Assembly: GCA_963971285.1 (NCBI GenBank)
Contig: OZ020244.1
Span: 806,001-870,000 of the forward strand
Origin: Astropecten irregularis
Taxonomy: Eukaryota; Echinodermata; Asteroidea; Paxillosida; Astropectinidae
DNA length: 64,000 nt
Reading direction: 5' to 3'
The translations under genes and the position numbers were made by a program. Shown piece by piece: positions 1 through 64,000 of the stretch (positions within the stretch are counted from its first letter, which is position 1; each line of letters opens with the position of its first letter). Under the pieces are notes generated by a model. It was not told where the DNA came from. It was given only the letters and a program-made list of their open reading frames with translations, and searched no databases.

Positions 1-2590
1 AACATGTGCAATTTTTTCTGAACACTTATTTTACTTAGAATGACCCCGATGCTAGGCACTGAGAAATTAAATTATAATGGGCAATGTTTTCTGAGAAATT
101 CATCGTCTTAATAAAAATCCACAGATAAGGACCTCTGAAAATAAATCAGTGCTACTAATATGCACTGAGAGGTTACCTTATAAGTAACAATGCACCAGGC
201 ATGTTACAGGTTTGCAGATTATAATGCCCTATATGAAGTTCCTTTGTGGCCACTGCCAGCAATTATTGTTCTTCAGAAAAGGTGTCCTCATAAGTCAGCG
301 CTATATGCACCGAGAGGGTTACACCTTTTGTCTGCAAATTCTTATCTCTATTTTCTTAGATACTTTGTTGTAAGGATCGACCCTCTGTAAGTCAGCGCTA
401 TGCACTGAGAGGGTTACCTTAATTATACATGCAATTTCTTATCTGTTTTTTTCTGCTCCACAGTTGTAAAGACCCTTCCGGTTCAACAGAATTTCATCTG
501 TGATCGTAGCGTTTACTAGCTGTCCATCTTCTTGCAGCATCTTTCATCCAGCTGGTAGGAACTGGTTCACCTGAAGTTCTTGACTTAACGGTAAGAATAC
601 AGGGAGAAATTCGACCTAGCAGAGCTAGGATACATTAGTTAAATTCAATTAGCATTCTAACATGTGCAATTTTTTCTGAACACTTATTTTACTTTGAATG
701 ACCCCGATGCTAGGCGATGAAAAATTAAATTATAATGGGCAATGATTTCTGAGAAAATTGTCGTCTTAATAAAAATCCACAGATAAGGACCTCTGAAAAT
801 AAATCAGTGCTACTAATATGCACTGAGAGGTTACCTTATAAGTAACAATGCACAAGGCACTGTTACAGGTTTGCAGATTATAATGCCCTATATGAAGTTC
901 CTTTGTGGCTACTGCCAGCAATTATCGTTCTTCAGAAAAGGTGTCCACATAAGTCAGTGCTATATGCACCGAGAGGGTTACACCTTTTGTCTGCAAATTC
1001 TTATTTCTATTTTCTAAGATACTTTGTTGTAAGGATCGACCCTCTGTAAGTCAGCGCTATGCACCGAGAGGGTTACCTTATATATGTAATTTCTTATCTG
1101 TTTTTTCTGCTCCACAGTTGTAAAGACCCTTCCGGTTCAACAGCATTTCATCTGTGATGGTAGCGTTTACTGGCTGTCCATCTTCTTGCAGCATCTTTCA
1201 TCCAGCTGGTAGGAACTGGTTCACCTGAAGTTCTTGACTTAAAGGTAAGAATACAGGGAGAAATTCGACCTAGCAGAGCTAGGATACATTAGTTAAATTC
1301 AATTAGCATTCTAACATGTGCAATTTTTTCTGAACACTTATTTTACTTAGAATGACCCCGATGCTAGGCGATGAAAAATTAAATTATAAAGGACAATGAT
1401 TTCTGAGAAAATTGTCGTCTTAATAAAAATCCACAGATAAGGACCTCTGAAAATAAATCAGTGCTATTAATATGCACTGAGAGGTTACCTTATAAGTAAC
1501 AATGCACCAGGCACTGTTACAGGTTTGCAGATTATAATGTCCTATATGAAGTTCCTTTGTGGCCACTGCCAGCAATTATCGTTCTTCAGAAAAGGTGTCC
1601 ACATAAGTCAGTGCTATATGCACCGAGAGGGTTACACCTTTTGTCTGCAAATTCTTATCTCTATTTTCTAAGATACTTTGTTGTAAGGATCGACCCTCTG
1701 TAAGTCAGCGCTATGCACCGAGAGGGTTACCTTATATATGCCATTTCTTATCTGTTTTTTCTGCTCCACAGTTGTAAGGACCCTTCCAGTTCAACAGCAT
1801 TTCATCTGTGATGGTAGCGTTTACTAGCTGTCCATCTTCTTGCAGCATCTTTCATCCAGCTGGTAGGAACTGGTTCACATGAAGTTCTTGACTTAAGGGT
1901 AAGAATACAGGGAGAAATTCGACCTAGCAGAGCTAGGATACATTAGTAAAATTCAATTAGCATTCTAACATGTGCAATTTTTTCTGAACACTTATTTTAC
2001 TTAGAATGACCCCGATGCTAGGCACTGAGAAATTAAATTATAATGGGCAATGTTTTCTGAGAAATTCATCGTCTTAATAAAAATCCACAGATAAGGACCT
2101 CTGAAAATAAATCAGTGCTACTAATATGCACTGAGAGGTTACCTTATAAGTAACAATGCACCAGGCATGTTACAGGTTTGCAGATTATAATGCCCTATAT
2201 GAAGTTCCTTTGTGGCCAGCATTTATCGTTCTTCAGAGAAGGTGCCCCCATAAGTCAGCGCTATGCACTGAGAGGCACGTAACCCTCTATTGGCAATCAT
2301 ATCTGTATTTTTTAATAGATGCTCTCTGTTGGATGTAACACTCTGTAAGTCAGCGCTATGCACAGAGAGGGTTACCTTCCAACACATCATAAGGCTTATT
2401 GATTCATATGTTTTACCCTGTTTCTCAGCATCATATGTGATGGTGTGATTGAGCTGTTCACCTCCATGCCACATCTTTCATCAACTGGTAGTTATTGATC
2501 CTCTTTAGTTCAGCCAAGCTATTACAGAAATGCAAGACAAAATTCAGCCTAGCAAGGCTAGGTTACATTGTTAAAATATCTTCACAGAAT
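1..2590. repeat. 654-658 bp tandem repeat, three near-identical copies plus a diverged fourth
   Basis: The word AACATGTGCAATTTTTTCTG recurs at 1, 659, 1313 and 1967, giving periods of 658, 654 and 654 bp. The first three units are almost identical. The fourth diverges after about 2215. Each unit contains three shorter echoes of a segment reading roughly AGTCAGCGCTATGCAC then GAGAGGGTTACC, so the unit is itself built from sub-repeats. Each unit closes with the perfect hairpin CCTAGC-AGA-GCTAGG (615-629 in unit 1). No long ORF crosses a unit, so I treat this as a satellite-like array, possibly grown from an exon-containing segment. Confidence 0.9.
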
Positions 2591-3085
2591 GTGGGTCATT
2601 CCTTAAATGCCAGTACAAATAGCTTTACTCTCCAACTATCTGGCAACATTTAGAGAATTATGGATCATTACATAAAGGGCAAAATTTTCATGAGGTAGAC
2701 AGAGTTTGAGAATACACTTGATATAAGGGGACTTTAAAGTAAATTAGCAAGTATGTTGACTGACTGATGAATTGTTTGAAATGTTTGGTTGCTGGCTAAA
2801 TCAGAATTGTAGAAGGAACGGTGATATTTGAGTTGGGCAGGTCTATCATTAACTGACCAACTTGGAGTGTCTAGATTGAAGAGTTGTGGTGGGGGGTTAC
2901 CCTAATTCTCACCTGTGGGAACAGTAACTGCAAACTGTAGCTGTCCATTCCTCATGCAACATCTACCATCTAAGGACAGGTAGATATTGGTCCTTTATAA
3001 TTCACATGAAGCTCTTGACTATAATGTAGGAAAACAAGAACAAATCTGCCTAGCAGAGCTAGGTTACATTAGTAAAAAATTCAGA
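2591..3085. repeat. highly diverged fifth copy of the 655 bp repeat family
   Basis: The segment at 2940-3085 keeps the order seen in the upstream units: a CTGTCCAT...GCAACATCT block, then GAAGCTCTTGACT, then CCTAGCAGAGCTAGGTTACA. The sequence between is not recognisably shared. The CCTAGC...GCTAGG stem is retained although its surroundings have drifted. No gene is seen here. Confidence 0.55.
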
Positions 3086-3469
3086 TGTATTACAACGACC
3101 TTCTTTTCAGGACAATTTAGCACTTTAATGTAAAGTGATATTGAAATTAATTGCAGCTCGTAGACCCTATGGTGAAATAATCTTCACCTTTACTAACCTT
3201 GTTCAGTGGCTTACTTTTAAGGAGCATTTTAGCATTCACATATTAGAAATACCTGGTAAATGCTTAACACAGACCTGAAAAGAAAAGAAGAAAAACACAA
3301 ACCAATCACAATAATCTGGTCAATGCAACACAATCAAGCCCATCACACACAGATTGAATTTGTAAGGACAAACAACATCAAGCCTGCTCATACAACTTGT
3401 GCCATTACACAGTGATAACATTGATGTCAGTTCCATTACAATGAGAAGTCTATTGCCTGTTAATGTTCA

Positions 3470-4400
3470 GATCAATACAGGACAAAAAAGGGGAGTAAAA
3501 GTGATTAGTACATGTTACTGATGGAAGTATGAGGCAAAGTCTGTGGGAAAAGGAAAAATAAAGGAATTAGTACATGCATCATTACGGGAAACCACCTTTG
3601 AATTAAGGCGACATCCATTACTTTTACATGCATTTATGAAAACCACTGTAAATCAATCATAGCTCCATTGATAATCCTTCAGAAAAAAAGTGCACATCAT
3701 TAATAATAATATGGGACAAAGCATCATGGGGAGAAAATGATTAGTACATGTTTCCTAATAGAATGATACCTGTACATACAGACATCATAAATATTTCAAC
3801 ATCTTTATGCATATCACTTCAAATCATACACCGTTTACAAACAACTTGGAAGAAATGATGTCAAAAGATTGAGAAAAATTAGTACATGCTTTTAAAATAT
3901 GCTGGGACAAGGCATGGGGAGTTTAAAATGATTAGTACATGTACCGAGCTTCATATTAACACTAGCCAAGCAATAATGTCACATTATGTAGGCTATAAAT
4001 CAAGACCCATGCTTAATATCAAGCACATTATAAACCTACACAATTGAAATATGGGACAAGACAAGGGGAGAAAAAAGATTAGTACACGTTCATGGTTGAC
4101 AACCACTTGTAAATCGATGGAGGTAATAAAGTACATTGAAGGAGGCATTGATCTACAATGTTCCATTGGAATATGGAACAAAGCTTGGGATGAAAATAAT
4201 AAGTACATACTTACAACAACAAATCACAAGTACATTAAGCATGGCACTTTCACATGTACTTTCTGAGATGACTGTTACATTAAGATCACCATTTACAAGC
4301 CTTAGTTTACCTGATAAAGTAAACGAATAAGACAACATAGAGACAAAACACTCTGAACAGAGCAACTTGTATGGGGAGAAAAATATAGGTTAGTACATGT
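3470..4400. repeat. degenerate repeat with recurrent TTAGTACATG boxes
   Basis: A block reading approximately GGGACAA..GGGGAG...GATTAGTACATG recurs near 3478, 3714, 3900, 4051 and 4370, at spacings of about 150-320 bp, each followed by unrelated AT-rich sequence. The copies are too diverged for a firm unit length. The small ORFs that cross it (3993-4365) overlap on both strands and look like chance frames. Confidence 0.5.
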
Positions 4401-7246
4401 CCAGTGTTACATTGTATAGTAATATACAAAATGAAAACATGCTACCATGATCATGTATACTGAACATGTATGATGAATACAGGGAAAAAACTTATGAAAA
4501 TCGTTTACTTCTCACTACATACAGTAGTGATAGCTTTCTATAGAGTGAATATCACCTGAATGGATCCATGAAGATTCTTGTATTGGATGTATATGTGACT
4601 CATTCAAGAATCCTTCCCATGGCTGGACAGAAGAGAGAAAACCTCAGCAAACAGCCCTGTCTTGCGTCTGATCGTGTGTGGAAGCTTTGATGAGAAGTAG
4701 TCATCTTCCTCAGAGCAGAGCCATCCAAGATATTGACAACTGAGCTAACACTCTCGTCTCCATTTCTTTCCAGCAAAAAAGAGAAGAAAATCAAACATAA
4801 ACATTGTTCAACTGTGGTTGACAGTGAAGCATCTTCCTGACATTATGTTTTTTAAAGAGCACTATCAAATACTAGAAAGCTTGAAGATTCTTTGCCCATT
4901 TCCAATCCAAATAATTAAACTGTACCAATGTCAACACTTAGCAGGACAAACTCTTCTTTAAATGAATTAAATTTGTAATCAAATTTTTCTTTCCAAATCT
5001 CAATCAAGGTGTGAAGAAAATGTATGTCTTCACTGTTTTCTCATTACAGTGATTTGGACTAATTTTCAGGAAGTTGAGGAATGTGGGAGAATAATGGCTT
5101 GTTTTTCTGATATACACATCTTTTTGGCACATATCCTTTTATTGACTAGCAGTAGCCATGGTAGCACACAATGGATGAGTAAATAATTGGGCGGCCTATA
5201 ATAGGCGCGCGTGACCTGCCAGTGGTGCACCTGGCATTTCAATTCATATGCAAATTTGTATGAATGTATTGAACAACATTGAACTCTTGGAAAATAATTT
5301 ATGCGGGAAAACAAGTTTTTGGCCGGGAATATTTGACTTGCCAATACAATAAGCATTCAACGGAATCAATGATTTTTGCAACTTATTTCTCACTCACCTC
5401 GGGGTTCATCTGGGGTCAAATAACTTTCAGAACACGTCTGAAGTTTAGGGTCGAAGTTTCCACCAGCCGATTGCAAAGGTCCCATGGTCGCCGGCCGGCG
5501 GTGCGATAGCCGGTACCGGTAGGCCTACTGTCATGAATGTCAGAATGTACGGTTGAATAATTGACGCAAAAGTCAAGTCCCACAACTCCAAAAACAAGTG
5601 CACTCGTAAGGTATCCTGTCACATCTATCTGCAGGAAATTCTGGAAACTATGGCAGGACCGTTTTTCGTAAGATTCGGATCCATTTTCCGGCAGATCATG
5701 ATGCCCAAAATGTGAAGGCCGAGCGGAGCAAGTGTCATGAACCTTCCCCGACTGACTTCAGAGAGCAGAATGACAAACGCCGCTCTCGCGCCCAAGTAGA
5801 TAAAAATTAATATTCATGAGCTAGACTTTTTTGGCTGCAGTAATTGGTTAGTTTTGAGAACGAGCGCCAAACGTCTGGCATATTTTTATCCTCATTGGAG
5901 GATAGTGCGTGGTCATTTGCATATCATTTTCCAAGCGATAAGTTTCGGCGGGGATTATTTTCAACATTGCAAATTTGATGAAGTGAACTGGATGGAACCG
6001 GATCCAGCCACTTGGAACAATAGGTCTAGACTTTTATATAGCTCATATATATATCCCAGTGACACTTGCACGTCTGGGGTCGTGTATGTAATGTTATTGG
6101 CTTATTAATAATACAGTACGTATCATTGGTCGGTGACCCCTAGTACATGTACTTGCCACGCTGTGACCACACTACGCGTAAACCGGGCAGCACTCTGTAG
6201 TCATACGGTACTCTCTCGGGTCTCATCAAGCAGGCGAAGCACGGTGACTATACGCCGTACGCCAGAGCTGTAGGCCTACGTACGTCTCCGCTAAACCGTG
6301 TTGCCTGTCATTTTGGTATACACATTACACAAGTACCTGCTACCTGAAAACTCGTGAATCCGCATCAGTCAAAATAAAATGCCAAACAATTAGAAATAAG
6401 CTGAGTATGGCAGAGGATTAATAAGCTCAATGGAGGTTTATTCTTATAGCTTTACTTATTCAAGAATAATGCAATGAAGTGAAGATTGATGGAGCATAAT
6501 GTATAGCTATGTGTATTATGTGCATTATACCAGTGGATGTTATTGTAACCGCTTTCCATGACACTTAAAAAGTGTGCAGTGTAAACTTTTAACCTGGGAA
6601 ATGGATGGAACCAAAGTGTACCTTTTAATTCATGATCCCAAAGTAGTTGTGGGTTTACTATTTACGAGTATAATTTTGCGCTCCAATATTCGCCTATTAT
6701 TTTAGCTTTTTTTTTAGCACTGACTTGTAGTGTTCATTCATAACACAATTGAATTGCGCCCTCTCTCACCTCTAATTACGGAGCTCTAGAGGTGCCATCA
6801 GATTTGTAGAGATCCTGTATCTAGCTCGGGATGACGACATAATAATTACAGGCAAGATGACGACATCCTGAGATAATAAGATTACCACCTTGCAATTGAC
6901 AAACGGTTCGGCATAGGCCCTCATATATATCATACGTTCAAACTTTATAATTATAACCAGAACATCAGGACGTGGACATCTTGATTTTAGGATGTCGGTG
7001 ACCTTCTGTAAACCGTGTGTCCGCCTACGTGGACACATTTGCACACCCGCGGACACATTTGGCGGGGAGACAGATTTAACTTTTACATCGGAACCCACCA
7101 CATTTTATACTGCTTTTCGTCCAAATACATATTATTATACCATTCAAGACACAATTCAAAGCCCTGACGAAGACGGAGTAGGATCCAAAATTTGGCCTGC
7201 ACCAATTTTCATTTCGTGAGTGAGCACCATAGATCTGTATTGAAAA
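4401..7246. other. spacer without a supportable gene; locally CpG-rich
   Basis: No long ORF or recognisable domain is visible. Three short stretches are clearly richer in C, G and CpG than their surroundings (about 5200-5530, 6120-6330 and 6990-7070). They could be promoter or first-exon DNA of a gene whose body is not recognisable here. The 84-codon ORF at 5854-6108 has no recognisable motif, so I do not call it. Confidence 0.4.
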
Positions 7247-7502
7247 TTATCACGCACTTTAGCAATGAGCCACATACACGGAGTCTGGGAACTACGACGA
7301 ATGTCACAGGCTAGCCTTTGCTAAACATGGATAACTGTTTTATGCCACCGTTAACTCAAACGCCATGTTGGTCCACGTGTTTGCCTACTAGTGTAACATA
7401 AAACAGTCGTTGATGTATTTTGGTAAAGTCTGTGACATTGTGTCAAGTTCCCAGTCTCCGTGTAATAACATTGTACGTGAACTCATTGCTAAAGCGCATG
7501 GG
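7247..7502. mobile_element. foldback MITE-like element
   Basis: The left end (7253-7300: CGCACTTTAGCAATGAG, then ACACGGAGTCTGGGAACT) is mirrored at the right end (7433-7497: AGTTCCCAGTCTCCGTGT, then CTCATTGCTAAAGCG), with small indels. Inner segments are mirrored too (AACTGTTTTATG near 7330 against CATAAAACAGT near 7398), so most of the ~250 bp can fold on itself about position 7377. It has no coding capacity. A target duplication could not be fixed. Confidence 0.7.
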
Positions 7503-8878
7503 AATCTTTGCAGTGTACAAACGTATTGAGATTGAGTCTTCAACAACTTGAAGTTGATGCATGTTTAATGTTGACATGCGACAAATTTGTCGAAATTGCA
7601 GTCCAGAAAATAATCGTAAGTACCACTAAATACCACGTGTTCGTCTTTGACATGTGTAGAAGCCGGCAGGTGCTTTCATGGAATCATTTGACTTGATTTC
7701 AGGCATTTTTGTGGCGATCTGTTTTACAATTTTGACATCATATTGATAAGTTAAACTTTATAGTTAAATAGTTTATATTATCATGTATGTCAACATTGTA
7801 AACAATGAGAAATAGGGCTACAGCTATTACTACATTATGGGATCGATGAAGTAAAAAATTGTTGGAATCTGTAAGCAAGATTTCGGTTAGCAAAGAATTT
7901 CCTTGGGGTATTGTACATGTGTACATATGTACATAATGCACATGCACATGTGTATGCACATGTCTGATTTCATTGGGACATCGGGAGTACACCGCGAATC
8001 CCGACAGCCGGTTTTCAAACAAACCAAAACAAAACAAAACACCGAGATGACTCAGAACTATAATTTTGACATCAAATTTTTTTACAACATTTAATGGAAA
8101 GAAATGTTTGTATAAAACAAGATTATCAAGTAAATTTGAGTGAGGTTTAAAGAGGAAACAAAAAAAGCTGTTTTGGTTTTCGGTCACTCTATAAAACTTC
8201 AGTTTTTAATTTTTGCCTTGGTGCCCTACAGCTAAAGAGTATTTGGCCTTCGTGCCCTTCCCAATGGCCTTGGTGCCCCCAAAATTTGAAAATTACCAAG
8301 GCCATTTGGCCTTGCCCTCACCAAACCTTATTTCCAGCCCTGTACATGAGCAGGATGTAAGACCACACTTTGTTTGTCCGGTTCACAGACGGTGGTCGGC
8401 GGGTCGGAATCTACGGCTGGAAATTACTCGCTGTGTTCGGAAGCATCCACATCCAGTTCCCATAGAATCATGTGTAATATTCGAACTAATTCAGACACGA
8501 ATGACGTCATCTGATAAAAGTGCCTAGATTAAGTACATGGAAGCCGAGACCATTCCAAATCACCATACATTTCTAATTCTACCTTAAATCAACCCCACCC
8601 ACCAAAACTCTTTAAAATTACACGGTAGCAGAATTCCTGCCGGTCAAGTAAATTTGGAAATCGTTTTGTCCAAAATAAAAAAACCTCTTTATTTTGCGTG
8701 GTGAACAGAAACTGGAGATTGTTTTTTGGCCTAAGCTGTGGTGGCTTGTTGAGAAAAGATTATTGAAAGCTCTGTTGAATTATATATAGTTCCTATAATT
8801 TCCCATCTGTTGATATTCTGTAAATATTATCATTTCATTTCTTACTTTTTGTCTTTCTTGTTTCCATGGCATCCACAG
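7503..8878. other. spacer without a recognised gene
   Basis: The 149-codon minus-strand ORF at 7738-8187 is low complexity (CATGTGCACATG-rich) and lacks any domain. A short stretch at 8213-8330 carries several GGCCTTGGTGCCC/CCTTCGTGCCC words that resemble the unit of the large minisatellite starting at 10651. Nothing else is supportable. Confidence 0.4.
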
Positions 8879-9073
8879 ACTGAAGATGGATATAGATGAT
8901 TCCGTTGATACTCCATCTCAAAGGTTTAGGTTCCATTCTTTGGGCGCAAGACTCTATACAAGACAGATCTGTGGAGATACCAAGCCTCTTCAATACACAG
9001 CAATATATTTGATGTTGACACTAAGAGACCTGATTCATCTCCACCTGCTATTGAAGACTACTCAACACCAGTG
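8879..9073 (+). pseudogene. exon-like remnant A of a disabled extracellular protein gene
   Basis: A splice-acceptor-like CCATGGCATCCACAG precedes 8879, and a GTAACT donor follows 9073. The 195 bp segment is exactly 65 codons in phase 0. Its second half reads as plausible protein (residues such as SNIFDVDTKRPDSSPPAIE, then DYSTPV). In the same frame the first half contains TGA, TGA and TAG, two of which could be decayed Arg codons. The phase-0 junction is compatible with remnant B. I infer a pseudogene exon; the family is not identified from this exon alone. Confidence 0.45.
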
Positions 9074-9595
9074 GTAACTTGAATCTATTCTCTTAGGAAA
9101 GAAACTTTAATACTGGTCAGGGCTGGGCCACTGAAAAGCCTGGCTTCTGAATTCTGTCCATTATCAATATGGACTCAGTCTTTTAGTTCATTTAGTGCAA
9201 ACTATAATCCAGGACAAAGCAGGGACTAGAAATTGATAGTTCAAGTCTATGGATTATAGAAGCCCAAGAGCCCAGGCAAAGCGCAGGCCTGGCCTGGCTT
9301 TTTAGCATTACCAACCAGCATTAAAGTGTCTCTCCCTAAATACCTTGAAACTTAAAGCATTACCAATATTTTGTTGCATCACTGCAACAAGGTCCTATGT
9401 GAAAGGGCCATTACCTACCGCTACATTATTTTGAATATAACTACATGTATTAACTGTAACTTGTAAGGCATCTTCACCCATTGCATGGAACTTTGGTACA
9501 GACAACATATTTCCATGATGGAAATCTAAACCAAATTGTAATGTGAACATGCACCTTTAAGCACTGATACAAAGATTTGTTTCAATCATGTAAAG

Positions 9596-9811
9596 GATGG
9601 AGTAACTAGAAGGAGTGCAGCAGGTGGCAACAGGTGTGATGTAGAGCAGATACCTGGATTAGATTATACACAGCCAGCCTTCCTGCTAGAGATAGCTACA
9701 GCTGATGATAGGAGCTTAGTCACCTTCTACTACCAGGTTGGTACTGTTCCTGGAGGGAGTAACATAATCTTCAAGACGGAGTTTGCTGGACCATCAGCCA
9801 TCATTTCACAG
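9596..9811 (+). pseudogene. exon-like remnant B, open, 72 codons
   Basis: The segment runs from an AAG acceptor to CAG|GTGCT and is fully open in phase 0 over 72 codons. The reading includes GNRCDVEQIPGLDYTQPAFL, then LLEIATADDRSLVTFYYQ, then VGTVPGGSNIIFKTEFAGPS. This looks like a beta-rich extracellular module of the kind that precedes fibronectin-III-like linkers in large invertebrate matrix proteins (an inference from composition and context). The acceptor polypyrimidine tract is weak. It joins remnants A and C without a phase change. No stop lies in this exon, but its neighbours are disabled. Confidence 0.55.
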
Positions 9812-10352
9812 GTGCTACTTTACTTTGTTCCTAGAGATGACCTAAGCAAACTGGAGAGTACACTGACTTCTAATCAATACAAGTAATAAACTGCTGTAAA
9901 CTGCTCATCAGCCAAAATAATGACCCGAAATGTATAAAATGCTTAGAGTTTAAAGGGGCAGACCTTTTAATCCAAGCAGGATCTTTCTTGAAAATCCTGC
10001 TAGGATCAAAACGTCAGATAGATAATACTACCTGTCTATTACCACCAAGGTTGACCAAATGTGAAGGGTAATATTCTCAAAGAGTCATATCCTAGGACTC
10101 AATATTACGGTCGTGTACTTGAGGAATTGCTGCTTGATTTAGCAAATAATTCTTCATATTTCACCAGTTAGCAGATCATTCTGGCATTTTTATTCACCTG
10201 TCATGATCAATTAATTTCCTGAATTGCCTCAGGTTTCAAGAGACAGAGGAAGATAGCAAACCTTTGGAGAGCTCTGCACCAGCTCATGTCAGTGCTGATA
10301 ATATTTCAGTTTCAGATTCATTTGCTTTTCATTTGACCTTTCTTCCTTCCAG

Positions 10353-10617
10353 TATGGTCTCTTGACACACTATGAGCGTCTTGGTATCGGTCATACAGTG
10401 GAGTTCAGTCATGACTCAGTCCATCTGGATTACAATAATCTCTACTACTTCAACATAGAACTGCTGAACTACGTAGCATATGAGAACATCATCTCATCAG
10501 TAGCAATCATAGCTGACTTGACTCCACCTGCACCAGGATGAATCATCAATAAAACCAGAGATGAAGTAGTACATGAAACATATGTGGATTTCACTCCTGA
10601 TGAATGGATAATCAGAG
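10353..10617 (+). pseudogene. exon-like remnant C, FnIII-like linker with in-frame stop
   Basis: The acceptor CTTTCTTCCTTCCAG precedes 10353, and the donor GTAATT follows 10617. In phase 0 it reads YGLLTHYERLGIGHTVEFSH, then a YFNIELLNYVAYENI segment, then ADLTPPAPG. The D-x-TPP-x-PG motif is typical of repeated FnIII-like modules in large extracellular proteins. Immediately after PG a TGA stop (10539-10541, codon 63) interrupts an otherwise open frame that continues IINKTRDEVVHETYVDFTPD to the donor. This could be a single point disablement, a polymorphism or an error. The donor is followed 33 bp later by a 4.3 kb minisatellite. Confidence 0.6.
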
Positions 10618-10650
10618 GTAATTCCATTCCATTTTAATTTCTGTTAAGAT

Positions 10651-13600
10651 TGCCTTGGTGCCCCTGGCCATTGCCTTGGTGCCCCTGGTCATTGCCTTGG
10701 TGCCCCTGGCCATTGCCTTGGTGCTCCTGGTCATTGCCTTGGTGCCTCTGGTCATTGCCTTGGTGCTTTTGGTCATTGCCTTGGTGTTCCTGGTCATTGC
10801 CTTGGTGCACTTGTCATTGGCTTGGTGCACTGGTCATTGCCTTGGTGCCCCTGGTCATTGCCTTGGTGCTTCTGGTCATTGTCTAGGTGCCCCTGGTCAT
10901 TGCCTTGGTGCCTCTGGTCATTGCCTTGGTGCCCCTGGTCATTGCCTTGGTGCCCCTGGTCATTGCCTTGGTGCACTGGTCATTGTCTTGGTGCACTGGT
11001 CATTGCCTTGGTGCTTCTGGTCATTGCCTTGGTGCCCCTGGTCATTGCCTTGGTGCCCCTGGTCATTGCCTTGGTGTCCCTGGTCATTGCCTTGTTGCCC
11101 CTGGTCATTGTCTTGGTGCTGCCTGGTCATTGCCTTGGTGCCCCTGGTCATTGCCTTGGTGCTGCCTGGTCATTGTCTTGGTGCTCCTGGTCATTGCCTT
11201 GGTGCACTGGTCATTGCCTTGGTGTCCCTGGTCATTGCCTTGGTGCACTGGTCATTGCATGCCTTGGTGTTGCCTGGTCATTGCCTTGGTGCTCCTGGTC
11301 ATTGCCTTGGTGCTCCTGGTCATTGCCTTGGTGCCCCTGGTCATTGCCTTGGTGTTCCTGGTCATTGCCTTGGTGCACTTGTCATTGGCTTGGTGCACTG
11401 GTCATTGCCTTGGTGCCCCTGGTCATTGCCTTGGTGCACTGGTCATTGCATGCCTTGGTGTTGCCTGGTCATTGCCTTGGTGCTCCTGGTCATTGCCTTG
11501 GTGCCTCTGGTTATTGCCTTGGTGCCCCTGGTCATTGCCTTGGTGCCCCTGGTCATTGCCTTGGTGCACTGGTCATTGTCTTGGTGCACTGGTCATTGCC
11601 TTGGTGCTTCTGGTCATTGCCTTGGTGCCCCTGGTCATTGCCTTGGTGCCCCTGGTCATTGCCTTGGTGTCCCTGGTCATTGCCTTGTTGCCCCTGGTCA
11701 TTGTCTTGGTGCTGCCTGGTCATTGCCTTGGTGCCCCTGGTCATTGCCTTGGTGCTGCCTGGTCATTGTCTTGGTGCTCCTGGTCATTGCCTTGGTGCAC
11801 TGGTCATTGCCTTGGTGTCCCTGGTCATTGCCTTGGTGCACTGGTCATTGCATGCCTTGGTGTTGCCTGGTCATTGCCTTGGTGCCTCTGGTCATTGCCT
11901 TGGTGCTTTTGGTCATTGCCTTGGTGTTCCTGGTCATTGCCTTGGTGCACTTGTCATTGGCTTGGTGCACTGGTCATTGCCTTGGTGCCCCTGGTCATTG
12001 CCTTGGTGCTTCTGGTCATTGTCTTGGTGCCCCTGGTCATTGCCTTGGTGCCTCTGGTCATTGCCTTGGTGCCCCTGGTCATTGCCTTGGTGCCCCTGGT
12101 CATTGCCTTGGTGCACTGGTCATTGTCTTGGTGCACTGGTCATTGCCTTGGTGCTTCTGGTCATTGCCTTGGTGCCCCTGGTCATTGCCTTGGTGCCCCT
12201 GGTCATTGCCTTGGTGTCCCTGGTCATTGCCTTGTTGCCCCTGGTCATTGTCTTGGTGCTGCCTGGTCATTGCCTTGGTGCCCCTGGTCATTGCCTTGGT
12301 GCTGCCTGGTCATTGTCTTGGTGCTCCTGGTCATTGCCTTGGTGCACTGGTCATTGCCTTGGTGTCCCTGGTCATTGCCTTGGTGCACTGGTCATTGCAT
12401 GCCTTGGTGTTGCCTGGTCATTGCCTTGGTGCTCCTGGTCATTGCCTTGGTGCTCCTGGTCATTGCCTTGGTGCCCCTGGTCATTGCCTTGGTGTTCCTG
12501 GTCATTGCCTTGGTGCACTTGTCATTGGCTTGGTGCACTGGTCATTGCCTTGGTGCCCCTGGTCATTGCCTTGGTGCACTGGTCATTGCATGCCTTGGTG
12601 TTGCCTGGTCATTGCCTTGGTGCTCCTGGTCATTGCCTTGGTGCCTCTGGTTATTGCCTTGGTGCCCCTGGTCATTGCCTTGGTGCCCCTGGTCATTGCC
12701 TTGGTGCACTGGTCATTGTCTTGGTGCACTGGTCATTGCCTTGGTGCTTCTGGTCATTGCCTTGGTGCTGCCTGGTCATTGTCTTGGTGCTCCTGGTCAT
12801 TGCCTTGGTGCACTGGTCATTGCCTTGGTGTCCCTGGTCATTGCCTTGGTGCACTGGTCATTGTATGCCTTGGTGTTGCCTGGTCATTGCCTTGGTGCTC
12901 CTGGTCATTGCCTTGGTGCTCCTGGTCATTGCCTTGGTGCCCCTGGTCATTGCCTTGGTGCACTGGTCATTGCATGCCTTGGTACTCATGGTCATTGCCT
13001 GGGTGCTCCTGAATTGCCTTGGTGCACTGGTCATTGCCTTGGTGCTGCCTGGTCATTGCCTTGGTGCTCCTGGTCATTGCCTTGGTGCCTCTGGTCATTG
13101 CCTTGGTGCTTCTGGTCATTGCCTTGGTGCTTCTGGTCATTGCCTTGGTGCTCCTGGTCATTTCCTTGGTGCCTCTGGTCATTGCCTTGGTGCTTCTGGT
13201 CATTGCCTTGGTGCACTGGTCATTGCCTTGGTGCACTGGTCATTGCCTTGGTTGTCCCTGGTCATTGCCTTGGTGCCCCTTGTCATTGCCTTGGTGCCCC
13301 TTGTCATTGCCTTGGTGCTGCCTGGTCATTGCCTTGGTTGCCCCTGGTCATTGCCTTGGTGCCCCTGGTCATTGCCTTGGTGCCCCTGGTCATTGCCTTG
13401 GTGCACTGGTCATTGACTTGGTGTTGCCTGGTCATTGCCTTGGTGCCTCTGGTCATAGCCTTGGTGCTGCCTGGTCATTGCCTTGGTGCCCCTGGTCATT
13501 GCCTTGGTGCTGCCTGGTCATTGCCTTGGTGCACTGGTCATTGCATGCCTTGGTACTCATGGTCATTGCCTGGGTGCTCCTGAATTGCCTTGGTGCACTG

Positions 13601-14921
13601 GTCATTGCCTTGGTGCTGCCTGGTCATTGCCTTGGTGCTCCTGGTCATTGCCTTGGTGCCTCTGGTCATTGCCTTGGTGCTTCTGGTCATTGCCTTGGTG
13701 CTTCTGGTCATTGCCTTGGTGCTCCTGGTCATTTCCTTGGTGCCTCTGGTCATTGCCTTGGTGCTTCTGGTCATTGCCTTGGTGCACTGGTCATTGCCTT
13801 GGTGCACTGGTCATTGCCTTGGTTGTCCCTGGTCATTGCCTTGGTGCCCCTTGTCATTGCCTTGGTGCCCCTTGTCATTGCCTTGGTGCTGCCTGGTCAT
13901 TGCCTTGGTTGCCCCTGGTCATTGCCTTGGTGCCCCTGGTCATTGCCTTGGTGCCCCTGGTCATTGCCTTGGTGCACTGGTCATTGCCTTGGTGTTGCCT
14001 GGTCATTGCCTTGGTGCCTCTGGTCATAGCCTTGGTGCTGCCTGGTCATTGCCTTGGTGCCCCTGGTCATTGCCTTGGTGCTGCCTGGTCATTGTCTTGG
14101 TGCTCCTGGTCATTGCCTTGGTGCACTGGTCATTGCCTTGGTGTCCCTGGTCATTGCCTTGGTGCACTGGTCATTGCATGCCTTGGTGTTGCCTGGTCAT
14201 TGCCTTGGTGCTCCTGGTCATTGCCTTGGTGCTCCTGGTCATTGCCTTGGTGCCCCTGGTCATTGCCTTGGTGCACTGGTCATTGCATGCCTTGGTGCTC
14301 CTGGTCATTGCCTTGGTGCTCCTGGTCATTGCCTTGGTGTACTGGTCATTGCCTTGGTGCCCCTGGTCATTGCCTTTGTGTTGCCTGGTCATTGCCTTGG
14401 TGCCCCTGGTCATTGCCTTGGTGCTGCCTGGTCATTGCCTTGGTGCTCCTGGTCATTGCCTTGGTGCCCCTGGTCATTGCCTTGGTGCTGCCTGGTCATT
14501 GCCTTGGTGCCCCTGGTCATTGCCTTGGTGCACTGGTCATTGCATGCCTTGGTGTTGCCTGGTCATTGCCTTGGTGCTCCTGGTCATTGCCTTGGTGCTC
14601 CTGGTCATTGCCTTGGTGCCCCTGGTCATTGCCTTGGTGCACTGGTCATTGCATGCCTTGGTGTTGCCTGGTCATTGCCTTGGTGCCTCTGGTCATTGCC
14701 TTGGTGCTTCTGGTCATTGCCTTGGTGCACTGGTCATTGCCTTGGTGCCCCTGGTCATTGCCTTGGTTGACCCCTGGTCATTGCCTTGGTGCCCCTGGTC
14801 ATTGCCTTGGTGCCTCTGGTCATTGCCTTGGTGCTTCTGGTCATTGCCTTGGTGCACTGGTCATTGCCTTGGTGCTGCCTGGTCATTGCCTTGGTGGCCC
14901 TGGTCATTGCCGTGGTGCACT
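10651..14921. repeat. 20-22 bp minisatellite (GCCTTGGTGCCCCTGGTCAT family) with ~570 bp higher-order repeats
   Basis: About 200 head-to-tail units of GCCTTGGTG-N(2-5)-CTGGTCATT fill 4.27 kb. Units differ in length (20, 21 or 22 bp) and in the variable centre (CCC, CA, CTGC, CTC, TTC). The variants recur in blocks: the rare unit CTTGTCATTGGCT occurs at 10810, 11378, 11950 and 12518 (spacings 568, 572, 568), and GGTACTCATGGTCATTGCCT at 12981 and 13552 (571). The array lies just inside the intron after remnant C. All three + frames stay open for hundreds of codons only because the unit lacks stops; these are not genes. Confidence 0.97.
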
Positions 14922-15890
14922 GGGCTTACATTTGGATGCTGATAGAGTTCATGAGGAATTTACTGTGTTTTGACCAAACTAACCTGCTTACCTGATTGTT
15001 ATTGATTTCTAGGATTGCAGTGAGGTGGTTCACTAGTGCTAGGCTTACTGGATGCAGATAGAGTTCATGAGGAATTTACTGTGTCTTGACCAAACTAACC
15101 TGCTTACCTGATTGTTATTGATTTCTAGGATTGCAGTGAGGTGGATCACTAGTGCTAGGCTTACTGGATGCTGATAGAGTTCATGGGGAATTTACTGTGT
15201 CTTGACCAAACTAACCTGCTTACCTGATTGTTATTGATTTCGAGGATTGCAGTGAGGTGGATCACTAGTGCTAGGCTTACTGGATGCTGATAGAGTTCAT
15301 GAGGAATTTACTGTGTCTTGACCAAACGAACCTGCTTACCTGATTGTTATTGATTTCTAGGATTGCAGTGAGGTGGATCACTAGTGCTAGGCTTACTGGA
15401 TGCTGATAGAGTTCATGAGGAATTTACTGTGTCTTGACGAAACTAACCTGCTTACCTGATTGTTATTGATTTCTAGGATTGCAGTGAGGTGGATCACTAG
15501 TGCTAGGCTAACTGGATGCTGATAGAGTTCATGAGGAATTTACTGTGTCTTGACCAAACTAACCTGCTTACCTGATTGTTATTAATTTCTAGGATTGCAG
15601 TGAGGTGGATCACTAGTGCTAGGCTTACTGGATGCTGATAGAGTTCATGAGGAATTTACTGTGTCTTGACGAAACTAACCTGCTTACCTGATTGTTATTG
15701 ATTTCTAGGATTGCAGTGAGGTGGATCACTAGTGCTAGGCTTACTGGATGCTGATAGAGTTCATGAGGAATTTACTGTGTCTTGACCAAACTAACCTGCT
15801 TACCTGATTGTTATTGATTTCTAGGATTGCAGTGAGGTGGATCACTAGTGCTAGGCTTACTGGATGCTGATAGAGTTCATGAGGAATTTA
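14922..15890. repeat. 116 bp tandem array, about 8 copies
   Basis: The word GATTGCAGTGAGGTGG recurs at 15013, 15129 and 15245, then at the same 116 bp step to about 15830. Copies differ by only a few substitutions. Each unit contains a splice-acceptor-like tract TTGTTATTGATTTCTAG directly before GATTGCAG. The array abuts the 20-22 bp minisatellite without spacer; the junction unit (14922-14940) is a hybrid of the two. There is no coding potential. Confidence 0.95.
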
Positions 15891-16352
15891 CATCCATTGC
15901 TGCTCCTGAGTACATGCCATATCACTAATCCCTTATACACCATCCAGTACACATCCAGACTGCCAGGTTTGTAGTCAGAGTTTTTCTCTTTGTGTTTGCT
16001 GTTATACAGAAATACACTCTCAAATGGCTGAGAAATTGTCACTTGTAACTGTCCAATAATCAATTTGATATTTGAATGTAGTAACAGTCTTGTAAAACTT
16101 CAAATACTTGATTTTGTTTCCTTACTTGCACGAATGGACAAACAATCAGATTGATTATCAAACAAATCAGATCGTTACTTGCATCATCCTAAATAGATTT
16201 GACCGTTTTGAAAAGTTCAGTACATCAGTGCAAAATTAGTAATAAATTCTTGCAAATTGATTGAGTCTAATTACTAAGTGAGCCTAATTACTCAGTACAT
16301 GTATGTCACTATGCCAACCTGCACTCAACTGTAATGTTCTTTATTCCTGTAG
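15891..16352. other. unique AT-rich intron-like sequence
   Basis: Between the 116 bp array and remnant D I see no repeat and no credible ORF. The stretch ends in an acceptor-like TTCTTTATTCCTGTAG before 16353. Confidence 0.4.
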
Positions 16353-16488
16353 GATACAGTTTGTGTATGAGCCACAGTTCTACATTTTGGACAGACTGAG
16401 CTACATGACCCAATGTTGATTAACATTAGTCTCAACACACCAGGCAACTGAACAGAGGCCAAACCCAGACTTATCTACTGGAATAACC
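16353..16488 (+). pseudogene. exon-like remnant D, frameshifted
   Basis: The segment runs from TTCCTGTAG to a GTAAGAAT donor. One frame reads IQFVYEPQFYILDRLSYMT and then stops. A shift gives MLINISLNTPGN, a TGA, then TEAKPRLIYWNN. Protein-like sequence thus appears in two frames separated by a frameshift and a stop. The phase does not match remnant C directly, so an exon may be missing between them. The parent family is not recognised. Confidence 0.4.
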
Positions 16489-16670
16489 GTAAGAATTCGT
16501 CTTTTATATTAGTGGTTTGATGCAAGCAGGATCTTTTTCAAAGGCTACAAGGTTTTATAGACTTTGAGAAAGATCCTGCTAGTCAAGTTACAATTCTGCA
16601 CCTGTTACCTACATATGGAACTTGAACACTGACACAGGTGTCAAGGACTGTAGCAATCACAGACATATAA

Positions 16671-18735
16671 ACTAGAGGGAGACAGACACTCACTTGAGTG
16701 GTAACTCCTGACTAAACATAAGATCACTATAGAGGGAGACAGACACTCACTTGAGTGGTAACTCCTGACTAAACATATGATCACTAGAGGGAGACAGACA
16801 CTCACTTGAGTGGTAACTCCTGACTAAACATATGATCACTAGAGGGAGACAGACACTCACTTGAGTGGTAACTCCTGACTAAATATATGATCACTAGAGG
16901 GAGACAGACACTCACTTGAGTGGTAACTCCTGACTAAATATATGATCACTAGAGGGAGACAGACACTCACTTGAGTGGTAACTCCTGACTAAATATATAA
17001 TCACTAGAGGGAGACAGACACTCACGTGAGTGGTAACTCCTGACTAAACATATGATCACTAGAGGGAGACAGACACTCACTTGAGTAGTAACTCCTGACT
17101 AAACATAAGACCACTAGAGGGAGACAGACACTCACTTGAGTGGTAACTCCTCACTAAACATATGATCACTAGAGGGAGACAGACACTCACTTGAGTGGTA
17201 ACTCCTGACTAAACATAAGATCACTAGAGGGAGACAGACACTCACTTGAGTGGTAACTCCTGACTTAACATATGATCACCAGAGGGAGACAGACACTCAC
17301 TTGAGTGGTAACTCCTGACTTAACATATGATCACTAGAGGGAGACAGACACTCACTTGAGTGGCAACTCCTGACTTAACATATGATCACTATAGAGGGAG
17401 ACAGACACTCACTTGAGTGGTAACTCCTGACTAAACATAAGATCACTAGAGGGAGACAGACACTCACTTGAGTGGTAACTCCTGACTAAACATATGATCA
17501 CTAGAGGGAGACAAACACTCACTTGAGTGGTAACTCCTCACTAAACATATGATCACTAGAGGGAGACAGACACTCACTTGAGTGGTAACTCCTGACTAAA
17601 CATATGATCACTAGAGGGAGACAGACACTCACTTGAGTGGTAACTCCTGACTAAACATAAGATCACTAGAGGGAGACAGACACTCACTTGAGTGGTAACT
17701 CCTGACTAAACATAAGATCACTAGAGGGAGACAGACACTCACTTGAGTGGTAACTCCTGATTAAACATATGATCACTAGAGGGAGACAGACACACACTTG
17801 AGTGGTAACTCCTGACTTAACATATGATCACTAGAGGGAGACAGACACTCACTTGAGTGGTAACTCCTGACTTAACATATGATCACCAGAGGGAGACAGA
17901 CACTCACTTGAGTGGTAACTCCTGACTAAACATAAGATCACTATAGAGGGAGATAGACACTCACTTGAGTGGTAACTCCTGACTAAACATAAGATCACTA
18001 GAGGGAGACAGACACTCACTTGAGTGGTAACTCCTGACTAAACATATGATCACTAGAGGGAGACAGACACTCATTTGAGTGGTAACTCCTGACTAAACAT
18101 ATGATCACTAGAGGGAGACAGACACTCACTTGAGTGGTAACTCCTGACTAAACATATGATCACTAGAGGGAGATATACACTCACTTGAGTGGTAACTCCT
18201 GACTAAACATAAGATCACTAGAGGGAGACAGACACTCACTTGAGTGGTAACTCCTGACTAAACATAAGATCACTATAGAGGGAGATAGACACTCACTTGA
18301 GTGGTAACTCCTGACTAAACATAAGATCACTAGAGGGAGACAGACACTCACTTGAGTGGTAACTCCTGACTAAACATATGATCACTAGAGGGAGATAGAC
18401 ACTCACTTGAGTGGTAACTCCTGACTAAACATATGATCACTAGAGGGAGACAGACACTCAATTGAGTGGTAACTCCTGACTAAACATAAGATCACTAGAG
18501 GGAGACAGACACTCACTTGAGTGGTAACTCCTGACTAAACATATGATCACTATAGAGGGAGACAGACACTCACTTGAGTGGTAACTCCTGACTAAACATA
18601 AGATCACTAGAGGGAGACAGACACTCACTTGAGTGGTAACTCCTGACTAAACAAATGATCACTAGAGGGAGACAGACACTCACTTGAGTGGTAACTCCTG
18701 ACTAAACATATGATCACTAGAGGGAGACAAACACT
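16671..18735. repeat. 55 bp tandem array, about 37 copies
   Basis: The unit runs ACTAGAGGGAGACAGACACT, then CACTTGAGTGGTAACTCC, then TGACTAAACATATGATC (55 bp: for example TCACTAGAGG at 16781 and 16836). Sporadic units carry an extra AT before AGAGGG or a TATG/TAAG alternation. These variants recur irregularly, so there is no clear higher-order period. The array lies in the interval between remnants D and E. Confidence 0.96.
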
Positions 18736-18978
18736 ATGGTTATCCAACAATGATAACTGATAATGTGGCCATCAAAGGAAGGGAAAATAAAGCTATGCCC
18801 CAAATCTCTGGCTGCGGCTGTAAATAACACACAAGTCTATGGAAACAGCTGCAGTCACTGTGGTTGCCATAGGTCAGTAGGTGCGTGTGTAATTTGCAGC
18901 CGCAGCCTGAGATCTTCATTGTGTCTGTTGAATCCTCTTCCCAATGATATGTTACATGATTATGTGATCTTTCTACAG

Positions 18979-19150
18979 GATACCATGACTTGGGCTATGA
19001 CTACTTTGACCTATGCACCAAATGCCAACTATCATGGATAGGACAGCTTCCTAGTCTTAGCTGAAGATCTGTCAGGTGCAGTGTCTCAACTTCTAGAAAT
19101 ACAGATAGCTGTCCTCATCAATCCTTGTATCAACAATGGCATATGTGGAG
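18979..19150 (+). pseudogene. exon-like remnant E, cadherin-like repeat running into EGF-like start, with in-frame stop
   Basis: The acceptor ATCTTTCTACAG precedes 18979, and GTTGGT follows 19150. In frame 0 the segment reads TLTYAPNANYHG, a TAG stop (19039-19041, codon 21), then DSFLVLAEDLSGAVSQLLE, then a stretch ending NPCINNGICG. The TY-x-PNANYHG-x-DSF signature is typical of cadherin-like repeats of large cell-surface proteins, and NPCxNxGxCxG is the opening of an EGF-like domain. A single stop inside this conserved signature argues for a decayed gene. The exon ends in phase 1, which matches remnant F exactly. Confidence 0.6.
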
Positions 19151-19224
19151 GTTGGTTCAAATTCTCATATTCAGTAATTGCTTAGGGTGACTTGGACTGG
19201 AAACTATGACAGATTGATAGTGTA

Positions 19225-20180
19225 CTCACATCTGAGCTATCCAGCCCTATGATGGGCTTAATGTCTTTGCTCAGGGTGCCAGTCAGAAGCCATATAACCC
19301 TTTAACTGTCACACCAGTGCTCTAAAATCTGAGCTATCCAGCCCTATGATGGGGCCTCCCTGTAGTCAACTATCTTCGCTCAGGTTGCCAGTCAGAAGCC
19401 ATATCATCTATTAACTGCCATACCAGTGCTCTACCATCTGAGCTATCCAGCCCTATGATGGAGCCTCCCTAGAGTCAACTATCTTTGCTCAGGGTGCCAG
19501 TCAGAAGCCATATAATCCATTAAGTGCCATACCAGTGCTCTACCATCTGAGCTATCCAGCCCTATGATGGGCCTAATGTCTTTGCTCAGGATGCCAGTCA
19601 GAAGCCATATAACCCATTAACTGCCACACCAGTGCTCTACCATCTGAGCTATCCAGCCCTATGATGGGGCCTCCCTAGAGTCAACTTTCTTTGCTCAGGG
19701 TGCCAGTCAGAAGCCATATAACCCATTAACTGCTATACCAGTGCTCTAAAATCTGAGCTATCCAGCCCTATGCTGGGGCCTCCCTAGAGTCAACCATCTT
19801 TGCTCAGGGTGCCAGTCAGATGCCATATAACCCATTAACTGCCACACCAGTGCTCTACCATCTGTGCTATCCAGCCCTATGATGGGGCCTCCCTAGAGTC
19901 AACTATCTTTGCGCAGGGTGCCAGTCAGAAGCCATATACCCCATTAACTGCCACACCAGTGCTCTACCATCTGTGCTATCCAGCCCTATGACGGGGCCTC
20001 CCTAGAGTCAACTATCTTTGCGCAGGGTGCCAGTCAGAAGCCATACTACCATCTGTGCTATCCAGCCCTATGACGGGGCCTCCCTATAGTCAACTATCTT
20101 TGCTCAGGGTGCCAGTCAGAAGCTATATAACCCATTAACTGTCACACCAGTGCTACCATCTGAACTATCCAGCCCAATGC
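19225..20180 (-). repeat. 109 bp tandem array derived from a tRNA-like SINE 5' half
   Basis: On the minus strand each unit reads TAGGGCTGGATAGCTCAGAT, then GGTAGAGCACTGG. This is the acceptor/D-arm (A-box) part of a tRNA, preceded by TGGCTTCTGACTGGCA and CAAAGATAGTTGACT. The + strand word CTGAGCTATCCAGCCC starts at 19232, 19329, 19438, 19547, 19644, 19753, then (as CTGTGC) 19862, 19971 and 20053. Steps are 109 bp, with 97 bp variants lacking the CCTCCCTAGAG block and one truncated unit. The same 5' flank and A box occur once at 23123-23210, showing common origin. Confidence 0.9.
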
Positions 20181-20256
20181 ATTCATCATGGGGCTTCTGA
20201 AGTCAGACCCTACAATCAATTTTGTTTCATTAATTTGTATTTTTCCTCTTTGGCAG

Positions 20257-20352
20257 TTACTATGGAAACAACCAGTGATACAATTCAGGATAAGCTTCTT
20301 TCAAATATCAGGATAACCAGCCTGAATGAGATGGGAGCACAGACTCAACCAG
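20257..20352 (+). pseudogene. exon-like remnant F
   Basis: The segment lies between TTTTTCCTCTTTGGCAG and CCAG|GCAAGT, a GC-AG type donor. Joined in phase to remnant E it is open and reads VTMETTSDTIQDKLLSNIRI, then TSLNEMGAQTQP. The phase match and clean acceptor support a real exon; the short length and lack of a known motif limit confidence. Confidence 0.4.
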
Positions 20353-20753
20353 GCAAGTTATATTTCTTTCCCATTAATTACTCAGCCCTGTTCCCATACA
20401 GTCTGCCTGCATATTCACTCCTTTGTTATCTTCCATCTTTGATCTTACCTACCCTCACCAACATCCCTTTGTCCCCTTTCCCCTGATCTACTTGTCCATC
20501 CATCTCTTCTCTTGGTGGTTTCCTAGCCCTGTTGTATGCTTTCCCTGTTTCCCTGGTCACTCTGTCCCCCTTTGTTCTGATCCTCTCATCCATTTATGTC
20601 TACCTTTACTTGCTGATGTGAAATCATGCTTTTGCCTCCAGTTGATACCATGGCCATGGAGCTATGAACCCAAGAGATACCACTTCTAAATATTCTATTT
20701 ATTATCAATTTTGAATTGTAAGGTTCTCATTCTGGTGGTTCATTGGGTTATAT

Positions 20754-22226
20754 CAGGGTGTCCGCGGGTCTTTAAAAAGTATTAAAAAGTCTTAAATGAA
20801 ATTTTCCAAATTTAAGGCCTTAAAAAGCATTAAAAGGTATTAAATTGAATTCTCAAAGGTATTGAAAAAATTCTGGAAGAGAGTTATTTTTACATTATGT
20901 TATATTATGTTGTAATCAGATCCTAAAAATCGGAAACACGTAACAAAATAATTTGGAAAATTGCAGCACGCATAGTATAGGTGAATTCTGAACGCACATG
21001 GCAAACTCGGTCAGGGGTCGTCAAACCAATACGCGTACGAGAGTCGGAAAGAAATATCGTCTGGCTCCGTGTTTTGTGTACACGTGTTTATATGAGGCTA
21101 AATGGGGCAGGAAACAGACCCTACTTCGGTGATCGTGCATCCTACATCGATCGAAATGGCCACCGCACATGCCGATTTTCTACCTCCATGCTCCGACACT
21201 CTCCGGCGCTTCACGCTTAAAAATTGTCGCCGAACTTTAAAATCATGCTGCCACATTTACATATATTTACTATTAAAATGATCTGGAAACTATAACAACC
21301 ATTTCATTTATTCTATTAACTTCATGACTTTCCGATGATTTCGCGCGAACTGTCAAGTTTGCTACACGAGGCGACTCGAATCGACATGCATAAACGATGT
21401 ACTAAACTGGATCGAGCAGTGGGTCACCCCGGCCTTGCATGCATACTCGTACACGGGCATGGCAAGAGACCTACTTTTGCTGCATACGGTCTGCACTGCA
21501 AGAGACCTACTTTTGCTGCATACGGTCTGCGCACGTGGTCACAAATCTGGTTACGTTTACGCGAAACTTCGACGAAATTCTTCCGAAAATTCGGCATTTT
21601 GAATGAGCTTGCTTTATTCAAACTACATTTTCGATGATTTATCGTACATTCACATGAAATAAGAAGTCATTTTTGGAAATAATGAGGAAAAAATGCCTAC
21701 AAAAAGTTGAGTTTGCGATTGCAACTGTTGACACCAATCTTGCCACAACGCGATTTTACCGTGATGGCCGTGGGGCAAACGCTTCGTGTGGCCGGTCAAC
21801 ATTCCTCACGGGCACGCTACCAACGTTGTGTTGTGTACCGCGGTGCACGGAAACCTTTGTTGTTTAATATCTCTATATGTAAGGATGTTTCTTGTTCATC
21901 TGTTTTTGATTGGTTTTCATTCTTAAGCTAATATTCACTTGTTTTATTTTGTCATCTGTCATCTACATTTTATACATTTTTCTTTTGATTTTTCTGTGAA
22001 ATTTAGAATGTCTAGCAAGAGGTCCATAAAATGCAGGGCCTAAGTGGTCTACCCTATTTATTTTACTATGTCATGAAAGAATTGCAAATACAGTAGCCCA
22101 CTGTGAGTGTGAGCTGCCTTATACATTATGTTGAATTTTATATGGTCTTAAATTCCTCTAAAGGTGGCATTAGAAAGGGTCTTAAAAAGTCTTAAATTTG
22201 ACTTGCTGAAACCTGCAGATACCCTG
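20754..22226. mobile_element. non-autonomous DNA transposon with CAGGGT termini
   Basis: The left end CAGGGTGTCCGCGGGT (20754) and the reverse complement of the right end, CAGGGTATCTGCAGGT, form 16 bp terminal inverted repeats with three mismatches. Both subterminal regions are rich in TTAAAAAGTCTTAAA words. The flanks share TATAT (20749-20753 and 22227-22231), a possible 5 bp target duplication, though it is low complexity. No intact transposase is visible. Internal ORFs (for example 21335-21637) are short, and a 30-odd bp block is duplicated in tandem near 21465-21530. The superfamily is unresolved. Confidence 0.7.
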
Positions 22227-22642
22227 TATATTGAGCTGAGTTTGAATGGGTTACAGAAACTCATTACTGGTACATGTACTAACATTGATCAGTTTGGTCT
22301 GGTGGTCCAGTTTGTATGTCCAATATGTGAACCCTGGTCTAGATTTCACAAACACTAAGATTAATTTCAAGATGAGTTGTCAATATTACCATAGAGATTT
22401 GTATTGCATCACACTTTGTGTAATGATTAAGATGGGTTCACATTTGAGTGCTTTGTGGTCAGTAGCTGCCTTTGTATACAAATCAATTTTAAAACTCCTG
22501 ACCCGAGTCTGGATTATTGTCTATGACCTGAATTTACACATAGCTGCAGCCACTATCCATAGACTTGTGTGTGATTTCAAGCCATAGCCAGGACATTCAT
22601 ACATAGCCTTTAAATGAAATAGTCTTGTTTGTTTGTGTTTAG

Positions 22643-22843
22643 ATTCTCCAATCAGTGACCTGTATGTATGCTCCGTGTCAAGGTGCTACGGCCGTCAAAG
22701 TGAAAACCAACCTTCCTAGACTCTTCCAGTTCCTAACATGGCTCCACGACCCGGTGACTCTCTTCCAGTGCGTCTGTGAGAGGGCGCTGCAGGGAGGTTG
22801 TAGTGCAACGGTGGCAGTCAACTCAGAATGTTCAGATGGAAAG
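22643..22843 (+). pseudogene. exon-like segment G, 67 open codons, Cys-rich
   Basis: The acceptor TTGTTTGTGTTTAG precedes 22643, and the donor GTACGAG follows 22843. Frame 0 is open for the full 201 bp, with CMYAPCQGATAV, then a TWLHDPVTLFQCVCERALQG stretch, then CSATVAVNSECSDGK. However, the phase expected from remnant F selects another frame that stops early, so either exons are missing or the gene is broken here. It is slightly richer in GC than its surroundings. No family is recognised. Confidence 0.4.
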
Positions 22844-22903
22844 GTACGAGTATTCATTGAGCAATTTCACCAAGAGCTATGGTTATGGCTATTTCAATTA
22901 ATT

Positions 22904-23318
22904 ATGGCTTTTTAATTGATAAAATCATGAAATAACCACAAGGGAAACTGACTGAATTTTAAAGTCATTCAGTCAGTTTCCCTTGTTATTTCATGATATA
23001 TTAATTAAAAAGCCGTATCCTCTTCGAGTGATCCCCCATGTACTGTTCCCAGGCTGCAGCATCGGTGCGTGTATCATTGAAACGATCCCTGGGGTATGGC
23101 GGTGTGTGCGTGGTTTCATGGCTTCTGACTGCCAAACGAACAAAGATAATTGACTATTGGGGTCACCACCAGCGTAGGGCTGGATGGCTCAGTTTGTAGA
23201 GCGCCTGTACGGTATTCAGGAGGTCGCCAGTTCGATTCCCGCTCCAGTCAATTTTTCTTTGTTCACTTTTCAATGACTTTAAAATTCAGTCAGTTTCCCT
23301 TGGGGTTATTTCATGATT
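22904..23318 (+). mobile_element. tRNA-derived SINE copy enclosed by 47 bp inverted repeats
   Basis: The segments 22923-22969 and 23272-23318 are inverted copies of each other, 46 of 47 positions (AATCATGAAATAACC...AAAGTCATT). A third copy of the tail follows at once in opposite orientation (22970-22997), so 22904-23010 also forms its own hairpin including GGCTTTTTAATT. Inside lie a tRNA-like body (23178-23250) and its 5' extension. The tail (TTCACTTTTCAATGACTT, then CAGTCAGTTTCCCTTG) recurs at 43815-43870, so it is a family. Whether this is a SINE with foldback tails or a MITE that captured a tRNA-like gene is open. Confidence 0.65.
23178..23250 (+). other. tRNA-like pseudogene (SINE head)
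   Basis: The 7 bp acceptor stem GGCTGGA/TCCAGTC pairs fully with one wobble. GCTC/GAGC forms a D stem, with an A-box-like TGGCTCAGTTTGTAGAGCG. GTTCGATTCCC is a good B box. The T stem has two mismatches, and the anticodon loop has C at the usual U33 position, so a working tRNA is unlikely. It probably served as the internal pol III promoter of the SINE. Confidence 0.65.
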
Positions 23319-23540
23319 AAATTTCCAAAAGCTTAGCTAGCTGACCTCAAAATAACTTGAACACTACATATGTATCTGAAGGCCTTTATAAAATGAGGCA
23401 TGACTTAGGATTTATTTTGTTACCGCTATTTGTGTCCTACATGAAATGACGGGCTTGAGATACATTGCAAAGCTGGCACCCATCTTCGGCTATATCCTGT
23501 GGCCCAATCCCACTGGGGTAAAATGGAACAATTCTCCAAC

Positions 23541-24679
23541 TGTACCTTGGACCAGCACTGCACCGGTGGCTTTCATGTACAGCTCCTTGATGGTCACTGT
23601 ACCTTGGACCAGCACTGCACCGGTGGCTTTCATGTACAGATCCTTGATGGTCACTGTACCTTGGACCAGCACTGCACCGGTGGCTTTCATGTACAGCTCC
23701 TTGATGGTCACTGTACCTTGGACCAGCACTGCACCGGTGGCTTTCATGTACAGATCCTTGATGGTCACTGTACCTTGGACCAGCACTGCACCGGTGGCTT
23801 TCATGTACAGCTCCTTGATGGTCACTGTACCTTGGACCAGCACTGCACTGGTGGCTTTCATGTACAGATCCTTGATGGTCACTGTACCTTGGACCAGCAC
23901 TGCACCGGTGGCTTTCATGTACAGCTCCTTGATGGTCACTGTACCTTGGACCAGCACTGCACTGGTGGCTTTCATGTACAGCTCCTTGATGGTCACTGTA
24001 CCTTGGACCAGCACTGCACCGGTGGCTTTCATGTACAGCTCCTTGATGGTCACTGTACCTTGGACCAGCACTGCACCGGTGGCTTTCATGTACAGCTCCT
24101 TGATGGTCACTGTACCTTGGACCAGCACTGCACCGGTGGCTTTCATGTACAGCTCCTTGATGGTCACTGTACCTTGGACCAGCACTGCACCGGTGGCTTT
24201 CATGTACAGATCCTTGATGGTCACTGTACCTTGGACCAGCACTGCACTGGTGGCTTTCATGTACAGATCCTTGATGGTCACTGTACCTTGGACCAGCACT
24301 GCACTGGTGGCTTTCATGTACAGATCCTTGATGGTCACTGTACCTTGGACCAGCACTGCACCGGTGGCTTTCATGTACAGCTCCTTGATGGTCACTGTAC
24401 CTTGGACCAGCACTGCACCGGTGGCTTTCATGTACAGCTCCTTGATGGTCACTGTACCTTGGACCAGCACTGCACTGGTGGCTTTCATGTACAGATCCTT
24501 GATGGTCACTGTACCTTGGACCAGCACTGCACCGGTGGCTTTCATGTACAGCTCCTTGATGGTCACTGTACCTTGGACCAGCACTGCACCGGTGGCTTTC
24601 ATGTACAGCTCCTTGATGGTCACTGTACCTTGGACCAGCACTGCACTGGTGGCTTTCATGTACAGCTCCTTGATGGTCA
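23541..24679. repeat. 57 bp minisatellite, 20 copies
   Basis: Twenty units of 57 bp (TGTACCTTGGACCAGCACTG, CACCGGTGGCTTTCATGTAC, AGCTCCTTGATGGTCAC) vary almost only at two sites, ACCGG/ACTGG and CAGCTCC/CAGATCC. The unit is a multiple of three and stop-free in five frames, which explains ORFs of about 390-427 codons on both strands. The minus-strand reading VTIKELYMKATGAVLVQGT is the most protein-like. I see no start, domain or flanking exon that makes it a gene, although expansion of a real coding exon is possible. Confidence 0.93.
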
Positions 24680-25606
24680 GGGTGAGCTTTTGTCTCTTTG
24701 TGGCCCATAGTGCGTCATGTCATACCTAATTGGTATACACAGAGACTATACAGGCCTCCATTGTTACATGTATTAGCATTGACATTGTACAGATGTAAAC
24801 TACATACATGTGTGGAAGTATCCCCATGGGCCATCTTCTTGCAGAACAATCTTTAATTCAGCCCAAATATATTGTGCGGTTGCATGGCTTGGTAATAACT
24901 GGGGTTCAACTGCAAGGCAGAATTTTTCCTTTAATTGCCTATCATACCTGCCTCTCATCATTTGTACCTCCCCTGACTGATGAAGGCCTTTACCTTGAGT
25001 CTGCCAGTGGTTAATTCCAACTGTTAGTCAGAATACAAGTACAATATGTGCTGTGGCAAAACTCCCTGTGTGTAGTGATGAGCTGATGATAATGAAATCA
25101 TTATCATAGCACTGACAGCGGAACTGCAACAGCACTGAAAGAAAATAAACCAGCAGCCTCACTTTTGTTAGAGGCGGTTTAATATTGAAGTTCTCCCTAA
25201 AGGAGATGTGCATTCATAGACCAGAAAAAAAACTCTGGAAAAATCTTACTATTCCGCAACAACCTTGATTTGGAGACAGTGCAATTACGAATCTCTGCAG
25301 ACTGCAGAGTTGTATGGATGGTTAATAAACTGTGATTTTCTCATAATTTGCCTACCATGCCTGTCACTCATCATTTCCTGCTCCCCTGACTGATGAAAGC
25401 CTTATACATGATTGGCTTGACTCTACAGTCGTCCATACCATTTATAGCCTGAGTACTGGAAGACCAGCACTGTCTAACAGGGAAATTTCAATATCTTTGA
25501 CTCATCGTTCTCAGGACTCTGACTGGTTCAAGTTTGAACAAATTGCAGCTTTTTCATAAGAACTCGTATATGGTACCAGTGAACCTGTGATATACATGAA
25601 CCCAAA
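24680..25606. other. spacer; original 5' flank of the FReD gene
   Basis: No gene is seen. Two diverged direct copies of a ~60 bp segment (24937-24995 and 25345-25405, sharing TCATCATTT and CCCCTGACTGATGAA) are present. Because the LTR element inserted at 25610/31579, the last few hundred bases here were, before insertion, the region just upstream of the PAN-FReD gene and may contain its promoter. Confidence 0.45.
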
Positions 25607-25610
25607 ATAG

Positions 25611-25878
25611 TGTGGCGTCCGTGCCGGTCGGCCGCTAGAGGGCACCAGCACGGTTCCACGGTGGAGCCGCGCAGTGGAGCCCCTGGTGGCCGGCCAGGGA
25701 GGCCCGTTCTCCCGGGCGGCGCATGCGCAAAGAGATTGTTATGGCCTCGTTGCGGAAGTGGTTGCGGTGTATGTTTTTGTGGAAATAAACAGCCTGAAGT
25801 AGCAGAAACGAGTAAACCTGTGTTGAGAGTCCTTTCTTGGAGTGCGTGTGAAGAACCCCAGAAGTGTTCGACGCTACA
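25611..25878 (+). repeat. 5' LTR (268 bp)
   Basis: It starts TGTGGCGTCC and ends ACGCTACA. By eye it is identical base for base to 31311-31578. It holds AATAAA (25784-25789) as a possible poly(A) signal. No clear TATA box is seen. Confidence 0.95.
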
Positions 25879-25898
25879 TTGGTGGCAGCGGCGGCACG
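25879..25898 (+). promoter_or_regulatory. primer binding site region
   Basis: TTGGTGGCAGCGGCGGCACG immediately follows the 5' LTR. It contains the TGG expected to pair with a tRNA 3' CCA. The priming tRNA was not identified. Confidence 0.7.
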
Positions 25899-25941
25899 CA
25901 GAAGGCGGAAAAACAGGTGATTTTTTGGGATATTTTCGGCA

Positions 25942-28900
25942 ATGAATTCAGGAGATCACGGAAGTCTGGCACCTAACTCGCCACACGGCGAGGAGGCAGG
26001 CTGGAGTGCGGGCTCACGTAGTGGGGGCCCGTCTAGTGGATCAGCCAGCAGTACCTTCGTCACAGTGGACGAGTTGGAATCCTTTTTGCGGGATGGTCAA
26101 GTGGAATTTCGGGACTTGGGCGGGGGGCTTAGTCATTGCAGTATGTCTACCCCTGCGGGGGGTGGGCGTGCTCATGACCATAAATCATCAATGACTGGTA
26201 CCCTGTCCCACGAGGGGCCGCCCCGTGCTGTAGACGGCGGCGCAGCAGACGGTTCGTTCCAATCGGAACGATCCCGAGTTGTGCTGGTCGATGCAGCGGG
26301 GGTGGAGCTTCGTCGGGATATACCCCAGATATTCTGTAACAACACAGTAGATGCCAGGTCCCACGAGGGGCCGTCCCGTGCTGTAGACGATGGCGCAACA
26401 GACGTTTCGTTCCATTCGGAACGATCCCGGTTTGTGCTGTCCGATGCAGTGGGGGCGGGGCTTCGTCGGGACATGCCCCAGTTTGTTGGTAATAAAGCCG
26501 CATGTGTCTGGTCCCGCGAGGGGCCGCCCCGTACTGTAGACGCTAGCGCAGCAGACGTTTCGTTCCATTCGGAACGATCCGGAGCTGTGCTGGTTGATGC
26601 AGCGGGGGCGGGGTTTCGTCCTGAGTCAACCTGCAATCCCTACGCTCATGAAAATAGTACTGAAGCGCCACTCGGTGCTTACATGGATACGACTGGTGTG
26701 GCCTCCCATTCGGGGCGCCCCCAGGCTGGATTTGCCCATATAGCAGGGGCGGGAAACCGTCCGAGCACGCATCAGGCGGCACAACTGGGTGCGGATCTCC
26801 CCCAGCAGTACTTTCGTCCCCACTATTGCAGTGCGGCGAGTCCTGACCTCCACTCGGAGCAGGCCTGCACTGCACGACTCTATGGCGCGGAGCCGGCAAG
26901 GTTGCTCCGCGCGGGAGTCAATGGGGCAGAGCTGCTCCACACACGAGTCAATGGACGGGAGTCCGTGGAGTTGCTCCGCACACAAGTCAATGGGGCGGAG
27001 CCTACAGAGTTGCTCCGCACGGACGTCTATGGCGCGGAGCCGGCAAGGTTGCTCCGCACGGACGTCTATGGCGCGGAACCGGCAAGGTTGCTCCGCACGG
27101 GAGTCAATGGGCCAGAGCTGCTCCGCACACAAGTCAATGGTGCGGAGCCAACGAGGTTGCTCCGCACGGGAGTTTATGGGGCGGAGCCGACGGAGTTGCT
27201 CCGCACACAAGTCAATGGGGCGGAACCAACGGAGTTGCTCCGCACGGACGTCTATGGCGTGGAGCCGGCAAGGTTGCTCCGCACGGACGTCTATGGCGCG
27301 GAGCCGGTAAGGTTGCTCCGCACGGGAGTCAATGGGCCAGAGCTGCTCCGCACACAAGTCAATGGTGCGGAGCCGACGAGGTTGCTCCGCACAGGGGTCA
27401 ATGGGGCAGAGTTGCTCCGCACACAAGCCAATGGGGTGGAGCCGGCCCGGTTGTTCCACACACAAGCCAACGGAACGGAACCGACCCGGCTGCTCGGCCG
27501 TACACCACTGCAGTTGGGAGACCCCCTGGGATGTCACCACCCGGTGCTCCCAGGGGGGGCCGACCCGGGTTCTGCCGATGTTTGGACGGCCCCTAAACAG
27601 GCGGGGGGGCGCGCTTCCCAAGTGCCAGTCGAGCGGGGGACTTCAACGCCTGATCACTTCGGGCCGGGGGGTCGGAGACCACTGATGCTCCCCAACAAGT
27701 TTGACGGGATCTCGTCATGGTCGGATTACTTGATCCATTTCGAGAGCGTTGCAGCAGTCAATCAGTGGGGTGAGGCGGAGAAGGCGATGTTCCTTGCAGC
27801 TCACCTAAAGGGCGCGGCCCAGGAGGCATTGGCGGATATGGTACCGGAAACGCGGAAGGAATATTCCTCCATTTTGGAAAACTTCGAGCAGCGGTTCGGG
27901 GTGACAGCACAGATTCCACTACATCGGGCTCAGTTGTCTATGCGTACGAGGGGCCGAGACGAGTCACTCAATAGCCTAGGACAATCCATCCGACGGTTGG
28001 TGTTGAGGAGCTACCCGAAGCTGCCCACACAGGCCCGTGAGGAATTGGCGGTCGAGGCTTTCCGCAATGCCCTGCGAGAGGAACAGCTGCAGCGTCACAT
28101 CTTCTCCAGGAAAGCAACGACTTTGACCGAAGCCGTCACACTGGCGACCGAAATGGAAGCTTTTCTCGAGTCGCAAGCGCAAAACAGAAAAGGGAAACCG
28201 ATGGCTAGGGACGTGAGGTCGGTAGCCCAGCCTCCTCCAACCCCTGCTGAGGAACCCAAATCGGCTGCATGGGCCGTGTACACACCAGGTGCGCGCGCCC
28301 AGGTGGAGTGCTATGGGTGCCACGAATTTGGACACATCAGGCGGTACTGCCCTCAGAAACGACAGTCTGCCTCCTTCCAACCAGGGGAGGTGCAGGTGGG
28401 AGCCATTATGGGGGCTGGGCAGGAAGAAGCCACAACCACGGAAGGGCTCCTGGGAGCCTGGGACCAGGAAGAACTCAAACAGGAACAACGTAGTGACCCA
28501 GAGCTGGACAAGATCGTGCGGTGGCTGGAAGACGGGGTCCCCAAACCCAGCTGGCGGGACGTCTCGGCGCTGGGTGAAGGCCCAAAGTACTGGTGGGCTA
28601 GGTGGGAGACGCTGCGGCTGTCCCAGGGCGTATTGCAGGTGAAGTGGGAGCAGCCCAATGGCGAACCGCCGGTATGGAAGGTTGTGGTACCACGGGTGAA
28701 AGTCGACGACGTTTTGCGACTGGCGCATGACAATAGGACTTCAGGACATTTGGGGATTACCCGGACCGTTGCACGGCTGAGACAGGCTCCGGTGTTCTGG
28801 AGGGAGATGCGACGCCAGGCAGAAGAGTGGTGTCAAAAGTGCCACAAGTGCGGGTCAAAGAAGTCACCTCCTCGACCCCTCAAGGCCCCACTTCAACAGT

Positions 28901-31212
28901 ACCTGGTAGGGGCCCCGATGGAGCGCCTCGCGATCGACCTCACGGGTCGATTTCCGAGGACGAGGACAGGGAATTCTAGTATCATGGTGGTGGCCGACTA
29001 CTTTACGAAGTGGGTTGAGGCGTTTCCGATTCCGGACCAGACTGCTCAGACTGTCGCCAGAGTCCTCGTCGAACAGGTCATCACCCGGTTTGGAGCTCCC
29101 CTTGAGATCCACACGGATCAAGGGAGGGAGTTCGAAGCCGAGCTCTTCCAGGGCACCTGTAAGCTGCTCGGCGTCCAAAAGACCAGTACCACGCCGTTCC
29201 ACCCCCAGTCTGACGGGATGGTGGAGCGGTTTAACCGCACAGTCAAGACGATGCTGAGCCTGTTTGTTCAGGAGAACCAGGACGATTGGGATGAACACCT
29301 ACCGTACGTGATGATGGCGTACCGCTCCTCCCAGCACGACAGCACAAAATTCACGCCCAACATGCTGATGTTCGGCCGGGAAGTGCGACTCCCGTTGGAC
29401 CTGGTGGTGGGCCAGCCGGAGAAACCAAAGGCAGGCGCAGCAGAGCACGAGTATGTGGAGGGGTTGAGGACAAAGATAGAGTTCGCCCACGAGTTTGCCC
29501 GTCATCATCTGCGGAAGAGCCAGACATATCAAAAGCGACATTACGATCGTCGGGCAGGAAGTGCCAGCTATAAGCCTGGCCAACCTGTGTGGTTGTATAC
29601 CCCCTCCAAGAAAGTGGGCCGCACGCCCAATTTGCAGTGCTGGTGGGACGGGCCCTTCGTGGTGACACAGAAGATTGATGATGTCACGTTCCGCGTGCAA
29701 AAATCCCCTCGAGCCAAAGCCAAGGTGGTTCATTCCAATCGGCTTAAGCCGTATCTGGGCGACGCCGAAGTGGACTGGTGGAGGCACGTAGCGCAGAACC
29801 TGCCAAAAGGGGGACCGCCACCAACCCAAGACCAGGAGGTGACGCTACCACCGAGTCCATCGACTGACACTACCCAGGAGGATCCGCCGGCTGGGGTGGG
29901 TGGTCAGTTAGCCAAGGAGGGACCACTTCCAGTTGAGACGGGGAAGGGGACACTGCCGGAAGCGATGGCGACTGCCGCCCCCGGAGGACCGGGCTGCGAG
30001 GATGACGGATCGTCTTCCCCCTGCAGGATGGACCCGGCCTCGATTCATTGCCCGCACTGTGACCAGACGTTCGGGAGGAGGAGGAACTTAAAGAGACACC
30101 TCAACACCGCGTGTGTGGCGCTCCACCCGGAGCGCCCATACCCCTGCCAGAGAGGGTGCGGAGTCCGTTTTTTTAGGGCCGATGTCCGCACCAGACACCA
30201 CCGGTTCTGCCAAGGAGACAGCGTGGCCGTGGTGATGGCGGAGGCCGATACACTGGAGCTGCACGCCAGTGACGACGACATGGGACAGGCCCCGTCCCCG
30301 CCTCATCTCTCCCGGCAGGGGACCCCAGACCCACCTCCATTCGGACGGTGTGGTCCGGCAGGACGGTCCCCGTCGCCGCCGCCACTAAGAAGACGGGTAA
30401 GTCCAGTGTCGTCAGGGGGGCCGGGGGGCCGTGACCACCCGGAGCGGTCCTCCCGGCCTTCCCGCCCTGAACAGGATAGGTCGCCTGGTCGGCGGAGCCT
30501 AGACCGGGCCGAGCGACCCTGCCAGCCACCATCCCGGCGGAGTCCCGACCGGCGGTTCCCCTGGAGCCCTGCCCAGGGCAGGCGTCCTCACTTCAGCAGG
30601 GCAGAGGAAGCAAGCCCTGGTCGCCCCCAGCCCACAATGGCGGAGGGCGGAACACAGACGGAACCTCCGATGTCCCCTGGGGTTCCGGTCCAACCGTGGA
30701 ATGGCCAGCGGAGGGTTCTGCCGGCCGGGTCTCGGGTGAGCCTTCCAGACGGGACCTCGCTGCGACTGGAGACGGCCGGCGCCCTCCACCCGGACAACAC
30801 CACCAGGGAGGCCGCCACGCACATGATGGAACCCCTGTGCGAGCATGCGCGGGACGAATGGCGGCTCGAAAGGACATCCCATGGAGCGGACGAGGCCGGC
30901 CACCGGCTGATGCGGACACGGGTGGTCCGCACCTGTGAAGTGCCTGGGCGTCTCCTGCAGACGTACCAGGGACAGCAGTACGGCCAGCACTTCGTAGATC
31001 CCTCTGTGTCCGCCCAACCTTCACTGGGAGGAATGCTGCCCCCTGGAGCGCCTCCACCCCCACGCTACCCCGATGGTGTCCCTCAAGAGTTCTGGGAGCA
31101 GCTGTTCCAGCAGACGAAGGTTCCAGCGCCGGCTGCCACCCACCAACTAAAACTTTGGTTTCTTGTTCTTTCCTTGCATTTTTCTTTTGTTGTTGTTTTG
31201 AATGCTGTGTAA
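25942..31212 (+). CDS. Gag-integrase fusion polyprotein of the LTR element (1756 aa)
   Basis: Order along the protein: a low-complexity N-terminus; three ~52-residue repeats (about 90-230, each with SHEGPxRAVD and SERSR); a 13-residue repeat array (about 310-515, GAEPTELLRTQVN type); a Gag capsid-like region (about 583-750); a CCHC knuckle C790-x2-C793-x4-H798-x4-C803; an integrase HHCC zinc site (H929, H936, C964, C967); a catalytic core D999, D1059, E1095 (D-x59-D-x35-E); and a GPF-type C-terminal integrase module (about 1225-1285, WDGPF). A further ~470 residues carry two C2HC-like fingers (C1370-C1391 and C1402 onward), a Pro/Arg-rich stretch and a hydrophobic last 20 residues. Between the knuckle and integrase only ~125 residues remain. 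The segment WDQEELKQEQRSDPELDKI normally follows RNase H, so PR, RT and RH are missing in frame. Integrase looks catalytically complete. ATG 25942 opens the frame 64 bp after the LTR. Confidence 0.93.
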   Translation: MNSGDHGSLAPNSPHGEEAGWSAGSRSGGPSSGSASSTFVTVDELESFLRDGQVEFRDLGGGLSHCSMSTPAGGGRAHDHKSSMTGTLSHEGPPRAVDGGAADGSFQSERSRVVLVDAAGVELRRDIPQIFCNNTVDARSHEGPSRAVDDGATDVSFHSERSRFVLSDAVGAGLRRDMPQFVGNKAACVWSREGPPRTVDASAADVSFHSERSGAVLVDAAGAGFRPESTCNPYAHENSTEAPLGAYMDTTGVASHSGRPQAGFAHIAGAGNRPSTHQAAQLGADLPQQYFRPHYCSAASPDLHSEQACTARLYGAEPARLLRAGVNGAELLHTRVNGRESVELLRTQVNGAEPTELLRTDVYGAEPARLLRTDVYGAEPARLLRTGVNGPELLRTQVNGAEPTRLLRTGVYGAEPTELLRTQVNGAEPTELLRTDVYGVEPARLLRTDVYGAEPVRLLRTGVNGPELLRTQVNGAEPTRLLRTGVNGAELLRTQANGVEPARLFHTQANGTEPTRLLGRTPLQLGDPLGCHHPVLPGGADPGSADVWTAPKQAGGRASQVPVERGTSTPDHFGPGGRRPLMLPNKFDGISSWSDYLIHFESVAAVNQWGEAEKAMFLAAHLKGAAQEALADMVPETRKEYSSILENFEQRFGVTAQIPLHRAQLSMRTRGRDESLNSLGQSIRRLVLRSYPKLPTQAREELAVEAFRNALREEQLQRHIFSRKATTLTEAVTLATEMEAFLESQAQNRKGKPMARDVRSVAQPPPTPAEEPKSAAWAVYTPGARAQVECYGCHEFGHIRRYCPQKRQSASFQPGEVQVGAIMGAGQEEATTTEGLLGAWDQEELKQEQRSDPELDKIVRWLEDGVPKPSWRDVSALGEGPKYWWARWETLRLSQGVLQVKWEQPNGEPPVWKVVVPRVKVDDVLRLAHDNRTSGHLGITRTVARLRQAPVFWREMRRQAEEWCQKCHKCGSKKSPPRPLKAPLQQYLVGAPMERLAIDLTGRFPRTRTGNSSIMVVADYFTKWVEAFPIPDQTAQTVARVLVEQVITRFGAPLEIHTDQGREFEAELFQGTCKLLGVQKTSTTPFHPQSDGMVERFNRTVKTMLSLFVQENQDDWDEHLPYVMMAYRSSQHDSTKFTPNMLMFGREVRLPLDLVVGQPEKPKAGAAEHEYVEGLRTKIEFAHEFARHHLRKSQTYQKRHYDRRAGSASYKPGQPVWLYTPSKKVGRTPNLQCWWDGPFVVTQKIDDVTFRVQKSPRAKAKVVHSNRLKPYLGDAEVDWWRHVAQNLPKGGPPPTQDQEVTLPPSPSTDTTQEDPPAGVGGQLAKEGPLPVETGKGTLPEAMATAAPGGPGCEDDGSSSPCRMDPASIHCPHCDQTFGRRRNLKRHLNTACVALHPERPYPCQRGCGVRFFRADVRTRHHRFCQGDSVAVVMAEADTLELHASDDDMGQAPSPPHLSRQGTPDPPPFGRCGPAGRSPSPPPLRRRVSPVSSGGPGGRDHPERSSRPSRPEQDRSPGRRSLDRAERPCQPPSRRSPDRRFPWSPAQGRRPHFSRAEEASPGRPQPTMAEGGTQTEPPMSPGVPVQPWNGQRRVLPAGSRVSLPDGTSLRLETAGALHPDNTTREAATHMMEPLCEHARDEWRLERTSHGADEAGHRLMRTRVVRTCEVPGRLLQTYQGQQYGQHFVDPSVSAQPSLGGMLPPGAPPPPRYPDGVPQEFWEQLFQQTKVPAPAATHQLKLWFLVLSLHFSFVVVLNAV

Positions 31213-31299
31213 TTTTGTTGTGTCATGCGCCTCCGGGCCGGGCCCCTGGTTGTCCGGTTGCGGATGCCGGCGCCCTGTTTGGGGACAAACAAGGTCCTC

Positions 31300-31310
31300 G
31301 AGGGGGGCGG
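31300..31310 (+). promoter_or_regulatory. polypurine tract
   Basis: GAGGGGGGCGG lies directly before the 3' LTR, the expected position of the plus-strand primer. Confidence 0.8.
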
Positions 31311-31578
31311 TGTGGCGTCCGTGCCGGTCGGCCGCTAGAGGGCACCAGCACGGTTCCACGGTGGAGCCGCGCAGTGGAGCCCCTGGTGGCCGGCCAGGGA
31401 GGCCCGTTCTCCCGGGCGGCGCATGCGCAAAGAGATTGTTATGGCCTCGTTGCGGAAGTGGTTGCGGTGTATGTTTTTGTGGAAATAAACAGCCTGAAGT
31501 AGCAGAAACGAGTAAACCTGTGTTGAGAGTCCTTTCTTGGAGTGCGTGTGAAGAACCCCAGAAGTGTTCGACGCTACA
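31311..31578 (+). repeat. 3' LTR (268 bp)
   Basis: It is identical to the 5' LTR. It ends ACGCTACA and is followed by the ATAG target duplication. It lies in sense orientation 206 bp before the start codon of the PAN-FReD gene, so its promoter could act on that gene. Confidence 0.95.
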
Positions 31579-31784
31579 ATAGGAAGCAGGACATATCAGC
31601 TGGTTGCAGAGAGTGGTATTCATCTGACTGTGTAATCTGGAGTTCAGTTTGGCTTTCAGTTTCTCTTCATCAACTCAACAAGGGTTGCAGCATCTTAACA
31701 ACCAGTGGAGATTAATAGGAATCTAAGTCACGATACAAGCCAGTCTACATTGCAGTCTCTTGACCTATCACTACAAGCATCAGA

Positions 31785-32765
31785 ATGAGAGTCACCATTG
31801 CAATCTTGTTGATGACTTTTATGGCAGGAAACTGTCAAGGGGAGTGTCTGACTGGGTTCACTCCCAATTATTATAAGGCCAACAATCGTGCTTTACTGCA
31901 TCATGTATATCAAGCAAAGACTACATCTTCTGCTGTGATATGTGGTATAGATTGCTCCATGGATCCTGAATGTGCATCATTCAACTATCATGAGAGTAAC
32001 CACTACTGCCAGATGAATAACATTAGTAGGAATATGAATACTTCTATCTTTGTTGAGCTGCAAGGAAGTGCCTACTATGATGATAACTATGAAACTTCAT
32101 TTCTCTCAATACCAGACACTGTAAAGTACCAAAGCTGCCTGATGTTGCTTCAAGCTGGTCACCATGACAATGGCATCTATACCATCTATCCTCTTGGAAT
32201 GAGTGATGGCATACAGGTATACTGCGACATGACAACTGCTGGTGGAGGCTGGATAGTATTTCAGAGGCGTCAAGATGGCTCTGTTGACTTTTATCGTGAC
32301 TGGGCTGACTACCAATCTGGATTTGGCAATCTATCGGGTGAGTTTTGGTTAGGAAATGACAAACTAAACAATCTGACAAAAAATTTAGCGTGGAGATTGC
32401 ATGTAGACCTAGGAGACTGGGAGGGTATGACTGCTTGGGCTGAGTACGATGATTTTAAGATTGTAGGTGAGAAATACACACTCAATATTGGTTCATATAA
32501 TGCTATGAGTACAGCAGGTGACTCATTGGAAAAGCATAATGCTCATTATTTCTCAACAAAGCAAAATGATTTTGATGCAGCCTTAGTTAACTGTGCACAG
32601 AAATGGGAAGGTGCATGGTGGTTCAATAAATGCTTTAACTCTCACCTCAATGGCAAGTACAACAATCATACCAATGAAGGCAGTTGGCAAGGTGTACAAT
32701 GGTATCACTGGAAGGGAGTGTATTCCCTGAAGGAATGCAGCATGAAAATCAGGGAATTCCTCTAA
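31785..32765 (+). CDS. secreted PAN/apple plus fibrinogen C-terminal domain protein (FReD lectin-like), 326 aa
   Basis: The protein starts with a signal peptide (about residues 1-19, hydrophobic AILLMTFMAG, likely cleavage near G19). A PAN/apple-like module follows (C21, C53, C57, C63, F66-N-Y68, C75), and then a full fibrinogen-related domain from C118 to the end. FReD hallmarks are C118/C147, GGGWIVFQRRQDGSVDFYR, GEFWLG, and the second cysteine pair C270/C283 around EGAWWFNKCFNSHLNG. FReD proteins bind acetylated or carbohydrate ligands and act in invertebrate innate recognition (family knowledge). The usual Asp-rich Ca-binding stretch is here FSTKQNDFD, less acidic than typical. N-glycosylation sequons are visible at N79, N85, N182 and N196. 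The ORF is a single uninterrupted exon. ATG 31785 begins the signal peptide and is preceded by stops. A separate upstream 5' exon is possible. Confidence 0.9.
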   Translation: MRVTIAILLMTFMAGNCQGECLTGFTPNYYKANNRALLHHVYQAKTTSSAVICGIDCSMDPECASFNYHESNHYCQMNNISRNMNTSIFVELQGSAYYDDNYETSFLSIPDTVKYQSCLMLLQAGHHDNGIYTIYPLGMSDGIQVYCDMTTAGGGWIVFQRRQDGSVDFYRDWADYQSGFGNLSGEFWLGNDKLNNLTKNLAWRLHVDLGDWEGMTAWAEYDDFKIVGEKYTLNIGSYNAMSTAGDSLEKHNAHYFSTKQNDFDAALVNCAQKWEGAWWFNKCFNSHLNGKYNNHTNEGSWQGVQWYHWKGVYSLKECSMKIREFL

Positions 32766-34893
32766 ACAAAATAACATACAATGTTTCTGTACAAAACACA
32801 GAAATTGATTCCCATTCTAATAATTACATGTATATGAGACAGTTTCACAGGGTGAAACAGTTTTCATAGTTTGTAAACAGCTACCCAGGGCAGCTGAATT
32901 AACTGGTCAAAATATCTCACACAAATAATTAGTTTTTTAATAATGCATTTCTAATGGGCTATGCCAATGATTTCATAGAAAGATAAAGTAAATTGCATAG
33001 AAGGAAATATATTTCAGTGTCCATATTAAGCCTCTATTTATTCTTGCACTGGACTGATTACATCTGAGGCCTAATTCTTCTTTGACATGTGACCATGAAT
33101 AATTGCTGTGTAATCTGGAGATTGTATTATGGATGGGGCATGACATGCTTCCACTTCAATGACTTCATGATATCAAAACATTCAAGCTCTCTCTCACAAG
33201 TCTTTATTCATGATTGTATATCAACCCAAATCTATAAGGACATGATTTTCACATGTTGGGGCACTGATGAATGAATAATGTATGGGAGACATGATGTCTG
33301 TCCTTAACCAGATCAACCCTGGCACTTATGCATGTAATGTGCACATTTGTATGACATTGTATTTAATAGTGACTGTTTTTGTGTTTGCATATTAGTACCT
33401 TCATGTATATCAATGTACAAGGCTTTATTAACCTTCATATGGCTACTGTAGTTATTAGACTCATTGGGTGCATACATTTGCAGAGTTGCTTTTGTTTTCT
33501 GGTTTCACAAACTGACAAATTGACCGGCACACACACTGAGGCACATGGCTAAAATCAGTTTCATAAATTGATGAAATGAAACCTATCTTTGTGTCACTTG
33601 CTGAAACAAATGTGTTGAATAATGCCCTAAGTCATCAAAGTATGCATAATCATTTGAGTAAAATGACTCGGCTGTTTCACTGATACCTGACAAATGTTGC
33701 ACCTAATTGCAAATCCTGTCTACTGGCCTGAATTAAAAGCTGTATTGAAATACTGTTTATCAAGTACTGTTTTAGCATTGTAATATTGGTGACAGTGCAA
33801 TTTAATCTAGATAAACATGATTATTGGACAACATTTCTAGAAGTTGACAAAATTTGACCAACATAAGTTATAGAAGTTGTTTGAAACTATCTGTGACCCA
33901 CTCTGTCAGAATGAGTCATAAGCAGCACATTTGACAGACTGAGATATGCACATGTATGTGATCACAAAGGGTATACTGGGAGATTTCAAATGGTATATGT
34001 AGGAATCCTGTGGCATAATGTGTTGTTGAGATGTCAGTTAAGAAATTCTGTTGAATATTTCTGACGGATTCTCTCTGTGTTCAAACAGTCAAAACTGACA
34101 AATTTGTCTAAATATGACTAGTTCACACAGAGTGTGTCACAAAATATCAAGAATTGATTTTAATAGCATTGTAATATCAATTGACATTGTGATGTAATCT
34201 AGATGGAACTATTTATCATGTCTTGTGTGATGTCTGTGATATTTTTCATGAGTGAATGATTATTGAAATATTAGAAAACTGTATTAGTGACAGAGTTATT
34301 TAATGGTATGGTACATCATTGATCAAGCCATTTGTTAAGAAAGAAAATTCATTGAAATCATTTTGTTTTAAAACAAATGCACCTACCCCACTGCTGTACA
34401 GAGGTTTTAGGAAGGCAAATAGAAATTGGGCTTTCAAACTGAAACTAAACAATGATATTATTGATGTTGATCAATAATGTACCCTACCTTTAAGTACTCT
34501 GAGATGTACTGCCTTTGCTTTTACATGATATTTGGGTTAACAAATATATCCATACATTTCAGCATACACAAACTAATAATAATACTACAACTAGACTAAG
34601 GCCAATCACATTTGGGAACAATTGAATATCTTGAATTTACTGAAGCTATGTTGGGAGACAAATGAAGTACAATGTACATGTAAAAGCACATACATGACAT
34701 ATATAATGTTGGTAGACATGGTGTAATATTGGTATATGGAAACTGTTACTTGAGTATTGTCTTAATATTGTGATGCTGTTGGTGATGTGAGGTGATGATT
34801 TAATTACGTATATTCTCAAATTGTAGGCAATCAGTTTTGAAGAAATTTATGAAATGTATTAAAATAAACTTATAGCCATTTGGCACTTTTCAA
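32766..34893. other. 3' flank / possible long 3' UTR of the FReD gene
   Basis: AT-rich, no ORF above 61 codons and no recognisable repeat. The FReD transcript may end anywhere in this stretch; AATAAA at about 34863 is one candidate poly(A) signal. Confidence 0.4.
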
Positions 34894-35207
34894 TCAATGA
34901 TGGATCCAAGTTTTCAAGATGCTATCTCTTGGTGTGTCTTTGATGAGCAAACCATGTGACCACAGCCTTCTTGAACTAAACTTCAGACAGCAAAACATTG
35001 GAATGCAAGCTACAGTAGGAGGTTGTGTTGTGAGGGTCAATGTTGAAATATCTGAAATGGCTCATGTGATAGCATCTTTAGAATGAAAATGAATGTGAAA
35101 ATTCTTTAAAATGTACATTGTTTGGCATAGCTTAACAAGGAAGCAAATTTTGAATTGATTTATGAACTGAAAAAATTCAGGCTTTTATAGTTTGGATCCG
35201 TCAATGA
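34894..35207. mobile_element. MITE-like element, copy 1 (314 bp)
   Basis: The left end TCAATGATGGATCCAAG (34894) and right end TTTGGATCCGTCAATGA (35191-35207) are inverted with three mismatches. The interior is AT-rich and non-coding. The same ends bound a second, shorter copy at 35746-35928. Confidence 0.6.
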
Positions 35208-35745
35208 TTCATAATTTTGTTGTTATTTGAAAAAAAAAAAATATTGTACTTAAAAGTGATTTTTAATATTTGATTGTTTTCCGCACTTCTGAAATGATGA
35301 TTAAAATTAGGCACAAATTTAACATATCTTGACCTTTTTTCTAGATTTAGTATATAATTGATGTGTTATAGAAAACTTATATTCACTGACCCTTACTGAA
35401 ACAACATAAACAATAAAACTTATTTAACATATGCTGTATAAACTGAAACATCTAAATTTTAAATTTAATAATGTTGGTTTAAGTCCAAGACTATGTAATT
35501 TGTCTTTGCTAAAAATTGAAATCATGAGCAATTTATAACTGAAATGTACATTACTGTTTGTGTTACAATGAGTGCAGAAAGATTCTGTCAAGACCAAATT
35601 TAAAGTTAATAGTCTGAGCCTTTGAAAGGTTTTACAAATTAATGCCCCTTTAAATGTTCATAATTATTTTCATGATAGTTAGATAATCAAATATAATGCT
35701 TATCAATTTTGAACACTTTTAATGAATGTTTTTACTTAAAGTAAG

Positions 35746-35928
35746 TCAATGATGGATCCAAGTTACCATAATGCTATCTCAAGTCAAAGATAGCATTTTG
35801 TTTTTAGATAAAAATGATGTTTTATGATAATTATTTTCAGAAAAGTCTCAAAATTCCGTTTGAATAATATGAAAAAGAAAATGTATTTAAATTGAAGAAA
35901 AATACAAACACTTTGGATCGATCAATGA
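35746..35928. mobile_element. MITE-like element, copy 2 (183 bp)
   Basis: It starts with the same 17 bases TCAATGATGGATCCAAG and ends TTTGGATCGATCAATGA. It also shares the ATGCTATCTC word just inside the left end with copy 1. It appears to be an internal-deletion derivative of the same family. Confidence 0.6.
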
Positions 35929-38402
35929 TTAACACTTATATCAGTGTGAATAAATGGATGTTAAATGTTTTTATGATAAAAATACCACAAGTCCACTATA
36001 CAGAAACTGAGGTTAGGAAATGCTTGAAATATGGACAAGTGTCATACCACTGTATTACCAGTAACCTTTTATATGTTGAATTATTCAAATACTGAGAATG
36101 ATATCAGTAATTAACCTTTCCATTGCAAGCTGAAAATATAATAACCTTGTTACCCTTGAAGAATCCATGCCTTACCAAGTCTTGAGTTGAAGGAAGGTAT
36201 TAATATTCATTCCTAAATATTAATTTATAACATGATTTGAAAAATAGTTTGATGTTGAAATCACACACATAGATTGAACAACCTGACTAAACAGCAACTT
36301 CATCTGCTACTTGTGTTGCTGCACTTAAATATTCTTTAATTATATAAATCCATGAATGAATGTTTTCTCTCAAACTCTAAGGATTATGTTATTGTTACCC
36401 CAAGATAAGTTATGGAAATAATTATCCCAAATACAAGGTTGTAAAATGATGGATATTTTGAAATAAATGAAGCATTTAATGTGGTGAAATAATAGAATGT
36501 ATTCAATTTTGCCTTAATTTGTGTTTGTCTGTGTGTCAGTGCTTACAGGTATTCATCATTTCCTTTATATTAATGATCCTTTGTTTGGATGATGCTAATG
36601 AATAATACTCTTCCATGAAAAGTGTTATAATTGCCTTTATAGGACTCTGCCATAGTATTCCACTGAAAGCAGTAAAAACATTTATTACACAGATTTTACA
36701 CCCTTTACACCCAAGCCAAGGATAAGGCACAAGGATGTTAGATATTAATATAAGCTAACTGGTCATTAATCACCGTCAGAGGGCGGTAAACACTTTATAT
36801 TCAACAGTTTTGTTTGTGCTTTCGAGAAAAATAAAATAATTCAGTGATCTGACACCACTTAAGTTATCTGCTGCCCTCTATCACACTGTTTACTACTTAG
36901 CAACGGCAACCTGTGGCAAAGGGACATGACCCTATTATTATTTACATTTTGGCACGCGACAAACATTGTTCACATTCCTGACATTCTGCAGCGCACTTCA
37001 GAACAACATTGTTTAGACTTGTCTCGAGTCGAGAAAACTTGCTGATGAACTGAAGAAGGTACTAAGACTTAATTTATTTCAGCACGATCTGTTTCATTTG
37101 ATCCATATCCCAAAATTGACCGGATCTCTTTAATTCGTTTCACCAATTCAAAGATTTATTGGTGATTTCCTTGGCTTTTGCCAAAATTATATCTCGCCAA
37201 GACGACTTAGCTAGAAAAATAATTATAATTATCTGAATAATTGGTATGGCACTCATAATGCTCCGTAAATCGGCGAATAGTGAAGACTCAACTCTAGAGG
37301 GCGGCCTTCATTTAGAAGCCATGGGACCGACGAATTTCCTCACATAAACACAAGAAAAGACCATTTATTTCTCCATGGTTCAAGTAACAGGTAATATATC
37401 TTGGTATAAATTGGCTAAAGGTGATAAATTACCCTTGTAGAACCTTTTTGCCATGGATTAAATAAACGTATTGGCCGATTAAAACGTGAATTTGGATGGA
37501 GAGTGTCACTCTAGTAATAAATGAGCCATGCTTTGCATTTTAATACCAAGCAGACGTTCGTAATTTACTATCCGGGTTGCATATACTGGACAATTTCATT
37601 TTCGTATTTCTCAGACTTAGGGCTGTGAATGGCGACCAGAGAGAGACAGATTTTTAAAAAGAGCCATCTACAGCCCTATGTGTGGGGCTACGTATTTAGG
37701 GCCTACATACACGTACTGATATAGGCCTTCTCTGTGTATTAATTGTGTGTTGCAGCTTATATATTAAGCATAAGAATCCATTCATTTGACTGCAAAGTTC
37801 AAGCTTTTGGTTGAATTTTTGTGCACTTCCCTATATATTACTAAAGCTAGGGCATTGTTTTTCTCTGGTTTTGAATAATGATATTAATAAGTACTAAAGT
37901 AAGACTAAGTCTCTAGCTAGGCTAGTATAGGAGCCTAGGTGTTTGGGCTCTGAGCAACATGTACTGTACATGTATGACGTTGTAATGTGTTGTCTGTGTA
38001 AAATCTTGGACATAAAACCAGACATTTCATTTTAAGTGAAGTATATATACGTTTCAATAAAGTGAATGCATGCGTAGAACAGCGGGTGTGCACTGAAAAT
38101 ATAAGCAGAGTGTGCTCTTTGCCTTCCATAAATTACTGTGATGAGTGGATTCAGTATGTAATATATTCAGGCAACAAAGGTCTTTGTTCAGTGGATCTTG
38201 AAGAAAGAGACTGTGGCATTCTTCGTACATTTAACATTCCAATTTGTTTCTGAATCTGCCTAAAATCCAGTGCTTTTAAAGAAATGTTCCCGTCTTAATT
38301 GTTTGATGTTGCAGTGAGCCACAATGAGAGATCTGAATTCATCCATCACCAATTATGTCAGCAAATCAGCATTTAATGTACATTTATTTGTTCTTATCAT
38401 AG
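35929..38402. other. spacer without a recognised coding gene; possible promoter near 36770-37070
   Basis: Mostly AT-rich. The part at 36770-37330 is less AT-rich, with AGAGGGCGG boxes (36777, 37298) and TTAGCAACGGCAAC (about 36895). The segment ending AACTGAAGAAG|GTACTAAG (about 37060) looks like a first exon with donor. This could be the 5' end of the transcript whose exon-like modules begin at 38403 (inference). Confidence 0.3.
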
Positions 38403-38614
38403 ATTTGACAATCAACTTGCCGCAGCCTGATCTCAAATCATGCCAAGACCCCAGATATCAACAAGGCAACCAGTCATCAGGCTGTCTGTCAGGAAAAGAC
38501 AGACACCAGCCACCCAGCCAGTGAGAGTGTGACTGTCCAACTAGCCAGCCTCTAAGGAAGCAGTCATCCAGCCATTCAGCCAGGCAAGAAGATGCCTCCG
38601 TTGGATAGAAACAG
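38403..38614 (+). ncRNA. exon-like module 1 of a putative non-coding transcript
   Basis: The segment runs from TTCTTATCATAG to ACAG|GTACAT. It aligns, with gaps, to 41668-43164 and 43461-43694: a TTTGA... start, a TGCCAAGACC-CAGAT block, CAACCAGTCATC, GGAAAAGACAGACACCAGCC, then AAGAAGATGCC and the ACAG donor. A 30-codon frame starting MPRPQIS is open here but broken in the other two modules, so coding function is not supported. Three spliced-looking paralogous modules in a row suggest a multi-exon non-coding RNA or a decayed gene. Confidence 0.4.
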
Positions 38615-39390
38615 GTACATTTTGTCAAGTATTGATTTTCATTTTTCTTGTTCATCCATGTTTCAAATTTTTGCCCCAAATCTGGCTGATCTGCTTGTCT
38701 TTCTCAAGTAAATGTGTCAAATGCAAGTAATGTTTTCAGCATAAAAGGGGTTACTCTTTGCATAGTTGAAACAGGGGGAGAAGTTAATCAAAGTCACACG
38801 ATGTTTTGTTGCTGGTGACGATGTTTCAATTGCAAAGACTGCTAACCTTTATTGGGTATAAACTGAAGACTGGGTGCTACAGTGCTGTTTATGTACTAGC
38901 AACCTGCCTCTGGTCCGTGCTGTGATGTGGACGTCGGCATTTTGTGGCATTGGTCTGATGTCTCCTGGTGGGTCCATCCGTTGTACGGTTGGGGGACATG
39001 GTAGGGGTGGTGAGGAGCTTGAGGTGGGTGCTGAACCTCTCTGTAAGAATAATCTCATCTGCCAAGTAGTCGCTACTTAGGAAGGGCCTCAACTTCACTG
39101 TTACCCCTGTTGCATAGTCTACTATGCACTAAATTCTACCTGCCAACTTCTGCCCAGGAAGAATTCCTGAGACACTTTACCCGAGACGGAAAGTCCAGTG
39201 TGGACAGTGCGAGTCGGGTACCCTCATGAGCCTAGTATTGAGAGCTCGGTAATTCTTCCATGCATGCACGGTTAAGTTACCCGAGTCAAGTGCGAACACA
39301 GGTAATATTTGCCCATTTTTCATTTACCCATCAGCTTGGTGAAACCCCCTGGGAAAAAAAAGTCCAGTGCGGACAGGGCTATAGTCTTCT
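38615..39390. other. intron-like spacer with a short direct repeat
   Basis: AAAGTCCAGTGTGGACAG (39188) and AAAGTCCAGTGCGGACAG (39358) are direct repeats 170 bp apart, each containing the dyad GTCC...GGAC. No gene is visible. Confidence 0.4.
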
Positions 39391-40790
39391 CAGGCCATCA
39401 CATTGTCCCATAGTTGCATTGTGCCATCACATTGTCACATCTTTCCCTCGAGTTGTGCCGTCGCATTATCGCAACGTGCCGTTCGCATTGTCGCATCGTG
39501 CCGTCGCATTGTCGGGTCATGCCATCACATTGTCGCATCGCGCGATTGCATTGTCGGCTCATGCCATCACATTGTCATATCGTGCCTTCGCATAGTTGCC
39601 TCATGCCATCGCATTTTTGCCTCGTGCCGTCACATAGTTGCCTCATGCCATTGCATTGTCGCAAAGTTGCATCGTGTTGTTGACTTGTCACATCGTGCCA
39701 TCGCATTGTCGCATCGTGCCATCGCATTGTTGATTCATGCCATCACATTGTCACATCGTGCCGTCGCATAGTTGCCTCATGCCCTCGCATTGTTGCCTCG
39801 TGCCGTCACATAGTTGCCTCATGCCATTGCATAGTCGCCTCATGCCATCGCATTGTCACATTGTGCCGTCGCATTGTTGCATCCTACCATTGCATAGTTG
39901 ATGCATGCCATCGCACTGTTGCCTCGTGCCGTCACATAGTTGGCTCATTCCATTGCATAGTCGCTAAGTTGCATCATGCTGTCGACTTGTCACATCGTGC
40001 CATCGCATTGTCGATTCATACCATCACATTGTCGCCTCGTGTCGTCACAAAGTTGCCTCATGTCATTATGTTGTCGCATACTTGCCTCGTGCCATCGCAT
40101 TGTCGCAGAGTCTCATCATACCGTCGTATTGTCGGATCGTGCCGTCCCATAGTCACCTTGTACCATCGCATTGTTGCATCAATTCATGGCATCACAGTCT
40201 CCTCATGCCATCGCATTGTCGCATCGTGCTGTCGCATACTTGCCTCGTGCTATCGCATTGTCGCAGAGTCTCATCATTCCGTCGTATTGTCGCATCGTGC
40301 CGTCCCATAGTCACCTTGTACCATCGCATTGTTGCATCAATTCATGGCGTCACATAGTCTCCTCATGCCATCGAATTGTCGCATCACGCTGTCGCATACT
40401 TGCCTCGTGCCATCGCATTTTCACAGAGTCTCATCGTGTCGTCGTATTGTCGCATCGTGTCGTCGCATAGTTGCGTTTTGCCATCTCGTTGTTGCAGAAT
40501 CTCATCGTGTCGTCGTATTGTCGCATCGTGTCGTCGCATAGTTGCTTTTTGCCATCTCGTTGTTGCAGAATCTCATCGTGTCGTCGTATTGTCGCATCGT
40601 GTCGTCGCATAGTTGCGTTTTGCCATCTCGTTGTTGCAGAATCTCATCGTGTCGTCGTATTGTCGCATCGTGTCGTCGCATATTTGCTTTTTGCCATCTC
40701 GTTGTTGCAGAATCTCATCGTGTCGTCGTATTGTTGCATTGTCGTATCGTGCTGTTGCATAGTCTTCTTGTGCCATTTGTACAATCGCAG
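39391..40790. repeat. 21 bp minisatellite with 71 bp and ~159 bp higher-order blocks
   Basis: The basic unit is about 21 bp (CGCATTGTCGCATCGTGCCGT and variants). From about 40097 a ~159 bp block is duplicated (AGAGTCTCATCAT at about 40107 and 40266). From about 40470 a 71 bp compound unit repeats with almost no change (TTTTGCCATCTCGTTGTTGC). The overlapping + strand ORFs of 66-149 codons are products of a stop-free 7-codon unit. Confidence 0.9.
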
Positions 40791-40823
40791 TTGTACCGTG
40801 CCAATCCTCCGCCTACCCGTCTG

Positions 40824-41070
40824 AGTATCTTAAATCAAACATTGGTTGCTGACCCACAGATTGATTGTGATCCACCTAAGCTCTTAGAAAGGGCTCCGGT
40901 GAACAGTCTGAAAAGTGGGAAGGCTGCAGGGATCTGTGGTATTCATGTGGAGTTCTTAAAAGCTGGTGGGGATAGTGCAGTTGAGACATTGCATGACATA
41001 CTAGGTTCAGTATGGACTACTAATGAGATCCCATCTGACTGGAAGAGGGGCATTATACAAGGGTCAACAC
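40824..41070 (+). pseudogene. LINE-type reverse transcriptase fragment
   Basis: The translated frame contains VNSLKSGKAAGICGIHVEFL, then TNEIPSDWKRGII. This matches the N-terminal part of non-LTR retrotransposon RT domains (the pattern LK-x-GKA-x-G-x-x-GI...E-x-LK...P-x-x-W-x-x-x-II). Only about 80 residues remain. The YxDD core and endonuclease are absent, and sequence turns unrelated after ATTATACAAGGG. It directly abuts the 21 bp minisatellite. It is a dead 5'-truncated and 3'-lost fragment; the clade cannot be assigned. Confidence 0.75.
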
Positions 41071-41667
41071 TATCTTTTTTTTGGTGGTCCGCCAGGGTAT
41101 AAATAAAACCACAACACCCAGTCTTCAGTTGCCTGATGAAGGTTAGCAGTCCTTACAACCGAAACATCGCTGCCAGCAACACGATATTGCTTGACTTTGA
41201 ATAACTTCTTACCCTGTTTAAAGAAATCTTATGTTTACATAGGAATTTCAAAAAAAGCCTTTTTTGATGGCATGTCAAGTCACATACACAACGAGTAGAT
41301 ACATTGTGAATGACTGGAATGTTGCTAGAGACTGTACTCATTACATGTTCCACCGTATGCCATTCGGGTATTGTTGTGTGACAGAGTACAGACATTTCAA
41401 CGGAAAGACGTAATTTATATATTAATTGTGCTGCCAATTCAAGAATTGTTTAATTTGTAAATTCAACAAATTGTTGGTGCCATGTCCACATTCAAGTATC
41501 TTCTCTCACTGCAAAACACACTACATTATGGTTCACAGTCTAATTTTGATTCTGCCTACCATAACAGGTTTTCAAAATAAGGATAAGACATTGGTTAAAT
41601 TGCTGTTTGATTGTTTCATTCATAATCCTTTTAATCTGTCAACTTCCAATGATTTTTGTTGTCACAG
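41071..41667. other. intron-like spacer
   Basis: AT-rich, no supportable ORF. It ends in a good acceptor, ATTTTTGTTGTCACAG, before 41668. Confidence 0.35.
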
Positions 41668-43164
41668 GTTTGATCTAAGCCAGATATGATCCCAACTGAT
41701 GCCAAGACCTCAGATACCAGCAACGTAACCAGTGATCTGGCTGTCCATCAGAAGAGACAGTTATCAGCATGGAGTCCAAACCAGTGAAACTGTGACTGTA
41801 TAACCTGCTAGCAAGCCAGCCAGCCAGCCCAACCAAAAACCAGGAAAGACAGTCACCAGCCATCCTTGGAGGCATCAAACCAGTGAGGCTATGACCATCC
41901 AACTAGGGAGCCAGCTAACCAGCCAACCCAGTCATCTAGTCCAACAAGGAAAGACAGTCACCAGCCATCCTTGGAGTCATCAAACCAGTAAGACTATGAC
42001 CATCCAACTAGGGAGCCAGCTAACCAGCCATCCCAGCCATCTACGGTAGTCTAACAAGGAAAGACAGTCACCAGCCATCCTTGGAGTCATCAAACCAGTA
42101 AGACTATGACCATCCAACTAGGGAGCCAGCTAACCAGCCAACCCAGTCATCTAGTCTAACAAGGAAAGACAGTCACCAGCCATCCTTGGAGTCATCAAAC
42201 CAGTAAGATTATGACCATCCTACTAGGGAGCCAGCTAACCAGCCATCCCAGCCATCTACGGTAGTCTAACAAGGAAAGACAGTCACCAGCCATCCTTGGA
42301 GTCATCAAACTAGTGAGACTGTGACCATCCAACTAGGGAGCCAACTAACCAGCCAGTCCAGTCATCTAGTCTAACAAGTAAAGACAGTCACCAGCCATCC
42401 TTGGAGTCATCAAACTAGTGAGACTGTGACCATCCAACTAGGGAGCCAACTAACCAGCCAACCCAGTCATAGTCTAACAAGGAAAGACAGTCACCAGCCA
42501 TCCTTGGAGTCATCAAACCAGTAAGATTATGACCATCCTACTAGGGAGCCAGCTAACCAGCCATCCCAGCCATCTACGGTAGTCTAACAAGGAAAGACAG
42601 TCACCAGCCATCCTTGGAGTCATCAAACTAGTGAGACTGTGACCATCCAACTAGGGAGCCAACTAACCAGCCAACCCAGTCATAGTCTAACAAGGAAAGA
42701 CAGTCACCAGCCATCCTTGGAGTCATCAAACCAGTAAGATTATGACCATCCAACTACGGAGCCAGCTAACCAGCCATCCCAGCCATCTACGGTAGTCTAA
42801 CAAGGAAAGACAGTCACCAGCCATCCTTGGAGTCATCAAACCAGTAAGACTATGACCATCCAACTAGGGAGCCAGCTAACCAGCCAGCCCAGTCATCTAG
42901 TCTAACAAGGAAAGACAGTCACCAGCCATCCTTGGAGTCATCAAACCAGTAAGACTATGACCATCCAACTAGGGAGCCAGCTAACCAGCCAGCCCAGCCA
43001 TCTAGTCTAACAAGGAAAGATAGTCACCAGCCATCCTTGGAGTCATGAGTCATCAAACCAGTGAGAGTGTGACTGTCCAACTAGCCAGCCTCTTGGGAAG
43101 CAGCAACAAGCAGTCACCCATCCATTTATCCAGCCAAGAAGATGCCACACTTGGATTGGGACAG
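41668..43164 (+). ncRNA. exon-like module 2, internally expanded by a 105-110 bp tandem array
   Basis: It begins after TTGTTGTCACAG (same acceptor context as module 3) and ends ACAG|GTAAAT. Between its conserved start (GTTTGATCT...GATGCCAAGACCTCAGAT) and end (AAGAAGATGCCACACTTGGA), about ten units of CTAACAAGGAAAGACAGTCA, CCAGCCATCCTTGGAGTCAT, CAAACCAGTAAGACTATGAC fill 41840-43040. Start points of AAGGAAAGACAG at 41946, 42056, 42161 and 42271 give steps of 110, 105 and 110, set by presence or absence of a CTACGGTAG insert. All frames contain stops. Confidence 0.45.
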
Positions 43165-43460
43165 GTAAATCTTAATAAATATTTATAGATTTTTAGACTT
43201 GTTTATCCATACTTTATTGTCAGTTACCGATGTTAGGCTGATGGTAGGTTAGTTACCTGGGGACCAAGAACAACCATCCATTTATCTTATTGGACATTTA
43301 GTTTAGACTGTGGTGAGTCTTTTATAAGGTGGTCCCTTGCAGGACTAAAATACGGAAATATAGTCCATGAAATAAGACAGTGACCGTGTGCTGTTTGATT
43401 CAGTTTCATTTCCAATTCTTTTAATTTGATTTCCAATGTTGTTTTGTTTTCTTGTCACAG

Positions 43461-43694
43461 GTTTGATCTTATTCAACTTTGCTGGACCTGCATGATGTCC
43501 TGATCTGAGTTGATGCCAGGCCCCCTGATTCCAGCAAGGCAACCAGTTATCTGTCCATCAGTCAAGGGAGACAGTCATTATGCAGCCACCCAGCCAAGCC
43601 ATCTAGTCTGACTGTTCAACAAGCCATCCCCTTAGGAAGCAGTCATCCAGTTATTCAGCCAGCCAAGAACATGCCACACTTTGGACTGCCACAG
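43461..43694 (+). ncRNA. exon-like module 3 of the putative non-coding transcript
   Basis: The acceptor TTTTCTTGTCACAG precedes 43461, and the donor ACAG|GTACAA follows 43694. It shares GTTTGATCT, GATGCCAGGCC, CAAGGCAACCAGTTATC, GACAGTCAT, TTAGGAAGCAGTCATCCAG and AAGAACATGCCACACTTTGG with modules 1 and 2. It lacks the internal tandem expansion. No conserved frame. Confidence 0.4.
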
Positions 43695-43777
43695 GTACAA
43701 AATAGAAGTATATACATTCAATGAACTTGCATCTTGAAGGAATATGAACTTTTCAACAGAAAGACTTGGTTTATTCC

Positions 43778-43885
43778 GTGGGTCGCTGGTTCAAATTCCG
43801 CTCCAGCCAATTTTCTATTGTTCACTTTTCAAAGACTTGAAATTAATCCAGTCAGTTTCCCTGTGGTTATTTGGTGATAACATTT
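43778..43885 (+). mobile_element. 3' fragment of the same SINE family as 22904-23318
   Basis: GGTTCAAATTCCGCTCCAGC, then CAATTTTCTATTGTTCACTT, then CAGTCAGTTTCCCTGTGGTT parallels the T-arm and tail of the SINE at 23221-23318. The 5' tRNA-like half is missing. Confidence 0.7.
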
Positions 43886-44182
43886 ATATTTGTTGTTGAT
43901 TTAATTATATAAGTTTTTAATTGTTTACCTTTATCATTCTCAATTTCTTTTATTGTATTAGGTGATCTTGTCAAGGCATTCTACCAATGAGATGTCACCC
44001 ATTCCAGTGATGTTGCCTGTCCAGTACTAGAAGGAGTCATCATAAAGTAAATTGATTTATTGTTAATAGTTTTACTTTTGTGTAATTAAGAATCCATTTG
44101 TCTGTGATTATTTATGCCAGATGTTAATGTAGGTGGGAAATCTCAGCAGGATTACTCATGAAAACTTGCAGCTATCAGGCTC

Positions 44183-44507
44183 CTCTGGTGGGATTTGAAC
44201 CAGAGACCAACCAAATACCTGTGAGAGAAAAACCCAAAGCAAAAAATTAACTTCTGTGACCAAGAATATGTAGCATTGCTGAAGGACAAAAACGTTGTCA
44301 TGAGTTTGACATAAGGATCTCAACATAGTTCCTCTGGTGGGATTTGAACCAGGAACTTTAGGTTAATGCTCAGATTATCTGAGAAATCTATCTGATAAAG
44401 TAAAGAACCCAATCCACATTGGTGCCCCTGGTGGGATTTGAACCAGGGACCCTGTTTATGCTCATAGGTAAGAGCCTAGGCGGTGCCCCTGGTGGGATTT
44501 GAACCAG
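44183..44507 (-). repeat. four tRNA T-arm-like motifs on the minus strand
   Basis: CTGGTGGGATTTGAACCAG-type sequences occur at 44183-44205, 44332-44353, 44424-44449 and 44484-44507. On the minus strand each reads CTGGTTCAAATCCCACCAG, a perfect T stem-loop. Copies 3 and 4 are followed by the acceptor-like GGGGCACC. Matching 5' acceptor and anticodon arms are not found, so these are tRNA-derived repeats, not tRNA genes. Confidence 0.65.
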
Positions 44508-45688
44508 ACACCCCTCAAATGAAGAACTACGAAATATCTTATTACCTACATGACCGAGTAGGCTTTGGTTTACCTCCATACATTAACATCTAGTTTTGTT
44601 TACTTCATATTTGTGTAATTGTATCAAACATTGTAACTTATACTGAAGAAACACTCAATGCTATGACAGCTGAATATTTGTTAAAATCACTGCTGAACAA
44701 TTTGGCTTTTGGAATTTTTTTTTCTGTAATAATATCTGAAATAGTCAAATTCTTGCCTGAGATGGATCTTTTCTTGGGTAAGATGGTCATGATATGAAGA
44801 GAAAGATACTTTGTAGACTCAATCTTTCCTGGTCCAAAACTATGTATGCATACAAACAAATACCATAACTCTCTACTGAATCTTACAAATGCAGTGTAAA
44901 GTGGTCATGTGCATTGTGTGTTTCTGACAGCTAGGGTTTATGTTGGGATGGGATGGATTCATGATTTTTTTTACCAGTTTTTTCGCGCTCAAATTATAAC
45001 CCTGCCTTGGTCTGCTGGTGGCAAATCAATTTCAATTCTTTATTACATGTATGTTTCACACCTTGTGGCCCAGTTACAAAAAACATTTCCCCTGGTTGGG
45101 GATGTCTAAAAATGTTTAATATTTTTGCTTGTTACTTTGTATTTTTGCTCATCTTAGCGCATTTTCCCCTGGGTGGGACATTTTTTTTCACAATGATCAG
45201 GCTTTTCCTCTAAAACATTCTCAGCGTGGCATTTATGATTCCCATATTCTGCCTTCAAATTATTTCACGCTTTTGTGCCATCAATTTGTCATATGCTTCA
45301 CGTTCCTCTTTTCCTTCACAAATGAATCCATCCCTTCTCATTGTAAAATATTCAAACTTGCATGTGGTTCAGGATTGGTACTCCACGTTGGTATCACCGT
45401 TTAGAAATGTAGAAAAAATCAATTATCTTGACTTTCTGTCATGAAATTCTGTCGGAGCTATTTTGGAAGACATTTCTATCATTTTATCTCCAGTTCTAAA
45501 GCATCAGTCTTAGTCATTTTGGAATTGTTTTGAAATGGCAGCATCAAAATAGAAACCATTTTCCTCTTCATTAGCATAATACATGTAATTAGACAGTATT
45601 GAGATAGTGCACTTCACTCATAATCCTTTCTGCATATTTTTGCATACATTTCTCATCCTCTGCACAATCTCAGACTCTTACCAATATT

Positions 45689-45715
45689 GTATCCCTGGGT
45701 GGGACTTGAAACAAA
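45689..45715 (-). other. T-arm-like remnant inside the palindrome arm
   Basis: CCCTGGGTGGGACTTGAAAC resembles the minus-strand T-arm motifs at 44183-44507 with a few changes. It is mirrored in the right arm at about 62958-62985. Confidence 0.3.
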
Positions 45716-46324
45716 CCTTTTGATGGCCAAATTCCATCTCCATTCATGCCATTATGTTAAAATGTGATTCACAATCCTGAACCATATCTTTGCTGAAGAA
45801 TCTTACATTCTTTTTACATGTTTTAGGGAACACTCATTTGAAGTGACATGGTTGTAGTTGTACATGTCTGATGTCAAAAATGTGGGTTAACAAAAGTTTC
45901 AAATTCATCTAAATTCTTCTTAAATTCTGGCATTTGTGTCATTTTGGGGTTGAGGTACACATGTACAACAGTATTTTTCCATTTTTATTCAATTTGGGGT
46001 TTGCATTTTTCTTTTCTTCATTCTTGTCTTCTTGCTTTTTTTGGGGGGATGATATTTTTTTCTCTCAAAATTGATTTCCAGACTAACTCCATCATTTCAA
46101 GTGAATGCACTCTAAAATTGAATTAATTGCCTTAATTAATTTATTGCCTTTTTCTTAAGAATGTTTTCTATATGTAGGTGTGTGAGTTTCTCCAACAGAC
46201 AGATTGATCATGCGCTGCTATGAAACAAAAACAAGCTAAATATGTATGTACACATACAAGAAAATGCATGAAAATTCTTGCAGAAGCACTGAAAAAGGCA
46301 TGTACTTGCATGTGACACACAAAT

Positions 46325-46680
46325 ATTGGCCAAATGCCTTGAAATTGGTGTCTTAAACTTCTTCAAAACATCATGACAAAATTGATTCATGCAAAGAAAT
46401 CTAATGTTCTCTTTAAAACGAGAGATGCCAATTTTGTTTTTTTTCAAAATTGTATAAACTTTTCTTCCCATGTACATTGTCACATACATGTAATTATCTT
46501 TCAATTCAAAACTTTTTCAAAACATCATAACAACATTGATTTGTAAAAACAAATCTCAAATTTTCTCTGCAAAACTAGAGAAGCAAAAAGCAACTTTTTT
46601 TTATTTTGACTGATTTGACAGCACAAAATGTTTCAAAATTTTCTACAAATTTCCTTCCAACGTAGATTGTCACATATTAA
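46325..46680. repeat. two diverged direct copies (~175 bp) inside the arm
   Basis: The word order CAAAACTA/CGAGAGA..GCA..., CAAAATTGTATAAACTTT or TTTCTACAAATTT, CTTCC, then GTACATTGTCACAT or GTAGATTGTCACAT appears twice (about 46345-46500 and 46520-46680). It is mirrored in the right arm at about 61955-62290. Non-coding. Confidence 0.5.
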
Positions 46681-46828
46681 GGAGCTGATTTAAATTCTGT
46701 TTGTTGGAGTAATTCTCACATTGTTATTTAAATTTGTTATAATCTGTTGTTAAAGTGTTTAAATCCTGTACAGATCAAATACACATAGGAAAGAAGCTCA
46801 GACGAGCAAAACGCAAGTGCCGGTTGGT

Positions 46829-46842
46829 GCGCCCTCTGCTGT
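46829..46842 (-). promoter_or_regulatory. CTCF-like motif, left arm outer
   Basis: On the minus strand ACAGCAGAGGGCGC fits the CTCF core CCASYAGRKGGCRS at 13 of 14 positions. It lies at the terminus of the nested element. Binding is not shown by sequence alone. Confidence 0.4.
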
Positions 46843-49408
46843 CTAGGATGTGGAGCAACTTTAATGACCCAGGTGCATTGGTTGATATGCGTCAGCTTGA
46901 GTGAAACCTGTCTTCAGTGTTGCTGGTATTCTACTCTGTAAGTGTTCTGCCTCACATGATTTGACAAGCTCATACCCAAATTCTGCATGCGGCTAAAACT
47001 AGAAGAAAGGAATTGATTGTTGTACACTAAGATGCTGATAGCGCTTGTATGATTGGTGCGAAGGACAGAGGACCCTTTTTTTCGCACAGTTTTTTTCGCA
47101 CTGATACTTTTGTTATCCTAAGTTGGTACCCTTCATCTTACTGTTCCTGTGTAACCAGGTCTCTTTTTAGGCCGGTCATGATGACCAACCCTTTTGCATA
47201 GGACATCTGCTTCTGATCTGAGGGGGCTCTTGACCTGATAGATGATGGTGACCTCTACTCAGTTGTTGATGTGATGATTAGAGAAACAGTTTTTTGGCAT
47301 TGCTGGCTTACTTCTTTACAGTTATCAGGTTTTGACCATTGGTTTCACTTGTGTAGTAGAAAGTAAGGTTGTGTAGGAAGGCAAGAGGGACCACATAAAA
47401 ATTTAGCAAGCTGTGGTGCTATGATAAAATAATACCATAATTTTCTTCAGTGCAGACACATTTAATATCATAACCATAGGACAGAAATAAATAAGGCTGA
47501 AATAACCAATATATAACCACAGCAAGTTATCTTCATATTAACTTAACTCTAAAAATACTGACAAAATCGGTACAATAATTGAGATTGAAAACATACAACA
47601 ACTAAAATAGAATTATCAAAGAATAATCATAATAATGAAATAATTAGGAATAAACCAATATAGGGACATTTCCAGAAAAAATTTGCCTTAATATACAAAA
47701 TCACACAGATGATGGATAATGTTGCAACAAAAACAAATAATTATAAAAATCAAACTGAAGGAGTGATACATTAACTTCAACCTAAATATTACTTGTGTAT
47801 TGAGATTTTAATGATAATTTGATTCTTATAAGACTGGTGGAACACAAGAATCTTTTCACCCTTAAAACCAAAAATAAGAATCACTGAACAATTTCCAGTA
47901 ATGACATGTAAATAATATTTAATGACATGCATCAAGGCTTTATATATTCAGTGGTCCTCTCAACATTTTGACTAGTGTGCACTTTTTTATATCAGAATAT
48001 TTATCAAGTTTATTTACACAGATCTATAATAAATAAGAAAATCACTATAAAAATACAAAAATAGAATGTCCTTGTAATCTAGACTTTGATAGAGAAGGCA
48101 ATAGGTTTAGGAGTCCTAAACCTATGACATAAACCATCTATTACATTAGAAGTCAATTCACTTATTTATTCCCACATAGGAAAACAAATTGACAAAGTCA
48201 GTCAAATTAATGAGATTAAAAACAATCAAGAACTAAATGAAAACATATTAAAAAAAAACTCAGATCCCTGTTCAATTCAATTACGGTTTATTAAGAATAC
48301 GAAATAAAACGTCCGAAGACTAAAAATATTAGGTTTACAATTACAAATCAACATTTCTACATGTAGTTAAAAACTGTTTAGTTAAAATATAAATAAACTT
48401 AGACACAAACAGATTGAACAATAAACATGAATTTAACAATTGGAATTAAACCAATATGGGGTATTTTCAGAAGCCCTAATAGGCTTGTATAAAAACCATT
48501 GCCAAAAACATAGCCTAGGATCTATATTGCAATAGAAACAAATAATAACTAAACATTTTAAGTGTTCATCCCGTGGATGAACACAAAGCTGTTCCGATTT
48601 GTCTTAAGTTGCTTATTTGGCTGATAACAGAGTGATTGTCATGTTATTAACTAAAAATCTGATGATGTCATGATGACTTCATCATTAAAGAGATAGATTA
48701 TAAATAACATAGAGATCATACCCACCAAGTTTCAAGGCATTTAGGGATAAAATAAGAATTGTTTTTTTGATGACGTCAATGGTGATGTCATAATAATTTT
48801 CCTGGCAGCATGCATATCTACAGCAATCTGTAGCAATGCTATTGCCAAAAGAATAAATTGCTAAGAAAATTAACTAATTAAAAATTCAAATGACTGTCAC
48901 ATGCGTAATGAATTACCAAATAAAACTAAATCAGTTTCCACTGCAGATTTACCTGATAAGCATTCATATAATTTAATTTTCAAGCTCTTCAAATAAAGCT
49001 AAGAATAAGAAGAAGATGCAACACAAATGACAACATAAATGTTAAGTTAGACGGGGGATAATTAATAATGAAAAATAATAATAACAATAAAAATCCCAAG
49101 CTTTTTAAAACCCGTTCCAACCTGGAACGTATCGGAACAGCAAATAAACATTTCAGCACTAGGATAGTTAAGCGTTAAATTAAGGTATTAAGTGATTAGG
49201 GTAGATAATATTAATAGGGTAGCATTCTTCTGTTACACAAGTGAAACCAAGAAATCCATGAGGACATGATTGTTTCATTGAAGCTCATAAAAGTACATAA
49301 TTTTAGGGGGTAATTTTTGTTTCAGAATACATAAACTACAAAACTTGGGAGCAAAAAAGTTAATCCAAAATTTGAAGTAAGCTGCATGTTGAAATGTTGT
49401 TTCTCTGG

Positions 49409-49720
49409 TCAGCACATCATCATCTGGGTTGAAGTTGTTGTCATTTTGAAGGTCAAGGACTCAATTAGTGATGGAGTAGAAGTGTCCAATGAATCGGTCT
49501 TTATTTTTCCTTTTTTTACCCCAAAGTTCAGCATCAAAATGTCTCCTAAGAACATATAGCGGCTTGGTTGCCCGAACAGGGGGTGAAGTCTGAAGTACAC
49601 CCATGCAGGTCTATTAAGATTTAAGTGTACAACAATGAATCCTTTCTGAGCTTTGTTCAGGCCTTTGCTAGTCTTTTCAATGCGTGGCATTTGCATGCCA
49701 ACATTAGCGCGCATAAGCAA
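49409..49720 (-). other. arm-conserved small ORF, 103 codons (left copy)
   Basis: This ORF and the mirrored 58832-59143 encode 103-residue products differing at only four positions, with the same start and stop. Motif-like segments are KGFIVVHLNLNRPAWVYFR and PSRYMFLGDILMLNFGVKKG. I recognise no family. The equivalent part of the opposite TIR of the same nested element is not open, so this may be chance preservation in a young duplication. Confidence 0.25.
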
Positions 49721-49850
49721 TGAGCTTGTTGAAATGTGTGTTGCAGATCACTTGTAGAGCAGAATACTAGTAAGACTAAGTCAGGTTTCAACTCAAGAGG
49801 GCGCTTTATCAGCCGATGTACTTGGGTCATTAAGTTGCTTCACATTCTAG

Positions 49851-49864
49851 ACAGCAGAGGGCGC
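49851..49864 (+). promoter_or_regulatory. CTCF-like motif, left arm inner
   Basis: ACAGCAGAGGGCGC, facing opposite to the copy at 46829, at the other end of the nested element. Another AGAGGGCGC lies 55 bp away (about 49796). Confidence 0.4.
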
Positions 49865-50316
49865 ACCAGCCGGCACTTGCAATTAGAAAAAAAAAATAAT
49901 AAAAAATTCAAATGACACAACAGATAGTGATCTCCTCTTGCATTTTTATTTGTCAATGACTGAACTACCCCCTCTATACAAAATGTACGTGTGGTTAACC
50001 AAGAGTACACTTAACTGGTTTTAAAGGGACTGCATTGCAAACAGAATCTCTGAAAATGGACAACAGTAAGAGGGCGCCATTTCAGCAAACTTTCATCCAG
50101 CATCAACAGCGCCCTCTCACTATGGACCATATTTCAAAGATGCTTATTGAAACAGTTCCAACAATACAAGCCTCTTGGCAATTTCCATGTGACCTCTATA
50201 CACATTAACTTGACACTGCACAGAGGTCATATGTAAATAACCTAAAGGTTGTATGACTGGGACACATTTCAACTTGCAATGCAGACCCTTTGCAAAGATG
50301 CCATTTCTAACCTAAC

Positions 50317-50595
50317 CTATGACCTTATTTTTCTTATTACAGCGCAACTAATGCAACAGAAATATGCGATGGGCGGCAAGTTTATAGGTTCGTTTGAATG
50401 AGAGAACTTGCAAAATAGCAGGACAGATGCAAAGAATATTGACTTTTGAATGTTGACGTGCATATTTAAGTTTCTTTCTTTCCTTTTTGTATTTGCAGGA
50501 ATGTGCTTTTGGATGCAACATGATGATTCTAATGTGGATGAAGTCAAGCAATACGCAATACTGATGTTGGAGCGCAGAAAATTTGGAAAGGTCAA
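50317..50595 (-). other. arm-conserved small ORF, 92 codons (left copy)
   Basis: The mirrored 57995-58234 encodes the last 79 residues with few changes, including SIFFASVLLFCKFSHSNEPI. The stretch around FFASVLLFC is hydrophobic. No family is recognised. The start codon differs between copies, which weakens a coding interpretation. Confidence 0.2.
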
Positions 50596-51438
50596 AGAAT
50601 AATGTACGGCACCCTTGAAACCAGTAGTAACCTGCTACCTTAAGTGAGTCAGATTCTAATTAACACTTCAGAATTTGGTTTTCTTTTATGCTGAACCACA
50701 ATGAAAAAAGGTGAATTAAAATTGAAAAATGTACGCGAAAATAGAAAATGTTACAAATTTTTTTAGGATAGTTTTCACTCTTGCAATGTGTAAAATTCAG
50801 GTAAAAAAATTGGTTTGAAGTGGATTTGAAAAACAAACAGTTGAAACCAAAGAAATTTCAGATGAGAGTTGTTTACTATTTTTTTTAAAATCATTGGCAC
50901 TATGCATGCACATTGTACACATTAAAACCAGAAATGAAAAAATTCAAAGAAAGGTTGCCAATTTTAGCACAGGTAATATACGCGGAAATAACTTTTACAT
51001 TTTTTTTGATAATTTTTGGCTCTGCAATTTGTAAAATTTCTGGTAAAAGAATTTTTTTGAAATGAATTTGAAAAACAAAAGTTGAGGATATCAAAGAAAT
51101 TTCAGATGAGAGTTGTTAACTATTTTTAAAAGAATGTTGGCGCTACGCATGCACTTCATATGAATTCAAACCAGAAATGATAAAATGCCCAGAAAGGTTG
51201 ACAATTTTAGCACGGGTAATACTGTATATGAATTCGGTAAAAAAAAAATCTTGGTGCTGCACATTATGCAAATTAAAACCAGAAATGACAAAAATGCCAA
51301 AGGATTATCAGTTTTAGAGCAGATTATTTGAATTTGCTAACTGACTCAGTTAAAGGTAACTAGGTTACATGTACCTATGGTTAACCACTTAAAGTATGGC
51401 GACAATTTGCCAGCTGATAACGTAACTCATGTTAAGCG

Positions 51439-51807
51439 TTGAGTGATTTTAAAAAAAAATCCAAAATGTTTCCGAAATATCCTTATTTGGTGAAAATTAC
51501 TTTAGCATGCAGCTTAATACTTGCTGGACAATTTTGTGCTTTTTTGACACAATTCCATCTCAGAATCAACTGTCTTATTTTTGACTTTGTTCAATTTTTG
51601 ATTTTTGGAGATGTACAATCTCGGCCTTCATTAACAAAAACTGATTTTGTTCAGTACATGGAACCTACAATGGGCCATTTATTCAGAGAAATATCAAGTG
51701 GTTTTTATGAAGCATTTTTGTTTGTAATTCCAGAAATCTTTCAAGAAAATGCATTTCACTTTAATATTCATTTTTGTGACAGCTTAAATCATTACTTGAA
51801 AAGATAG
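51439..51807 (+). other. arm-conserved small ORF, 122 codons (left copy)
   Basis: The mirrored 56993-57256 (minus) keeps 87 of these codons with about four amino-acid changes, then differs upstream by a shift in the A-run. The composition is hydrophobic and aromatic-rich (LRINCLIFDFVQFLIFGDVQ). It runs toward the palindrome centre, opposite to the other paired frames. No known domain. Confidence 0.2.
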
Positions 51808-52225
51808 GTAACAAGGTCAAGGATATCAACTGGCAAATTACCAACCATTCACATCGTTTCAATGCAATGCCAAAAAAGACTGGAATCTGGTCAATAACGC
51901 GCAATTCTAATATTTCATTTGTGCTCAATTTGTAAGCTTTGCTTAATGCATAGGAAGTGATCTTAAAATTGTCATTTTTGCTCTCAGATTGAAACAGATT
52001 TGCATAAAATCAACAAAGTCCTGCTTTCATTTTATATTCGCCAGTGAAAACTAAGTATTTCAGGTCCATTTTGTTTGGTAGTGACAAGAATTTTCATAAT
52101 TTCAATCAATATTAAAAAAAGCTCATTTGAAAAGAAAATTTGGCCAAAAATTCTTTGCCGCAGCTATTTGAAAGTACACATGACCAGATACCAGAGTTTT
52201 TTGGTTCAAATAAAGCACACAACAA

Positions 52226-52246
52226 ATGAGTGCACCAGGCACTCAT
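52226..52246. other. stem-loop in the left arm
   Basis: ATGAGTGC-ACCAG-GCACTCAT: an 8 bp stem with a 5 nt loop, kept unchanged (as its complement) at 56549-56569. It lies just beyond the end of the 49-codon frame and before a CTTTATTTG word, so it may mark a transcript 3' end. Confidence 0.4.
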
Positions 52247-52254
52247 ATCTTTAA

Positions 52255-52404
52255 TCACTTCCATGTACAAAAACTGTTAACAAGTCCATCTAACTGTGAA
52301 ACACGGTTTGCAAAATTCAGTCCTTGAAGTTGCATCTTGGCATCGTTAAGTTTCTTCCAAGGCAGGAGTCTCTGGTTCAGACGGAGGCAAACATATTTCT
52401 TGAA
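52255..52404 (-). other. arm-conserved 49-codon open frame (left copy)
   Basis: The frame reads KKYVCLRLNQRLLPWKKLND, then AKMQLQGLNFANRVSQLDGL, ending FCTWK-stop. The mirrored 56391-56540 has the same length and stop with two amino-acid changes and one silent change. It is preceded about 230 bp earlier by an acceptor-like TTGTTCAG before GTCTTGAAAGGCTG, so it might be terminal-exon coding sequence. No family is recognised. Confidence 0.25.
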
Positions 52405-53734
52405 TCACGTTCAGTGCTCAACAAATTCAGAATTCAAACAGTGTAATATGCGTCTGCCATGTGGCAAGCCTTATAAGGGAAATTTCTTCTAAATTTAGAC
52501 GTCAAATTGAGATCTTGTAGCTGAAGAAATGTTGGAATATCCAAACAAATGCCGACACTTCACGTCTGATGTCATTAAGGTAGATTTACACAGATGTCAT
52601 CTCTTGCGTCTTCGAAGCCAAACCGTCACAGCCTTTCAAGACCTGAACAAAAACAAAAAAAGAGCAAAATGTGATTTTTCAGAGACCACATAATTATATT
52701 ATGCTGCTTTGAAATTGAAATGAACAATAAGCAGAATGCAAAATCTGGTAATCCTTCACAAATGCTGAGATTGAAATACTAGGCACTCCTTTCTTTTTAT
52801 TCCTTAAAACCTGGTACATGTAGTTCTCATGTTTTTAAAGAGTGGAAGAGTTCCACGGATGACAATCATCACTTTGTTAGTGACAGGCAAAGTCAGGAGT
52901 TTTAAGTCTAAAAGGTAATATCATACTTTGGTTTTTGTCCAAGAAATACAGATTCATGGGCAAAAATATCGAGGAAAATACAGTAACAGTCATCTGTGAA
53001 AATGTCAGTCCCATACGGTGCCAACTTTAAAAAAAAAAACAGTGAAAAACGGCAACAGTGTTTCTGAAGTCTTTTCTCTGTTTTTTATCTTTAAAAGATG
53101 AAAAATCATTATGGTCAATAGTTTTACTCTTTTCTGGAAAAATACAGCATTTCAGGCAAAAATATTTGAACGGTATGTTTCTACAATCACCATCTTTATA
53201 CCCTGTAAGTTAGGTAAATCTGTGAAGATTTCTTTTTGGTATGCTACCAAAGTATGATACTACCTTTAAAAGATGAAAGGTTTCAAAATATTTTGTAACA
53301 TTTTAAAATAATTGTTTGAGTAAGTATATACATGTACAGAGATTGGTGGTTTCTGCAACTTGTAGGAACCAAAACTTAGTGGTTAATTTATGAAAGTCTT
53401 TCCCTTTACAGACTGTTTCAAATGTTGTATGTGATTTTTGGCAGGTACAGTATGGCAGTTGGACATTTTAGAAGTTTTCAGACAATAAAGAATATCCTAT
53501 TGAAAAATGACCGGAGACTACGACTTAAATTTTGTGACTTCTTTGTTATAATTGTGGCTCATGTTTTGTTTTATAAGGAGTTTGATTACATTTATCGTAA
53601 CGTTATTAACATTATAATGTTATATTGCGTATGGTTGAATATATATTAGGCTTAAAAAACGGCATGGTACCACACCCTAAAATCAAACAACTTTATTTGC
53701 GGCTCTCGGAAATAATGATTTTTAGTAATAAAAC

Positions 53735-53947
53735 CTACCATTTTTGGACTTGACAGTTTCTTAAAAGACAACCCAAGCCAAGAGCCTTCTCAATTTTACG
53801 GGAACCTTCCATTTGAACGGATTTTTGAGAAACATGGATGAAGAAATTGTAGTGATTTCTCTTGTGGTGCCGACATGATGTTACCTGGACGAAACGCAGG
53901 CGTGAAATGCCGCGTCTTCGGTCCCACGTGATATAAAAACCATTCAT
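53735..53947 (-). other. arm-conserved 70-codon frame next to the centre (left copy)
   Basis: The frame starts MNGFYITWDRRRGISRLRFV and ends QVQKW, with a GTAGGT donor-like sequence at its end. The mirrored 54844-55056 keeps length and frame with about eight changes. Together they would be the first exons of a divergently transcribed gene pair reading out from the palindrome centre. An internal CAG|GTAACA could also act as a donor. Function unknown. Confidence 0.3.
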
Positions 53948-54000
53948 AAATCACTACACACAATAAAATAGCGCCCTCTACTTATTGTTTCAGGCAAAAT

Positions 54001-54790
54001 ACAATAAGCCTGGAGCGACGTCACACTGTTGCTAGTCTCTTTTCAAGTCGCTACTTACCAGGCAGGACCTAAAAAGACCGTACTTTACGGTAAATTTCAC
54101 CTCGGTCGGGATAGTAAAGACTTGAAAAAAGACTAGAAATAGATAGTCGGTACCTAGTCTCTTTTCAAGTCTTAACTATATTGGGCATGATGAAATGGAC
54201 CGCAATTAACGGTCTTTTCAGCCGCGCCATAGGTAGTTCGTACTTGAAACAAGACTAGACACCGCCCAAGTGTTCCTTGTCTATTTTCTGTGTCAGACTA
54301 AGCAGAAAATGATTAGCAGGCAATATAAGTCTTATTTTGAAGTATCTCAAACTAGATAGCAACTAAAAAGACCGCAAATTAACGGTCTTTCATGATGCGC
54401 GAGTAGAAAGACAGACTTGAAGAAAGACTAAACAAAGCCTTTGTTTTGATGAAGGCATTAACTGGAGTAAAGAGGGCGCTATGTAACTCTTGCTAGTCTT
54501 CTTTGAAGTCCGCGCCTACCCTAGAGCAGTTTAAATGACCGTATTCTACGGTATTTCATGTTGCGCGCGTGGAAAGACAGACTTGAAGAAAGACTAAACA
54601 AAGCATTTGTTTAAAGGTGTTAACTGGAGTATAGAGGGCGCTATGTAACTCTTGCTAGTCTTCTTTCAAGTCCGCGATTTCCCTAGAGCGGCTTAAATGA
54701 CCGTAATCTACGGTCTTTTTAGCCGCTCCCTGGTGAGTAGCGACTTGAAACAAGACTAGCAACAGTGTGACGTCGCTCCAGGCGTATTGT
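54001..54790. repeat. palindrome centre: alternating ~18 bp motifs and CCGT/ACGG dyads
   Basis: CTAGTCT-(T/C)-(T/C)TTT-(C/G)AAGTC occurs forward at 54032, 54154, 54493 and 54655 and, as GACTTGAA...GACTA(G), reversed at 54119, 54241 (TACTTGAA), 54414, 54580 and 54742. A decayed forward copy lies at about 54328, so orientation alternates throughout. Between them GACCG(T/C)-N(5-6)-ACGG dyads sit at 54076, 54198, 54370, 54537 and 54699. Two full ~165 bp units (54370-54536 and 54537-54698) are direct repeats. The outermost parts are also arm-homologous. No ORF. Confidence 0.9.
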
Positions 54791-54843
54791 ATTTTGTCTG
54801 AAACAATAAGTAGAGGGCGCTATTTTATTGTGTGTGGTGATTT

Positions 54844-55056
54844 ATGAATGGATTTTATATCACGTGGGACCGAAGACGCGGCATTTCACGCCTGCGTTTC
54901 GTCCAGGTAACATCATGTCGGCACCACAAGAGAAATCACTACAATTTCTTCATCCATATTTTTCAAAAATTCGTTAAAATGGAAGGTTCCCGTCAAAGTG
55001 AGAAGGCTCTTGGTTTGGTTTGTCTTTTAAGAAACTCTCAAGTCCAAAAATGGTAG
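54844..55056 (+). other. arm-conserved 70-codon frame next to the centre (right copy)
   Basis: Partner of 53735-53947, reading away from the centre. It follows a shared TAGAGGGCGCTATTTTATTG block by about 30 bp. The differences cluster in the second half (residues about 39-65). Confidence 0.3.
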
Positions 55057-56390
55057 GTTTTATTACTAAAATCATTCATTATTGCCGAGAGCCGCAATTT
55101 CGTTTTAGGGTGTGGCACCATGCCGTTTTTCAGGCTCGAATATTCAACCATATGCTTACAATATAACATATGTAAATAACGTTATGGTAGATGTAAAAAA
55201 AACTCCTTATAAAACAAAATAAGAGCCACAATTATAACAAAGAAGTCACAAAATGTAAGACGTTGTCTCCGGTCATTTTTCAAAAGGATATTCTTTATTT
55301 TCTGAAATACTTCTCAAATTTCCAACTTCCATACTGTACCTGCCAAAAATCACATACAACATTTGAAACCGTCTGTAAAGGGAAAGACTCTCATAAATTA
55401 ACCTCTAAGTTTCGGTTCCTACAAGTTGCAGAAACCACCAATCTCTGTACATGTATATACTTGCTCAAACAAATATTTTAAAATGTTACAAAATATTTTG
55501 AAACCTTTCATCTTTTAAAGGTAGTATCATACTTTGGTAGCATACCGAAAAAGAAATCTTCACAGATTTAACAAACTTACAGGGAATACAGGGTATAAAG
55601 GTGGTGATGGTAGAAACATACCGTTAAAATATTTTTGCCCGAAAAGCAGTATTTTTCCAGAAAAGAGGAAAACCATTGACCAAAATGATGTTTCATCTTA
55701 TAAAGATCAAACAAAAAAAAGAGGAAAGACTTCAGAAACACTGTGGCCGTTTTTTACCGTTTTTTTTCATAAAGTTGGCACCATATGAGACTGACATTTT
55801 CACAGATGACTGTTACTGTAATTTTCTCGATATTTTTGCCCATGAATCTGTAATTGTTTGACAACAACCAAAGTATGATATTACCTTTTAGACTTATAAC
55901 TCCTGACTTTGCCTGTCACTAACAAAGTGATGATTGTCATCCGTGGAACTCTTCCACTCTTTAAGAACATGAGAACTACCAGGTTTTTAACGAATAAACA
56001 GAAAGGAGTGCCTAGTATTTCAATCTCAGCATTTGTGAAGGATTACCAGATTTTGCATTCTGCTTATTGTTAATTTCAATTTCAAAGCAGCATAATATAA
56101 TTATGTTATCTCTGAAAAATCACATTTTGCTTTTTTTTTCGTTTTTATTCAGGTCTTGAAAGGCTGAGACGGTTTGGCTTCGAAGACGCAAGAGATGACA
56201 TCCGTGTAAATCTACCTTAATGACATCAGACGTGAAGTGTCGGCATTTGTTTGGATATTCCAACATTTCTTCACCTACAAGATCCCAATTTGACGTCTAA
56301 ATTTAGAAGAAATTTCCCAAATAAGGCTTGCCACATGGCAGACGCATATTACACTGTTTGAATTCTGAATTTGTTGAGCACTGAACGTGA

Positions 56391-56540
56391 TTCAAGAAAT
56401 ATTTCTGCCTCCGTCTTAACCAGAGACTCCTGCCTTGGAAGAAACTTAACGATGCCAAGATGCAACTTCAAGGACTGAATTTTGCAAACTGTGTTTCACA
56501 GTTAGATGGACTTGTTAACAGTTTTTGTACATGGAAGTGA
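56391..56540 (+). other. arm-conserved 49-codon open frame (right copy)
   Basis: Partner of 52255-52404. It is followed 8 bp downstream by the conserved stem-loop and then by TGTGCTTTATTTGAACC. Confidence 0.25.
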
Positions 56541-56548
56541 TTAAAGAT

Positions 56549-56569
56549 ATGAGTGCCTGGTGCACTCAT
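56549..56569. other. stem-loop in the right arm
   Basis: ATGAGTGC-CTGGT-GCACTCAT, the exact mirror of 52226-52246. Confidence 0.4.
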
Positions 56570-56992
56570 TTGTTGTGTGCTTTATTTGAACCAAACAACT
56601 CTGGTATCTGGTCATGTGTACTTTCAAATAGCTGCGGCAAAGAATTTTTGGCCAAATTTTCTTTTCAACTGAGCTTTGTTGTTTTTTAATTGATTAAAAT
56701 AAGGAAATTCTTGTCACTACTAAACAAAATGGACCCGAAATACTTAAAGTTTTCACTGGCGAATATAAAATGAAAGCAGGACTTTGTTGATTGTATGCAA
56801 ATCTGTTTCAATCTGAGAGCAAAAATGACAATTTTAAGATCACTTCATATGCATTAAGCAAAGCTTACAAATTGAGCACAAATGAAATATTAGAATTGCG
56901 CGTTATTGACCAGATTCCAGTCTTTTTTGGCATTGCATTGAAACGATGTGAATGGTTGGTAATTTGCCAGTTGATATCCTTGACCTTGTTAC

Positions 56993-57256
56993 CTATCTTT
57001 TCAAGTACTGATTTAAGCTGTCACAAAAATGAATATTAAAGTGAAATGCATTTTCTTGAAAGATTTCTGGAATTACAAACAAAAATGCTTTATAAAAACC
57101 ACTTGATTTTTCTCTGAATAAATGGCCCATTGTAGGTTCCATGTACTGAACAAAATCAGTTTTTGTTAACGAAGGCCGAGATTGTACATCTCCAAAAATC
57201 AAAAATTGAACAAAGTCAAAAATTAGACAGTTGATTCTGAGATGGAATTGTGTCAA
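56993..57256 (-). other. arm-conserved small ORF, 87 codons (right copy)
   Basis: Partner of 51439-51807, lacking its first 35 codons because of a stop or shift upstream. Differences such as EISSGFYEAF versus EKSSGFYKAF are single-base. Confidence 0.2.
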
Positions 57257-57994
57257 AAAAGCACAAAATTGTCCGGCAAGTATTTAGCTGCATGTTAAAG
57301 TAATTTTCACCAAATAAGGATATTTGGGAAACATTTTGGAATTTTTTTTTAAATCACTCAACGCTTAACATGAGTTACGTTATCAGCTGGCAAATTGTCG
57401 CCATACTTTAAGTGGTTAACCATAGGTACATGTAACCTGTTACCTTTAACTGAGTCAGTTAGCAAATTCAAATAATCTGCTCTAAAACTGATAATCCTTT
57501 GGCATTTTTGTCATTTGCATAATGTGCAGCACCAAGATTTTTTTTTTACCGAATTCATATACAGTATTACCCGTGCTAAAATTGTCAACCTTTCTGGGCA
57601 TTTTATCATTTCTGGTTTTAATGTGTACAATGTGCATGCGTAGCGCCAATGATTTAAAAAAAAAATAGTAAACAACTCTCATCCTGAATTTCTTTGGTTT
57701 CACCTGTTTGTTTTTCAAATCCACTTCAAACCAATTTTTTTTACCTGAATTTTTACACATTGCAAGAGTGAAAACTATCCTAAAAACATTTCTAACATTT
57801 TCTATTTTCGCGTACATTTTTCAATTTTAATTCACCTTTTTTCATTGTTGTTCAGCATAAAAGAAAACCAAATTCTGAAATGTTAATTAGAATCTGACTC
57901 ACTTAAGGTAGCAGGTTACTACTGGTTTCAAGGGTGCCGTACATTATTCTTTGACCTTTCCAAATTTTCTGCGCTCCAACATCAGTATTGCGTA

Positions 57995-58234
57995 TTGCTT
58001 GACTCCATCCACATTAGAATCATCATGTTGCATCCAAAAGCACATTCCTGCAAATACAAAAAGGAATACAAAGAAAGAAACTTAAATATGCGCGTCAACA
58101 TTCAAAAGTCAATATTCTTTGCATCTGTTCTGCTATTTTGCAAGTTCTCTCATTCAAACGAACCTATAAACTTGCCGCCCATCGCATATTTCTGTTGCAT
58201 TAGTTGCGCTGTAATAAGAAAAATAAGGTCATAG
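57995..58234 (+). other. arm-conserved small ORF, 79 codons (right copy)
   Basis: Partner of 50317-50595. It contains a small AATACAAAGAA length difference in the Lys-rich segment that keeps the frame. No recognised family. Confidence 0.2.
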
Positions 58235-58687
58235 GTTAGGTTAGAAATGGCATCTTTGCAAAGGGTCTGCATTGCAAGTTGAAATGTGTCCCAGTCATAC
58301 AACCTTTAGGTTATTTACATATGACCTCTGTGCAGTGTCAGGTTAATGTGTATAGAGGTCACATGGAAATTGCCAAGAGGCTTGTATTGTTGGAACTGTT
58401 TCAATAAGCATCTTTGAAATATGGTCCATAGTGAGAGGGCGCTGTTGATGCTGGATGAAAGTTTGCTGAAATGGCGCCCTGCTTACTGTTGTCCATTTTC
58501 AGAGATTCTGTTTGCAATGCAGTCCCTTTAAAACCAGTTAAGTGTACTCTTGGTTAACCACACGTATGTGTTGTATAGAGGGGGTAGTTCAGCCATTGAC
58601 AAATAAAAATGCAAGAGGAGATCACTATCTGTTGTGTCATTTGAATTTTTTATTATTTTTTTTTTCTAATTGCAAGTGCCGGCTGGT

Positions 58688-58701
58688 GCGCCCTCTGCTG
58701 T
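58688..58701 (-). promoter_or_regulatory. CTCF-like motif, right arm inner
   Basis: Minus-strand ACAGCAGAGGGCGC; mirror of 49851-49864. Confidence 0.4.
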
Positions 58702-58831
58702 CTAGAATGTGAAGCAACTTAATGACCCAAGTACATCGGCTGATAAAGCGCCCTCTTGAGTTGAAACCTGACTTAGTCTTACTAGTATTCTGCTCTACAA
58801 GTGATCTGCAACACACATTTCAACAAGCTCA

Positions 58832-59143
58832 TTGCTTATGCGCGCTATTGTTGGCATGCAAATGCCACGCATTGAAAAGACTAGCAAAGGTCTGAACCAA
58901 GCTCAGAAAGGATTCATTGTTGTACACTTAAATCTTAATAGACCTGCATGGGTGTACTTCAGACCTCACCCCCTGTTCGGGCAACCAAGCCGCTATATGT
59001 TCTTAGGAGACATTTTGATGCTGAACTTTGGGGTAAAAAAAGGAAAAATAAAGACCGATTCATTGGACACTTCTACTTCATCACTAATTGAGTCCTTGAC
59101 CTTCAAAATGACAACAACTTCAACCCAGATGATGATGTGCTGA
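58832..59143 (+). other. arm-conserved small ORF, 103 codons (right copy)
   Basis: Partner of 49409-49720 (N7/I, K/Q, L/P and P/S changes only). It runs outward from the palindrome centre. Family unknown. Confidence 0.25.
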
Positions 59144-61788
59144 CCAGAGAAACAACATTTCAACATGCAGCTTACTTCAAATTTTGGATTATCTTTTTTG
59201 CTCCCAAATTTGGTAGTTTATGTATTCTGAAACAAAAATTACCCCCTAAAATTATGTACTTTTATGAGCTTCAATGAAACAATCATGTCCTCATGGATTT
59301 CTTGGTTTCACTTGTGTAACAGAAGAATGCTACCCTATTAATATTATCTACCCTAATCACTTAATACCTTAATTTAACGCTTAACTATCCTAGTGCTGAA
59401 ATGTTTATTTGCTGTTCCGATACGGTCCAGGTTGGAACGGGTTTTAAAAAGCTTGGGATTTTTATTGTTATTATTATTTTTCATTATTAATTATCACCCG
59501 TCTAACTTAACATTTATGTTGTAATGTTTGTTGCATCTTCTTCTTATTCTTAGCTTTATTTGAAGAGCTTGAAAATTAAATTATATGAATGCTTATCAGG
59601 TAAATCTGCAATGGAAACTGATTTAGTTTTATTTGGTAATTCATTACGCATGTGACAGTCATTTGAATTTTTAATTAGTTAATTTTCTTATCAATTTATT
59701 CTTTTGGCAATAGCATTGCTACAGATTGCTGTAGATATGCATGCTGCCAGGAAAATTATTATGACATCACCATGACATCATAAAAAAAACAATTCTTATT
59801 TTATCCCTAAATGCCTTGAAACTTGGTGGTTATGATCTCTATGTTATTTATAATCTATTTATTTTATGATGAAGTCATCATGACATCATCGGATTTTTAG
59901 TTAATAATATGACAATCACTGCTTATGCTTAGTGTAGAATCGGTGCTTACAGAAATTGACAATTCTCTGTTATCAGCCAAATAAGCAACTTAAGACAAAT
60001 CGGAACAGCTTTGTGTTCATCCACAGGATGAACACTTAAAATGTCTAGTTATTATTTGTTTCTATTGCAATATAGATCCTCTATATTTTTGTCAATGGTT
60101 TTGATACAAGCCTATTAGGACTTCTGAAAATACCCCATATTGGTTTAATTCCAATTGTTAAATTCATGTTTATTGTTCAATCTGTTTGTGTGTAAGTTTA
60201 TTTATATTTTAACTAAACAGTTTTTAACTACATGTAGAAATGTTGATTTGTAATTGTAAACCTAATATTTTTAGTCTTTGGACGTTTTATTTCGTATTCT
60301 TAATAAACCGTCATTGAATTGAATTGAACAGGGATCTGAGTATTTTTTATATTGTTTTCATTTAGTTCTTGATTGTTTTTAATCTCATTAATTTGACTGA
60401 CTTTACCTATGTGGGAATAAATACTGAAGTGAACTAAAGTGAATTGACTTCTAGTGTAGATAGATGGTTTATGTCATAGGTTTAGGACTCCTAAACCTAT
60501 TGCCTTCTCTTTCACAATCTAGATTACAAAAGCTTCCTATTTAAGCATATTTTAAAAGTGATTTACTGATTTATTATAGATATGTTTAAATAAACCTGAT
60601 ATAAAATGGTGAAAAACTAGTCCAAACGTTGAAAGGACCACTGGTTACAAAAAGCCTTGAGGAATGTCTTTAAAGATTATTTACATGTCATTACTGGAAA
60701 TTGTCCAGTGCGTTTTATTTTTAGGTGAAAATGTTTCTTGTATTCTGTCTGCCTTATAAGAATTGAATTATCATTAAAATCTCTATTACACAACTAATAT
60801 TTAGCTTGAAGTTAATGTATGATTCCTTAGATTTGATTTTTATTATTATTTGTTTCAACATTTGTTTTGCAACATTATCCATATCATTTTTATGATTTTG
60901 TCTATGGCTGATTTTTATGGAAATGCCCCCATATTGGTTTGTTCCTAATTATTTCGTAGTAATCTGATTATTCTTTGATAATTTTATTTGGTTTATGGAT
61001 GTTTTCAATCTCAATTATTGTACTAACAGACTGACCTTGTCAATATTTTTTAGGGTTAAGTTATTATGGAGATAACTTGCTGTGATTATTTATTGGTTAT
61101 TTCAGCCATTTTTTTAATTGCTGTCCTATGGTTAAATCACTGTGGTCTTCTTAGGAAGTTTTATATTAAATGTTTCTGAACTGAAGAAATTAATGTTATC
61201 ATTTTATCACAGCACCACAGCTTGCTAAATTTGTATGTGTTCCCTCTGGCCTTCCTACACAACCTTACTTTCTACTACACAAGTGAAACCAATGGTCAAA
61301 ACCTGAGAACTGTAACAAAGTAAACCAGCAATGCCAAAAAACTGTTTCTCTAATCATCGCATCAACAACTGAGTAGAGGTCACCATCATCTATCAGGTCA
61401 AGAGCCCCCTCAGATCAGAAGCAGATGTCCTATGCAAAAGGGTTGGTCATCATGACCGGCCTGAAAAGAGACCTGGTTACACAGGAACAGTAAGATGAAG
61501 GGTACCAACTTAGGATAACAAAAGTATCAGTGCAAAAAAAACTGTGCGAAAAAAAGGGTCCTCTGTCCTTCGCACCAATCATACAAGCGCTATCAGCATC
61601 TTAGTGTACAACAATCAATTCCTTTCTTCTAGTTTTAGCCGCAAGCAGAATTTGGGTATGAGCTTGTCAAATCATGTGAGGCAGAACACTTACAGAGTAG
61701 AATACCAGCAACACTGAAGACAGGTTTCACTCAAGCTGACGCATATCAACCAATGCACCTGGGTCATTAAAGTTACTCCACATCCTAG

Positions 61789-61802
61789 ACAGCAGAGGGC
61801 GC
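61789..61802 (+). promoter_or_regulatory. CTCF-like motif, right arm outer
   Basis: ACAGCAGAGGGCGC; mirror of 46829-46842. The four copies form two convergent/divergent pairs placed symmetrically about 54395. Confidence 0.4.
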
Positions 61803-64000
61803 ACCAACTGGCACTTGCATTTTGCTCGTCTGAGCTTCTTTCCTATGTGTATTTGATCTGTACAGGATTTAAACACTTTAACAACAGATTATAACAGATT
61901 TAAATAACAATGGGATAATAACTCCAACAAACAGAATCTAAATCAGTTCCTTAATGTGTGACAATCTACATTGGAAGGACATTTTTAGAAAATTTTGAAA
62001 CATTTTGTGCTGTCAAATCAGTCAAAATATAAAAAAGTTGCTTTTTGCTTCTCTAGTTTTGCAGAGAAAATTTGAGATTTGTTTTTATAAATCAATGTTG
62101 TTATGATGTTTTGAAAAAGTTTTGAATTGAAAGATAATTATATGTATGTGACAATGTACATGGGAAGAAAAGTTTATACAATTTTGAAAAAAAAAGTTTT
62201 TGGCATCTCTAGTTTTAAAGAGAACATTAGATTTCTTTGCATGAATCAATTTTGTCATGATGTTTTGAAGAAGTTTAAGACACCAATTTCAAGGCATTTG
62301 GACAATATTTCTGTATAAAACAATGGCATTGAGTGTGTCACATGCATACATACATGTACAGTGTACATGCCTTTTTCAGTGCTTCTGCAAGAATTTTCAT
62401 GCATTTTCTTGTATGTGTACATACAAATTTAGCTTGTTTTTGTTGCATAGCAGCGCATGATCAATCTGTCTGTTGGAGAAACTCACACACCTACATACAG
62501 AAAACATTCTTAAGAAAAAGGCAATAAATTAATTAAGGCAATTAATTCAATTTTAGAGTGCATTCACTTGAAATGATGGGGTTAGTCACTTCGTCTGGAA
62601 ATCAATTTTGAGAAAAAAAATCATCCCCCCCCAAAAAAAAGCAAGAAGACAAAAATAAAGAAAAAAAAAATGCAAACCCCAAATTGAATAAAAATGGAAA
62701 AAAAAATGTTGTATCTAAACCCAAAAATGACATAAATGCCAGAATTGAAAAAGAATTTAGATGAATTTGAAACTTTTGTTAACCCACATTTTTGACATCA
62801 GACATGTACAACTACAACCCCTGTCACTTCAAATGAATGTTCCCTAAAACATGTAAAAACAAAGTAAGATTCTTCAGCAAAGATATGGTTCAGGATTGTG
62901 AATCACATTCTAACATAATGGCATGAATGGAGATGGAATTTGGCCATCAAAAGGTTTGTTTCAAGTCCCACCCAGGGATACAATTGGTAAGAATCTGAGA
63001 TTGTGCAGAGGATGAGAAACTTATGCAAAAATATGCGTAAAGGATTATGAGTGAAGTGCACTATCTCAATACTGTCTAATTACATGTATTATGATAATGA
63101 AGAGGAAAATGGTTTCTATTTTGATGCTGCCATTTCAAAACAATTCCTAAATGACTAAGATTGATGCTTTAGAACTGGAGATAAAATGATAGAAATGTCT
63201 TCCAAAATAGCTCCGACAGAATTTCATGACAGAAAGTCAAGATAATTGATTTTTTCTACATTTCTAAACGGTGATACCAACGTGGAGTACCAATCCTGAA
63301 CCACATGCAAGTTTGAATATTTTACAATGAGAAGGGATGGATTCATTTGTGAAGGAAAAGAGGAATGTGAAGCGTATGACAAATTGATGGCACAAAAGCG
63401 GGAAATAATTTGAAGGCAGAATCTGGGAATCATAAATGCCACACTGAGAATGTTTCAGAGGAAAAGTTTGATCATTGTGAAAAACATTGTCCCACCCAGG
63501 GGAAAAGATGCTAAAAAATGAGCAAAAATACAAAGTAACGTGCAAAACTAATGAAAATTTTTAGACATCCCCAACCAGGGGAAATGTTTTTTGTAACAGG
63601 GCCACAAGGTGTGAAACATACAAAAAATTGATTTGCCACCAACAGAAAAAGGCAGTGTTATAATTTGAGCGCGAAAAAACTGGTAAAATAAATCATGAAT
63701 CCATCCCAACTTGATATAAACCCTAGCTGTCAGAAACACACAATGCACATGACCACTTTACACTGCATTTGTAAGGTTCAGTAGAGAGTTATTGGTATTT
63801 GTTTGTATGCATACATAGTTTTGGACCAGAAAAGACTGAGTCTACAAAGTATCTTTCTCTTCATATCATGACCATCTTACCCAAGAAAAGATCCATCTCA
63901 GGCAAGAATTTGACTATTTCAGATATTATTACATAAAAACAAAATTCCAAAAGCCAAATTGTTCAGCAATGATTTAAACAAATATTCAGCTGTCATAGCA

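Follow-up and report, generated by a model that had tools for sequence, protein, structure and literature searches.

The window analysed here, a stretch of 64,000 bases without N, contains a large imperfect palindrome whose arms turn around an array of five short palindromic units. This structure is probably a real inverted segmental duplication, formed by fold-back priming or by replicative template switching between units of the array, and the junction created in this event would still be readable in the last unit, which is a hybrid.

Two long inverted arms

Comparison of the window with itself by blastn revealed two collinear inverted matches, one pairing 44659-50978 with 64000-57565 (92.2% over 6500 columns, 9481 bits) and the other pairing 50975-54145 with 57818-54646 (91.7% over 3215 columns, 4551 bits). 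The best inverted match in 20 first-order Markov copies of 44659-64000 reached 41 bits, and the arms are thus long copies in opposite orientation far above the chance level, as expected of an inverted segmental duplication. In a MAFFT global alignment, 44659-54091 corresponds to the reverse complement of 64000-54700 with 395 substitutions in 9092 aligned columns (4.3%, or 95.7% identity over aligned columns) plus indels, where the divergence was counted on ungapped columns and only as far as the homology runs (54091 on the left and 54700 on the right). The two arms are as follows.

44659..54091, + strand: left arm, defined by the blastn self-comparison, the MAFFT alignment and the matches at the hinge; outer end undefined, as the partner runs into the window end
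54700..64000, - strand: right arm, the reverse complement of the left arm, on the same basis; cut by the window end

Position 44659 has the final base of the window as its partner, so the outer ends of the arms lie beyond view. The initial annotation had stated that the landmarks of 44658-54100 reappear in inverted form and that the arms measure at least 9.3 kb; the first statement is borne out by the two collinear matches and the low chance maximum, and the second by a right arm that reaches the window end. No match to either arm was found in the other 44.6 kb of the window at E 1e-3. The whole global alignment, hinge included, contains 58 indel events, 20 of which are 1 bp long, with eight of these 20 located in homopolymers of at least four bases. 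The left arm contains a local repeat of two copies at 50728-51221, and the largest indel in the arms (243 bp) corresponds to roughly one of them. Each arm also carries a repeat of approximately 165 bp twice in opposite orientation with 80-82% identity, at 46813-46973 (inverse at 49720-49880) and, in the mirror, at 58668-58832 and 61658-61822.

Uneven divergence along the arms

Change-point segmentation divided the aligned arms into four blocks, listed here in left-arm coordinates.

44659-47420: divergence block 1, 4.05%
47421-48090, + strand: divergence block 2, 15.17%; partner 61210-60511; sharp edges
48091-52061, + strand: divergence block 3, 1.84%; partner 60510-56737
52062-54091: divergence block 4, 5.87%

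The number of differences per 250-column window has a variance-to-mean ratio of 7.7, and the longest identical run between the arms spans 289 columns, whereas 500 random placements gave no run longer than 261. Block 2 aligns well throughout by eye, and its edges are steep near 47380 and 48124 when followed in 60-column steps. Its transition/transversion ratio (0.81) falls within the range of the remaining blocks (0.66-0.95), which have a higher GC content (33-36%, against 26% in block 2). The divergence of a few percent given in the initial annotation describes the mean of 4.3% and neither the block at 15.2% (47421-48090 of the left arm) nor the one at 1.8% (48091-52061). Plotted along the aligned arms, as had been proposed there, the differences form four blocks. 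Judged from the alignment, this patchiness fits partial gene conversion between the arms, and it would arise equally from recombining alleles or ordinary allelic diversity.

Five palindromic units form the hinge

The hinge between the arms consists of five near-palindromic units of approximately 105 bp, U1 to U5, the last three of which are overlaid by a tandem repeat.

54032..54136: U1; its left half is part of the left arm, and the homology of the arms ends at its core near 54091; hairpin fold z -4.1
54154..54258: U2; hairpin fold z -5.4
54326..54431: U3; left end degenerate, folded as 54328-54431, z -2.3; only its right end is among the matches to the end pattern
54493..54597: U4; hairpin fold z -3.5
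54655..54759: U5, a hybrid; left half U4-like, right half similar to the reverse complement of the left half of U1 and continuous with the right arm; z -9.6
54382..54714, + strand: tandem repeat of about two copies of 162-166 bp, running nearly from core to core (U3-U4-U5)

The ends of the units resemble CTAGTCT(Y)TTTTCAAGTC...GACTTGAAA(M)AAGACTAG and their core resembles GACCGTAATTTACGGTC. In global alignments, a unit is 0.61-0.78 identical to its own reverse complement, compared with a mean of 0.50 and a maximum of 0.58 in 200 shuffled units. When the units were folded as DNA, U1, U2, U4, and U5 beat all 200 shuffles and U3 was equalled by one of 200. A search of the window with the 16-base pattern of the unit ends, allowing up to three mismatches, returned 15 matches against 3.2 expected, a count that none of 100 shuffles reached. 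All nine matches with zero or one mismatch fall in the hinge (54034-54757), and of the other six, four form mirrored pairs within the arms and two lie outside. The two tandem copies, 54382-54552 and 54548-54714, match each other directly at 88%. Between the cores of U1 and U5 lies a loop of approximately 610 bp, which is asymmetric and not itself palindromic. With these five palindromic units, an inverted repeat is present at the turning point, as a fold-back or template-switch origin would require. The gapped pattern of the hinge unit had no exact match among viral contigs, in a collection that may omit records from the same or a near genome.

A hybrid unit at the turning point

The gapless match between the arms (192 bp, 93%) ends at 54091 in the core of U1 and at 54700 in the core of U5. 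The direct match from the side of U4 (88%) ends at 54714, so that it overlaps the start of the right arm at 54700 by 15 bp.

54700..54714: switch point, the overlap of the U4-side tandem copy and the right arm; best split at 54708

Measured over 25 bases at a time, the mirrored arm is matched at 0.80-0.84 in 54720-54740 and at 0.92-1.00 from 54750 on, and identity to the U4 copy over the same stretch to the right of the U5 core drops to 0.52-0.73. Comparison of all ten half-units (45 pairs) gave U3.R-U4.R (0.88), U4.L-U5.L (0.87), and U1.L-U5.R (0.85) as the top pairs, followed by U2.R-U5.R (0.81) and U5.L-U5.R (0.78). The pair U1.R-U5.L scored 0.72, whereas a plain mirror would make that pair high. 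The right half of U5 was assigned to U1 because it is continuous with 9.3 kb of arm; its similarity to U1 is only 0.85, with U2.R close behind.

The informative sites in U5, scored for U4 against the reverse complement of U1, split from 16:5 to 3:15 at 54708 (p 3.3e-4, unadjusted, for the best of many split points). By itself this split is weak, as it ranks ninth among 120 unit triplets. The strongest split, U4 between U3 and U5 (3.8e-7), is due to the tandem repeat. U4 and other units are thus also hybrid, indicating that hybrid units are general in the array. Taken with the 15-bp overlap and the matrix of half-units, and with its own split ranked only ninth of the 120 triplets, U5 has the composition that a template switch within a repeat would leave behind.

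A proposed origin

All units are imperfectly self-complementary, which would allow a 3' end in U5 to anneal to U1. We propose that a broken or stalled 3' end in U5 would have paired with U1 on the same strand or, alternatively, that a replication fork would have switched template between U5 and U1. Synthesis would then have run back through the left half of U1 and the flanking DNA, yielding a product made of the left arm, U1 to U5, and the mirror arm, in which the array from the U1 core to the U5 core stays as the loop and U5 is a hybrid. The arms would later have diverged unevenly through arm-to-arm conversion, ordinary allelic exchange, or both. Provided that the assembly reflects a real molecule, the best fit among the origins listed in the initial annotation is an inverted segmental duplication; the maintenance by gene conversion suggested there is compatible with the uneven divergence, which falls short of proving it.

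The same reasoning can be extended, with considerably less confidence, to the repeat family as a whole. It is conceivable, and in our estimate improbable, that the 105-bp palindromic family serves as a recurrent turning point genome-wide, with cores that are favoured sites of breakage or template switching, and that growth of the array through 162-166-bp core-to-core copies and the large inverted duplication share one process. If so, other inverted duplications, or small inversions, are expected to have further copies of the family at their centres.

Could the palindrome be an assembly artefact?

We also considered that the arms might be alleles of a single locus that were joined in head-to-head orientation during assembly, which we regard as less likely than a real duplication but not negligible. 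The level of divergence and the indels look allelic. A mean of 4% is within the allelic range of very heterozygous animals, as heterozygosity in amphioxus is 3.2-4.2% according to PMC12500494, and even the 15% block is not beyond alleles, as two haplotype clones at one amphioxus locus are described in PMC2632668 with 87.7% of aligned bases identical. Because amphioxus alleles reach such values, arm divergence does not separate a duplication from alleles. A plain join of alleles requires a self-complementary seam that is homologous throughout; here the homology stops inside U1 and U5 and the loop of approximately 610 bp is asymmetric, which makes a simple haplotype misjoin unlikely.

The likeliest route to an artefact would start from an inversion of the palindromic array in the heterozygous state, so that the assembly graph permits a path, legal yet false, from the left arm over the array into the mirrored left arm. 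Such an inversion between palindromic units would by itself yield the hybrid U5, and a join through it would mimic everything seen. The haplotype misjoin named as a caveat in the initial annotation is thus less likely in its simple head-to-head form than as a join through the inverted array. This route requires reads shorter than approximately 620 bp. Minisatellites of 4.3, 2.1, and 1.1 kb were assembled in the same window without N, an indication that the underlying reads or clones were long enough to span the 620-bp hinge as well. Chimeras made from the same molecule, through missed adapters or amplification fold-backs, are a further class of artefact, in which the arms would come out nearly identical. 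Such a chimera is unlikely because the arms differ by 4.3% and include a 15% block.

Content of the arms

An inverted duplication of this size could alternatively be a mobile element with giant inverted arms, of the foldback type or with very long terminal inverted repeats, or a pair of divergent genes, and the content of the arms bears on both. Against Pfam (E up to 0.05), the 76 stop-free left-arm ORFs of at least 45 aa matched five families, each in one ORF, with a best E of 7.6e-4. When ten left-arm ORFs were rescanned for scores, three of the five families, including AAT, were below the Pfam cut-off, a finding that covers these three families, the remaining two being PF25144 and PF17094. 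The AAT-domain match (46917-47117, minus strand, E 7.6e-4) scored 19.7 bits against a cut-off of 23.2 for the family and was therefore taken as a chance match; its frame stays open in both arms, with one synonymous and one non-synonymous difference. A search with Rfam at E up to 1 produced four matches, all under the gathering score and three of them on the palindromic DNA of the hinge, and an RNA gene in the arms was rejected on these scores.

The longest stop-to-stop ORF in 43000-64000 is 123 aa and the sole one of at least 120 aa. For the comparison with the mirror arm, we used the 73 ORFs of at least 45 aa that lie entirely inside 44659-54091. Of these, 43 are interrupted by a frameshift or a stop codon in the mirror copy (8 of 10 among those of at least 80 aa). 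The remaining 30 are open in both arms, and none reaches 0.05 in a one-sided comparison for lower non-synonymous change, the best p being 0.076 (unadjusted). This value belongs to the frame 45214-45441 (plus strand), in which 3 of 51 synonymous sites and 2 of 177 non-synonymous sites are changed and to which no Pfam family matched at E 0.05. By these sequence comparisons the left arm appears to be without credible coding sequence, and small exons may still hide at such divergence.

We consider a mobile element very unlikely. Its arms would be inverted about a short loop, as they are here, and the hinge units do resemble short inverted-repeat elements; against it, none of the five families matched among the 76 left-arm ORFs is a transposase, in agreement with the absence of a transposase reported initially, the arms are not made of tandem subrepeats, with the exception of a single two-copy repeat and a few partial ones of short length, and neither arm recurs in the 44.6 kb outside. 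The foldback-type mobile unit suggested in the initial annotation thus finds no support in what the arms contain, as judged from the portion inside the window; the ends of such an element and any target-site duplications would fall beyond it. Two divergent genes held alike by gene conversion, likewise suggested there, are the least probable origin of all, since the features in their favour (a 3.7-kb block at only 1.8% divergence, the weak AAT match in a doubly open frame, and the open frame at 45214-45441) are set against the breakage of most ORFs in the other arm and the lack of any significantly constrained one.

Comparison with known systems

According to PMC10622511, inverted repeats close to a double-strand break in yeast can prime fold-back synthesis that, through a hairpin-capped intermediate, yields inverted duplications. 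The present structure resembles those described in that account in having a short inverted repeat at its centre, a switch of the copy within that repeat, and a remaining loop. The yeast repeats described there are natural ones of 3-15 bp or artificial palindromes of at least 40 bp, whereas here an array of five 105-bp palindromes is found with a loop of approximately 610 bp and arms that have since diverged. Origin-dependent models are represented by ODIRA, in which template switching at short inverted repeats yields palindromic junctions (PMC10766186), as in the reading preferred here. In the description given there, an inverted triplication and a further junction are expected under ODIRA, whereas one junction is visible within our window.

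Long inverted arms around a spacer, with possible conversion from arm to arm, are also features of mammalian sex-chromosome palindromes as portrayed in PMC3723533, PMC8981503, and PMC5997626. Kilobase conversion tracts have been inferred for palindrome P6 (PMC3723533), and arm identity is given as >99% for sex-chromosome palindromes (PMC8981503) and >99.9% for the human Y (PMC3723533). The arms of mouse sex-chromosome palindromes are described as harbouring testis-expressed gene families. Unlike these palindromes, the arms studied here are 95.7% identical, below the >99% mark, and contain no genes as far as tested. A likeness by description only is offered by the amphioxus VCBP haplotypes (PMC2632668), where extended inverted repeats are reported in a very heterozygous invertebrate chordate. 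A whole-word literature query pairing short inverted-repeat elements with the breakpoints of inverted duplications returned no match, a result that carries little weight.

A fold-back inverted duplication is a known kind of rearrangement, and what distinguishes this one is an unusually well preserved junction. If real, it would be a natural, diverged inverted duplication in an animal, probably an invertebrate, with a birth junction readable to approximately 15 bp. The fold-back model, which was developed in yeast and has been applied to cancer, would thereby be linked to germline evolution at short palindromic repeats, and it could be tested whether other palindromes have such repeats at their centres, as would be predicted. 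If an artefact, it would serve as a useful warning of how palindromic arrays can make one haplotype appear as the mirror image of the other.

Other features of the window

Outside the palindrome, a stop-free frame of 1763 aa occupies 25921-31209 (+ strand), with approximately 60% GC compared with 29-48% in its neighbours. Its domains are an integrase H2C2 domain, rve, p58_C, and a weak C2H2 finger, and no reverse-transcriptase family is among the five listed at E 0.01. It looks like a gypsy-type gag-integrase without reverse transcriptase, either non-autonomous or host-adopted, where gag is our reading of a CCHC-like motif that has no Pfam match. Approximately 0.55 kb downstream, 31764-32762 (+ strand) encodes in a single frame an animal-type, ficolin/tenascin-like protein of 333 aa with a PAN and a fibrinogen C-terminal domain.

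Large gapless minisatellites with units of 21, 55, 57, and 105/215 bp are located at 10649-14918, 16671-18735, 23539-24679, and 41838-43046. A further tandem array with a 109-bp unit (19229-20127) has an inverse likeness of 79% to 23118-23202 within 23118-23250. This matching segment overlaps a tRNA-Thr (GGT)-like gene, and the 109-bp array may be a tRNA-derived repeat.
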